Source: Isoetes taiwanensis
Taxonomy: Eukaryota > Streptophyta > Lycopodiopsida > Isoetales > Isoetaceae
Reading direction: 5' to 3'
NCBI GenBank assembly: GCA_021234155.1
Contig: JAJEKV010000058.1
Location: 4,412,600 to 4,476,599, forward strand
DNA length: 64,000 nt
Shown here: positions 1 through 64,000 of the stretch, piece after piece
How the letters are laid out: each line of letters begins with the position of its first letter
Position numbering within the stretch: position 1 is the stretch's first letter
Notes under the pieces: generated by a model
What the model was told of the DNA's origin: nothing
Database searches by the model: none
What the model saw: the letters and a program-made list of their open reading frames with translations, nothing else
Program-made: the position numbers and the translations under genes

Positions 1-402
1 TCTTTCATATCTAGGATCTTTGATCCCAAACATGCCCTGAGGATACAGAAGTCCATGGTTGAATATCCCACCACAGTACCAAATCCAGCTGATGTTCTAC
101 CATGGGACTCAGTCAATGACAAGCCATACCCATGGAAGGCATGGGATGACCTAAGGAAGAGCGACACGGTGCGCTACATTGAAATTGACGGGCAGCACTC
201 AGTTGAGGCAGCGAAGGCGCTTATAGAGAAAATAGATAAGATAGGTGCCAAGGAGTACAGGGAGCACTTCAGCTACAGGCAATGTCGAATCCTTAGTCAT
301 TACACGCCTCAACTTGCACTGACTACAATAAGTGCAGACTTGAACACAACTGCAAGGGTGGTACAATACAACTCGTAAGTGCCTTTGTTTCTTAATAACC
401 TC

Positions 403-483
403 AGTCGCGCTACGCGCGAGACTGCAGATCAATGTTGGGCTGCAGACCCAACGTTGGTCTGGTGTCTCGCGCATAGCGTGACT
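403..483. repeat. 81-bp foldback (MITE-like hairpin) inside intron 375-572
   Basis: The first 20 bases (AGTCGCGCTACGCGCGAGAC) pair with the last 20 (GTCTCGCGCATAGCGTGACT) with two mismatches. The inner parts (CAGATCAATGTTGGG and CCCAACGTTGGTCTG) also pair, so nearly the whole unit folds on itself. A half-arm of the same family lies at 512-528 and another in the next well-supported intron at 2548-2565. Confidence 0.65.
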
Positions 484-2547
484 AAGCTTTTTACTTTCTC
501 TATTCGGAATGCTCGTGCTACGCGCGAAATGGAGATCTATATGGTACTAATGGTTTTATATTCTTATCTCAGACCATATCCCATGCAATTGAGGCAAGTT
601 AGAAATCAATGGATTGAGCTTGGCCGTCCAATTTCAAAGAGAAAGAAGCAGGGGGAGAAGAAAGACAAGTCTTACGACGAAGTGATTAAGATGATCAGCA
701 AGGTCATCATACAAAAGAAGAAGGATGTTGATTGTGATGAGGCTATTAAACGCCTCAAGGTGGCACAAGGAGTTTGAGTATATAATGTGTATGGGTGGTT
801 TTGCTTAGTGGACTATTTCGTCCTCTAGGTTTTGAGTCCCATGTCACAAGTCCCTTGTATGTATCTTGATTTTTCTTGATAATAGATTGTCTCCTTCAAA
901 GAAAAAAAGAAGAAGAAGGATGTTGCAGAGGAGGAAGAGGAAACTGGCACCAAGAAGAAGAAGTCCAAGGAAGGCCCATCAGATTCCTACCACATAGTGT
1001 TCAGTCCTGATCATGTGTGGGACAAATGGAATGAGGTGTGGAACAAGTGGACTACAGGAGAGCTTGTAGGAAAAGCAGGGAAACCTGAGAAAGGATCCCT
1101 TGAAGATTTTACAGTTACAGACTTGAGGAGTGCACGGGGGTTAAGGGAAGAAGAAATTCTCAAGGTGCTCCAGTCTGTTATAGATGGACAAGTCTTTGTG
1201 AAGAAGGTCTCAAAAATCAAAGAGGTACCATCCTTTCCAGAGGCCTGCAAGTCCATGAAAGACCTCCGCATCATGAGGGAGGCCATCTCAAAGGAGCTCT
1301 TCGAGATGTCTGGAATACAAAACCTATCTGAGCAAGGTATCTTGGGCATGATGAAAATAACAGATGAAGACCTGCTCAGGTACTCGAAGTGGTCGCCTGG
1401 ATTTATTCAAGCATATAAATCCAGGAACAAGGAAAAACCAGCCCATCTGCCATCAAAGGTCCGTGTGGAGCTGAGGTGCAGAGTCAGCGGGGACTTGGAC
1501 ATTCCTGAGACTATATCAGAAACCTACATGGTGAAGTCCTGTCAGGGTTCCATGGTTGTTGCCACCCAGACTATTCCAAAGACAGCTTCATTGTTTGTGG
1601 TGGACTGTCGGACATACCCTCAAGATATAGACTACTACATCTCTATGCTCTCAAATTGTAGCAGACCACCCAAGAGTACATCACACTTGTGTTCCTGTCT
1701 GAACCTGCAGAGGAATATCCAAAGATCTTGCAGAAGGATGGTCGCCAAAAGCTTCCTGAGCCGATACTCAGATTTACAGAGAAGGAGAGCTTGGATAATT
1801 ACCTCTGGACGGATGAGCTTACTCCTAACCTGACTACTGAGGAATGTGAGAAGGAATTAGAGTACAAACAGGTTGGCCTGAAGGGAGGTGCAGTGAACAA
1901 GTACAGACTAAGCTCGAACTTGGCTTTCTACCTCGTGGATACATTTGTGCCCAAGGGAGGCTTAGTCTGTGACTACTTTATCAATGGTAGGGTTGGGCGT
2001 GAAACTCTAGCCAATGGCAGAAAAGTTCAAAGCTGAGTGGCCACTGAGCAGCAGAAAGAGTTTCTGGAGCTGTATTATCCTGATATGGAGAAGCATCATC
2101 TGACATATCAGGGGAAGCAAGCACAGATGGAGAATCGGCAAGGTCAAAACGATGCAAAGAGGGAGAGAAAGAAGAAGGAGGCAGAGCAAGAGTCTGAGGC
2201 GGAGGATGCAGGGGATGACACTTCAGAAGAAACTGTCTCTCATGAGGAGTCCGCTTTGAAAGAAAGTGAAACTGAATCACGAAGTCCACCACCAAAGTCA
2301 CCACCAATCATGGATCCACAGACTCAGGAGAAGTTGGCAAAGGCCTTATCAGATGAGGAGAAAATTCTTGAGGTAAATCCAGAAGAACTAGATATGCAGA
2401 ATACTTCTTTTCTTCCTGAACAAACTGACCCTAGTCCTATCAGAGCTGAAGAAGAAGATAGGACATCCAGGATGGGAGAAAAGGCGACTTCACCCACAAA
2501 AGAGTAAGTCATATCGATTTTTTTCATATGGATCATTTATTTAGCAT

Positions 2548-2565
2548 GTCTCGCGCGTAGCGCGA
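2548..2565. repeat. Second intronic copy of the CTCGCGCGTAGCGCGA arm
   Basis: GTCTCGCGCGTAGCGCGA in intron 2504-2622 matches the arm of the foldback at 403-483 and is itself nearly palindromic. Two introns of the same gene therefore carry the same motif. Confidence 0.5.
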
Positions 2566-3259
2566 TTGTATTATTCTTACGTATCAAAAAAATTTATTAA
2601 CTTTGAAATATGCATTGTGCAGAGAGGAGACTACTTCAAATAACAACAAACTTATTCTCTTCGACCTAAATGGAGTTCTTATCAAGTCCTTCTCCAAGGC
2701 AGAGTACTGTGCTGCACCTCCTTTTCCTGGAGGGGTTCTAGAGGCAAAGACCAAACGGGTGTATCCAAGACCTGGTGTTTACAAATTGTTGAGACATCTG
2801 AAGGACAGAGCCAGCATTGGTATATGGTCATCCATGCTGCGAAACAATATATTAGAGATTAAAGAAGTTGTTCTAGAGCTGAAGAACTTTGATTTCTATA
2901 TTATATTAGATCAAGATAATTGTGAGATTGTTCGTCGACCACAACATGGAGCAAAGAATATCTTCATCAAGAATATACATGAGGCCTTGGAGGTGATAAA
3001 AGGATTTCCAGAAGAGCAGATATGTTTGGTGGATGATGATCCCATCAAGTGTTGCTTGAACGTAGACAGCAACATAAATCCTTCGACATGGCACCCAAAT
3101 AATGTAGATGAAGAGAATTGACTGTCAGCAGAGACACTACAGATGTTTAAGTCCCTCATATCAGCCCCTACAGTGCCTGCTTTCCTGAGTGTTAGACCAG
3201 ATTTGCAAGGAAAAGCAAACCCTACAGACTATGATCTGGTTGTAAAAAATTACTGTCAA

Positions 3260-3538
3260 TGAAAATGTGCTCAGATTTGTAAAAATACTTCTACATGTAC
3301 ATAATTTATATGAATATATACAAGATAATGCAAAATTAGTTTGGCCTTGACTCTTTCCAGTACATTATACCTTTTTCCCTTGGTTTTATTGTCACTAATT
3401 TCTAACACACCCAATAAATGGCGCAATATTGCCACCAATTCATATTCAAAAACAGGACACAATTTCAAGCTCAAAACATAGGGAAAAAACCCGAGGTAAA
3501 AAAAATGAACAGTGGAATAATTTCAAAATAACGAAATC
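3260..3538. other. Spacer, nothing recognised
   Basis: AT-rich sequence between the end of the FCP1-like frame and the Helitron relic. No coding frame, repeat or RNA gene seen. Confidence 0.4.
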
Positions 3539-4305
3539 GTGGTTAAAGGGTATGTTCAATATATACGGCAAACAGATAAAGACACAAATATTGTGCCATA
3601 TTCTCCATTCCTTCTAAAACACCTTGACTGCCATATGAATATTGATGTTGCAGCAACTGTCCACATCTTTGTGTACCTATATACGTACCTTTATAAGGAT
3701 TTTGATAAAGTTGAGTATCAAATAGATCGCAATCCATGGGAATCAAGAGATATTGATGATTATAATAATAGAAGGTATTTATCCTCAATAGAAGGTGCAT
3801 GGTGCATTTTTCAGTTTCACATGACAGAAATGCAACCTGCAGTGAAATGCTTTTCATTGCACTTGGAACCTGGCTACTGCACGCACTTGATAGATATTTT
3901 CTCAGACCTTTAGATGAACAATTTTCAAAACTTATGTATGCTGACTATAATGAGATGTATGTAATGCAATCAGTAAAAGCAGCAAAGGGTAATGCTGATG
4001 AGTATTTTGAACAAGAAAAATTAGGAGTAATTCAAAGTATAGTCCGCAGACGAGCACGAGCCGAATTGATCTGCAGGATACATCTTGTCCTGCCACATAA
4101 TGGAGAATTTTTCTATCTTCGCCAACTTCTATTGCATAGTACTCCAAGATCATGGGTTGACCTCACATACTTTAATGGTGAAAGGTATACTTCATACTAA
4201 TAGGAAATAGTGGATGCGACGGGCCTATTGAATGACACAACTGAACCAATAATGGTTATGGAAGAAGCCATCAATTACTTGCAAGCTCCATCTCAGTTGC
4301 AGTAA
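3539..4305 (+). pseudogene. Helitron Rep/helicase fragment
   Basis: The first frame (3539-3913) reads like the Helitron Rep-helicase region before the helicase core: NIVPYSPFLLKHLDCHMNID, then YLYTYLYKDFDKVEYQ, then DIDDYNNRRYLSSIEGAWCI, matching the family's KYLFKY-KG-D and DEI-Y-RY-S-EA-WR blocks. A second frame (overlapping, to 4200) holds AKGNADEYFEQEKLG and GEFFYLRQLLLH, matching the family's GE-FYLR-LL block. A last stretch to about 4305 has ATGLLNDTTEP and EEAINYLQAPSQLQ, matching the GLL...EA...QLR block. The reading frame shifts and stops several times. Neither the rolling-circle HUH site nor the helicase motifs are present, so this is an internal fragment. It stops abruptly at a Ty3/gypsy relic. 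Confidence 0.65.
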
Positions 4306-4309
4306 GCTT

Positions 4310-5046
4310 TCTTTATCACAATTACATTTCTCGATTTGGTGCTTCAACCATTCTTTTGTCTGATCGGGGAACTCATTTCATGGGGAAGTAGTAGCTCAAT
4401 TAACAGAAAAGATTGGTGTTCAACATGTGCAAGCTTCTGCTTATTATCCACAGGGAAATGGACAAGTTGAGTCTACTAACAAAATTTTGAAAGCTATCTT
4501 GGCTAAAACAGTGAAGGATAATCAAAGAAACTAGCATGAAGCTTTGACTAGTGCCGTATGGAGTTTCAAGTGTACTTACAAGTTGGCTACATGATTTATA
4601 CCATTTGAATTGGTTTATGGAGTGCAAGCTGTAATGCTTATTCATTTGGACATTCCTTCGCGCTCATTTGTGGAGCTATCTTATTATGAGAATTTAGGAG
4701 AAGTTCCAACTCCAAATCAGGTGCATAATAGAATGGATGATTTTGCTGCAATTGCGAGATGAGACAAGAAGCAGCAGACTTCAATATGAGGCATAAACAA
4801 AAAGTAAAGCTTATCAAAGACAAGTTAGAGGCTGTTAATCCATTTGAAAAAGGGCAATTGGTGTTGTGCAGGACCACTAAGAAGCATCTATCCAAATTTC
4901 AAAGCCCATGGGAAGGTCCATTTCTGATTGATAAAGAGGTACCAGGTGGGGCTTTCTACTTGATGACTCTAGAAGGGAAATTGTTGCCTAATCCCAGAAA
5001 TAGCAAGGATCTTAGGCCTTATTTTGGAAGAGAAGTGCTATTTTAA
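4310..5046 (+). mobile_element. Ty3/gypsy relic: integrase core and C-terminus
   Basis: The plus strand carries the integrase landmarks LLSDRGTHF, GVQHVQASAYYPQGNGQVES and FELVYGVQA. It ends in a gypsy-type integrase tail (KLLPNPRNSKDLRPYFG), like the tail of Athila/Tat-class elements. It is a fossil with several breaks. No LTR, primer site or reverse transcriptase is attached in this window, so it is a fragment of an old copy. Confidence 0.7.
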
Positions 5047-6037
5047 GGGATTTAGCTTTGGCATAGCTCCAATTACAGGGAATTCGTGGAGAATTTTTGA
5101 GTTAGAACAGGTCATTTTTTTTGTCAAAACATATGGTGACAGTTCAATAATACACGATCTATCCTACATCGATGGATGTGTTTCAGCGATAAGAATCCAA
5201 CGAGCTATGGTGCAGGTCAAACAAACTTCTGGAACTTAAGATATCAGCTTTCAAATTTTGCTATAGTTACAGAGGCTCTGTTTCGTCACTGTTATTTTAG
5301 ATCAATTTGTTTTGTACCAGTTATTTGGATTTTAAAAGGGTAATTTTCTTTCTTAACATACATGTAAATATGTCATTTGGGGATATGCCCCAAGGACCAT
5401 ACTAGTATCTTTTGGTGTGGGTTCTCCGCCACGGAGTGGCACATTTTCCCACTGTGGTCGCTATTGTTGGGATGGTCACCACAGTCACCACATTCACCAC
5501 AGTCACCACAGTCACCACTGTTGGGATGGTATATGAGATAGTATATCGTATATGGAGTGATATATGCATATGCACGCGTATGCATAGAGGAGATATGCAC
5601 GCACGCATTGTGGTGTGTGCTATCGATTATCCACCACTATGTCATCAGAGGGAGAGAACACAGAGAGAGACCGTTTATGAGAGAGAGATTATCTTGATCT
5701 AGATATGGAGATTATGAGTCTTTATATTGTGCATTACATAGATCTGGTTGTTTGAAACTTGGATTACTAGTTTTTCATCTTTCTTGCGAGGTTGGAGTTT
5801 AAGATCTAATAGGAACCCTACACCTTGCTGCTAAGAACAATGCATGAAGAACTCGAAATATCTCATATCCTAATTTTTGAAGAATGTTTCAAGAAGGAAA
5901 TATCCCATAAGATCAGACTTGACAGGAAAAAATCTAGGGGAGAAGTCAAATCTCGCTCCAAGCAGGGGTTGTTGGACCTCGACAGAAGCTCGTCTCCCAT
6001 TTTATCTCGAGGCATGGGGTATAATTTCTGTCTCTAT
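5047..6037. other. Non-coding stretch with a short CACAGTCAC-type array
   Basis: No gene is recognised. At 5468-5525 a 9-base unit (CACAGTCAC and variants) repeats about five times between two copies of TGTTGGGATGGT. The sequence from 5573 to 5700 is purine-rich with GAGA runs and may be LTR remnant of the gypsy relic to its left, but no paired LTR is visible. Confidence 0.35.
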
Positions 6038-6125
6038 GCTTAGATGTACATATGCCACTCCATCTCTGGGGTCTGTAGATGCTTAAATGTACAAATACCA
6101 CTTCATCTCTAGGTTTGTAGATGCT
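6038..6125. repeat. Two-copy direct tandem repeat, about 40 bp
   Basis: A unit starting GCTTAGATGTACATATGCCA and ending GTAGATGCT is followed at once by a diverged copy starting GCTTAAATGTACAAATACCA. Confidence 0.6.
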
Positions 6126-6129
6126 ATGC

Positions 6130-6690
6130 TAGTAGCGATTGACCGCCTTGGTTTCCCCAAGTTCAAGTCATTCTCCCAGAACTATGGCTCCACGTACCAG
6201 TTTTCCCCGCCAGGTCTGCTCTTACCCAGCTCGATTTCTTCCTTCCAGGTCGGTCCCCCTCCACCAATGACCTGGAAAGCCAAGGATATAGCCAGAAAAT
6301 AAGCCAAGGATAATCCCAATCTGCCACCTCCACCTACTGCAGTCTTAGACAGATGTCTTGGAAACTCCTTCTACTGCAGCCCGTCAGATACCATCTCAGC
6401 CACACTTCAGCGAATTCGATGTGCAATGACTATTACAGATGATTCTGTACAGTTGCCATTGGGAACCTGGCATCAGGTTATAGAGCTTCTTGAGCTCCTT
6501 ATTGGAACGTTACCTCTTTGAACTTTCTCCAGCCACCGACCACCTCTGTAGACATGATCCGAGTTGATGCCATGGTGGAAATCGAGCCAAAGATGTCTCC
6601 AAGCAACTTCCGAGTAGATGCCATAGTCCAAGCTGACGCAGTCACTTAGCCACTACCTTATACAAATTTAGACGTAGATATACAAGATGC
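6130..6690 (+). mobile_element. Possible LINE ORF1 region, left of element C
   Basis: This is non-repetitive, moderately GC-rich sequence with broken coding character (for example PPPPMTWKAKDIARK). Its main support is context. Element C interrupts it with a clean target duplication, and the continuation on the other side (11721-12369) looks like a LINE ORF1 end with a LINE tail. On its own this side shows no diagnostic motif. Confidence 0.25.
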
Positions 6691-6695
6691 AACTC

Positions 6696-6919
6696 TAAAA
6701 TGGACTCTTGACGTGGCACGCTATCTCACCACCCAACCACGAGCCCTCAGCTATGACACAGCTGCCCCAGAGCTCTCCCCCGAGCTACTATATAGCATGC
6801 ACGCCCCTTTAGTCCATCTTTGGACCAAAGCCCTCTTTGGACCATAGGCCCCCTTTTGGACTAAAGGCCCTCTTTGGACTAAAAGCCATCTTTGGACTCC
6901 ACGTCCTTAGCATATAGCA
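6696..6919 (-). repeat. Element C 3' LTR
   Basis: On the minus strand it begins TGCTATATGCTAAGG and ends CCATTTTA. It contains about six imperfect CTTTGGAC units. A purine-rich tract (AAGAGGGGGG on the minus strand) lies just inside it at about 6920-6935. Confidence 0.85.
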
Positions 6920-9900
6920 TTACCCCCCTCTTGACATTGCAGCAGTCCTCTGCTACAAAAGGGTGTCTAAATACCTTTAGCCATCCGAGCATAATCCTTC
7001 CTTGGCCCTCGCTTAGGCCGGCTAGTAGAAGCCTGTGCTTGGACTTCCTCTTGTCCCTCGGCTTCCTTTGCTTTCCGATCTTTATATTCTCTAAGAATAT
7101 CCGGATAAGCTTCTAAAACATTGCCACACACCCATGAAGCGTCCTCCAAAGGTTTGTGAGTGAACTTAACCAAATATTGTCTTGAACCACTAGTGGATTT
7201 ATCCGCCAAAATTGTTTCCGGCTCTAGAACTTCGGAATCATCAATCAATTCTGGCTCAGTCAACCTCCCAAGTTGAGGTAACTCCTTACCATGATAAGCC
7301 TTTAGGAATGAAACATTCACTACATCATGCATTTTCCAACCTTGAGGCAATCTTAATTGATATGCATTCTCATTGACCACTTTAATAACTTGAAATGGTC
7401 CATGGAAACGGGGTGCCAACTTAAGATCCTTCTTGCGCGCATCTTTCTTAAAGTGGCCTTTATGGATCCTCATCCATACCCAATCTCCTTCCTTAAAAAC
7501 CATTGGTTGCCGCAACTTAGATGATTTATTTGCAAAAGATGCTTGAGCATCTCGAATACGAGCTTGAAGCAAGTCTATGAGATCCTTATGCTCAATAACC
7601 AAATCATCAGCAGCTGGAACATCCTCACACACTCGAAAGAGTGGCTCCCGCACAGGCTGACCATAGACCGCCTGAAAAGGGGTCATCTTTATGGTAGACT
7701 GATAGGTATTATTATACACAAATTCAGCAATAGGCAAATACTCTTCCCAATGACCTTGATGTTCATTGACAAACCCCCTTAAGATGGAACAAATAACTTT
7801 ATTTACCACCTCGGATTGTCCATCAATTTCTGGGTGAAAAGCAGTGGACCTCAACTCTGTCCCCAATGCCTTCCAGAATTTACTAGTAAACTTTGTATCA
7901 CGATCAGATACAATAATCTTTGGCAACCCATGTAGCCTAAATATCTCTTTGATAAAGAGCGTAGCCGCTATCCGAACAAGGAATAAAATGAGCGTGCTTA
8001 GTTAAACAATCAACAATTGTCCAAATGACAGTGTTCTTGCGAGAACTGGGAGGAAGACCAACAATAAAATCCATAGTGATCTGTTCCCACTTTGCCTCCG
8101 GAATAGGCAAGGATAAAGGAACACCATGAGGTTTCTTGTTCGCTTTCTTTATCCGTTGACAAGTAACACAATGCCAAATATGAACCAAAACATCTCTCCG
8201 CAATCCAGGCCAAATAAAGTATGGTTCAAGCTTTGCCAAAGTTGCCCCCACGCCACGATGACCCGCAGTAGGTGTTTAAGAATAAGTGACCGAAAGTTCC
8301 GCACAACGCATAGTTTTGGACCTTTATACAAGAACCCATTAACGATCTTATATCCATATGCATTGCCACTTTGAGCTAACAACCAAATATCTTTATAATC
8401 AGGGTCAGTGACATACAATGGCTTCATTTCCTCCAAATGGTTGGATTGTGCTATAGAAAGAGAACAAACTGCATAACGTCTACTTAAAGCATCAGCTACA
8501 ACATTCTCTTTACCAGGACGATAATCCACTGAGAAATCATATTGCTGCATAAAAGCAACCCATTTCAACTGCCTTTCCGATAATGTTTTCTGTGAAACAA
8601 TGTGCCTAATGCTTTGGTGGTCAGTCAAAATATGAACTGTTGACCCTATAAGATAGTGTCGCCACACTTTCAAAGCATGAATGGCCTTTAAATTCCTTAT
8701 CATAAACACTATATCTACTTTTGTCATCGAAAACTTCCGACTTTCATAAGCAATAGGATGACCATCACGCATCAAAACCGCGCCCAAAGCCATACCACTT
8801 GCATCAACACATAACAAGAAAGGTAGACCAAACTTTGGCAAGCGCGAGTAATCAGGAGGATTAACCATGGCATCCTTTAAAACTTGGAAAGCAAACCGAT
8901 GATTATGATTCCATTGGAAAGGAACATCTTTTCAGAGCAACTAAATAAATATGAAGCTAAACGAGCAAAATTCTGTACAAACTTCCTATAATAGCGCATA
9001 AGCCCAAAAAAGGAACGCAATGCAAAGAATCGGAAAGTAGGAACAGGCCAATCCACAATTGCTTGTACCTTACTGGGATCAACTTTAAGACCCTCAGTGC
9101 AAACAATATGACCAAAATATTCAATTTCCGATTGAAAAAATATACTTTTCTTAGGATTAAGAGTAATAGACTCCTCCCTTAACCGACGGAAAACCTCCCG
9201 CAAATGCAAGTAATGATCTTCCTCGGACTTACTAAAAACTAATATGTCATCAAAGAACACGACAACATAAACACCATGCACATCTTCAAATATTCGCCCC
9301 ATTAGCCTCGCAAAAGAAGTTGGCGCGATTTGTAAGTCCAAATGGCATGACTAAAAACTCATAATGTCCAAAGGTTGTCCTAAACGCAGATCTTGTGAAC
9401 ATCTTCAAAGCAACCTTAAGTTGCCAATACCCTGACTTAAGATCAAGATGGCTAAAAACTGTGGCACCTTGGAGTTGATCAAACAAATCATCCCTTGGTA
9501 TAGGAAACCAATTCTTTATGGTTATCTTATTCAAAGCGCGATAATCTATACACATCGCCAGAATTATCTTTTTCTTAACCAACAAGACAGAGCACCAAAA
9601 GGTGAAGAACTATGGCGGATCAATCCGGCTTGAAGTAACTCATCGGGCGGCCTAATCTCAACTTGTTGGCCATGCATTTCTCGATAAGGAGCTTGATTAG
9701 GAGGTTCTTTCCGGGAAGAAGATCAATCCTGCGGGTCCTCCAAACGTTGGGGTGGCAAAGTTTGTGGCATTTCATTTGAAAAGACATCATCAAAATAATG
9801 CAAAAAGATTGTTTGACGCTCATTTAATGGAGATACATCTATCTTAGAACGCAAAACCACCAAATACACAAAATGAGTTTTCATTGCCAAACGTTTAAAC

Positions 9901-11478
9901 CTGCATAACGTAAACTGTTGGAATAGGGGAAACAATATCATCCTTCACAAACTTGAAGGTCTTTTTAACCCCTTCCAAGGATAACATAACAATACCCGCC
10001 TTCCAATCTATAAGAGGATTAATAGCCTTATGCCATGGCATGCCTAGAATAATATCCATACCTCCAAGGTCAGAAACCATGAAAGAACGTTTACAGATAT
10101 ATCCCTGCAATTGAAATACAACATCCTTGACCATAAATGAAGAAGGCGGAGGGGCAACATTCAAGAAAGCAGAAGCTAATTCTACATCACTTGATAAAGG
10201 AATAGAAGTTAATTTTAGTTCTTTCACCAAGCGGCGTAAATAAAATCAAACTCATTTGCCGGATCGAATAAGACATGTACTTTTTGATCTTGAATAGTAG
10301 CCCAAAATCGTAAGAGACTACTATTCTCAACAAAATCCATATCCGATTTTTCCCGGACCGTAGCCACCTTCTTCCCTTTTCCATCTCCATGAACGAAGCT
10401 ACTTTTTACTTTTTTATCCTCTTTCTTAGTCCCAGACTTAAGAGTAGGTGTAGCGTCCTTTCGTTCCCCTTTCTTCTTTTCCAAGTAAGTAGGGCATTCA
10501 TAAAACTTATGATCAGTTGAATAACAAACAAAGCACTTATTTTCCCGCATAAGCCGCTTCTTGCGTGCTTGATACGATTCCTTTGGCTCTTTAGCCCCAA
10601 CAGGTTCATTATCTGCAACGTCTGTGTGCGGCCGTTTGAATGGCCCAAACCCTGGAGCAGATCCCATTGATTTATCCCGACAACCACTCGCCTCTTTCAT
10701 AGAAACTTTGAGGCCACGTTGAGCATTAATGGCTTCAGTAAGGGCCAAACCTTCCTCCTCTACTTTCTCTCGCCATCTTACTGAGCTCACCAAAAGAAAG
10801 ATTAGCAACTGCGCAGTCGAAGCTTTGCGGTACTAACGATGAACCCCACCCATGAGTTTTTCGGACTTTCAAGTATCATTTTTACTAAGTTGAAGTCCTT
10901 TCTTTAAAACTCGTGCGGCGAAGGATCGAACAGTTTCCATGTTTTGTTGGGTCAACTTATTCCATTCAATGATAAGATCGCGCTCCCAATTATGACCCAA
11001 AAAAATGATTTTGATTTGCTTTTCAAATTCGCCAAAGGTAACAATAGGTTGATCGACCGGGCTGGTTCTTTCTCGGATATCCCACCACCCGGTCTTTGCA
11101 ACCCCATCCAGATGACTTCAAAGAAAATATAACCGAAAGTGTCCTCGTCATCTTTAGTCTTAGCAAAATATGAATTCAAATCCCGAAACCACGCGAACAA
11201 TTCATCCGCATCACTAGTGGCAGCGGAATACTTTTTGAATTCAATTTTGACATTGGCACCCGTTTTGATGCCACTACGTGGACGCTTCGCTTCTTTGCTT
11301 TGAATCGCCCACCAAGGCCGCAGAGAATCCAACTCTTGCAGCTCCGCAATTCGAGCCTCGGCAGCTGCAAGTTTTTCTCTCATGAGCGAATTATCATGCT
11401 CTAACTCAAAAAGTTTTTCCTTGAGCTCTTCATCTTCCAAGTTAACATTGGCAGGGGAACCGACCATCGAAACTTGTT

Positions 11479-11490
11479 GCTCTGATACCA
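11479..11490 (-). other. Element C primer-binding site
   Basis: The minus strand reads TGGTATCAGAGC one base inside the 5' LTR. This is the standard complement of the plant initiator tRNA-Met 3' end used by Ty3/gypsy elements. Confidence 0.85.
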
Positions 11491-11491
11491 C

Positions 11492-11715
11492 TAAAATGGA
11501 CTCTTGACGTGGCACGCTATCTCACCACCCAACCACGAGCCCTCAGCTATGACGCAGCTGCCCCAGAGCTCTCCCCCGAGCTACTATATAGCATGCACGC
11601 CCCTTTGGTCCATCTTTGGACCAAAGCCCTCTTTGGACCATAGGCCCCCTTTTGGACTAAAGGCCCTCTTTGGACTAAAAGCCATCTTTGGACTCCACGT
11701 CCTTAGCATATAGCA
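11492..11715 (-). repeat. Element C 5' LTR
   Basis: It matches the LTR at 6696-6919 over its full length with two transitions. It is followed outward by the target duplication AACTC at 11716-11720. Confidence 0.85.
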
Positions 11716-11720
11716 AACTC

Positions 11721-12369
11721 TGGACCGTGCACAAAGGCCAGAAGCCAAAGCCTTAGAACAGACACAGAGTGTGGGTTTAGATCAGCCTGAGCAGGCTCGG
11801 CACTTGAAGTTGCATCTTGTAGGGGTTCCGGATGCAAGTTCATGTTCAGATATGGAGGCAGCTACACGATTTTCCTCAGATACTATGCATATCCGAAGCC
11901 CAGGATCTTTTTCAGCGCAAAGAGCGGGCGCGCACAGACCTGACAGGGCACATCATCTTCTAGTGCATTTTTCGGAGTTCTGGGATAGGCTACATGTTTT
12001 GCAGCATGGCAGTCACCTTAAGGGAAGTCACTTCTCGGTACAGGAGAACCTCTCACAAATCCAACTAGCTCGTTGGCGAGATGAGCTGCAAGGTTCGAGA
12101 GTCCAGGCTCCAGAAGAAATGGGCAGTATATCGCGGATGCTTAGCAATTGTTCTTGATCAATGGCTTGCAATCCCCTGGCTTGGATATTCTTAGGTTCCT
12201 TTCCACGTTAGGTGTGTTCTGCTTTTTCAAACAAATTTTAAACTTGTACGTGGTTCTGTGACGGAGCTAAGTTCCCCAGTCTCTATTTGGGCTTCGGCCC
12301 TTTGCTCTGTACCGTCCCATGGCCCAAGGGGGTCTCTGTGGACGTAAAAAATGTTATCTATCTATCTAT
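11721..12369 (+). mobile_element. LINE-like ORF1 end with LINE-type 3' tail
   Basis: An open frame at 11771-12157 (128 codons) contains HHLLVHFSEFWDRLHVLQHG and then LKGSHFSVQENLSQIQLARW. This fits the pattern of the C-terminal domain of L1-type ORF1 proteins (F-dre-vL...LKG...V-E-LS...R). About 80 bases after the stop follows a non-coding stretch with TTTGGGCTTCGGCCCTTTG and GGCCCAAGGGGG, typical of LINE 3' ends, closing in an ATCT simple repeat at 12354-12369. No ORF2 (endonuclease or reverse transcriptase) lies between ORF1 and the tail. The unit was split by element C. The LINE call rests on pattern only. Confidence 0.4.
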
Positions 12370-13790
12370 TAGACGATGCCTTCTCAATACACTGATGTGG
12401 CTTGCATAAAACACTAAAATATTAGGGGGTTGCAAAGGCAGGAACTTGCTCAAACATGTCATAAGAAGCTCTTCAGATTATCTGAACATGATGTAAGTTC
12501 ATTGCGATCTCTTGTATCTATCAAATGGAAAACACCATCAAATGGAAAACACCACAATAGAGGCAGTATCCCAGGGGATGCACTCAGAAAAAATCGTAGA
12601 AACCATGTGAGTGTAAGGGAGGGGGTTTTTCTTCGCCCAACCGTACCATATAAGTATGGGATAAGTTTTTTTTTTGCTTGAATTCCATATAATCTACATG
12701 AGAAATATGGTAGGGGTATACGAAATATGTGGGAAATTTTTTATGAAAATTTTGTATAAGGGTTGATTTCTCTTGACCCTATGCACGCACACGCCCTATG
12801 TCTCTTACATTAGCTGCACCCCCTGGGGGCATTATAAGATCATTTTTACATCTGAAGTTTCTCCATGTTCCAAAGGTAATAAAAACACCCTCCAATGCAA
12901 GGCACTAAAAAGAATAGAACTAGCAGTATGGCGGGCTTGGGGCAAGGGGTGTATGAAAAGCTAGCAACTGTCGCATGCCAAATTTTGTGAAAGCTTGTTG
13001 TGATGTGCTCTGATAATGGTGACTGCTGCTCCATAATGAACCCGTCTTGAACTGTACTGCCATAGCCAATTTGGACAAATTCTAGTCGTGCTTTTGCTTT
13101 TGGTCTATGGTTGTATATTTGAGTATTATTTGTCATGTTTAAATATTGACATACCAAATAATCTTTTTTTTATTCTTCTTGTTAATTAGAGTTGGCGTAA
13201 CAAATAAACACTGGCATAGCAAATAATCTCTCTTTCATTCTTGTTGTTCATTAGAGTTGGTATAGCATATATCCTTGGATGAAGTTCAATTGAAACATAT
13301 TTCATTTGTTCTCCTTAACTTCTTTCATTAGCATGCTTTGATGGATGTCCTTGGTGTGAATGCAATTTCAAGTGAGTTGTGAGCAAGCAAAGCAAACTAT
13401 CTTTCTTTATTCTTGTCAAGAAACACGACTCCAAAAAATAGATGAGTAGAAATTTATGGTTTTGCGTAGATAACACAACAAATGTGTTTATTAGGACTAA
13501 ATCTCTTGTAAATAGTATGTATTGTAGTAGAGCATCAAGAAGTAGAAGCTCTATGTATTAGGGCTCAAGCAATATTTATTAATCAGAAGCGTAACACTAA
13601 CCAATAATGGTTAATGGTTAGTGTGCAAGCCAAAGTGTGAGCACCACAATATCGGGTGTTCACTATCAGGTCTTTCGACTGCATCCTTGATAGCTGGAAC
13701 ACATCAGCTTAATGTCAAACTTCTATAATCGTCTGATGGCCATGGACCGTAGCGGGAATACTTGTGGTGCCAATATGAGCCTCTAATAGA
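12370..13790. other. Intergenic, nothing recognised
   Basis: AT-rich sequence. A 17-base phrase about ATCAAATGGAAAACACC repeats at 12522-12555, and two similar CAAATAATCT / TTAGAGTTGG phrases lie at 13160-13270. No gene or RNA is seen. Confidence 0.35.
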
Positions 13791-13794
13791 ATAA

Positions 13795-14596
13795 GGGCAT
13801 TATTTACATCAAACAGAGGAGAACTTGAGGCATAATATGAATGATAATGATGAAGAGAGACAAAACCTGCAGAAAAAACCTGGTAGACTATCTCCTACCC
13901 TTTGCTGCATGGAAACTGGATAATACCCAAAGATTATAGGATCCAATCCAATGACCTGTGTCAATTTGTTATTTGCCAATTAACTTTAATTTTTTCTGTT
14001 GAAGAGTCTAAAATTACCTTCCCAATCCAAAATCAAGCCCTCTCTGAGCTGCATCTGCGTCCTCTTCAGTATAGTATCAGTAAAGGGTTCATACTTCATA
14101 CCAGCTGCTAACCATAGTAATCCCAATCTGACCGATCTGTTTGACTGCATACAAGAATAGTCAGATAATATTTTGCGTTTATATTTCTGCTTACGCTAGA
14201 AATACCTGAGAAACAAGTTGTAATCATTCCATCCTGATACATGTTAAGGACTCACACTATTCTTGGGCCCGGCCATTCTTATACAGGTTTTCAAGTGCAA
14301 GTGGCAGATCGAAATGGAATAATGTCACATATGATTGGTTGCCTAGGCCAAAAATAAGAATCTGAACGACCAATAAATGACCTTACCTTTCTCCAATAAG
14401 CTGTCTATCACATCATTGTAATGTCTGATGCCTTTCATATTCACAGATCCTCGACCCTCTATGCCACAAAAAGATGAGATCATTGGGGCATAAGTAAAGA
14501 ACTCAAGTTGTTCAGGTTACAAACCTGGTAAAATTCTAGTCCAAGCTATGGAAACCTTAAAAGCATCAATACTCAAGTTATATAGGATACATCTTC
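13795..14596 (-). pseudogene. Glycoside hydrolase family 1 (beta-glucosidase-like) pseudogene
   Basis: Short exons on the minus strand read as consecutive pieces of a plant GH1 enzyme. 14525-14596 has SIDAFKVSIAWTRILP. 14387-14458 has GRGSVNMKGIRHYNDVIDSL and ends at a GTAAGG donor. About 14260-14333 has YVTLFHFDLPLALENLYKNG. 14018-14144 has KQIGQIGITMVSSWYE and EDADAAQRGLDFGLG. 13880-13955 has DPIIFGYYPVSMQQRVGDSL. About 13795-13865 has HYHSYYASSSPLFDV. These correspond to known GH1 blocks in the right order. Most pieces are bounded by plausible AG/GT sites with short introns. The gene is dead: stops and frame changes occur, and the part between the FHFDLP and IGI blocks, which holds the catalytic acid/base (NEP) motif, is absent. 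The first exons and the C-terminal nucleophile exon (ITENG) were not found. Confidence 0.7.
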
Positions 14597-15432
14597 CTGC
14601 AAAGAAACAATCAAACGAGCAATGGACTTCATATCTGTTTCTGGAGATGAAGGAAAAAATCCATAATTAATAGGCTCCTTTCCTAGTGAACCATATGATC
14701 GAAGGGGTACATGTGCTGCATGTGCAAGGTAAGATTATGTCCGTATCATTCTTTTTCTTACCACCACAAAAAGCATAGTCATTCACAAATAAAATTACAG
14801 TCAAATCAATGAGTTTCTCAAAAGTTAATTATAATCACAGTGTGAGACTTTTTCCAACATTATTGTAATCTCAAAGCCAAGATGAAGACTTGCATTTGTA
14901 GAATCTAATAGAGTTGTATCCATATAGCAGTGTATCTGCAATATCCACGCACATTTTAAACAGACAAGTGCCATGTGACAAGTACAAGAAATTCATGAAC
15001 CGTATGAGGACAACTTCTCTTAAGGAATAGGTCCTACGTACATTTGGTGGATAGCATTAGGACTTCATTACGCACCCATCCTGAGATTCTTTTTATTAAT
15101 CATGGCTCGTGGAGAGAGAGGATGTACCAAAATGCTGGAAGAAAGAAGATTCAAAAGAGGTGCGTATACACTAAAGGAGCAAAGGAACAACAAGTGTCCG
15201 TGGCCCAGACGAATATACATTCCTCCAAATTGTGAATGACATTTAAACGTTTGCTTTGGGACTTCTAGCAGCTTGGGCTCTAAAAATCTCATATGTCACA
15301 ATGGCTCCCATAGGGCACAGTATAAGCTGAGTGATTGTAAATAGAACAATCATTGCCCACAGAATATTAGAGATGCAGAAGTTACATAATAGAAAACTAG
15401 AAAATATATTTAAGGTACACTAGGCCAGAATA
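14597..15432. other. Intergenic, possible 5' remains of the GH1 pseudogene
   Basis: A minus-strand stretch near 14598-14730 stays open (…YGSLGKEPINYGFFPSSPET…), ending just before the first recognised GH1 exon, but it matches no GH1 block I know. The rest shows nothing. Confidence 0.25.
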
Positions 15433-15592
15433 GTACCTCTCATTGTGAGTAGAAGCAAGCTCTTTTTTTCCAAAATGCATTTGCATCATAGGCCATTGTC
15501 TTCACAAGCATTGTACCTCTCATTGTGAGTAGAAGCAAGCTCTTTCTTTCCAAAATGCATTTGCATCATAGGCCATTGTCTTCACAAGCATT
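15433..15592. repeat. Exact 80-bp tandem duplication
   Basis: Two head-to-tail 80-bp copies start GTACCTCTCATTGTGAGTAG at 15433 and 15513 and differ at one position in a T-rich run. The near identity implies a recent duplication. Confidence 0.9.
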
Positions 15593-16068
15593 TAACTAAA
15601 AGTCAGAGGATAAATATCTGAGAGACCGGCTACCCTGACGCTTTGGTCGATTCCCCTAAAAGATAAGAGCTAGACATCCGGACTTGGAGAAGTACCAGAA
15701 CTTAAGCATAAACCAAGTAGGATAGCCCTGTGTTGAACTTCTATTTTGCAGAGTAACGGATGGGAAACACTTGCCTTAATCCAGTTGCTCCAGTTGCAGT
15801 TTGCTTGCTCAACGAGCTCCGCGAAAACAAATAGTCTCAGTATTAGGCTGTGAATCCCTGTATTTGGTTGCACGGAACGAGAACGGCAATGGCATCATCG
15901 AGCATGGTGAAAGGAAATTGAGTGCAATTTTGGGTGGACTTTTAATTTTGCTAACCGCACGATTTAAAATTAGCATATCCAAAGGTTAATATCACGCCAC
16001 ATCACATTTTACACTAATTGGCAGACACGTGTATAGCCTAGGAATTTAAGAAATGTTGTAGAGGGATT

Positions 16069-16184
16069 CAAGCTTGTGAATCAAATCCAAGGTGACGAAA
16101 TACAAGCTTGTGAATCAAATCCAAGGTGACGAAATACACTTACAACTCGGGGATAACGAAATACACTTACAACTCGGGGCTTGG
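16069..16184. repeat. Two overlapping tandem duplications (34 bp and 27 bp)
   Basis: A 34-bp unit starting CAAGCTTGTGAATCAAATCC repeats at 16069 and 16103. Its end overlaps a 27-bp unit starting GAAATACACTTACAACTCGG at 16131 and 16158. Confidence 0.85.
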
Positions 16185-17244
16185 CTTTTGCTGAAAAAGC
16201 CCATGTCTTGATAAGTTGATCCTCGAAAGCCCCCCACTCTACCCTTATGTAAATTTGTTAGCAACATTAGTTCAGTTGAGTAGCACATCGTTGTGGATAT
16301 TTTATCATCTGACCACTCCTTGTCAAGTGATTAATCTTAGCCCACATAGAAGTAAAAGATTGCATCATTAGATAGCACCGCGAAATCCATTTCTTGTTTT
16401 GTAATGCTAATAAGTAACAATAATGTTGAAATTAACTTCTCAATTTGAAAAGAACACGACCATTGTCTTTCTTTCCTAATCTACAAAGACTGTCTACCAA
16501 AGCCGTGTAACTTACGACATATTACACTATTTCCTTGTGGAAGTATGCACAAACAACCCACTTTTAGTGCTTGTTGTAATCCTTCTTTTAAGAATCGGTC
16601 AATAGTACTGCATAAATAGCCCAACGTCTCTTGCTTGTAATCCTGTCTTGAGAATCAATAGTACTGGAATGTAAAAGGACAATTGTGTTAGTACTGGAAT
16701 CTAAAAGCACAGAATACAGAAAAAGGAATAAAAAAACCATAATGAATCACATAACACAGGTCTCCTATGACTAAGAAAAGAACATCAGAGGCACTAAACA
16801 ACCAATGGGTTTTGGCAATGTAGTTTAACACCGAAGGCATTTTTCACAAAAAGGCATTTTAGCAATGTCATTTAAACTACTACACAACTACTTTATTTGC
16901 TCGTAGGTGGTGCGCACCAAGGATATATTCCGGGCAGCACCAACGAAAAACAAATATTCGAAGTATATTCTGTCGGTCGTCACTGAACGGACGTTGGAGG
17001 TATATTCCGTCAGTCGTCACTCGCCAACTCGCAGGAACGGATAATCGAGAGAAACAGTGGAACGGTGCATCAGAAGATCTGAGCAGCCTGAAAAAGAGAA
17101 AGGCCTTCGTTGGGAGATGAAAAAGAAATGACATTTACGTTAAACATTTCTGCCTCCGAGATATGTGCCTGCCTGCCTTCTTGCCGCCACCTATTCTTCC
17201 CAATCCGGCCTGCTTGCTGCCATCTTTTCTTCAAGGAATCTAGG
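16185..17244. other. Intergenic, nothing recognised
   Basis: AT-rich sequence. A short phrase GTATATTC(T/C)GTC(G/A)GTCGTCACT occurs twice near 16960-17025. No gene is seen. Confidence 0.35.
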
Positions 17245-17516
17245 CCACCTTTTCTAATTTTAGCCAAATTTCCTTTCCTTCTACATGTGGACGAATCTGT
17301 TCTTCACAAAATCCGCGCCACCTTTTCTACTTTAGCGAAACTTCCTTTCCTTCTACATCTGGACCAATCTGTTTCTTCACAAAATCTAGACCACCTCTTC
17401 TACTTTACTCAAATTTCCTTTCCTTCTACATCTGGACGAATCTGTTCCTCAAAGAACCTAGACCACCTTTTCTATCTTTAGTCAAATTTCCTTTCCCTCT
17501 ACGTGTAGACGAATCT
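17245..17516. repeat. Minisatellite, about 3.8 units of 72-73 bp
   Basis: Units begin CCACCTTTTCTA-like at 17245, 17318, 17391 and 17463, each with TTTCCTTTCCTTCTACAT and GGACGAATCTGTT. An open frame runs through part of it (to 17481), but its repeats merely mirror the DNA repeats, so I do not call a gene. Confidence 0.85.
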
Positions 17517-17897
17517 ATAGATATCACCATGGAGTTTTTTAACAACTGCAATTTCGTCTTTCCTTTTGTCATCATCTGGAGAGTTGATCATATATGAAAA
17601 GACTAGGAGAATTATGAGGCTCCCAGGCGTCGGATCATCTAGCATCATGATGCATTAGGCTGCTCATTCTAGGGGTCTGAGTCCCAACACGACAAAGCAG
17701 CTAAGAATGGACAACAATTTAAAATTTGAAGAAAAGCAAACACGGTACATGGTGGAAAAGATTTTATCAGACTCGTGATGGTGCCAGATTGAGACAAATC
17801 TTCTGATGTGATCTTTCAAGTTCTTACAAGAACTAGCTATCATGTGTTCATCTAAATACCCTTTTAGCATGAGAGCAAGAAATTACTCTAATCAGTG

Positions 17898-18045
17898 CTC
17901 AGACATGCAAATAAAGACAATTCAGTACATTGCATATCTGGATGATATTGAGATAGTCCCTTCATAGATGACACCATCCTTCAACATTCAGACATGCAAG
18001 TAAAGACAATGAAGTACAAATGCATATCTGCATGATACTGAAACA
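17898..18045. repeat. Imperfect direct repeat, about 55 bp, 90 bp apart
   Basis: CAGACATGCAAATAAAGACA at about 17902 and CAGACATGCAAGTAAAGACA at about 17991 each lead into GTACA..TGCATATCTG.ATGAT. Confidence 0.6.
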
Positions 18046-18669
18046 TGTTGTATGACCTTCCTTCACAGTTTAACGACAACCTTTAAGGAGTTATACGTAA
18101 CATTTACATAGTAATACAAAGTATGTAAGCTATGAGTAAATAGAAATGGTTCTCGCAAAATTTGTAACTATTGTGGGGTTATGTGATCTATACATAGTAA
18201 TTGGTAGTAATGAAAAGTATGTATGTGAATGCACACGAGTAGATCTGAGAATACAATAATGAGTTTAAAGCAACACACACATTTTCTTAACTCTAAATAA
18301 AATATTAAGCAATTGCACATGTTGATAAAACATGTAAAGTTCCCACTATTTGGTAGATACATTTTGTTTTGCAACACAAGTGGTAGGAACATTTCGTTTT
18401 GCAACACAACTTGTCTTCTAATATAATTTTACTATTTTACTGTCTATGTAGAGACACTAATGTATAGAGTGATGATGAACTCATTTGCTCACATAAGGGT
18501 ATTTTGGTTTTTCCACCTCCATTATGCTAATTTTCATGTTATGATGGTTTAACGATGAGATGGGATAGATCAAAGCTAGTTGCCTAATAAGATAGAAAGG
18601 AACGGGTCCACAGAGACATTTTAAATGCCATGTTTCTTTTTTTTCCTTCATTATTTTCTTCCTTTGTTT

Positions 18670-18685
18670 TATAAACTGTATATAT
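18670..18685 (+). promoter_or_regulatory. TATA-like core of the dioxygenase gene
   Basis: TATAAACTGTATATATG lies 30-50 bp before the ATG at 18717. This spacing is short for a transcript start plus leader, so the true start could be upstream. Confidence 0.3.
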
Positions 18686-18716
18686 GAAGCACAAGGAATA
18701 TGGAGTAATGTAGAGC

Positions 18717-19931
18717 ATGGCTGAGATGAAGAATGAAATCAAGGGAGTGAAGGCATTGCTAGACTCTGGAATAGTTAAAGTGCCTGATATTTACATCCAG
18801 CCTTCTAGTAGATGCCTAACCAACATGGTAGACTCTTTTCAAGTCCCACTTATTGATCTTGCAAGGCTTCATACTTCAGGCCATTCTGAAGTGGTCCATG
18901 CAATTGGAGACGCTTGTGAAAGATGGGGTTTCTTTCAGGTAACTCTTTTAGATTTACCCGAACGTCATATTTATGTATTGTTCACATCATATTTTATGTA
19001 TTCTTCCAGGTCCTTAATCATGGGGTCCCCATATCAGTGTTAACAGGAATGATGCAAGCAGTACAACAATTCTTTGATTTGCCTTTTGAAGACAAAGAAC
19101 TTTACTATTCAAATGACCTATCTAGGATTATGAGGTTTGGAACGAGCTTTAATCCAAAAGTAGAGTCCATCTTAGAATGGAGAGATTATCTGAGGCATCC
19201 TCTTGTACCAAAACTTATGGAGTCCTTGCCTCACAAGCCAGCCTGTTATAAGTAAGTCTTTGTTTTCTCATACTTCATAAGACATAGACTGATGCTTTAC
19301 AACTTATCAGGGAGGCTGCATTACAGTATGCTGATCACATGAACAAACTCTCCTCTTCTTTATTGGCTGCTATCTCAGAAAGTCTAAAACTTGAGTCAGG
19401 TTATATAGCCAAGGTTTGTAACAAGATGGTTCTGCTTGCAAACCATTACCCACCTTGTCCAAATCCAGAGCTTACTATTGGTGTGAAGAACCACTCGGAT
19501 CCAGGAGGCATCACTATCTTGCTCCAAAATGAAGTTTCTGGCTTAGAAATCAATCATCATGGCAACTGGATTGCCATAAAACCAATGCAAAATGTTTTGT
19601 CCATATTTTTGGCAGACCAGGTCGAGGTATTAAGAGAAAGCATGATTGTTACATTTTTTTACATTCAAATCTTATGTTTGATATCGTCTTCACTTGACAG
19701 ATCTTGACAAATGGGAAGTACAAAAGCATTGAGCATAGGGCCATGAGTACAACAAAGGCTAGGTTTTCGCTCGCCACATTTGTGCAACCGGATCAAGACT
19801 CTAAAGTAACACCTTTGGTTGATAAGACACATCTGCCAAAATATAATGAAGTTGTTTTTGGGGAGTACCTCAAGCACTATGTGTCAGGGGGCCTTCCAGA
19901 GAAAAAACACCTAGATGCATACACTATATAA
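18717..19931 (+). CDS. 2-oxoglutarate/Fe(II)-dependent dioxygenase (plant DOXC class)
   Basis: Four exons, 18717-18938, 19010-19251, 19311-19626 and 19701-19931, with GT-AG introns of 71, 59 and 74 nt and matching phases. They give 336 residues, the usual family length. The N-terminal DIOX_N part contains VPLIDLARL and ACERWGFFQVLNHGVP (split by intron 1). The C-terminal double-stranded beta-helix has NHYPPCPNP, the iron ligands H216 and D218 (NHSDPGG) and H272 (YKSIEHRA), and the 2-oxoglutarate-binding R281 and S283 (RFSLATF), so it should be catalytically competent. The start is chosen because a TAG lies six bases upstream in frame; an alternative ATG is at 18726. Such cytosolic enzymes hydroxylate or desaturate flavonoids, hormones or other specialised metabolites; the substrate cannot be told from sequence. 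It is the only host gene here that looks intact. Confidence 0.9.
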
Positions 19932-20013
19932 AGAGCAGGTGCATACTAATGCAGCCTTTGTTAGTTTCATCAACTTACCACTATAGAAAGTTTTCAGTTC
20001 CTATTCAGCATGT

Positions 20014-20019
20014 AATAAA
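20014..20019 (+). terminator. Poly(A) signal candidate of the dioxygenase gene
   Basis: AATAAA lies 83 bp after the stop codon in an AT-rich 3' region. Confidence 0.4.
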
Positions 20020-21210
20020 GTAATGTTGCAAAAGAAATTATATTTTTAACATTCTCATGTGGTCTCTGCATTTTGTCTGTGCCTCCAATCTGTTCCCTCA
20101 TAAGGACACTAAATCATGCTGCAGGTTGTATAGTTTAAGGAATCAATATGTCAACGTAACTAAAATGCATTTTTTTGAGCTATTTCATAAGAGTCCCAGA
20201 GATGAGAAAAGAAAATGTTGTAAGAGAAATACAAGTATCAAAACAATACATACTTAGGTGCGAAGATGAGTAAGCCAAGCATGCAAAAGAAAACAAGTTG
20301 CAATCTGATTAGTTTATGCAAAACCTAAGTTTTAATCTTCTTTGTAAATTTGAAGTTGTAAATAGGCAAATGCCAAGATACAACGAGTACCTTATGACAA
20401 GAATCAACGGCTGGTACAATTCGTCTGTATATGGAGTATGCAATTTCGGTGGAAGAAATAGTAACATGGAAACTGAAAAAAGCATATATGGAATGGAATA
20501 TGGCATTACGATTTAACTCAATAGGTCATATGCGGGTAAATCTCTAGTTATCATATTGTGAAGGGATGTGACTAGGTCGCTGATTTCAGGACTCGCTTCT
20601 GACTCCCCTGGTCATGGGACCTCTGGAATCATCTCCCTAGTTTCCATCACCCCATACATACATGTGGGGAAGGGTTTTTTAAGGGTTTGAACCAGTCTGT
20701 CGATGGGAGCATCTGACGCAATGGGAAAAGCAAGTCTTTTTGTGCTTGGCAACTGGCTAATTTGAGATTTTTAGCTTAAACCAGAAGGTGGCACTGCTGT
20801 CCAGTTTGCGGTCAAAATCCATGACACTTGGATGGCTGTGAAACATAAACCACCATGTGGTAAGGCAACCAATTGAAATGAATGATTTTCAAGTGGAGTT
20901 GGCACTTAAAGTTTTGCATACTTTTTTGATCCAGTGAGATTTTTGTAGATTTCTGCCATAGCTTCAAAAAAGCTTCAAGTCTTGTAGCATGTTACATGGA
21001 AATCCATGTGAAATGTTCTTAGAAGCAGCTACAACACGAGAGGATGTTTCTTGCCCTCTTTTCCTCAAATAAACTAGCAAATCCAGTATAAAGAAATGCT
21101 TGGATTCTTTTTTTTTAGCACACCAGCCCTATCAGGCCTACATCCTTCCTTGTAAGTTTAGGCTATCCATATATCACTTCCAAATCAGCAAAATCTGATA
21201 TGGCCTAAGT
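20020..21210. other. Intergenic, nothing recognised
   Basis: AT-rich sequence with no stable coding frame on either strand, ending at the T-run that marks the LINE tail. Confidence 0.35.
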
Positions 21211-21211
21211 C

Positions 21212-22935
21212 TTTTTTTTTTTTTTTTTTCCTGAAGGATCAGATTAAATAATTAGTAAGAAATAAAGTACAAGAAGAGCGACACAGGGGTACACATGCCC
21301 GATTAACCAAGCTCGAGCGATAGCCCGGATAGCTCATAAACCTATCCTGCAACTCACGGAATGAACACGCAATCACTGTCTACAATAAGGAGGGTTCTTT
21401 TCTAGATAGCCACCTTAAACTGTTCTTTTCTAGGGGACGCCAGATAGAAGAGGTATAGTTTGTACCTCAACTAAGAGATCAATGCATCAGGTTGCAACTC
21501 TTCATTCCTGAAAACCTTCATCCGTCGACGCTTCCATATGAGCCACAGTAGCTATGCCTTACAGAGATGGAAGGCTAGTCTCATAACATGGGACCACCTG
21601 TTAGGATACATCCCTAATAGAACCTCTTGACTATAGAGAGAGATATGACAGAGGCATTGGACCCAATGCCATGTGAGCTGAATCCCTATGTACAAGAACA
21701 TGCAGTGTTCCAAGGTCTCAGTGCAGCCACCGCACATTGGACACAAATCGCTGATAAATGGTTTTATCCTGTGAACCCACGTGTTCACCCTCAAGGATCA
21801 GTGCACTGTCTGCCACAACAACACGCGAGCCTTGGGGGGCTAAATTGGGTTCCACACCCATCTCCAGATCTTGCCCCAATCATCTCCTAATACCTGTAGA
21901 CCCCAGCCATCCGAGGGAGGCAGTTCATCCTGAATTGCCAGAAGCTCATAACAGGACTTCACAAAGTTTGAGGGGTCGACCTTCAGATGACACCGTCGAC
22001 CCGTCCCTTGAGGAGGGTTCACCGGCAGAGCATTTGTCACTTGAGCCCAGATACTACTATCTCGTTCCTGAAGCCGAAACCTGTGACGGAAGAACTGCCA
22101 GGGCGCAAGCTGCCCGTCAAAATACCAATCCTCCACTGCTACGACCCCATGTTGTGTCCATCTACACTGAACCCGAGGATCAACGGATGATGCCAATACC
22201 AAAGGTGATGCACCCGGGGCAAGAGGGATCCACCATGGGGATGATGTTAACTGGATACAACTCGAAGCGTCAATCTCAAATTACGGGCAGACCTGCTCCC
22301 AGGCTCGTAGGAGCCCCTTCAGAAAGGGAGAGGCATTGACATATGGCCTGATATCCACAAATAGCGCCCAAGGAAGCCGTGCAGGGACAGCAGGCTTATG
22401 AAACACTACCGAATGAGACAGAGACTGATGAAACAGAATCATGCCAAGCGAGTCCAGCTCATTCTTGAGGACCGCAAAAATGAAATTGGAAATTAGGACC
22501 TTGCTAGGGAGAGAGAGGTCTAAGATCCCCAGGCCTCCCGCAGCTTTAGGTCGCACACATTTCCAACATGCAACCTTGACCACTGCCCCTTCCTCATTAC
22601 CACCCCATACAAAGTTACGGATCATTGAGGAAGTTTCCCGGATCTTGATCTCTGGCGCAAGGATGATGGATGCCATATAAATATGCTTGGAGCATAAAAT
22701 AGACTTCACTATTGTGTTCCTGTCAGCCATGGAGAGTTTTCCACCTTTCCACCAGTTGGCAGTTAGGTTTCTATATTTAATTCCATGGCCAAAGAAATTA
22801 AAAAAACGGAGGACAATAGACAACAAAGATATAAAGAGGTATATTAGCGTAAGGAGGGGGATCCTAGTGCACGCCAACGCTCGGTCGATTTGTATTCAGT
22901 CAGCGAACTTGCTGCCTATAGTGAGGCAACAGGTA
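21212..22935 (-). mobile_element. 5'-truncated L1-like LINE (end of ORF2 and tail)
   Basis: An 18-base T run at 21212-21229 is the poly(A) tail of a minus-strand insertion. The minus strand then carries the end of a plant LINE ORF2. At 22281-22877 is the thumb/connection region after the reverse transcriptase (GGKLSMADRNTIVKSILCSK, IRNFVWGGNEEGAVVKVACW, then RPKAAGGLGILDL). At 21552-21794 is a zf-RVT type knuckle (LCPMCGGCTETLEHCMF). Endonuclease and polymerase core are absent, as expected for 5' truncation. The frame between the two blocks is disrupted. The exact 5' end near 22935 and a target duplication could not be fixed. Confidence 0.75.
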
Positions 22936-22944
22936 CTAGCCATT

Positions 22945-24625
22945 TCCAAAATGTTCTCAAAATGTGGAACTTTATCTACCTTTATTAGAAAAGTTGCAAA
23001 GGGAGTAGAGAGGAAGCAAAACGATTGGCCAGAACTGAGGTTGAACAAAAGAATGAAAAGGGAAGGGATCAAGAAAAGGATTTGAAAGGGATATCAGAAA
23101 AATTGGGTTGTGCTACGGATGTGGTGAATCAGGACAAACTGTCTAAAGCCAACTAGAATGCAAAGACTTGCTACAATTCTAGAGGGTTTTGGCATTTTTC
23201 TTCAAAGTGTCCCACACAAAAGAATTTCAGTAGAGATAGGGGAAGGGGAAGTAATACAGGCAGAGGGAAAAAGAAAGATAAACCTGTCACCTTTGTGGAC
23301 GTTGATGATGTAAATTCGGAAACAAATACTTTTTGCAATTTATCAAATGAACAAACAAACAAATACATATATATTATACTTTTATACATATATATTATAA
23401 ATTCAGGAGCTAAACGAACAATCTTAAGCTCAATAGACCGCTTCACAGGGAAGAAAAGAAGAGGGATCCATGCAAAATCCGTTTGGGAGATGGGAGAACC
23501 AAAAAAGTTGAAGCTGCAGGGCTCTTGAGATTATTTGATCTAGAAGGGAGGCCTGTTGATTTAAAAAAGGTTTTATATATTGCTGGCATAGTAAGGAATC
23601 TAATTTCAGTTTCATAGGGTACCTATGTAAAATTATGTAGGATAATAAAATATATTTTTAGCAAAAAGAGTTGATTTTTTGTTTAAAATGCAAATAGTAT
23701 ACCGACTATGAATAATGTGTCTGTAGAATCTTTGAAGTTATGCCATGACGTCTAGGGCACACAGGTATAACTACAGTTAAGGAATTAAATAAAATGCGAT
23801 GCATTCTTTATGAAAAGGATGAAGATAAGCATTTTCTTTGCAGGGGTTACATGTTGGATAAAAGCACCAGATTGCCATTTCCAAAGGAAGCACAACCGGC
23901 AAAAGAGATTTTTGGATTAGTACACACCGATATTTGTGGTCCACTAAATATTTATGAGTTTAAATGGGAAGAGATACTTCGTTACCTTTATAGATGATCT
24001 TACACGTAAAGCAAAATGTTACTGTTTAGAAAAGAAAAGTGAGGCACTTGATGTGTTTAAGAATTATGCAGCAGAGGTTGAAAGGGACACTAGAAAGAAA
24101 CTGAAATGCGTAAGATTAGAAAGGTTGGCGAGTATATCTCAAAGAAATTTAAGGAATTTTGCATGCAAAATGGGATAAAGAGGCAATTGCATGTAGGTTT
24201 ATGCCCCAACAAAATGGGGTCGCAGAAAAAAAAAAAAAATAGAACATGCCTTAATGCATTAAGGGCAATGATCAAACATTCTAGCCTAAGCAATAGACTC
24301 GGGGAAGACGCGCTTAAAACAGCAATTTACGTTCAAAATAGACTGCCCTCTACAAGTACTAGAGGAAAATTGCCAGAGGAGCTTTGATCATGAAGGACAC
24401 CTAATTTTGAAAGGCTCAAAGCCTATAGCTATCTAGCATATATGTGCTTGTGCCAGAGGAGATTAGAAAAAAACTAGATGACAGGGCCACAATTGCACAC
24501 ATGGTTGGCTATAACGAAGAATCTAAGGGGTATCGGATATATGATCCACGAAATTAACATATATTGGTCAGTAGGGATGTAAAATTTGTGGAAGAACAAT
24601 TGTACAGGGGCAAGGACATAATGAC
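22945..24625 (+). mobile_element. Ty1/copia relic (gag end to integrase)
   Basis: Plus-strand landmarks of Ty1/copia appear in order. A zinc-knuckle-like stretch near 23180 (GFWHFSSKC) comes first. Then the integrase follows: EIFGLVHTDICGPLN near 23910, FIDDLTRKAKCYCLEKKSEA near 23990, and YGS/VGY-type end sequences with RDVKFVEEQ near 24575. No reverse transcriptase or paired LTR was recognised in the window. It is an old fossil with about ten or more breaks. Confidence 0.7.
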
Positions 24626-24629
24626 CGGA

Positions 24630-25323
24630 AGAAAGGAGGACACATGTGAAAAAATCAGTCACAATGACCCCATTTTTTGGTCCACAATTGTTTTTAGGTG
24701 TTGTTTTATGCCAAAAACAACACGAAAATGGCCCCAAAAGTCCAGTGGCCCGTTTATCCGCATTTGCACAAAGTGACAGTGGTTATTTGGTAGAAATTTC
24801 CCATGGTGGTCTTTTGGCAGAAAAATCCACGTGTAGAAAAAATTGACATAGTTTTTGTGAATTTTTGTCAACATGTATTTTTTTTCTTTCATTGTTGTCT
24901 TTAATGAAACCATCCATTGTTTATCTTCAGAATTACAAGCGTAGATCTCGATATTACCACACGTGAAAGACTAAATTACAACGTCAAAGTAAGATCATTT
25001 AAAAAAAAATTACATGTTATTTAACAAAGTAGCAAATGTGTTATTGAAATATAGATATTGTTTTTTATGCTACTAAGTATTGATTCTATAAAATAAGGAT
25101 ATGTAAAAAGCATTATTATAACACGTAGAAAAAAAATGAGGTGTTGTTTCCAATGTGTCTTTTAACTAAGAAATATTGACACATGTCATACTTTTTAAAT
25201 AGAAAACCATTATTGTTATAACTAATCAAATATCGACATGTGGTGTCTTCTAAGTAATCAAATATTGACACGTGGCACGCGTTTAAAAAAATATTAGCAT
25301 GTACCACAATTTAAAAAGTCAAT
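24630..25323. other. AT-rich spacer with degenerate ACATGT/ACGTG-type repeats
   Basis: Between 25165 and 25310 a phrase close to AATATTGACACGTGGCA occurs four times with drift (GACACATGTCATA, GACATGTGGTG, GACACGTGGCA, AGCATGTACCA). No gene is seen. Confidence 0.4.
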
Positions 25324-25969
25324 ATTCTAGAATGGGACTCGCATGAAACCAACAAACCGCCGATAGATAGGCTTCTCATTCATCTCAGCAGATTTTCTAC
25401 AATGGTGGATAGTGGGTAGCCGCACACATGCGAACTACCCACGAAAAATAAAGGGAAAATCCAATTATATCATTTGGACCCCAAAAATACAATGCTAACA
25501 GATGTTCGGCTGGTGTACCTGCCGAAAGCTTATCACCGGGATTAAAAAACCCCGCCCTTTCGGGTTTTCGAGGAAAAACCCTAGTGATAAACCTTTGGCA
25601 AGGGGCTTAGACAAACGCAAGGCAGAGAAATCGCTCCCAAAACCCACGAATGGAGAAGTCGAAACAGATGCCGCTTGCCAACCTGTACCTGCACATCACC
25701 AACACCAAAAAAACAAAACAAAACAAACCTCCCAGAGTGGAGGGGCTGATTACTGTAGCGTGCCATTAGCGACAAATATAATAAACAAAGAAGGGGAGGG
25801 TGGGTTCAAAGAGAAATAGGTACTCGCTGAGAGAGAAGAGGAAGCCGATGAGACGTTGATGCGTAAACGCTTAGCGCCTAAAATAGCTTAACTCCCAACC
25901 GGGCATGCATGCAAACATGCATGCTCGCCCCATTCTAGAATGGCGATCCGATGTCTCCGGATCGATGGG
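25324..25969. repeat. Non-autonomous element, unit 1 (646 bp)
   Basis: It starts ATTCTAGAATGGGACT..ATGAAACCAACAAACCGCC. It ends with a block shared with unit 2: AGAGAAATAGGTACT…GACGTTGATGC…GCATGCATGCAAACATGCATGC, the palindrome CCATTCTAGAATGG (25930-25943) and a hairpin CGATCCG-ATGTCT-CCGGATCG. The first 14 bases are the inverted complement of TCCCATTCTAGAAT near the end (one mismatch in this copy). The middle holds a stable stem around 25530-25595. No coding capacity is seen. Confidence 0.55.
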
Positions 25970-26330
25970 ATTCTAGAATGGGACTTTTGATGAAACCAAC
26001 AAACCGCCCGAATACCAAAGGACTTCCTTACAAACTAGGATCGAGGACGAAGGTCACAGGACGAAGGCTAAAGGCCGGAAAAGGACAGCCTGAAAGAAAT
26101 GCCAAATTGGCCAAACCAAGCAGAAAGAAGCCCCTCCCCTGCCTGAAAACAATTCAAAGAGAAATAGGTACTGCTGAGAGAGAAGAGGAAGCGCCGATGA
26201 GACGTTGATGCAGAAACGCGCCTAAAATAGCGAACTCCCAACCAGAACGGGCATGCGCCGCCCGCATGCATGCAAACATGCATGCTTGTCCCATTCTAGA
26301 ATGGCGATCAGATGTCTCGGATCGATGGGA
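25970..26330. repeat. Non-autonomous element, unit 2 (361 bp), head-to-tail with unit 1
   Basis: It has the same first 38 bases and the same last about 165 bases as unit 1, but a different, shorter middle. It carries the same palindrome at 26291-26304 and the same final hairpin (CGATCAGATGTCTCGGATCG). It directly abuts unit 1 without a spacer. Confidence 0.55.
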
Positions 26331-27799
26331 TAATGATGTTTTATTTTTCATATACAACATATATCATGAATTTTTTATTGATCTTGTTTAATTTAAGATA
26401 AGAAAGCCTTTGGGAATCGAACCCAAACAAGTCCATAATTCCATAAGGCAATTCAAATACCAACATTAAATTAAAACATTGAATGGTTACATGGACAAGA
26501 ATAGTGGACGAGAATAGATGATAAAACATGTTAGATACACATCAGTTCTATTGTATTGAACACCCAAATGCTTTTGATGTATTGAACCACATGGTTTTTT
26601 AATGTCAAAAGACACATTACAGAAGATATATTTCAGAGGATATATCACACGAATAAGTTTTACATTGAGTTGTATTCAACTAAGAAATTATCCATTCACC
26701 ATTTCACTTCTTTTGCCTCTCCAATCCTGCTTTTACCTGAAACAAATTCGTGCAAAAAAGTAGACAAAAAGCTGTCCGATCTTATCTTTTTTGCTTCCTA
26801 ACTCCAGACAAGATTGTATCTGCCTTCACCTAATTCATCATAAATAAGATTTGGCATATCGGTCCTACTTTTTGGGCAGAAAAACATCGAAAAAGAAAAG
26901 CAGAAAGATTTTGATTTTAAGTTAGGAAGAACTTAGCTCACATGATATGCTAGAAAAACTCATTGCCCTGGCTGGAACTTGGAGTTCCGAAGTTTCTTTG
27001 TCAAATGCCTACAGAGTCTTCAGCTTTAATCAAAAGCAAAGCAGTCAAAGCAAAGCAAAGCAGTAAAGCAAAAAGTCTAGATGGAATGACTTGGTGGTCT
27101 GTTTACTCTGCTTTAGGTTTTAGAGTACCTTCTTCGTGGATTTTCGACAGTATTGGCAGCGTTCTGGCCGCTCCTACCGCAGCCGAAACCCAGGATTTTG
27201 GCAAATAATGGTGTTTTCCAGCATTCCTAAGTTGCCCTGCCGTAGGTTTATTCCCCTAATTTTACTTTTACTTTCTTTATAAGAAAGAATAATTACTTTT
27301 ACTTTCTTTACAAGATCTTCAAAAAACACAAATACCGTAGTAAAGCGCAGGCAGGAATCCAGGCAGCTTGTGTGATTTGAGATCCACCAATTTTAGCAAC
27401 TCCATACTGGCTTGCCTTTCACTCCAGCAAACAGCCATCGAAAATAGCTGCAAGAAAGAAGCCATCGCCATAGCTAGAGCACAAGATAAAGCGAATTTCA
27501 AAGCTAGATATTAAGAGGCCAATGGCTTCATCCTTCACCAGAATTACCGTCGCCATTTTCTAACCACAATGCACTGCTAAGCTTCAGAAAAACCAAGATG
27601 CTTATGGATTATCCTCAGTGCGCTCCTAAGCTTCGGTGCGTCATCGCCATCCGATAACAGGAGCCGTAGCAAAGCTGGAGCCATCGCCATGGCCATAGCA
27701 ATGACAGGCGAGAAACAGAGTCATTTAGACCAGCCAATGGGATGAGAGGACATGGGTCAAAATCCAGGCCATTCATCTCGCCCCATCTCGCCCGTTGAT
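26331..27799. other. Intergenic, nothing recognised
   Basis: Low-complexity CAAAG repeats lie at 27020-27075, and a short duplication (TTACTTTTACTTTCTTTA) at 27255-27315. A minus-strand frame at 27319-27501 begins like a signal peptide but matches nothing and is probably chance. Confidence 0.3.
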
Positions 27800-28540
27800 A
27801 AGCTAAAAATGCCCTTACATTTTTCCATATTTCCAAATTATGCCCCTAAAATTATAAAAATTCCAAAAATATCCTTAGAATTTTAAAAATTCCAAAAATA
27901 CCCTTCGTAACTGGATATGATAGTGCAAAATGTGGCTGTTATAAGAAAATATATTGTTACGAGTAGCAGCTCTAGAATTTGATTCAGGCATCGCATGAAT
28001 GAAATCGGTGACGATTTATCTAAATGCATTGAATCACCATTCTACTCTCAAAATTACCATTAAATTGATGTTTCATCCGCATGCAAAATTCATGTGGGGA
28101 TCGAGCTGGCCAATCTTTTCTGTGCTTTCTTCTCAAAATTAAACCCTTCATCTTGATGTAGCAAGGAATATGAATGGGTATTTGTAGAGAAACCCAAAAG
28201 CATTCACCAAAGAAACATATGCTGCAGCTTCGGAATTTGTCTTTTCAAGCCTAATCCTTGAACAAATGCTGAAGAAGTAGCCTTATGCAAAAGCAACATA
28301 TCGAGATTTAAAGCCAAAATCAGCCGACCCAATGGAGAAGAAGTAGGCTTTTGTGCTCCAATTGACACCAAGAGTCGATCTTCAACATACCTGAAGCCGC
28401 CATGATCATTTTATTCCATAACAGACTAGATTATCAAATAGTTAAACAAAAATAGTTAAGCAAGGGGTAATTTCGGAATTTTTGAAAAATATAAGGCATA
28501 TACGGAAATAAGGGAAAATGTAGGGGCATATTTGGAATTT
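27800..28540. mobile_element. Non-autonomous TIR element, about 740 bp
   Basis: The left end (27806-27880, TGCCCTTACATTTTTCCATA then TATTTCCAAATTATGCCCC) is an imperfect inverted repeat of the right end (28465-28540, GGAAAATGTAGGGGCATATT on the plus strand). Pairing extends over roughly 70 bases with gaps. The interior has a minus-strand open stretch near 28190-28390 with no recognised domain. Superfamily unknown. Confidence 0.45.
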
Positions 28541-29589
28541 TCCCTTATACATATTGACTCTTATATCTTACGGGTGACTCCTTAGAGTTTTTTTCAGGAT
28601 CATTGGGTCCTAACATATTCTCTTGAATATGCCAAATCAAGGGTGGAGGAATATATAACTCACACCCCTTTATAAAAAAATGCTCTCCATATGCATATGT
28701 GAAAAGGAAATACGTCGATAAAAACCATTGGCCAAACCACATTAAATGTTGTGATCAGAACAGTGGCTGGATTTGGGCTATTGCAAAAATATTTTCGATA
28801 GACAAGTGAAATGCAGCAATAGAAGCCCATAGCCCTGTGTCGGAAAGAAGAAAGGGATTACTTCGCTTCTAGTTGTTCTTGGTTGTGAAGAAAAAAAACC
28901 CACTCTTTTTGCATAAGATAAACAAGCAACGGCCATATGATCTACAAAGCAAGCATCCTAAAACCATAGATCTGCATAGGATGTTGAACTAGGTCGGAAC
29001 ACCAGTCTTGCATGAGAAAATTTTAATATGATCAAGCCTATCCTTTAGAAGACCGGTAAATCCCACTAAAGTCAGAGTTTACGTCCAAATTTCCTCAACC
29101 CAAGAAACGCGGCAACAGCCACCGATATGACGCAGCCTAAAATAGAAGGCCACGCCAAATTTAGATTGGAACTATTAGAAAAAAGAAAAAAAAAACTAAA
29201 ACCAAAATCCCCCTTTTCTCGCTTCACCCCTAGGGAACGAAATATTCTATCCTCTGTTCTTAACATTGTTCAATTCAATCCTTTCTTGACATTGTCCTCA
29301 ATATCTTAGAGGACAATTCCAACTCCCATATATTTTTTATGCTTGGCATCAGTCTAGATCTTTGCAACGCCGCCCTATTAAGCAGCGTCTCTAAACCAAT
29401 GTTGTATTAACTCTATGGATGCAAAATGAGAATATGTTATTTCCATTAAACTCATTAAAACTTATGGCAATACAAAACAAAGTTGCTACCATATGCCAAG
29501 AACGACATTACAACCACCATCACAATAGGCTATAGAATGTAATCTGTTGGAGCCTCATACATACATCGAGAGACACAACCACAACTACC
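28541..29589. other. Intergenic, nothing recognised
   Basis: AT-rich sequence; short frames only, none with a recognisable domain. Confidence 0.35.
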
Positions 29590-30245
29590 TTGGCATGTTG
29601 GATATAAGGTTGCATCTAAGCTCCAACATGCCAACATTTTTGAGCCTAGGTTGCATGTTGGAGCCTAGATGGCATGTTTGAGCCACCTTGGCATGATAAC
29701 ATGCTACAGAGACACTTCTTGGGATCCAAACTACAATTATCTCTTATGGACATGATATTAGGCCCTATTCAAACCTGTGTCAGTTGAAATCATGCAAAAA
29801 ACCCTTATCAAGCTCGAGATCCAAGAAACTGCTTGCTAGTTTTTTTTACAGTTCACTGACAGAATTTTTGATCCACTTTGAAATCGTTTTTCTCCATCAT
29901 CCTAGTTCCAAATCAGGCCAAGTTTTTTCTCACATATTCCTACAGCTTTTCTCTGATAGATATTTTAAAGATAATTCAAAAAGGTTGAGTAAAACTCGAG
30001 ATATAATCATTTGAGTGTGTAGACCCTTTTTTTGTCTGAGGGAAGTGCACTGGCCAAATTTTCTTCCAACTTTGAAACTGATTTTCTCAGACATCCCAGA
30101 TCCAAATTAAATCAATTTTTCTCCCACATGTCACCACAACTTTTCTCTTGTTGTTCCTCCAAAAATCATTTGAAAAAGATAAGCATAGCTCGAGATATTC
30201 AGATCTGAGCGCAACTACCTCATTTTGCTTTAGGGATCCTAAAGT
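29590..30245. repeat. Old degenerate repeats and a small foldback
   Basis: TTGGCATGTTGGA at 29590 pairs with TCCAACATGCCAA ending at 29635. From 29780 to 30235 two diverged copies of roughly 200 bp can be followed by shared phrases (CTTTGAAA.CG/TGATTTTTCTC, GCTCGAGATAT). The match is weak and old. Confidence 0.35.
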
Positions 30246-30409
30246 AATTGATGCCAATTTGCAAATTTTGTGCAAAGATTGGTTGCCTCAAGCAATCTGG
30301 AGGTTCTAACACACCATATCCATATCAAAACATGCATCCAAAGTGTAAGAGACCAGAATGCGACCTATGAAATGTAAACCCTTCAAGAACCTAGCAACTC
30401 ATAGGGTTT

Positions 30410-30430
30410 ACGTTTCGGAGGCCGAAACGT
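30410..30430. repeat. Short perfect palindrome ACGTTTCGG-AGG-CCGAAACGT
   Basis: Nine-base arms with a three-base loop, in otherwise unremarkable sequence. Confidence 0.5.
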
Positions 30431-30814
30431 GGTCCTTTTCATGGATAACTCGGTGCACCATCTATAAAGATGCATGCAGAGCGATGACAACTGAAAAAAT
30501 GGGGTTCGTATTCTAACCAGAAGTCGCGAAAGCTTGGATGCGCCAGAGAAAAAACTAAGAAGATGAATGGTCGCAGAAACTTGGATGCGCCACAGTCGAA
30601 TGCCAGAGTCGAACGCACCATAATCACATGCGCCAGAAAAGAAATTTTTTCAGAAGAAGTTTGATCGAAAAAAAATTTCCCGGGTTTTGGATGTTTCAAT
30701 TTTTGAACCAGCCATTATAACTACCGCAAACAACAAATGTAATTGTACCCTTAAAAAAGATTCGAAGTTACATTTTAAAGTTGTTTTTATAAAGTTAAAT
30801 TAGACTTTTATAAA

Positions 30815-31130
30815 CTTATAGGATATGCTGAGGTTATTTTGTGGTTATAGTCCTCGACTTTCTAATCCCACATTAGGAAGTCTAGGTTCTAAACTTCTAT
30901 AAGGTCCTAGACTTTTATAAATTATAGGTTATGTTGTGGTTATAGGTTATGTTATAGATCCTAGACTTCCTAATCCCACATTAGAAAGTCTAGGTCCTAG
31001 AATTCTATAGGGTCCTAGACTCTTATAAACTTGTAGGTTATGTTGTGGTTATAGGTTATGTTATAGGCTATAGGATATGTTGTTATAGGTTATAGGTTCT
31101 AAAACTTTTAAAAATTTATATAGGTTCTAT
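30815..31130. repeat. Tandem repeat, about 106-109 bp, 2.5 to 3 units
   Basis: Units start at about 30815, 30921 and 31030 with TTATAGGTTATGTTGTGGTT-like sequence and carry CCTAGACTTCCTAATCCCAC followed by the inverse AAGTCTAGG, so each unit also contains a small hairpin. Confidence 0.7.
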
Positions 31131-31319
31131 TGTACCCTTTAGGTGTGTTCAAAAGTCATGTTATAGGTTATAGGTTCTAAAGTTGTTTTTATATAAGTGG
31201 TTCTAAAAATTCCTAGGTTTAAAGGTTGTTTTATAAATTTTTGAAAGCCTGTTTTTCTTTAGAACATGTTTTGTATTTGTTTTTTGGATGTTTTGTGGAT
31301 GTACTAACCTATTTCATGT

Positions 31320-34270
31320 TCCTATATGTTTTTTGGTCAATGGCATATAAAATGCTAAAAAAAAAAGGCCCCCAGTGATCATGCCCAAGAAAAGGACAAA
31401 ATCCCAAATGGTGATGATCATGCCCAAGGGAAGCAAAAGGCCCCAAATGATGTTGATGATGGAAAAGGAAATGAAAAGACCCGAAATGAAAAGGATGATG
31501 CCATAGGAAAGGAAATTGTATTTCATACTCGGGTCGATTGGAAAAACAAAAAGGTCAAGATCCTGCATGAATGCAACAGAGAGGTACTAGGAGAAGGGAT
31601 TATTGTTCTAGCAGATCCTATCAATGTAGTTAATGATGAAAGACTAGGGGAGGAGGTAATCTCAAAGTTATATGACAATTGGAAGGAAAAGGGGTCAGGT
31701 AAACAAGACTACCTTGCTTGTGTGAAGCAATTAGAAGTTGCAACTATTATGGCATGGCCTAGGGACAGTATTGTACTAGAGGGGAACTACACGTTTCCTA
31801 TAGATGTAGAACCATTGTCACAATGGGGCACACAATGTAGCAAGAGGCCACTTCCAACTTTCAAACATTATCCCACCAACAAGTGCAAGGCAAATTATGA
31901 TTGTTCTCCTGAAGCTATGACGAAGGTTAGAGGAGATGAATGTTGTTGGGCCAGCTGTGTTAGCATGTTCACAATAGAGGAGCTGGTGGGATCAAAAACT
32001 ACATATCAAGAACATACGTGTGATAGCAAGAGGACTTTGTACAACATATTCGGCTATGCAATTCAGGATGAAAGATCAAAGAATAAAAGATTTCCATTAT
32101 GGAAAGTGGATGTGTTCGAAAGCATGGATGGCTATACATGGAATTCCAAACTCTTCCTTGTCTAACTGAGAAAAGACATGATAGTGGCAGTAGAATTGCA
32201 ATGCATGGGAACACTGGCCTGGTAAGACCAGCTGCAAGGGCTGTAGCTACAAGGGAAATATTTGAAAAGTATATGGAGTTCAATGCAGAAAACATGCCAC
32301 ATAAGAGTAAGAAGGATGAACAGGGTAGAGTTGTTGAGAAGATATTGCCATCCCATTGTACACAGAAGAGCATGTTAGAGGAAATAAATGCATTTCTTTG
32401 GGAGATTGGAGTAGCCTCTATATCTCAGCCCAGTTTTAGCAGGGTATGGAACAAGAATTTCAAGCATGTGATTATAGCAACTTTAAACAACTTTGCAAAG
32501 TGCAATTTGTGTGCTAAATTGAAGGAGACCCTTGTTAAGACTGTGCAACCAAGTCCAAGGGCTAAGATGAACGAACATATGAAGGACCATATGACTGATC
32601 AACTATCATGTAGATCAACTTATTGGATGTGGAGGACCTTATCTGCTATGGAACCCAATAACTATCTATGTATTATGGACCAGCAAAATAATTGTCTTCC
32701 ATAATTCAAGTACATACCAAAATCATATGGAAGATCGTACCCTTTGCAGATCTCAATGACCGGGGCAATCTTGCATGGGCAGTCTCAAATCTACTATGGG
32801 CATTTCAGTTTAGACTTGTGGAGTGATGGTCCATATTTTCATATTGGGAGTATCATGAGGTGTTTGAGAAACTATGAGAAAGGTTATAATGGTCACCTCC
32901 AGGACCCTATGACTAGCCAAGCATACATAGTGCATTGTTGGATGGAAGCCCTAATAACATTGAAACATTTAGCACGGCAAGGTTTAGGAGGAATGGACCT
33001 AATGAACATGTTGGAGCTTCGGCCGCACGTGCTAAACCTCGAGATTTGCCTAGAAAGTTCCTCTTGCAACTTGATAATTGTGTTGGGTAAAATAAGAATA
33101 GGTGGATGTTTTCTTTCCTACCCTACTTGATGGCTATGGGCATTTTTAAACGAGTTAATTTGGGGTTCCTAATGCCAGGGCATATCGTTCCTAATGCCAG
33201 GACATACTCATGAGGATGTGGATGCACTGTTTGGGAAATATAGTCATATTTTTGAGACAGCAGACAATGACTAACTTTCCTAGGCTACTAGAAATATTCC
33301 ATGGATGCACTACTCCATCTCCTATAGGGTCTCTCAAAGAAGAATTGCCTGATTAGAAGAACTTTGTAGATGGTTATGCTCTCGACATGGAAGGTCATTC
33401 TAGACCTGTTCAATACACTTTTGGGTGAGAGACAGGATTCCAATCTTTGACCTTTAGAGGAGATGTGGAGAGGAGGGGAAGAAATCTGGCATAGAGATGC
33501 AAATAATAAGCCTGTGATACCTCCAGGTCAACCAAAAGCTCTAAAACCTACTGAAGAAGTGAAGCAATTGGGATTGACTAAGGATGGCATCAATGACTAC
33601 ATCAAGCATTGGCAAACCAATCCGGATGACATTATTCGTGCATTGATACAATACTGAAAGAAGGTGAGTAACTTGTTGGATGAGGTAAACACATCCTCCG
33701 AAGAATTGAATGAAAGGTGGCTGCCTGAAAGTAGGTGAAGATCATTAATAGGTGTTGAGGAAGATGATGGCACTATTAATAGCATTGTTAAAGCATATGC
33801 TCCTCCTCCTTCTGACAAACACTATGTTGGCCCTAAAAAAGATAGGCCAAAATATCTAGGCGTGGAGAGTTATGAACCTTCTTCTGACGTGAAGTGCCAC
33901 CAATTTGTGGTAGTAAAACCAGCAGATCGAGAGACCTATCCAGTGTGGTTGGGATATAGCATCTCAGGTATTTGCAAATAAGGAGGAAATGTTAACTTCA
34001 ATAAGGTACCTGTGGAATGGTGGTGTCCACTGCATCAGTTGAGTAATGTCACGGATAAAGAAAGATATTCAGATTGTTAAACAAAGAGATGGAGGAGAAA
34101 TCCCTGTGATCCTGATCTATATGGCTAGACATTGAAAGTGTATTGTAGCGTGGACTCCAAAGAATGTTCCAGGTAAAAATGAATATGTAGCAAAATAACA
34201 GGGGGTTCCAGGGGGATTTGATATAGATATAATTCTTGAAACCATAGACCATATCCCTAAAACAATTCAA
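31320..34270 (+). pseudogene. Decayed transposase-like gene (DUF7869-type, by pattern)
   Basis: A chain of plus-strand frames reads as one large protein. Frame 31722-32165 has a cysteine-bearing region (GDECCWASCVSMFTIEELVG). Frame 32099-32704 has LPSHCTQKSMLEEINAFL, FSRVWNKNFKHVIIATLNNF and KCNLCAKLKETL. Further on are MTGAILHGQSQIYYGH, then at 33060-33230 LQLDNCVG, NKNRWMFSFLPYLMAMGIF and HEDVDALFGKYSH. The order HC-motif, KCxxC, G-xxx-HG, LDNC…NKNR and HEDVD matches a transposase-like family I know from seed-free plants and invertebrates, annotated as DUF7869. It has several stops and frame changes, plus an 18-base tandem duplication (TTCCTAATGCCAGG, near 33165-33200) just before the HEDVD block. 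No terminal repeats were identified. Confidence 0.5.
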
Positions 34271-34318
34271 TGGGTTATTATAAAAAAAAACATAGATTTA
34301 AGATAAAAAATAATCATA

Positions 34319-34400
34319 TTAGCTCACTCGTTAGATTGGTTAAAGTAGTCGTATTAGAACATTGAGTTATTTTGGTAGAGGTTCGAATCTCCGTATTTCA
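34319..34400 (+). repeat. tRNA-like sequence, degenerate or SINE head
   Basis: GTTAGATTGGTTAAAG resembles a tRNA D-arm/A box and GGTTCGAATCTCC is a good B box, spaced about 50 bases apart. Acceptor pairing is not convincing and no anticodon arm is clear, so this is more likely a tRNA-derived remnant than a working tRNA. Confidence 0.3.
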
Positions 34401-35316
34401 TATTCTAAAAGCTTAAGCGAAATCGTATAGAGGCTCGATATACCATCAAAACCTTAGGCAAACTCGTATTCGACATCTTAAAATCATAGGCGTCCCCAAT
34501 CATAATTGAGCATAATCGAAACGAGAGGTGTCCAGAAGCTCCAACATACAGTCTGGGCCGTAGGATTGATAGATCCGACGACTGTGGTAGTCCAGGGTGC
34601 ACCTCGTTTAGAATATGTAGCTACCTCAGGATGTAAGGACAAAGGCTATGATATCATTTGGGTTGCTACAAGAGAAGTGAATAACTATGTAAATTTAAGA
34701 AGGCTATGATATCCTTGGAGGTGCCAGCAGGCAATCTCATTGCTATGTAAATTTACTTTCTTCATTAATATGATATCAGTCTATATTATGAAAAGTTTTG
34801 CACTCCCTAAGTAGTGTGATATTAAATTTTGTGATTTTAAAATAAAATGTGTGAAGTTGAAGAAGTTACTAAAAATTTGCAATATAAAATTTGTCCCAAA
34901 ATCAAGACATAATCCCAATTTAATTGAATGATGGTTACATGTGAAACCTTAGGAATTCTCATCAAACTTTCTCTATTGTCTTGGTGGTACTTGAAAGAAG
35001 TTGCTACATGTAGCTTAGTTTAGAAGAAATAATATTAACTGTGATCTACACATTTAACCTTCACAAGGATAAAGGAGTGTGCCACAATATCCAATGCCTT
35101 TCCTCTTCTTGAAATTATAAAAACTTAACAAACTTCAAATGCTGCGAAATTGTCCTCATTTGGCTCAACTTTAATGGCAGCAGCTCCTAAAGTTTTATCA
35201 AACTCTCCCCTCCTTGAAAGTTTACAAACTTATTAAATCTACCCATGACTCACTATTGCTTTGCATAAACCCGCTATGCATGAATATTCATAATGGATTT
35301 GCTCAGGATAAGTTAC
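34401..35316. other. Intergenic, nothing recognised
   Basis: AT-rich sequence without coding frames or repeats that I can support, ending at the LTR of element A. Confidence 0.35.
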
Positions 35317-37092
35317 TGTGACGCTCCCAGAATCTATACGATGCTCCCATCGTACAAATAGGGGAATTCCCCTCCCATGGCGACTACATCACCATGGTAA
35401 GGCCCTCTGTCATACTCGGACCACTTGGGATGGCCAAGCGTCCGGGCGAGGAACACGGAGGTGTCATTCGTCCCACGTCCTCTATGAGAAATCCTATACA
35501 GCGGAAGCGTACGTACACATTAGCATACAACAATCATGCTAAAATAATATACCACCACGAAGGGTGGCCCATCCATCATCATCCATCAAAAGACAGTACA
35601 TACATAATAATATAAGCTAAACACCATGACAAGGCACTACCAAGGCTCAGAAGGGGCCAATTGACGGTCAGGGCCTCAAGATATCAACAGATGGAAGTAT
35701 AACATGGCGTTGGCTATCATAAGACAATGGCTAGGGTAGTCCACTCCATCCGCCCCTCCTGTGCACACTTTGCAGATAGGCTGAATCATGCTATCCGGAG
35801 ACGCAATTCCAAGGAATCACCCTATGGGACTACTCCGGATTACATCTCCCCGGTCCGATGAGGCAGGTCAGAGAGGCGTCTCCTCCCCGAGCATGATGGA
35901 TCCCTGGGTGTACTAAAGAACACGTGCCCCCTCAGTGACCCCCGCATCCGTACCCGACTTACTCCCCTAAATCTAAAGGCCGGCTCACCAGCCCGTTCGA
36001 GTCCACGACGTCCATATAGGCACGTCTCCTGCGACCCAGGGAGTGTCACACCCATACTCGGCCCACACACAGTGACCGGTAGCACATTATAAGAGTCATG
36101 TAGCCGCGCTAGGCAGGACCCCACCCCCGATTCACCATCATACTCGTTATTTGGTGCTGAACCACATCATAGCATCCTCAGCCAGGTTGGCTCTTGTGCA
36201 CAGGCCCCATATATTGGGTATTAAGGGGTCTAGCTAGAGACATCTCTACTGCTAAGAGACTTTTAGGTCTCTACCCTTCCTTAAATTTCCAATACACGGA
36301 GGGAGCAGAAAGAAAGAATATAAACAACATCTAAGTATCCAGAACAACATACGAAAGTGAATTTAATCATTCATCTATTCAAAGAAGTGTCAGCAGAAGT
36401 AGAAGCTATCTAAGGACTAACCAGTCTCTTAGCTGGAGCAAGGGGGGTTCACTCTGAAATCCCGTATGAACCATCTGAGTTATAAGAAATGGGTTATTTT
36501 TGGAGAGCTTTCGTACGAAAATATATGGAAAGGGGTGGTTTTTATCACATTTTGCAATATTTTAAGCCTGTACATTTTCTATATGGGTATTTTTCTAGTT
36601 CTTTTGGACCGTATACTATGGGTTTTCTTTCTACCCTAGTAACGCAGATGGCATATCCATATTGTATATAGGTGAATCCCCCGGGAGCTGGAGCCGTTGT
36701 CACGGAAGGCTTCCATAGCTTGAGGCTGTTGGCAAGTACTGGCAAAGGTGAGCTAAAGCTTGTAGCTGCTGCTCCTCCTCGCTCTCCAATTCGAATTTGG
36801 GCAGAAATGGGGGGTAGGACCCCTATTTCTCCAACCAAATTAGTAAGTCACCCTTGGCCAATCGATTTGGGATAGATGGCACCCCCTTATTGGTGGCATT
36901 TAATTAATTAACTCCAATTAGCATAATTAGGTTAATTATGCTAATAAAACTCATAGTTATCCATTGGTTTTATTAGCGTAGCTAATAAAATCCATTTTAG
37001 GTGAACCCCACTTGGGCCCCTAGGCCTAGTTACATGCTGGTGACGTGTCATGGTATGCATACATATACCGTATAAATACCTGGAACGTCACA
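35317..37092 (-). repeat. Element A 3' LTR (contains a MULE-like insertion)
   Basis: On the minus strand it starts TGTGACGTTCCAGG and ends GGGAGCGTCACA, so the ends are TGTGACG/CGTCACA inverted. A purine tract (AATGGGGGAAGAA on the minus strand) lies directly inside at 37093-37105. Plus-strand positions 35394 onward match 48824 onward. The LTR is about 1.52 kb without the 255 bp added by the insertion at 36440-36685. Confidence 0.75.
36440..36685. mobile_element. 246-bp Mutator-like MITE inside the element A LTR
   Basis: The other LTR copy reads straight through GGCTGGAGCCGTTG at 49892-49905. Here the sequence is split, with a 9-bp duplication AGCTGGAGC at 36431-36439 and 36686-36694. The insert has short inverted ends (GGGGGGTTCAC … GTGAATCCCCC). 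A 9-bp duplication and G-rich inverted ends fit Mutator-like elements. It arrived after element A. Confidence 0.85.
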
Positions 37093-37582
37093 TTCTTCCC
37101 CCATTGGATTAATGTTGTCCTCAGCATTAGAGTTAGTGGAGATTAAATATGAAAAAGATAACTCTCATTCATTAAAGGCAGCAAAAGGTTACATATCCAG
37201 GTGGTAGGACAAAAGTCCTTTAACAAACATAAGTAGTAACAGAATAACAACTCAAGAGTACACTCATAACATAAAATTTCAAAAACTCGAGTTGGCCTCC
37301 AAGGTGAGGCCCAGCTCTTCTGTAGTCTATCAGTATGCTCTACTGGCCTACAGAAATGAAGTACATTAGTGTTTACAAAATAAATTAAGTAGTGTGGTTG
37401 AAGGGACCACCCCCTTAAAATAATTAAAAAAATATGAATGCAAGGATCCTATCATGCCTAGGGCTTGCATGTCGCCTCGATATAAGGAATGGCCATATTC
37501 CCATTATAGCCGGAGACGTATGCGTCCTATCATGAATGCCTATATGCCCGGTTTCCCATCTAAGATGCATGTGACCCAACCG

Positions 37583-40500
37583 CTACAATGATCCCTGCCG
37601 GATCTCGCTCATATGACCCCTCGGACTAATAACACTATGCTTACCGTCAGGGTTGGAGATGATCGCATCTTGAATGGATCGGCCCTGGAATTCTTTCATA
37701 AAGTCCGGGTAAGTCTTATCCAAATCCGCTTTAAGAACCCATGTTGCGTCCTCTGTGGGTAAGTGTTTCCACTTAACCAAGTATTGCAAAATTTGAGTTC
37801 GAGGGGTTTGCTTATACGCGCGATCAAGGAGAGCTTCAGGCACAATCTCCAACTGATCTTCGTTCATCTCCAGAAGTGTTGGTGTGTCAAGAACCTCTTC
37901 TGGATCAGGATGATGCTTCTTGAGAAGACTTACATGGAAAACCTTATGAATCTTCAATTGTGCAGGCAGATCCAATCGATAGGCTTGAGAGCCTATCCTT
38001 TCGGTTATCTGAAAGGGGCCCGCCCATCTGGGTGCAAGCTTCTTACAATTGCCAATCTTAAGTTTGGCCTGCTTGACTTTAATCTTTAGCCAAACCAAAT
38101 CACCGACCTGAAATTCTCTCGGTGTTCGATGTCGATCGGCCAGACTCTTTTGTCGAGCTCTTGCAGCTAACAAATATGCTCTAACTTCTTCTACAAGCGC
38201 TTGCATATCCGTAAGCAACTGTTGAGAGACTTCCACCTTGGAATCCAGATTATGCCACGTGTCTGGAGTGAGGCATTGATAGCCGTAATTTATCATGAAG
38301 GAGACATCCTTGAGGACTCCTATCTAGTGCTGTTATAGGCAAAGTCTACCAAATGGATGTAGTTTGCCCATTGAGATTGCTTGTTCCAGACATAGTTATG
38401 TAGCATATCTTCTATTATGCGATTGGTACACTCTGTTTGACCATCTGTCTGCGGATGATAAGTTGTGCTCATGGCAAGCTTAGTTTGAATAGTGCTGAAG
38501 AAATCTTTCCAGAATGCACTAACAAACTTAGGATCCCGATCTGATATAATAGTACGGGACATCCCATGCAGACAAAATACCTCCTTGGTGAACAGCAAGG
38601 CTGTATCCAATGCAGTGTCCGTGGTGCGACATGGCAAAAAGTGTGCCATCTTAGAGAGTTTGTCGACCACCACCATTAAGGCATCAAACCCTCTCAAGGT
38701 GCGCGGAAGTCCCACGATAAAATCCATGGTAATAACTTCCCATTTTACATTGGGGATATCGAGGGGTTGTAGTTCCCCTGGAATACGTAGCTGTTCAGCC
38801 TTTGTTTTGCTGACAGATCTGGCATTGCTTAATGTACCTGGCAATCTGCTTTTTCATTCCTGGTCAGAAATAGCTGGAGCGGATTTTGAAATATGTCTTC
38901 ATAAATCCTGCATGTCCTGCTATATGACTGTTATATGTATCATGAAGAATGAGCTTGCGAACTCCTGATGTCTCGGGCACACATAAGTTATCCGTATAAT
39001 AAAGGAGTTCATCCTCCTTTCCTTGTCCATCCTTGCTTTCTTGGAAACACTTTGCCATATCTCCTGGAATTCTGGGTCTATGGGAAGGGCCTGCTGTATC
39101 TGCTTCCCAAACTCACTAGAGAGTGTGGATATAGCATTGCAATGCGTGCGAGTGACGAATGGATGTCTGGAGAGCGCGTCAGCAACAACATTATGCTTGC
39201 CCAGCTTATAGATGACCTCAGAATCATATTCCTCAAGAAATTCCATCCATCGTCTTTGTCTCAAGTTGAGGTGAGGTTGCATGAAGATGTACTGGAGGCT
39301 TTGGTGATCAGTATCTAACTGGAATCATCTTCCACGCAGATAGTGCCTCCAAATGCGCAAGGCACGCACAACCGCGAGCAACTCTTGATCATGCGTGGGG
39401 TATCGCTGTTCTGCATCATTCATCTTTCTAGAATCATAGGCGATAACCTGACCTTCTTGTATTAAGACTCCACTGATAGCTATTTTACTGGCATCTGTGG
39501 CAACCCACTTATCCTTTTGAGGATTTGGCAAGGTGAGAACTGGAGTTGTGGTCAAAGCATCCTTCAATGATTGAAATCTGGCATGAACCTTGTCTTTCCA
39601 ATGTGCCATTCAATCCCTAACCTTTTCATGCTTGATCAGGTCCGTTAAAGGTACGGCGAGCTTGGCAAAGTCTTTGACAAACTTACGGTAGTAACCGGCC
39701 AAGCCTAGAAAACTGCGGACCTCAGACACATTGTTTGGAATTGGCCAGTCCTTTACTGCTTCAATCTTAGCTGGATCTGTGGCTATTCCTTCTGCAGATA
39801 CAATATCTCCCAGGTAATCCAGTTGGAGAACTTGGCATATAGTTGGTGGCGCCTCAATTTCTGTAAGGCTAACCAGAGATGCCGTTCATGGTCCTCTAAG
39901 GTCTTACTGTATATGAGGATATCATCGAAGAATACTATGACAAAATTATCAAGGTATTCACGGAAGACATCATTCATGAGCCTCATGAAAGTGGCCGGAG
40001 CATTAGTCAGGCCAAATGGCATCACAGTGAACTCATAATGCCCATAGCGCATCTGGAAAGCGGACTTATGAATGTCATCCTCCTTAATCCTTATCCTGAT
40101 ATCCCGACCGAAGGTCAATCTTTGTAAAGTACCTAGCCCCTTGCAACTGATCTATTAGATTGTCGGCCCTCGACAAAGCATACCGATTCTTAATAGTATG
40201 CTTGTTCAGTTGGCGGTAATTGATGCACATTCTCAAGGTGCCATCCTTTTTCTTGACGAAGAGTATCGGGGCACCGAAAGGTGAGACATAGGGTCATATG
40301 AAGCCTAATTTGAGGGCTCTTGCAACTGCTTCTTAAGCTCTGTTAATTCAGAAATACTCATTCGATATGGGGCCTTACATATTCAGGAATATGGTTCCAA
40401 GGTAATTTCACATTCCACTCCTCTAAAAGGTGGCAAGCGATGAATCTCTTCGGGAAATAGGTCATGGTATTCCTGAAGAACCACGGCTATTGCCGGAGGC

Positions 40501-42236
40501 AAGATATCAAGAACTTCATCCTGCTTGGACTTGGCTTCCACTGAAGCAAGTCAAATCATGCCAATGATCTGAGATTTCTTGAGAGCCCTATGCAACTGGC
40601 GTAATGAAATACATTGCATAATGGGAATAACCAGCTTAGACTGCTATGGTCACTCGGGCTCCATTGGCTGCATTAAAGGTAACTTCCTGCTTCTCACAGT
40701 CAATGTTGGCCTTGGCAGCAGCCAGGAATTCCATTCCCACAATGAGATCATAGCAGCCAATATCCATTATCTCCGCTCCTAGAGCAACAGGTGCTCCTTG
40801 CAGCTGAATATTCAAATTGATGCGTCGACCCCGTGTGTGGCGTATAGCCCCACTAGCCAACATAACTGGACGTGGCTTAGACTTCATGGGAGTGAACTGT
40901 AAGGCCTCTGCCATTCTAGGAGATGCAAAATTATGCGTGCTGCCAGTGTCCATGAGGATCATAAAAGGCTTACAATCTACTTGGCCAACCGTGGAAATAA
41001 CAGAAGGCTGATGGTTGGCTTGACTCGTTTCAATGGCAGCATAGCTATAAGATTCACCTGTTATATAGTCAGGCGCGCCATCGTCAACAGTATCGTCCGG
41101 ATGGTTTGGGTCCCCTGCGCCTTCCCAATCCATGTCAGCGAGGGCGGCCTGCACCGTTTGTGTAATATAGGGACATTCTTACATGCAGTGTCCCGGGCGG
41201 AAACACCGATAGCAAGCCTTGTCCCTGCGTAACTGTTCACGGGCCTCCTTAGGAATGGCTTGAAGGATATCTTTGAAGGCTCCCGCAATGTTGGTAGACT
41301 TATCTGGTACAGTAAAGGAAACTTTCTTCTCGGACTTCTGATATCTGGTAGAGGCGGGAGGCCCCCGACTAGGTGAGCGCCCCCTGAAAGGCGTATACCC
41401 CTTGTTCTGACTGAAAGAAGAGGGTCGCGATGGCTGATACTTGGGAGTATCCTCTTCTAGGCTAAGGGCTTTAGCCTTTGCTTCTGCAACTGTTTTGGGG
41501 TCTATTGCTCAAACCATTTTCCTCAAAGTAGGGGATAAGCCCTCTATGTACCCTTCAACTACCCTGCGCTCATTTATCCCAGGGACATATAAGCGTAACC
41601 TCATAAACTCATCCGTATATGACTGGATGGTCATGTTCTTCTGTTCTAGGCGATAAAAGGTTTGTATCTATTGACAACGGTGAGCCCTGGGCACATAATG
41701 AGATTTGAAAGCTTTAGCAAAAACCTTATAGCGGCACCTTCCTCTCGTCAGCCCGTGGGAGCGGGCCTATCCCTTCCACCATATACGAGCAGACCCTGAG
41801 AGATTTGTGGTGGCAACTTTCCCGATATCCTTCTCGGTCATTCCATACGACTTACCGAACTCCTGCATCTCATCCAGCCAAGATTCCGCATCAACCCCGA
41901 ACTTGGTTTTTCCTGAGAACTGTGCCAACTTACGGTTCTTCCAAATACTAGTAATGGCAGAGTCCACTGTTTTCTGGTAATCCTTCTTTCTGGCTTTTGC
42001 ATGGTCAGCCTCGTCCTCCAAAGAGTCAGATGAGTCAGATGGCTCAGAGGTGGCATCCGAGGATGAACCACTATGAGTCCTCTTAGGTCAAGAGGCAGTA
42101 GCTGGCACAGGTGCGGGTGTGGGCGTCGGCGCTGCTGATTCAGTGGAGTAGGAATCTCAGGCCCGTACTCGTGTGGTATCTGGGGTGGATTGATTTGCAA
42201 TACATAGGCCTGGAGCTCAGTAAGCTGGCGCTTCAT
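37583..42236 (-). mobile_element. Element A gag-pol region with chromodomain
   Basis: Minus-strand parts in order: gag (about 42.24-41.3 kb, with FSGKTKFGVDAESWLDEMQE); protease (about 41.06-40.64 kb, MILMDTGSTHNFASPRMAEA); reverse transcriptase (about 40.3-39.78 kb, [19 protein letters not shown]); RNase H (39.6-38.95 kb, WRHYLRGR and NVVADALSRHP); integrase (38.9-38.0 kb, IISDRDPKFVSAFWKDFF, STTYHPQTDGQTECTNR); and a chromodomain-type tail (37.9-37.65 kb, LQYLVKWKHLPTEDATWVLK). The protein sequence is close to that of element B. Broken in roughly eight or more places. Confidence 0.85.
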
Positions 42237-42533
42237 GATGATGAGCTTCTGTTCGGGGGTAAGACGGCCCAGTTAGAGGGGTGTTGCCCACGGAGGGGGA
42301 CGTGCACCGTCTAAGATACAACAAATTCGAGATAAGCAATTATTCCAAATAATTATGACAAGAACTTTGCGGAAACAAATTTTGCGAACAAAAAAGACTT
42401 GTTATTAAGATATATACACAATTACAAAAAGGGCATCCTGCCAGAACACGCAACAAACTGAAATTAAATTTATACAAGAGGGATTTAAGACAAGACTAGT
42501 TTAGGGCTGAGTAAGGGGATAAAGGATGGAGTA

Positions 42534-42860
42534 TCAAATGCTCTCCCTTACTGCATGGACCATCTTATACTTAGCCCACGCTTGGATGATCACATCCTGA
42601 AACTCGAAGGTTGGGCTGATAGTTAAAAGGCTAAAAAGGTCACGGAGCGCGTAGTACAGCTCCCAAAGATGGTCGACGGCATCCTCTAAGGCTTCCTGTT
42701 TAGTGCAGTCCCAGTACGACCAACTCCGGCGGAGCATAAGTTTTAGGTGCTCGTAGTCATGGTCGCAAAGGATTGTAACAATCTGGAAGCCCTTGGTTGG
42801 GTCATATGGCTCTTCTTCTCCTGTAAGAAGCCAAGAATAGATATACAATATGTGAGTCAT
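42534..42860 (-). other. Small open frame between gag and the extra genes of element A
   Basis: A 108-codon frame on the minus strand (KGFQIVTILCDHDYEHLKLM, then EALEDAVDHLWELYYALRDL). It holds the same place before gag as the short frame 55629-55850 of element B, but clear sequence kinship is not visible to me. No known domain. Confidence 0.35.
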
Positions 42861-42899
42861 TCCTTATACTTCAAACTCTTGAAAAAGAGAGACAAGTAA

Positions 42900-45226
42900 T
42901 GTAGGAAAAACAAACAATTTTTTTTTTCCTAATTGATCTTATGGTCTTATTAATGAATTAATTGCTACACTGCATAGGAGTTAGCATACTGTGGTAAAAC
43001 AGGTCACACATAGATTGGAACTTTGTGGGCTCTAAATTAACATGTATTGATGAAAATCTATGGATATGTGGTTGTTTGTTCACTGTTCACATGTTGATTT
43101 ATTGGGCTTAGGGCTAGCATGGTTATTTACCTTGACAAGAAAAATATTCACTCATATGAAACCATTGGGTGATAGTGTATAGTGTAAAAGAATATATGTT
43201 TTAGTAGCATTTAGTTTATTTCCAAATTAGGGCGGACGTATACTATGATCTCAAGACCAGTCCGCTAGGTCAAGAACGCCACTAAGATACTCTGGCTGAA
43301 TGATAAAGTGATACGGCTGGTGGTTGGTGGAAATTTGACGGTTCACTTAAGCTATGGCTTTTAAAACCTGACACAAGGATGGAGACATCTGCATGTAAGT
43401 TCTTACATTATCTACAATTCTCTGTCCTCATATGGATATAGTTGCACAATAGGTGTGACAGAGTGATAGGCTGCATCATAGGGGTCAATGGCTTAAACGT
43501 GCCAAGGATTTTCTGCAAATCTCACATGTATTTCGGGTTTAATTCACACCAAATACAAAAAGGAGGATATCTGGATGAATTTGATTCGGATGGCTACCCA
43601 TATAGTTCAGATAACGAATCCTTGCTAGAAGAAGAATGGCTCAATGCTGAGTTTCTGGCTTGTTTAGATTGTGTTGACGATCACAATATGGATGCTGATA
43701 AGCAGGGTGGGGTTAAGCGCCCAGGGCAAAATGTTGATGAACCTGGGTCTTACAAATATGGTGGCAGTAATAGATACAACAGAAATATAAACCGACAGGA
43801 AGATTCAAGCTATAAGAATGTAGTTCCTGATACACAAGATGAAGACATTGAGTATGACATGGATGAAAATCAGGTTTGACCGAGATTTTTCATGCTTCTC
43901 CATTAGCTTTATGAATTTTCGGCGTTTCTTTTATTTTTTAGCACTGGCAGAGGTGAAATATACACTAGTTCTATCATACTATTGATCAAAGATAATACTG
44001 CTGTTAATGATTCCCTACTGTGGTATATTTACATGCTTAAACTATGTTCCTTTATTTCTGATTATCATTCTTACCAGTACCACTTGGGGCAAAAAGGTTA
44101 CAAAAGGTGATCAGCGATAAGCTGAGAAACCTTATGTACCTTTTGGCCCTTCACTCATTACCATTATCATGCTAATGTTGTGTTGTTTGGCTGCACGTAC
44201 CGGTTTCTCCTCCTTTTGTTCTCTATTTTGAATCTTCATTCTTGATCAGACCTTGAACTTGAAAGCTACTTGGACATTACATCGATGATCCTAAAATGTA
44301 GTGATGCTACTTTGCAAGGGGAGTGATATCTACTTATCTTTTCTGCTAATTCTGCAACTTGGAGAGTTTTAAATACATTGGGTTCTCTGGAGTTGGTTGA
44401 TTATCTAAACCTATATGCTTTTGTGCTAAGATACCCCTTTTTTTAAAATATGGTTCATTCCTGCATAAGCTGTCTGATACTATGTTCTGAAAAACAGTTA
44501 TTATAACAGTGGTATAATTATGATGATGATCATACATAGTTTTGAATTCGGATATATACATAACAAAGTAATTTAATGCTGTCTATTCTATGATACAATG
44601 AGATATGACTATATATAATCTTTAAGTTTAGGTGGCTTCTTTCTACATAAAATGGGCTGGATAGCAAAGGCATGATACTGTTGTCAGTTCTGTTAGTCTG
44701 TGTACAATAATCTCATTGCATACATAGGGTTACATCACACATGGCATTAATGCAATGGGAGCATGGAATCAAAAGATATAAAATGAAACGAATAGTCACT
44801 TATGTTTCTAATTGAGACTTATGACATCTATAACGATTTTTCTGAAACAGTCCCTTTAAAAAATGGTTAAAATAATCTTTAACACACTGGTTGGTCATAA
44901 GCAAGTGTATACGGGATATCTTGCTTGGGCATATTCTAGGCTATGCTGATTTATGAAGGACTATAGATGTAACCTTGTATTCAATGCTTTAAATATAAGT
45001 TCTGGCTGCTATTGACAAAGGACTTGGTTTTAAAGGTTCACAACTAGGATTTAATGGTTTTGGCTAAAATATCTGAGTTTCTGAATGTTTGTGCCATCAG
45101 GGATCATGATCCTAGTAGGGGCAGATAATACTACAACAGGGATTGACCTGTATAGATGTCATGCTAGTAAAGTGATGTTTAGACTAGTGTGGACTGGATT
45201 TTTTTTTTTTTTTTTTTTTTTTTTTG
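42900..45226. mobile_element. 2.3-kb AT-rich segment inserted in element A (origin unknown)
   Basis: It is bounded by a T-run near 42910-42921 on the left and a run of about 29 Ts at 45198-45226 on the right. Its composition is AT-rich, unlike the GC-rich retroelement genes on both sides. Element B has no counterpart. It contains one plus-strand frame with host-like character (43442-43876). Element type and target duplication were not resolved. Confidence 0.45.
43442..43879 (+). other. Unknown acidic open frame inside the inserted segment
   Basis: A frame of 145 codons without an ATG at its start. It has an acidic, Asp/Asn/Tyr-rich composition (YLDEFDSDGYPYSSDNESLL, DTQDEDIEYDMDENQ). A good donor-like GTAAGT lies upstream at about 43394 and a weaker GTTTGA at its end (43875), so it may be an exon of a captured host gene fragment. 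I do not recognise the protein. Confidence 0.3.
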
Positions 45227-45318
45227 TTGTATTAGAAAGAGCATAAAAAAATGTCGATGCAATAATACATATATTTGAGTGGCCAAAGGCCGTACTCTAT
45301 AATGCCTCTTATGTATAT

Positions 45319-45591
45319 CTAGGAGCTAGGCCCCGCATCTTGATCCATCGGTGTAGGAGGGGATGGTGGTGGCCGATGGCGTAGCAGGATAACCCCTGGA
45401 TCAGCAGTGGTGGCTGCAAGGGAAGCAACCTCTGGTGGATAGGCAGTAGCCAAAGGGGCTGCCGTAAGGAGCTTCATGCTCATCCACGGTGCTATGTCCT
45501 GGCCCAAGGCAGTAAGGGCGAAGTCCCAGCGCACTAGCACATAAGTGAAGAAGCGATATGGGAGCTTCTTGTGACCCGCCAAGGTGGACAA
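45319..45591 (-). other. Element A extra gene 4 (unknown)
   Basis: A 90-codon minus-strand frame with YRFFTYVLVRWDFALTALGQ and a proline-rich end (RPPPSPPTPMDQD). It follows extra gene 3 in the same direction. Element B has a frame in the corresponding place (55629-55850, ALDLFDFAIPHRRQ) with only faint resemblance. No known domain. Confidence 0.35.
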
Positions 45592-45633
45592 GGCACAGAG
45601 GCTCCACCACGATGCTTCAGCTTCTGCCAGGTC

Positions 45634-46140
45634 TCATGCTACAAAAAGGACCTGCCCTTGCCGAAAAACCGATAAGAAGAAGCGTGTGAGGTGATTCCCC
45701 AATGGTTTGCCCTGCGGTGTGACCGAAGTAGCCACTTCCTTATCGAGGTCCATGGTGATCTCTTCCTCCTTGACCTCCTGTTTTTCCTCCTTAAGATGAC
45801 TGGGGTTATGATAGAGATCTTTCCCGTCTTCATCTGACTCGGAAGGAATGTCGACCATATTAATATTTGGGACGTGAGGTCCCATGGCCGTAAAGGCTTC
45901 CTGAGGAGGCTGAGATGGAGGATCCTGTAGTACAAGATCTCTTAGCCAAAGAATAGTGTCGGCCGGCTCGATAGTTTCTTGATGAAACTGGAGCGGCTGT
46001 TGTACCTTTGGAGGAAGCTCTACTGGTGTAAAGTCAATAAAATCATCCATGCAATATTCGGCGAGCTCATAGAGCACCTGTGCTTTATCTCGGCCCTTCA
46101 AACTGGCCACTACATGGTATGTCCAGAGAATATCCTCCAA
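45634..46140 (-). other. Element A extra gene 3 (unknown)
   Basis: A 168-codon minus-strand frame. It includes LAEYCMDDFIDFTPVELPPK and ADTILWLRDLVLQDPP, then an acidic Glu/Lys-rich stretch. A region of element B near 55075-55200 has the same spacing of MDDFI, a proline segment and an IRxxW block, suggesting a common gene. Function unknown. Confidence 0.4.
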
Positions 46141-46152
46141 TAGGAGGAACTC

Positions 46153-46660
46153 CTAACCTTGATGATAGATAACCGGAAGGGCATCCAATCCGGTCAACTG
46201 TGCCTCCTGATCTCGGTGTGGCGGCATCTGTTCTGCCAACTGCTTCCATCGGACGAAGTCATCCATCCTGATATACTCGTCTTCTTCATCATCTGAGGAC
46301 TCAGGTACTTTGCCCTTCTCCGCCGACAGAATGGCCAGTGCAAAGGCCACTTCAAGGTATTCTTGGCCTTCATGTGTGACGATTGGTGGATTGCGGCCCC
46401 ATCGAAGTTTGCCCTTGAGCACTCGTATGCATGGGTGTCTCCTCCCAGCATTTCCCTCACTACAGCTCGCTCTATGTAGAGTTGTGGCAGATCTCCCAAA
46501 GGAATGCAAAGAGAGAGCATCTCTTGAGTATAGAACTCAAGGAAGCCAGCATAGTCAGGATGACTCTGCATGTTGGCTACGAGGTCTATCCTCTGGAGTA
46601 AAAACGGCTGTAAAAGATCAAAGGGACCATTGGAGCAGGGTTGGGGTTGTCATGGGCGCT
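46153..46660 (-). pseudogene. Element A extra gene 2 (unknown, shared with element B), broken
   Basis: The minus-strand sequence has YAGFLEFYTQEML, AVVREMLGGD, PPIVTHEGQEYLEVAFALAI and an acidic segment SSDDEEDEY. The same order (VLAEFQARV, LQAALGDV, MVLTANRTKYFSYTAALAIF, acidic tail) occurs in element B at 54327-54884, right after its histone-like gene. Homology is inferred from order and pattern. Upstream, near 46749-46775, TGACGTCA and an AT-rich box may serve as its promoter. Function unknown. Confidence 0.4.
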
Positions 46661-46939
46661 GCTGATGCGTGGAGGAGGAGGACAAAAGAAGAGATAAGGA
46701 ATAGCAAATGTAACCCTAAAAACGTTTAAGTAGTTTTTTACTTTTATGTTGACGTCAGCATCACTATTTAAATAATTATTGAAATTATTTATTTCTTACT
46801 ATTATTTGTTTTGAAACAGAGTTTTAGTAAACAAAATCCGATTACATTCATATCTACACAAAATTGACACAAAAAGATGCTTGATGTACAAGCTAGTTGT
46901 GGTCTCCCCGAATTCTTCGGGCGAGAGCCAAAATTTTGG

Positions 46940-47542
46940 TCATAATAGTGACCCTCTTCGCATGGCATAAAGATTCGCATCCCCAAAAAGGGCTATGAGG
47001 TAAGCCTCAGCAACCTCCTGCAGTGCTAGAATAGCAAAAGTTTGGAAGCGCAAGTCGGTCTTAAATTCTTGGGCTATTTCTCGGACCAACCGCTGGAAAG
47101 ACAGCTTCCGTAATAGCAACTCCGTGGTCTTTTGGTACTTACGGATCTCTCGTAAGGCCACAGTACCCAGTCTAAATCGATGAGGTTTCCTCAAGGTAGT
47201 TGCCCTCTGAGTCGGTGCAGGCTTCTTGGGCAAAGTCTTGCCCCCAGAGACTGGGTGGGGCCGTGCGGCATCCACTTGTTCCTGCCAGCGGCTCGAGCTC
47301 GTGTGCTTCCCAATGCTCCCGACAACCTTGAGCTTCTCCTTATATTGGCTTCCCGACTTGTGGGCGGTGGACTTCTGCCCTCTCTTAATGGCAGGCTTCT
47401 CTGTCTGGTCAGGACCGCGCTGGTCCTCCTGTTCTGTGATGGCCTGCTGCTGCTGCTCTTGGGTCTGCTTGGCAAGCTCCTCCTCTCGCCGCTGCTGCTC
47501 AGCCCTCTCGGCCTCTTCCGGAGCAGCACGGGCGGCTGCCAT
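46940..47542 (-). pseudogene. Histone H3-like gene of element A (histone-fold part), broken
   Basis: The main minus-strand frame is 200 codons. Residues about 1-122 are a basic/glutamine-rich tail (QEQQQQ, KPHRFRL at the end). Residues about 123-193 are unmistakable histone H3: the alphaN helix [13 protein letters not shown], alpha1 [12 protein letters not shown], loop 1 KTDLRFQ, and alpha2 [15 protein letters not shown]. By eye this stretch is roughly three-quarters identical to canonical plant H3 and lacks CENH3 hallmarks. It is on the same strand as the element's gag-pol and lies between the 5' LTR and gag. The tail is much longer than in a normal H3. The copy is broken. A chance host histone gene is unlikely, because element B has a related gene at the same place. 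Confidence 0.8.
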
Positions 47543-47640
47543 GCTCTCCTCTGCTTCGACAAAACGCCGGGCCGCAATCCTCTAGATCAGTTCTGCCTGG
47601 TATCTTTCCGGCCGGGCTTGCACGTCCAACTGAATTACTA

Positions 47641-48171
47641 TTAAGTAATCCAGGTTAAGATGAGATGGGACTCACCCCAAGTAAAACTCTGGGTAGCCTC
47701 ATCATATTCATATGGGGGAAGGTCAAGGGTATTGCAGTTGATGATAGCTCTCCCGTCACCCAAGTAAACATATTCATGCCCCCGAGCCTCTGGGTCACCC
47801 CTCTCCATTTCCCTGGTGTCGTCTGCACGGGTCAGCTCCCTGATGCGGGCCGCCTCCCTCCGTATGGCTTTCTCTTCTGGGACTTCCTTGCACTCAGGTG
47901 GATAAAACTTAACCAGCATCATAACTTGGTCAGGTTGCTCGACTATAGTGTATGACTGTTTAAGAAGGTTAAGCTTTATCAAAAAGTGCTCAGAGAGATG
48001 AAAGATAGGGTAAGGTATACGATGCCCGGCAAGAAAACATTGTACAAGCTGGACCAAGAGTAGCTCGACCTTGGCGGGGTCGGTAGCTAGATGTTCTCCT
48101 AACTGAGCAAAAATTTGAGGTATGTTGAGGGAGCCATAGCTCTGGGTACTTTTAGTACATGCCATATTCAT
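47641..48171 (-). other. Element A extra gene 1: frame opening with an H3-like N-terminus
   Basis: A 176-codon minus-strand frame. Its second in-frame ATG (48165) begins MACTKSTQSYG, resembling the invariant H3 start MARTKQT. The rest (FAQLGEHLATDPAKVELLLV, YPIFHLSEHFLIKLNLLKQS, an Arg/Glu-rich stretch) matches no domain known to me. It ends about 100 bp before the frame with the histone fold. Element B shows the same arrangement, so this may be the beginning of an H3-like protein with a very long tail, or a separate gene. Confidence 0.4.
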
Positions 48172-48823
48172 TGGGCCTAGGCAAGGAAAAGAACAAAGAA
48201 GAGGGCACTGGGTCGAGAAGAGGTGGAAAAGGAGGCGCTAAGGGGTGATAGTGGCGACAAGCACAAGCAGAGGCAAGGTATTTGGAGCTCGGGTTCCGGC
48301 GGCTATGGCGGATGGTTGAGGCGGGCACGTGGAAGGAGCAAGACAAGAACGAAAGAAAAAAATGTTGCTTTAGTTTTAAGTTTTTTTTTTTTTTAAAAAT
48401 TTTTTTTTTTTTTTTTTATACGGCGGGATACGCATTTTATATGGTCGGGCGCCGCTTTGATTATACGCACTCCAAATCAAATTCTAAGACGCCAAAACCC
48501 GAGCGGCGCCCGAGTTGACTTTTGGCTTGCTTCTTTGCCCTATCGTGGCCGGATGACGATGCCCCTAGAGTATTTGGACCATGCCCGACACGTTGGAACA
48601 AAAATTTCGTCCATCCGAGCTACCTGGAGAAAGTTATGGCGCCTACAAAACTCCAACCTCTGGCTCCACCATCTGACCTTATACTCTACTAGAGAACACT
48701 CTCCTACACACTAGGTCATTCCTCTCATAACTAGGCCAACTATCATGCTAACTACAGAGTTTGACTACTTTAACCTAAGAGAAAGTACCATCAACTAACG
48801 AGTTAGGCTATGGCCAGTGCAAT
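48172..48823 (-). promoter_or_regulatory. Element A leader with TATA-like box
   Basis: The minus strand has ATATAAAAT (plus-strand about 48433-48441) between GC-rich flanks, followed by two long A/T homopolymer stretches (48382-48418) and a pyrimidine-rich leader before the ATG at 48171/48165. This could be an internal promoter for the extra genes. Confidence 0.35.
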
Positions 48824-49935
48824 GATGGTAAGGCCCTCCGTCATACTCGGACCACTTGGGATGGCCAAGTGTCCGGGCGAGGAACACGAAGGTGTCATTC
48901 GTCCCATGTCCTCTATGGAAAATCCTATACAGCGGAAGCATACATACACGTTAGCATACAACAATCATGCTAAAATAATATACCACCACAAAGGGTGGCC
49001 CATCCATCATCATCCATCAAAAGACAGTACATCCATAATAATATAAGCTAAACACCATGACAAGGCACTACCCAGACTCAGACTCCAAGGGGTCAACTGA
49101 CGGTCAGGGCCTCAAGATATCAACAGACGAAAGTATAACATGGCGTTGGTTAGCGTAAGACAATGGCTAGGGTAGTCCACTCCATCCGCCCCTCCTGTGC
49201 ACACTTTGCAAATAGGCTGAATCATGCTATGACCTGCTTGTAGCCCTCCGGAGACGCATCCCAAGGAATCACCCTACGGGACTACTCCGGGTTACATCTC
49301 CCCGGTCCGATGAGGTATGTCAGAGAGGCGTCTCTCCCTGGCATGACGGGTCCCTGGGTGTACTAGAGAACACGTCCCCCCTCATTGACCCCCGCATCTG
49401 TACCCGACTTACTCCCCTAAATCTAAAGGCCGGTCCACCAGCCCGTTCAAGTCCAGGGCGTCCATATAGGCACGTCTCTTGCGACCCAGGGAGTGTCAGA
49501 CCCATACCCGACCCACACACAGTGACCGGCTATAAGCCTAGCACACTATAGGAGTCCTGTAGCCGCGCTAGGCAGGACTTCACTTCCGATTCACCATCAT
49601 ACTCGTTATCTGGTGCTGAACCACATCATAGCATCCTCATCCAGGTTGGCTCTTGTGCATAGGCCGCATATATTAAATATTAAGGGGTCTAGCTAGAGAC
49701 ATCTCTATTGCTAAGAGGCTTTTAGGTCTCTACCCTTCCCTAAATTCCCAATACATGGAGGGAGCAGAAAGAAAGAATATAAACACCATCTAAGTATCCA
49801 GAACAACATACGAAAGTGAATTTAATCATTCATCTATTCAAAGAAGTGTCAGCAGAAGTAGAAGCTATCTAAGGACTAACCAATCTCTTGGCTGGAGCCG
49901 TTGTCACGGAAGGCTTCCATAGCTTGAGGCTGCAT
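48824..49935 (-). repeat. Element A 5' LTR, partial
   Basis: It matches 35394-36715 without the MITE, with many transitions and a few small indels. Its outer part (about 375 bp by comparison with the other LTR) is missing where element B starts. Confidence 0.7.
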
Positions 49936-49953
49936 GCATTGACTAGCAGAGAA

Positions 49954-51639
49954 TGTGACGTTCCAGCCACAATTATATGCCCCCGGGACGATACCGTGAT
50001 CTTGCCACGTCCGCATTACCCGCCCTCCGGTGGCGGTACGCTTAGCGGTAGCCAGGTGAGTAGCCCTAGGGGGCAACTTGCCAGAAATATGTGCAACTAT
50101 TAATGTGCACATTTTCCAATGTACACATTAATGTGGGCACACATTTCCAAGTGGATACTTCATGCCAAGTGGGCCACACCCATAGGTGCAATTAATGTGC
50201 ACATTTTCCAATGTACACATTAATGTGGGCACACATTTCCATGTGTGCACATTTGGCCACCTAGCCCTTAAAGGCAAGTGGGCCCATTTCCAATTATCCC
50301 ACATGCCAAAAGAGGATAATTGGAAACCCTAACCAACCCCCTTGTCTATATAGGGTGGGAAACCCTAACTTGCCCAATTTTCGATTTTTAGGGCTTTTAG
50401 AACTCTGTTTTGGCTGCCTCAACAAAGCCAAACCGCCTCCCTGCACAGGGAGGGGGAGAATTGCATCCTTAGTTTCCCTTGATTCGAGCCGCCGGGATGA
50501 GGATGGTCGAGCTCAGTCGAGGAGGAGCCCCCTCAAGGATCGGTATTTGGCCAATTAGATAGTCTAAACCCTATTTTAGTCGTTGAATCAGTAGGGTTAG
50601 CCTATTAGATTGCCCATAGCAGCCCTCTAGATCTCTAGATAGCAGATTCTAACTAAAGAACCTAACTCTATGTTGTAGATTAGATCTAGTTCTTTAGTTC
50701 TCTGTGAAGTATATGGGTGATGTATCTCTATGAACTCCTTGTATTGGGAAGGGGGGTAGAGACCTAAAGCTTTGTAGTTGATGCTCCTAGAGTAGCCTCT
50801 CTAGCTGCTTGTAGATTCGGCCATTGCACAAGAGCCACACCGGGATGTGGGTGAAGGGGCCGACCGGGCCGAGAAGGAGGTTCATGTCCCGACTCTTGAA
50901 CGGTTCCTCCGGTGTGTGTAAGGGCCCAGGGAACCATTGTGACTAGGTCCAATGGCTTGCCACTAGCGTCTTGGCGGGCAAGGCATGGGCTCGACACCCG
51001 CGGAAGTGGTGTTCACTTTCCAGTGGGTTCAGTCGAATACGGGCAGTGGCCCTCTAGTCACCTTGAGTCAGCATGTAGATCTCTGGAGGGAGTGATCCCT
51101 ACCTGCCCCATCGGAACTGGGAAGATGAGCCCAGGAGTAGCCCTTTTGGCTATGCATCCGTGCTGGCTCTGATCGGGTCCCGACACTTTTCGAACCACTC
51201 GCAAAGTGTGCACAGGAGGGGCGGATGGAGTGGACAACCCTAAGCCATGTTCATATGCCAGCCCAAATCCATTGCCATGAGTGCATGCGCAATGAACTCG
51301 GAGACCCAAGCCGTCGGATCATCCCTTTGAGTCCGGAGCCTTGGGTAGGATTCCCTATGTGATGTGCCGATCTTTGTCTATCAGATATGTGGAGGACCAT
51401 CCTTCGTGATGGTCATATGATGTTGATGTATGTGCTAACGACATGTATGTTTACGCTTCCAGCCTAGGTAGGCCCCGAGGGAGGCGGTGCAATGACCCTT
51501 CCACTCTTCCCACTTTGGAACCCGCCACGGTTGCGGTGTCATGTGGAGGGCCCAGTATTAGCATGGAGCTGGTATGGGGATGAACTCTGTTTGTATATAC
51601 GGTGAGTGCACCGTGATAACACAGTAGGGGACGTCCGCA
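49954..51639 (+). repeat. Element B 5' LTR, 1.69 kb
   Basis: It starts TGTGACGTTCCAG, the same first 13 bases as the element A LTR, and ends CGTCCGCA. It shares with the LTR of A a 35-bp block that is identical (51201-51235 here; 35739-35773 on the other strand). TATATAGG at about 50346 before a G/A-rich stretch could be the promoter box. Confidence 0.65.
50099..50241. repeat. Two copies of a 34-bp near-perfect hairpin in the element B LTR
   Basis: ATTAATGTGCACATT pairs across TTCC with AATGTACACATTAAT (one mismatch) at 50099-50132 and again at 50191-50224. The repeat continues with GTGGGCACACATTTCCA after both. Confidence 0.8.
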
Positions 51640-51641
51640 GT

Positions 51642-51653
51642 TGGTATCGAGCT
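51642..51653 (+). other. Element B primer-binding-site candidate
   Basis: TGGTATCGAGCT two bases after the LTR end resembles the standard TGGTATCAGAGC (tRNA-Met) but is one base shorter inside. Confidence 0.5.
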
Positions 51654-51837
51654 ATGTTCTTGGAGACCAAGAGCAAAGCACGGCCATGTTCCCAAAGAGC
51701 ACTAACTTGATAGGATCCTCAAACCTCTAAAAATGAGAAATTTTTTTTTCTCATTTTTGTAGTATGCTAAGCTAGTAACAGTTAAAATGAATAAAAATGT
51801 AAAAAGATTAAAAATTGATGAGCCAACATCCGTAGGG

Positions 51838-51904
51838 GTGGTCACGTCGGCGGCCAGACGATTTCTAGAATCTCGAAATCGGGCCGGGCGCAACGCGGTG
51901 AGAC
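51838..51904. promoter_or_regulatory. Foldback copy 1 in the element B leader
   Basis: The sequence is GTCACGTCGGCGGCC … GATTTCTAGAATCTCGAAATC … GGGCGCAACGCGGTGAGAC. It is the most diverged of four related foldbacks. Confidence 0.55.
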
Positions 51905-52026
51905 ATTCAAATTTTGACACCAAAAAGTTGTAAATTACAAAGAAAATAACTTGATAATTCTAATTTTAAGCTAAGAATTAGTAGATTTAGCATGTTACAT
52001 GTTAATTTAATAGTGGGCCCCACCAT

Positions 52027-52090
52027 GTCTCACACGCCGCCGGGACGGGTTTCTAGATTCTAGAATCGGGCCGGGCTTAAACGGTGAGAC
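52027..52090. promoter_or_regulatory. Foldback copy 2 in the element B leader
   Basis: GTCTCACACGCCGCC … TTTCTAGATTCTAGAA … ACGGTGAGAC. The outer arms pair with each other. It lies 75 bp before the TATA box of the histone-like gene. Confidence 0.6.
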
Positions 52091-52164
52091 CTTGCTTAAT
52101 TACGTGTTTTAGATGCCTTAGACAACCCAAAAAGGTAGTTTAAAAGTTGACCTAAATTTGGCCC

Positions 52165-52171
52165 TATAAAT
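52165..52171 (+). promoter_or_regulatory. TATA box of the element B histone-like gene
   Basis: CCCTATAAATAG in a good TATA context, 109 bp before the ATG at 52274 and downstream of two foldbacks. Confidence 0.55.
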
Positions 52172-52273
52172 AGAACGGACCCTCCCATTTTTTCCCTGTT
52201 CTTCCCTAGAACTTCGCTGCCGGATCGGCTAAGGCGATCTTCTGGCGCTTAGCTCCGATCGACAAACCGTAAG

Positions 52274-53617
52274 ATGATGGCACGCACCAAAAATCGCTTT
52301 CGGAAGCCTAGGCGGAGCCGAATCCTCCCAGCCAGCTAGCCCCAGAGATCTTCGGGGAATCCTTCAAGAACGCCTTCTCCGGGAAGGCGAATCTTCTTCG
52401 AGCGAGGATACAGGCTCGGACCGGAGCGACCATACAGAGCTCTTAGAGGACGACCGGCCGGATGTCATGCACCAGATTCTCGAGGAGATTGCACAGAGGA
52501 AGGAGGAAGCGGGGGGCAGCAGGAGCAGGCGGGCCAGTCAGCAGCTCAGGACCAGCCAATAGTCCAAGAGCAACCTCGGGAGGACGCCAACCCACAGAGG
52601 GAGCAGAGGGAGCAGGCGGACCAATCGATAGCCCAGAAGCAACCCCAGGCTGAGATCCACCTGCAGGAGGAGCAAGGAAGAGAGGAGCAGCAGCCGCCGG
52701 AACTCACTCAAGAGGAAGAGGCCGACCTCGCCCGCTTCGTCCACAAGTATGACGCCAAAGAGCGCCGCCGGGAGGGGAGAACAAAGAGTCGAGAAGACGA
52801 CCCGACCACAGACAGCGGGTCCAAAAAGAGGAAGGCCAAAGCCATAAAGGCAGGCAAGAGGAAGGTGGTGAAGGTCGGGAAGCGGGGGGTGGATCTCGTC
52901 ATCAACGAGCCGTCGGGAGAGGAGACCCCGCCCACTACCGACGACTCGGACGAAGACTACGTGCCGGGCGCAGACGGGGCAAGCTCTTCAAAGCCCCCGG
53001 TCGTAGAGGAAAAGGTCCCGGAGCAGACAGCCCAAGAACAGGAGGAGACCGGACAGCTAGCGAAGCCCCCACCTTTTCCGACGTGGGATAGAGTCAAAGC
53101 CCCGCGGCCGCAACGGGAAGCATATGTGATAGACCCCCTAAAGGTCTACCAGAAGAGGATCAAGGAGCACAACGCTTATATGGCAAAGTGGGAGGCGTAC
53201 AACGCATATTACCAGGAGCACCGGGTGAGAACGATTGAAGGCGGACACCCGACGAAGAGTCAGACACTGAAGCCCCCTCCACCAAAGCCCAAGCCTCCCA
53301 GAGCACCAGGAAAGAAGCGGGCCGGCAAGAAGAAGTTGGAGAACAGAGCCCTCAAGGAGATCCGCCATTTCCAGAAGAGTTACGGACTCTTGATTCCCAG
53401 GGCGCCGTTCCAACGTTTGGTCCGCGAAGTTATGCAAGAATATAACACAGACATGCGCGTGACCGATGAGATGCTGTTGTGTTTACAGGAGGCGGCCGAA
53501 GCGCACATAGTAAAGCATTTTGAAGACTCAACGGCCTGCACGGTGCACGCGAAGAGGGTTACCCTCATGAGGCAGGATATGTATCTTGCCAGGCACATCA
53601 AGGGAGAACGCCCTTGA
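52274..53617 (+). pseudogene. Histone H3-like gene of element B, CENH3-like fold with long tail
   Basis: The ATG at 52277 (another at 52274) opens with MARTKNRFRKPRR, the invariant H3/CENH3 start MARTK. The 3' part is one clean frame (52865-53617, 250 codons, no ATG at its start). It has an acidic/proline-rich tail, then a histone fold in its last 90 residues (53345-53614): alpha[26 protein letters not shown], loop 1 TDMR, alpha2 [17 protein letters not shown], then [11 protein letters not shown] and [24 protein letters not shown] and RVTLM are shared with plant CENH3, whereas FQRLVRE and the short loop 1 are H3-like. The full set of H3 helices is present in this one frame. Whether the MARTK start and the fold form one protein is not resolved; the gene as a whole is broken at least once. 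A TATA box lies upstream and AATAAA lies downstream. Confidence 0.8.
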
Positions 53618-53667
53618 ATTTTGTAAATAACTGGAAAATTTTGTTAATATAAAGAAATTTTTGTGTA

Positions 53668-53673
53668 AATAAA
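53668..53673 (+). terminator. Poly(A) signal candidate after the histone-like gene
   Basis: AATAAA lies 51 bp after the stop codon, before the next pair of foldbacks. It suggests a separate transcript for the histone-like gene. Confidence 0.45.
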
Positions 53674-53760
53674 GTGTCAAACCCTGTTTAAATAGGTTAA
53701 GATATCGATCCCTAGCTTTTGTTTTGATTAAATTGGAGCTTTGAGCAAAATTGAGACGAT

Positions 53761-53827
53761 GTCTCACACGTCGCGCCAGGACAGATTTCTAGATTTTAGA
53801 AATCGGGCTGGGCGCAACGTGTGAGAC
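53761..53827. promoter_or_regulatory. Foldback copy 3, between extra genes 1 and 2
   Basis: GTCTCACACGTCGCGCC … GATTTCTAGATTTTAGAAATC … GGGCGCAACGTGTGAGAC. The arms pair almost perfectly. Confidence 0.7.
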
Positions 53828-53959
53828 CATGCCCAAAAATGCCCAAAACAGCTCCAAATCGACCAAGTAAGGGGTCAATTCTGCCTAACTCGATGAGTTT
53901 AGTGGAATTACAGCCTTAGATCACTTAAATTGAGTAAGCCTAGCCCAATTAGGACCCAT

Positions 53960-54026
53960 GTCTCACACGTCGCGCCAGGACAGATTTCGACATTCTCAAA
54001 ATCTGGCCCCGGGCGCAACGTGAGAC
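53960..54026. promoter_or_regulatory. Foldback copy 4, between extra genes 1 and 2
   Basis: GTCTCACACGTCGCGCCAGG … GGGCGCAACGTGAGAC. Its first 29 bases match copy 3 exactly. Confidence 0.7.
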
Positions 54027-54204
54027 CTCGTACCATTTCTTCACCAAATGATCTCCAAGTTGTACAATAGGTTCAGTAGTTGTCCTTAGCATGCTCAAAC
54101 CCTAGAAATAGTCTTCAAACTTGCAATTGCATCCCTTAATAGGTCAGAATTGCCTAATTTCAGTAAATTCTAGGCCACCCAAAAATTAGGGTTTCCCCCT
54201 TTTC

Positions 54205-54211
54205 TATAAAT
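54205..54211 (+). promoter_or_regulatory. TATA box of element B extra gene 2
   Basis: TTTCTATAAATAAG lies 122 bp before the ATG at 54327. It repeats the arrangement seen before the histone-like gene (two foldbacks, then TATA). Confidence 0.55.
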
Positions 54212-54326
54212 AAGTCCCCCATTTCTCAATTGGCACCCTGCAAATTTGCTCTCCATCGCTAGGGGCGATCTTTCAGCTCCCCCGAGGCGCTCAGATCCGT
54301 TTGATACTCCCTTCTTTGCTAGATCA

Positions 54327-54884
54327 ATGGCCACTGCTGACTTCGGGCGATGGTACAGCGCCAGTGCCCATGCTGCCGAGGCAGATGTCAACGACATCTT
54401 CCAAGTCTTTGGGAAAGAAATCGACATCCAAGCCACGCTAAATGCAACCCAAGCATATAGGCAGGTGCTAGCAGAATTTCAAGCTAGGGTAGGACCTTCC
54501 CTTGTCCAAGTCCCCCCTTGCATAGGATACTTCGTTCCCCGCCCGTCCCTTCAAGCAGCCTTGGGCGATGTCCCCAACATCGCCAAGTACTTGACTAACA
54601 AGGCGCAGAGGCTGCCTGACTACATGGTCCTGACAGCCAATAGGACCAAGTACTTCTCTTACACCGCAGCCCTAGCCATCTTCTTATCCCACCGCGCCGA
54701 GAACCCGATGGGGGCAACCTCTATCCCTCCGATGGAGGTAGACCCCATAGCAGTGCAAGAGGAAGAGCAGATGCTGTTGCAGTATCAACAGGAACAGGAA
54801 GCAACAGAGGATGAAGAGGAGTCGGACAACGAAGGATACACGGAGCTCGACTCAGACGAAGAACGGGCCAAGCGAGCGAGGTGA
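54327..54884 (+). CDS. Element B extra gene 2, unknown protein with acidic tail
   Basis: A 185-codon open frame starting MATADFGRWYSASAHAAEAD. The start is chosen because it follows a TATA box and begins a coherent protein; the frame is also open further upstream to 54246. It has a helix-rich middle (VNDIFQVFGKEIDIQ, AYRQVLAEFQARV, MVLTANRTKYFSYTAALAIF) and an acidic C-terminus (EDEEESDNEGYTELDSDEER). Element A carries a recognisable relative after its own histone-like gene. The helix pattern around YTAALAIF faintly recalls a histone alpha2, but I cannot support a histone call. No function is assigned. Confidence 0.5.
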   Translation: MATADFGRWYSASAHAAEADVNDIFQVFGKEIDIQATLNATQAYRQVLAEFQARVGPSLVQVPPCIGYFVPRPSLQAALGDVPNIAKYLTNKAQRLPDYMVLTANRTKYFSYTAALAIFLSHRAENPMGATSIPPMEVDPIAVQEEEQMLLQYQQEQEATEDEEESDNEGYTELDSDEERAKRAR

Positions 54885-55850
54885 GTGATCAATTCGAAAG
54901 GCGAGATGCCAGGCATCGAGTTGCTCCCCACTTTCGGGCTAGGCATCACAAGCCTAGCCCCTATCATCATCAACGGAGAGGAGTATCTACCTCGGCGACA
55001 TCCGTAACCTTCCCAAATGCGGGGAGAGGGAGCTCAAGGTTGGACTAATCGCCCACCAATCTGCGGGCAGACCGACATGGACGACTTCATCGTCCGGGGA
55101 GCCTCGGACTTCCCGCTGAAGTGAGGGAGGCCGACACCTACCACAGGGGAGACGACCTCCGATATCCGTGCCTACTGGCAAAGATCGTGCAATTGATGGA
55201 CGCGGGAGCCGCCAACGAGAGGAGGAGTTCCTCGCCTCCAAGAACAGATGGGGATCCGTGGGAAGACCACGAGCATCCTAATGCCGAAGTCCTTCGACAT
55301 CACCCCGCCAAAAGGAGAAGGAATCGACCTCGAGAGGCCTCGACCGCGACAATTGAAGACTACGTGGAGCCGACCGAAATTGAGGTCGACGAAAGTACGG
55401 GCGGCCTGCAGCCGAGGCCAAACAAGTTTTGAGAAGCTTCGACGACACACAAACAATTGTGTCGCCAGTACTACTTGCCGTGCCGATGGATGGGAGAATA
55501 GCGGTAATACACCGCAAGTTCAGTCCCGAGGTGAAGAAGGAGTGTTCATGCTGATTGCACTCTCGGGCCGGCGGGGCATGCTCGAATAGCAACAAACGCC
55601 GACTATCTTTGTCTTAGTCAAGAGGGCAATGGCACTTGACCTCTTCGACTTCGCCATACCCCACCGACGTCAGGCGAGATTGGCAGTGACTGCGGCCCTT
55701 ACATCCGACCACAGGGTAGAAGACCTGGTGAGGGCCATACAGGGAGGCTCGTCGGCAAGCATCATCAGGAACTTGGGTCACTCGGTAGGGACGGCCCAAG
55801 TTAAGAAGTTTCTTGAAGACAACCCGTCTTACCGGCGATTTCAAGACTAG
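54885..55850 (+). pseudogene. Element B extra genes 3 and 4 (unknown), broken
   Basis: The region is coding-like in changing frames. It holds a block near 55075-55200 that parallels extra gene 3 of element A (MDDFI followed by a proline segment), an Arg-rich, Glu-rich part near 55250-55430, and a final clean frame 55629-55850 (MALDLFDFAIPHRRQARLAV, then VKKFLEDNPSYRRF). No known domain. Position between the histone-like gene and gag is the same as in element A. Confidence 0.4.
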
Positions 55851-56021
55851 TTAGACTCTTGATCCCGGAGACTTTTTGTATCTGAAATATTATATGATAT
55901 ATGAATATAAATCCTATTGCACTTTAAATGTTTTGTTGATGTATTTTGCCCCACAATTATACCAACAAGCATAATCAATGCAAGAGAACAAAGGAACTAA
56001 CCATATAGCCATGAATCACTT

Positions 56022-59000
56022 GTGGATGCAGCTAGAGGACTAAGCACAGGGGAACGACAACTGCGAGACCTTTATAGAAGAGCTGACCCGCCTGCACCAC
56101 CCCCGGCAAGGAACCTATTGGCAGATATGGAACCCATGACCCCAGAGGAGGAGATATCCCAGATGAGGACGGACCTGGAGCAGATAAAGGCCTTCTTTGT
56201 CCCGCAAAGCGAGTGGGTTCGGTATAACGCCACCGCCGCAAGCATCAGCTCGGAGGGCAGGAAGGGACAAGAAGAGGAGCAAGAGAAGGAGATCCTCCAG
56301 TCCGGAATCTTCCGACTCAAGTTCAGACTCAGACTCCGACTCTGAGGAAGAGGAAGAGCGATTTCGGACCGAAACGAGATGGAAGGCAAAGGAACAATGA
56401 AGAGGGAAGGCAGAGGAACACCCCGGATGGGCGACAAAGAGACACCGGGGCCTCGACTACCGGAAAGAAGGTAGATTCCGCCTTTGGGCAATGTATGGAA
56501 GGCCCGAACCTGGAACGATTCGAGGGGAGAGAACAGTCGATTGGAAGGCGAAGCATGGTGGACGAAATGAGTGAGTATGCAACGCTTTTATGGCATGAAA
56601 GATAAAGACAAAGGCAGAGTTGCAACAGCCAACTTGAAAGGAGCCGCACGGATTTGGTGGAAGGGTTATGCAAAGGCACACGGCTTGGCGAGGGGATGCT
56701 TGTAAGTTCAAGAAGTTTGCAAAAGCCTCAAAAGCGCCATTACGCCCCAAGGGAACATAAGTCCAAAGATGATGCGCCAGTTCTATAGGCTCCAACAGGA
56801 AACAAATCGGCCCGTAAATATACAGAGGAATTCATGAGGCTAAGGTCAGATGTGCGGGTTGGGAGAGAAGCATGCATGGAAAGCTATATCGAGGGGCTGA
56901 ATGAGGAGATCCGCAAGCTTGTGAGAGCAATAAACCCTAAGACAAGATTTAAGCGAGTCCAAGGCTATAAGCTTGCAGGGTCGGGACCTCGTAATAGCGG
57001 CGTATGAAGCAGCGGTATTTCGGGGATAAAGGCAAGGCTTGTAAAGCTATAGCCCAGTGGCAGCAGTCCGAGCCCAGCTAGAGCCCCCACATGGTGGAAA
57101 CCGGGGAAGCAAAGCAGAGAAGAAGCGGGTGTCCTTCAAGGACAAGGGGAGGGGTCAAACTACTCCAAAGCAAGACGATCCTTTTGCAAGCGATGCCCAA
57201 GGAAAAGAGGCAGAGTGCATAGAAAAAGCAAGCCGTGCTTCGTGTGCTTCCGGCCAAGCCATAGATGACAAAGAACCCCTTACGCCATGAGTGCAGCTCA
57301 GCGGAGTTGGGAGATTGGGGCGACTTGTCTGACGACGACGGCGAAGAGGCACGCGACTACATTCAGGGTGAGTGTCATATCTTTGCCGCAATAGATACGG
57401 AGCAAGCAGAGAGCCAGTATAAGGTAATTTCCACAGTAGGGAAGGCCAAGGCTAAGTCCTTCATAGTCTTGATAGACTCAGGAAGTAGCCATAACTTTGC
57501 ATCCCCCAGAATGGTTCAGATGTTGAAGTTGAAGCCGCTAAAGTCAAAGCCAAGACCCGTTGTTTTAGCAAGTGGTGCAGTAAGGCAGACGGCAGGCAAA
57601 AGAATCAAATTCGACATCGACTTGCCAGGGATTAATATCCAGATGGGGGCAGAAGTAATGGGCATTGGCAAGTATGACTTGATCATAGGGATGGAGTACC
57701 TTGGGCCAGCAGGGGCCATTATCGACTGTGGAAAGCGGAAGGTGACCTTCCCAACGCCTGACGGCAAGATCATCGAAATCACAGGTAAAGAAGTTGTCCC
57801 CATCATGCAGTGCATGTCTTCTAAGAGGCTGTTCAAGTGCATCAAGAGCGAGCAGGTGGCATACATCTTCAAGCTTGAGATTAGTGAGCCGGAACCGGAT
57901 GGAAGCAAAGAAGACAAGGTGCTCAGCAAGTTGCCGAAGCAAGTAGCTAAGCTGATCACGGAGTTCCATGATCTCTTTCCAGATGAGATCAAGCAGCTCC
58001 CTCCTTATAGGGGAGTTGAGTGCGAGATTGCACTCGAACCAGGAACAAAGCCAACGAGCAAGGCTCCATATAGAATGACAACGCAGGAATTGTCGGAGCT
58101 AAAGAAGCAGATGGGAGCCGCTTGACCTAGGTTTTATTAGACCTAGTGTTTCGCCATTTTGGAGCCCATTCTCTTCGTTAAGAAGAAGGATGGCGATTTA
58201 AGGATGTGCATAGACTATAGGCAGTTGAACAAGCACACCATTAAGAACAAGTATGCAGCTCCCGGATCAGATGACTTGATGGATCAGCTCCAAGGTGCAA
58301 AGATCTTCTCCAAAATCGACTTAAGGTCGTTATCATCAGATCGGGATAAAGGAAGAAGATATCCATAAGACCGCCTTAACGCGGTATGGGCACTATGAGT
58401 TCCGCGGAATGCCTTTCGGCTTATCGAATGCCCCCGCAACGTTCATGAGGCTCATGAACTACATCTTCGGGGAGTTTTAGACACCTTTGTGATTGTTTTC
58501 TTTGATGACATTTTGGTGTATAGCGCATCCCTTGAAGAGCACGCACAACACTTGAGAAGAGGCCGGAGAAGTTGAAGAGGCACCGGTTATGCGCCAAGTT
58601 GTCGGGTGCCACCGCTAAAGGGGAAGGTGGAGTATCTAGGACATGTGATCTCTCGCCAGAAGGCATCTCGGACGGATCCCGCAAAGATTGAAGACGTCAT
58701 TCGATGGCCTCCGGGCCAAGAATGTGCATGAAGTCGAAGTTTTCGGCCTAGCGGTACTACAGAAGTTAAGTAAAGAACTTTGCCAAGATAGCAGCCCCGC
58801 CAAACGGACTTGACGCGGGCGGAGAAAGTGAAAGATTGGGCGAGCATTGGCACAAGAAAGCCCGCTGTGGTTTGAATTGTTGAAGGAAGCTTTAACAACA
58901 GTTTCCAGCCTTTAACCCCTTACCGGCGGACCGGTGAAAGATAAGCTTGTAGCTGATCGACGCGAAAGTAAGATAGCTACAGTGCGGTTTATGCAAGAAG

Positions 59001-60753
59001 AGCGCGTGGTAGCGTATGATTCCGTGAAGATGAACGACGCGAAACACGCTACCCCACGCGACGATCAAGAATTGCTTATGGTTGTCGGGGCATTAAGAAT
59101 TTGGAGGCACTACCTTTTGGGAAGGAAGTTCCAGTTGGATACAGACCACCAGAGCCTCCAATATGTATTCACGCAACCACACCTCAACTTGAGGCAGAGA
59201 AGGTGGATGGAGTTCCTTGAAGAGTACGACTTTGATATAGTCTACAAGCCAGGGAAGCTCAATGTGGTAGCGGATGCGCTTTCAAGGCATCCCCTGACAA
59301 CTAGAGTGCATTGCAATGCAATTTCGACGATCTCCAAACGACTTTGGTAAAAAGATTGAAGAGTCCTTGCCAACGGACGTGGATTTCAAGGAAGTATGGG
59401 CAAGTCTCTCTAGGGAGGCTAGAACAGATAAGGAGCGGGAGGCCTTTAAGCATTTTAAGAAGGAAGGCAACCTGTTATACCATAAGAACAAGTTGTGCGT
59501 ACCCGAATCATCAGGTGTAAGGAAATTGATCCTCCACGACACGCACAACAGCCCAATAGCTGGCCATGCGGGATTCATGAAAACAAATTTCAAAGCACGC
59601 AGCAGCCTATTATTGGCCAGAATGAAGAAGCAGGTGTGGCTCGCTACATCAAGGAATGCCCGCCTATGTGCGGTGAGACAAAGGCGGAGCAGCTTCGAAT
59701 TCCAGGAGCATTGGAGCCATTAGCGGTGCCAAACGCTAAGTGGGAGGTAATCAGCATGGATTTCATCACAGGACTCCCAAGAACAGCAAGAGGGAAGGAT
59801 GCCTTGATGGTAGTGGTCGACAAGTTGTCTAAGATGGCACATTTTGTGCCTTGCAGGACCACAGATACAGCTATGGATACAGCAAAGCTCTTCACCAAAG
59901 AGATCTTCAGGCTTCATGGCATGCCAAGGGAGATCATCTCCGACAGGGATCCGAAGTTCATGAGCGCCTTTTGGCAAGACCTCTTTGCGACAATCCAGAC
60001 GAAGCTATCCATGAGCACGGCATACCATCCTCAGACGGATGGCCAGACGGAGCGGACCAACAGGATTTTAGAGGACATGCTACGAAACTATGTCTGGAAT
60101 AAGCAAAGTATGTGGGAAGAATTTATTCACTTGGTGGAGTTTGCATACAATAGCACCAAGCAGGAATCATCCCAAATGTCGCCGTTTATGATCAATTACG
60201 GCTATCAGTGCCTAACTCCAGATACTTGGCACAACCCCGTGTCAAAAGTGGAAGTTTCGCAGCAGATGTTGGCCGATATGCAGCAGCTTGTGGAAGAAGT
60301 TCGAGGTTATCTGCTAGCAGCAAGAAGTCGTCAGAAGAGCATCGCCGACAAGCATCGAACAGTAAGAGAGTTCAAAGTTGGAGATGATGTTTGGCTCAAG
60401 ATCAAGGTGAAGCAGGCGAAGCTCAGGATCGGGAATTGCAAGAAGCTTGCTCCAAGGTGGGCTGGACCTTTCAGAATAGTCAAGAGAGTAGGTAATCAAT
60501 CCTACAAGCTAGACTTGCCAGCACACCTAAAGATTCATAAGGTCTTCCACGTGAGTTTGTTGAAGAAGCATACTCCAAATCCAGACGAAGTCTTGGATTC
60601 TCCAACATTGTTGGAAATGACGGAGGAGCAGCTGGAAATAGCCCCAGAATTGATTCTTGATAAAGCTTTCAAGAAAACGAGGAGATCAGAATTCCTCCAG
60701 TATTTGGTCAAGTGGAAACACTTACCAGTGGAAGACGCGACGTGGGTACTTAA
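56022..60753 (+). mobile_element. Element B gag-pol region with chromodomain
   Basis: Plus-strand parts in order: gag (56.0-57.25 kb, EEEISQMRTDLEQIKAFF, basic RRAGRDKKRSKRRR-type stretch); protease (57.44-57.6 kb, IVLIDSGSSHNFASPRM); reverse transcriptase (58.15-58.65 kb, [18 protein letters not shown]); RNase H (58.95-59.3 kb, RIWRHYLLGRKFQLDTDHQS, VVADALSRHP); integrase (59.5-60.3 kb, MDFITGLPRTARGKDALM, IISDRDPKFMSAFWQDLF, YHPQTDGQTERTNR); and a chromodomain-type end (LQYLVKWKHLPVEDATW). The integrase part is the best preserved. About ten breaks in all. Confidence 0.85.
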
Positions 60754-60933
60754 GAGGAGGCCTTAGAAGACTCTGACTCTTCTGAGGCCTTTTTTGACGT
60801 GCCTTCCTCTGAGGAGTCCGAGGAAGAGGGAATTGAAGATCTGGAAGTCTCCTCGAAAGCCTCCACTGCAGGTAGCTGTTCTGATTACTCGGAGGATGAA
60901 GCCGAGTTTGAAGAAATGAAGAAGCTTCTCTAA
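60754..60933 (+). other. Acidic open stretch just past the end of element B
   Basis: The 59-codon stretch between stops reads EEALEDSDSSEAFFDVPSSE and ends DEAEFEEMKKLL. It is very rich in Ser, Glu and Asp. It starts where similarity to element A's pol stops. It may be the end of another retroelement or of the sequence into which B was truncated. Origin unknown. Confidence 0.3.
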
Positions 60934-61180
60934 CCTCTCTGACCTCTTTTTTTTGGTGCATAATGTTAAATTTGTTATCTTGGGAATCCTCTGGTACATT
61001 CTGTACATGTGAATCGCCTGCGGGCTTTTTTTGTTATAAATGAAATGACTTCTTATTTGAAAATTGTTCTTGTCATTAGGTTTCTTGTTATTCTGTCTTG
61101 ATTAACCCCAGGACCTATGTCCTGATTAAACAAGTCCTATTTAAACATGTCCTCATTAACTCTTGACAAATCAATTTCAC
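60934..61180. other. Spacer, nothing recognised
   Basis: It has T-rich runs and the phrase AGGACCTATGTCCTGATTAA at 61112-61131. A close copy (AGGACCTATGTCCGGATTAA) lies beyond the MULE at about 63435. Confidence 0.35.
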
Positions 61181-63330
61181 TCTTGAATCTGGCTCTCACA
61201 TTCCCGTGAGAACACACTAACACCAACAGTCTTCATCCTCTTCTTGGTACCCTCCACAAAGGGAACTGGTCTAGCCAATGTTTTGCCATTGAAGTCCTCT
61301 ACCACTTGTAGACTTGGGGTTGATCCCATGGTTAGTGTACTACTCATTAACCTCTCCAACTTCAAACTAACTTCTTCACGTAACAGTGAAGTCGCCTTGC
61401 AATGCCAATTGAGGGGTAGTAGATATGGTAGAGGCAATATGGGAAATAGTGGCATGGATGCTAGCTTGCAAGTTCGGAGTTGTTGTCTTGGGAAGGCTTT
61501 CCTCCTCACAAATATCATCAGCCCCCAATGTGTCACCTTCAATGTCATCCTCACCATTGAAGGTAGTAGTATCGATAGGATCATCATCATATGCCTCCCC
61601 AAAATACCTCAAGTTCTCTAAACCGCCAGCTTGAGAGCCATGTAGAGTTCCACACACTCTTAAAATGTCCTCCTCCTTGTAATTGGCCATCATTTGGATC
61701 ACTTTCACTTGGTGCTTGCACATGTTGCCTTTCATCCCCCATGGACAATCACAAGAAGACCAATGCTCGTGGGCAACATCCACTAGGTAAGGCACAGCTT
61801 CTCTATCCTCGGCCCATGCATCCATATTTTGACTCCATACTTCTGCTCTACCAGCCTTGAAATCCAACCATCTGACAGCCTCGTCTGGAATGACTCTTGC
61901 ACCTATGATTGCTGTTTCAACAATGTGCTCCTGTTTCCTATTCACTTTGAACCCTTCATCTTTCTTGAACCTATCATATAACAAATGGGTCTCCAATCTA
62001 CAAGTCAACATGTATATCAACCAATCAATTCTCCTTCCTCTTAAAGCATGCTTTGACAAACCTAGCCTTCTCTTCATCTGGTTATGATATGCCTCTATTG
62101 CAGCATTTGTCTCCTGGTTGGCATGAGGATACATCCTTGTGGCAATGATCCAATGGGTGATATTATTGGTCCAAACCCTATTCATGTACTTGATCAACCT
62201 CTTCCACCCTTTGTACTTAACCTTGAATTCATCTAGAAGCCTTAATGCCTCTCTTCTACATTCTTCCATGTATTCCTTACCAAACCTTCCATCTCCATCA
62301 ACATGTGTGCCATACATAATATGGCCGAGATCTTTTGAACATCTCACCCCCGATCTTCTTGTTCTTCACTTTCGCTTAAGAAGGAATTTCATCCGGTTTC
62401 TTGAACATGCCAAATGCACAAGCGTATTCTAGCTTCGGCCAAACCTCTTCCAATGAGTTGATTTCAGCCTTGGCATCATCAACAATGAAACAAGAGGGCT
62501 TCCAAGTCGGGTCTACATGGTGGATGTGCTCTTTCATAGCAAGAAGCCATGGTTTGATATCCTCCTCGGAGTGACTAGAAGAGAGAACCCAACAAATGGG
62601 GACACCATTGCCATGGCTATCATAAACAAGTAAGGTGTACATGTGCTATAGCAATGGTCATTTGTTTTGAAGGTAGAGTCCATGGCCACAGCATTCTCTC
62701 TACCGTGCTCCAACAAAATTTTTCTTTGGAAAGGAGTCATGATACCCAAGACAAAAGGAACTCCCTCTTGATAGATAAAAACACTGTCCGCATGTAGCTC
62801 CACCCACATCCTTATACTTAGAGCAACATCTTCGTGGAGCATCCAAGTATCCTTGGCAACCTTGCGAGAGAGGTTGTGAAGGTCGTCCATGTCAAGAAAT
62901 TGATCTCTAGTCTTCTCACAATTGGGATCCATTCTCTTCTTCAAGGCCCATTCCTCTTCATCTTTGTCGGTAGACCTCTTTATGGGTATGATTCTTAAGT
63001 AGGAGGTTCCTAGCCCAAGCCCTCTTCTCCATAGACAACCAAGGGGCAACTTCATGCCCGGGTCCTCACGCATTCGGGATCCCTGTGTCCCATGGCAAAT
63101 TTTCCCATGTACATCAATATGCTCCATCACATGGTAACGTGATCTTAGTGCATAGGGGTTTCGGTATAGTTGCTTCACAAAGTGAAATGACACCTGCACC
63201 CCGCTTGATACTCATTCCCCTTTGTCTTTTCTTGTAGTGGGATCCTCTTTCTTGGCTTCAAATGACAAGGGCCTTCGTTGTCTTGCTTTTTACTTCCGAG
63301 CTTGGTTGCGCAAATCTTTTGGCCCATAAC
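61181..63330 (-). pseudogene. Mutator-like (MULE) transposase with SWIM zinc finger
   Basis: Minus-strand frames give a near-complete MULE transposase. First is an N-terminal zinc-finger-like part (VSFHFVKQLYRNPYALRSRY … HIDVHGKICHG, 63090-63200). Then comes the DDE core: first Asp in AVAMDSTFKTND near 62670, second in CFIVDDAKAEI near 62480, Glu in NAAIEAYHNQMKRRLGL near 62075. Next is the SWIM finger CDCPWGMKGNMCKH near 61735 (CxC…CxH), followed by an acidic tail (GEDDIEGDTLGADDICEEE). At least two frame changes, near 62640 and near 62350-62380, break it. It is on the opposite strand to element B and starts soon after B's truncated end. FAR1/FHY3 proteins have a similar layout, but the frameshifts and location favour a transposon. 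Confidence 0.75.
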
Positions 63331-64000
63331 TACACCAATATCTACAACAACAAGCCAATGTTAGTGACAATAATTTCACACAATAACACACACTGAAAGT
63401 CCAGACAAACAAGGATTAACCACCTATGTCAACCTAAGGACCTATGTCCGGATTAACCACCGCACCAACGAAAATCACTCACTTGATAATCTTCAAATGG
63501 GGGCGTTTCGTCGACCTTCTTCTTTGCATGATCTCTTCCCCGAAAGTGGCACGCAGCTTGTAGAAAGTTGTATTACAACCGGGAACATTCTCTCCCCTTG
63601 ATAAAATCGGGAACTCGTCGTGGGGATATGGCAAAGCATTGAACAACAATGTAACGCGGATCTCTGGATTGCTTACCACATTGTGGTGATCTTGATATCG
63701 ATCCCGTGAGTCTTTCCTTGAAAAGGAGGTGGGGAGGTTGTTGGATGCGGATTAGGTGCACCTACTGAAGTAAACAAAGCCGAATCGTGGGGATGCTAGT
63801 TAACTTGCTTTTAATCTTTCAAAACTATACAAAACGGAGTTATAACCACACCGCAATACATCCGGATCCACGAGTCCGCCTCCATCGCCGGATTCTTTGA
63901 GGATGAATGGTGCTGCCCCTCGCGCCTTGGCGCTGTTCAAACAGTATCACCGGTAACACCCATAAGGGAAATTCAATTTCCTCTTCAAAATTGACCCAAT
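63331..64000. other. Right-edge spacer, nothing recognised
   Basis: Possible MULE 5' flank. A minus-strand frame at 63479-63679 has no recognised domain. No terminal inverted repeat could be paired with the other side. Confidence 0.3.

Follow-up and report, generated by a model that had tools for sequence, protein, structure and literature searches.

Ogre/Tat retrotransposons carry an additional ORF upstream of gag, and the anti-silencing VANC proteins of VANDAL elements protect the element that encodes them from silencing by the host; neither the Ogre/Tat accessory ORF nor VANC is known to be a histone. Among the chromoviruses, in a survey that covers lycophyte elements, the group II chromodomains lack Y24 and Y48, and their ligand is not established (PMC3350952). 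Core histones are encoded by viruses: the long-tailed H4 of bracoviruses is reported to join host nucleosomes and to alter expression, and among six single viral H3s, three carry an extended tail (PMC9145170). The string "retro" is absent from the main text of this review of viral histones (PMC9145170), and no description of a retrotransposon-encoded histone was found in the titles and abstract openings searched, which covered few subscription papers and do not prove absence.

Here we describe element B, found in a window of 64,000 nucleotides from Isoetes taiwanensis (contig JAJEKV010000058.1). There is hardly any doubt that element B is a Ty3/gypsy-type LTR retrotransposon with a chromodomain integrase and an H3 ORF between the 5′ LTR and gag. 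The first-pass annotation of this DNA had proposed an H3 fold encoded by a mobile element, which is supported, the copies being many and under strong purifying selection; it had also described this H3 as CENH3-like and suggested that it could steer integration to centromeres or alter centromeric chromatin, and the CENH3-like character and centromere targeting are not supported.

Anatomy of element B and of the related element A

The frame of 250 codons at 52865–53617(+) is present as originally annotated, and so is the H3 fold in its last ~90 residues, which matches the Pfam Histone family (97 bits, E = 1.3e-27) and H3 chains in the PDB, where the best 60 of 179 matches are all named H3 (top E = 8.7e-29). 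Position 52865 is not the start, however: the open frame extends over 52340–53617 (425 codons), and the true start of ORF1 is the ATG at 52274/52277 (MMARTK), which in the window copy is followed by an in-frame stop (Table 1). The tail of this copy reads ARTKNRFRK. The one reverse-strand frame read across 52865–53617 contains five stops.

Table 1. Positions, within the window, of the features of elements A and B
Feature	Position	Strand	Remarks
Element A 3′ LTR	35394..36728	-	90.9% blast identity between 35394-36439 and 48825-49898; 36687-36728 (42 bases) also identical
Element A H3 frame pieces	46902..48171	-	broken H3 between its LTRs
Element A 5′ LTR	48825..49932	-	K2P 0.068 over 1,043 sites
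Element B 5′ LTR	49954..51639	+	starts TGTGACGT
Primer-binding site, initiator tRNA-Met type	51642..51652	+	imperfect in window copy
Candidate internal promoter, TATAAATA box	52165..52172	+	112 bp before histone start
ORF1, H3 protein: tail, then long insert, then fold	52274..53617	+	stop at 52337-52339 in window copy, open 52340-53617
H3 fold of ORF1, last 93 codons	53336..53614	+	Pfam, PDB, alignment; dN/dS 0.034-0.038
Candidate poly(A) signal AATAAA	53668..53673	+	50 nt past ORF1 stop
ORF2, protein without Pfam family, broken in window copy	54297..55844	+	69% amino acid match to open copy L048
gag region	56016..57298	+	tblastn to open L048 frame
Protease, reverse transcriptase, RNase H	57265..59350	+	several frames in window copy; tblastn
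Integrase with C-terminal chromodomain	59495..60766	+	rve 3.2e-10, Chromo 2.9e-7; chromo part ~60644-60748

The order of element B is 5′ LTR, primer site, ORF1 (H3), ORF2, gag-PR-RT-RNase H and integrase-chromodomain. The element opens with TGTGACGTT at 49954, and 9 of the 16 fetched copies begin at most 4 bp from this position, with flanks that look unrelated. The LTR ends in ACGTCACA in 10 of 16 other copies, though not in the window copy, and the primer site comes after; the LTR termini of the fetched copies form a perfect 8-base inverted repeat, TGTGACGT...ACGTCACA. Just after the 5′ LTR, TGGTATCAGAGC, which we take to correspond to the tRNA-Met primer site, is exact in 11 of 16 copies. 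No 3′ LTR of this copy was found inside the window. Where the 3′ end of element B would be expected, 61376–63211(−) holds frames that resemble a MULE/FAR1-type transposase and include a zinc-finger-like motif.

In the open copy L048, gag, PR, RT and RNase H occupy one frame, which matches Retrotrans_gag (1.4e-17, with a zinc knuckle below the cut-off), RVT_1 and RT_RNaseH; RVP_2 is matched by a frame of the window copy. Element B shares with chromoviruses LTRs at both ends, as seen on contigs C1050 and C8, a primer site, the order PR-RT-RNase H-integrase and a chromodomain after the integrase. By eye, only one of the three aromatic cage residues is kept in this chromodomain, Y24 and Y48 being replaced. 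For ORF2, which counts 507 codons from its Met in L048, a Pfam search at E up to 1 gave nothing, and the best PDB match (E 0.4) is not credible; with one homolog detected (P0126, 47% identical over 95%), it is apparently a conserved retrotransposon protein without an assigned role. The assembly was built from Nanopore reads and polished with Nanopore and Illumina data (PMC8566536), so that some of the frameshifts in repeats may be assembly errors.

Upstream of ORF1, the TATAAATA box is found in all 30 copies compared, at −109 to −114 in each of the 25 in which the start codon was located; downstream, AATAAA follows the stop by 50–52 nt in 17 of the 30, the other 13 having none in the 150 nt examined. 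In one alternative view, the H3, together with host H4, would compact or chaperone the element cDNA in the particle or the pre-integration complex, much as viral DNA is packed by viral histones. Giant-virus histones form nucleosome-like particles and sit on virion DNA (PMC9145170, PMC11500106), and the H3 ORF is encoded beside gag. Nevertheless, we consider such a packaging role quite improbable: no H4 partner is seen in the element, ORF2 having no Pfam match, and a candidate TATA box of its own before ORF1 suggests a product that is not tied to the particle.

Element A lies on the opposite strand, and its integrase is ~80% identical to that of element B, so the two elements are related; each bears an H3 upstream of gag-pol. 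In element A the tail start is degenerate (MNMACTKSTQS, within 47641–48171), a frame at 46940–47581 holds most of the fold, and the C-terminal piece of the fold (46902–46973) is in a different frame. This H3 is 78% identical to host H3 residues 36–113.

The 11-base LTR start of element B has further matches at 37082–37092(−) and 35317–35327(+), with 0 and 1 mismatch, respectively, perhaps another LTR fragment inside or beside element A. Elsewhere in the window, 6695–11715(−) is a young, small Ty3/gypsy-type element with pol frames between 225-bp LTRs that are 99.1% identical and 4.8 kb apart, and no histone was matched in it at E up to 1e-3. At 17222–17516, a unit of ~73 bp is repeated in a short tandem array.

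Copies in the genome and selection on the H3 frame

Searching the genome (1,658,258,908 bases in 1,110 contigs) with the 250-residue histone query gave 11,726 first-look candidates, the best 150 of which were scored and yielded 151 matches; among the 150 listed, the matched stretch contains no stop in 113 and one to three stops in 37. Together with the Pfam and PDB matches to H3, these many copies rule out ORF1 as a chance ORF. Element B is very abundant, with thousands of candidate copies.

The histone is a fixed part of the element, as follows from its pairing with RT and LTR sequences at set distances. The histone matches and the best 150 RT matches (from 32,269 first-look candidates), chosen separately, form 34 same-strand pairs within 20 kb versus a single opposite-strand pair, and the spacing is 4.5–5.4 kb in 27 of these 34. 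The LTR search, in which the best 40 of 6,113 candidates were scored, gave 41 matches, 40 of which entered the comparison of positions (a second, partial match at C1036 was left out). Twelve histone-LTR pairs lie within 20 kb: the LTR is 2.5–2.9 kb before the histone in six, the window copy included, and 8.8–9.4 kb after it in four, and the remaining two are off the expected distances (5.7 kb before, 5.4 kb after). For example, on contig C1050 a histone match (7978788) is located between LTR matches at 7975934 and 7987588; the LTR-LTR distance is 11.65 kb here and 11.71 kb on C8. Positions 50.1–57.6 kb of the window are matched by 13.4 to 16 of 16 copies per 100-bp bin, and since these copies were chosen by their histone, the informative part of this coverage is that LTR and pol accompany it. 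The suggestion of the first-pass annotation that the H3 fold belongs to a mobile element is supported, and multi-copy support, the lack of which it had named as a refutation, is large.

In a search of the genome for the Histone family, the best 150 of 8,705 first-look candidates were scored: the top 15 matches reach 164–165 bits, and all 8 of those fetched are canonical H3. The remaining 135 score lower, with many in open frames of more than 300 codons, and we infer that many of them are element copies. Annotators should be aware that, in genomes of this kind, element genes may account for many "histone H3" matches.

Plant elements transduplicate host genes, and the H3 might accordingly be a passenger, a host gene that was picked up and does nothing for the element. 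This possibility is disfavored by the pattern of substitution. In the best 30 copies of the histone search (435 pairs), pooled dN/dS is 0.038 for the fold and 0.125 for query residues 1–150, which belong to the insert, with median pairwise dS of 0.675 and 0.637, respectively; differences in the fold at codon positions 1, 2 and 3 number 2378, 505 and 10490. Among 11 different intact full-length copies, dN/dS is 0.034 for the fold, and successive segments from behind the tail towards the fold give 0.325, 0.270, 0.211, 0.131, 0.152 and 0.117. The insert is under moderate constraint and the fold under far stronger constraint. Choosing copies by their protein match lowers dN, but ascertainment fails to explain the low values of the fold because neutral copies picked alike, the best 30 of 11,726 in a simulation (one run, star tree), gave 0.58. 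Given this difference and the presence of an H3 at the same place in two related elements, we reject the passenger gene as extremely improbable. The values for the fold are far from 1, near which the first-pass annotation would have seen its reading refuted, and it is nearly certain that natural selection has preserved the H3 fold of element B.

The copies in the comparisons of coverage, start points, dN/dS and stops were all selected via their histone. In a set of 17 copies, stops number 0 in the fold, 14 in the insert, 71 in ORF2, 73 in gag and 38 in PR-RT, a noisy count, and dN/dS for insert, ORF2, gag and PR-RT is 0.30–0.50 in the same copies, inflated by frameshifts. RT sequences picked likewise are 94–100% identical, versus 79–100% for the whole 250-residue histone query. 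The tail shows 149 synonymous and 0 non-synonymous differences, a biased test because the copies were selected for the exact tail and full-length frames with an altered tail, e.g., L026, were excluded.

Tail, insert and fold compared with H3, CENH3 and other proteins

Intact full-length ORF1 is represented by 11 different copies of 398–439 codons that read MMARTKQTARKP... or NMARTKQTARKP..., i.e., a MARTKQTARK start as in mature H3, then ~300 inserted residues, charged and of low complexity, and then a complete H3 fold. The tail is kept for residues 1–9 only (ARTKQTARK), and the insert stands in for the rest of it. Among 30 copies examined, the start was found in 25, with ARTKQTARK exact in 17, synonymous codons varying, and tail codons altered in the other 8. 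Recurrent block changes in codons 4–10 are seen in L009, L013, L014, L018, L023, L026, L028 and L030; several resemble paired small indels, and the cause could be real decay or, where the site is methylated, a fault in the assembly. Residue 10, corresponding to H3 Ser10, is Pro in all 17 exact-tail copies. Many copies start with MMARTK, from which processing might fail to expose the natural Ala1.

Over 88 residues, the fold of element B shares 59% identity with H3 of the host. The residue is the same as in host H3 at 10 of 13 H3-H3 bundle positions and at 11 of 19 DNA-contact positions; among the H4-facing positions 16 of 30 are unchanged, and by eye 8 of the 14 replacements look conservative. 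Altered nucleosomal DNA contacts include R63P, F84V, Q85T and S86D.

Proteins with the same plan of tail, insert and fold were found in the protein database at E up to 0.001, in the best 120 of 514 and the best 120 of 432 matches, the second set coming from 8,000 scored candidates. Five named animal proteins were dropped, and 178 proteins among the matches listed are marked "ena"; their alignments to the query cover approximately the fold only (19–23%). Of these 178, 62 start with M[AV]RTK, have 298–427 residues and a long insert, and carry the H3 fold at the end, 50 have the exact MARTKQTARK start, and many others are shorter pieces; residue 10 in the 50 is N (24), D (21), S (3), H (1) or G (1). 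Their number and the presence of near-copies suggest that the "ena" proteins are element-encoded. The inserts of elements A and B and of the "ena" family differ, which suggests more than one origin or repeated remodelling.

Among the matches listed, P0003–P0122 and P0131–P0189 make up a large H3 family of 143–483 residues. Its clusters contain between 1 and 42 sequences each, and its tails are of two types, MARTKQTARK... and MGPPPGKKPKK.... Three scans of viral contigs for relatives (24, 52 and 8 pattern stretches) confirmed none.

These tails raise the possibility of a soluble decoy, in which the H3 tail and fold would tie up H3 chaperones or the writers and readers of silencing without being stably built into chromatin. 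Retention of the tail as a K4/K9 peptide only, the change of residue 10 to P in the 17 exact-tail copies of element B and to N or D in 45 of the 50 exact-tail "ena" proteins, and the long, charged insert all are consistent with such a role. However, the fold is much more constrained than the insert, which would be needless for a tail decoy alone, and the predicted proteins P0131 and P0146 of the "ena" family have no H3 tail; we regard a decoy as unlikely.

The first-pass annotation had further proposed a CENH3 mimic that could steer integration to centromeres, based on RVTLM and a second short motif of the fold, and both do match Arabidopsis CENH3. Other features of the protein argue against a CENH3-like character. 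Loop 1 is 2 residues shorter than in the plant CENH3s and CENP-A compared, without an insertion relative to H3, the C-terminus is of the H3 type (GER), and the fold is closer to host H3 (59% identity) than to either plant CENH3 (54%). Intact copies keep ARTKQTARK before an unrelated insert; Arabidopsis CENH3 also begins with MARTK. Element B shares short motifs with plant CENH3 but differs from it in loop 1 and in its C-terminus, and it retains ARTKQTARK.

The tree comprised 38 rows, namely, 11 of the 30 copies of element B, 18 of the 178 "ena" proteins, element A, 2 host H3s and 6 references. In the free tree, element B, a long branch, stands beside plant CENH3 with support 91/80, not starred. 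When constrained to join the "ena" H3-with-insert family, it gives a log-likelihood 7.3 higher than the free tree (AU p 0.71), and when constrained with "ena", canonical H3 and element A, 7.5 higher (p 0.75); with canonical H3 and element A alone, the log-likelihood is 6.2 lower (p 0.23). The better-likelihood tree thus joins element B with the H3-with-insert proteins, and neither this nor the free tree is rejected. Finally, the copies of element B are scattered: 48 copies on 11 long contigs do not depart from uniform placement (KS p 0.33), a weak test because the contigs are not whole chromosomes and the positions of centromeres are not known. On account of loop 1, the GER end, the tree, in which neither placement is rejected, and the scattered copies, we reject the CENH3 reading as originally put, and consider a centromere-steering mimic very unlikely.

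A possible role in chromatin and comparison with known systems

Transposon silencing works largely via H3 methylation. The fact that these elements have their own version of H3, kept intact by selection, suggests that they may act on the chromatin that normally silences them. Specifically, we hypothesize that the element H3 would pair with host H4 and enter nucleosomes as an element-made H3 variant, where its altered tail and linker would change the chromatin on copies of the element or on its new DNA, such that the copies stay expressible or the element's own machinery is attracted. Such a counter-defence, in which the parasite supplies the histone itself, is a proposition that we hold in even balance. 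It is favored by the anatomy of the element, the selection on the fold, the H3 bundle, H4-facing and DNA-contact positions that match host H3, the tail, the occurrence in two elements, the 62 "ena" proteins of the same plan, the candidate TATA box and the precedent of bracovirus H4; it is weighed down by the changed DNA contacts, the MMARTK start, the altered tails, the moderate constraint on the insert and the more conserved RT.

A direct loop, in which the integrase chromodomain would read K9me on the element's own H3, was considered and rejected: the domain lacks two of three cage residues and its aromatic cage is incomplete (by eye; criterion of PMC3350952).

The counter-defence proposal could extend to a broader, more tentative view: LTR retrotransposons would have evolved their own H3 variant lineages, whose element-specific nucleosomes evade or redirect heterochromatin. 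Under this scenario, which is possible although we lean against it, a host H3 was captured, the K4/K9 tail peptide was kept, the Ser10 phospho-switch was lost and a new linker was acquired; judging from residue 10, the tail is perhaps freed from that switch. If this is true, the substrate of the host's histone code comes from the element itself. More generally, if a retrotransposon produces an H3 of its own that is strongly selected, the logic of silencing would be reversed, and it could be asked in a natural setting whether providing the nucleosome lets a parasite win.

Like the Ogre/Tat and VANDAL elements, element B has an accessory ORF outside gag-pol. With the chromoviruses, including those of lycophytes, it shares the order gag-PR-RT-RNase H-integrase-chromodomain and the tRNA-Met primer site, and its chromodomain, by eye, is like those of group II in having neither Y24 nor Y48 (PMC3350952). 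It differs in two additional ORFs before gag, one of them a histone; the sections of the chromovirus survey covered here describe no histone ORF (PMC3350952). Bracovirus H4 is the nearest worked precedent for the proposed mechanism. As in the viral systems (PMC9145170), the core histone is produced by a selfish or virus-like element and has a tail that is long and altered; there, however, the carriers are DNA viruses or polydnaviruses, whereas here the carrier is an LTR retrotransposon whose candidate copies number in the thousands. Histones encoded by DNA viruses are already known, and what is apparently new here, as far as the titles and abstract openings searched go, is the retrotransposon carrier.
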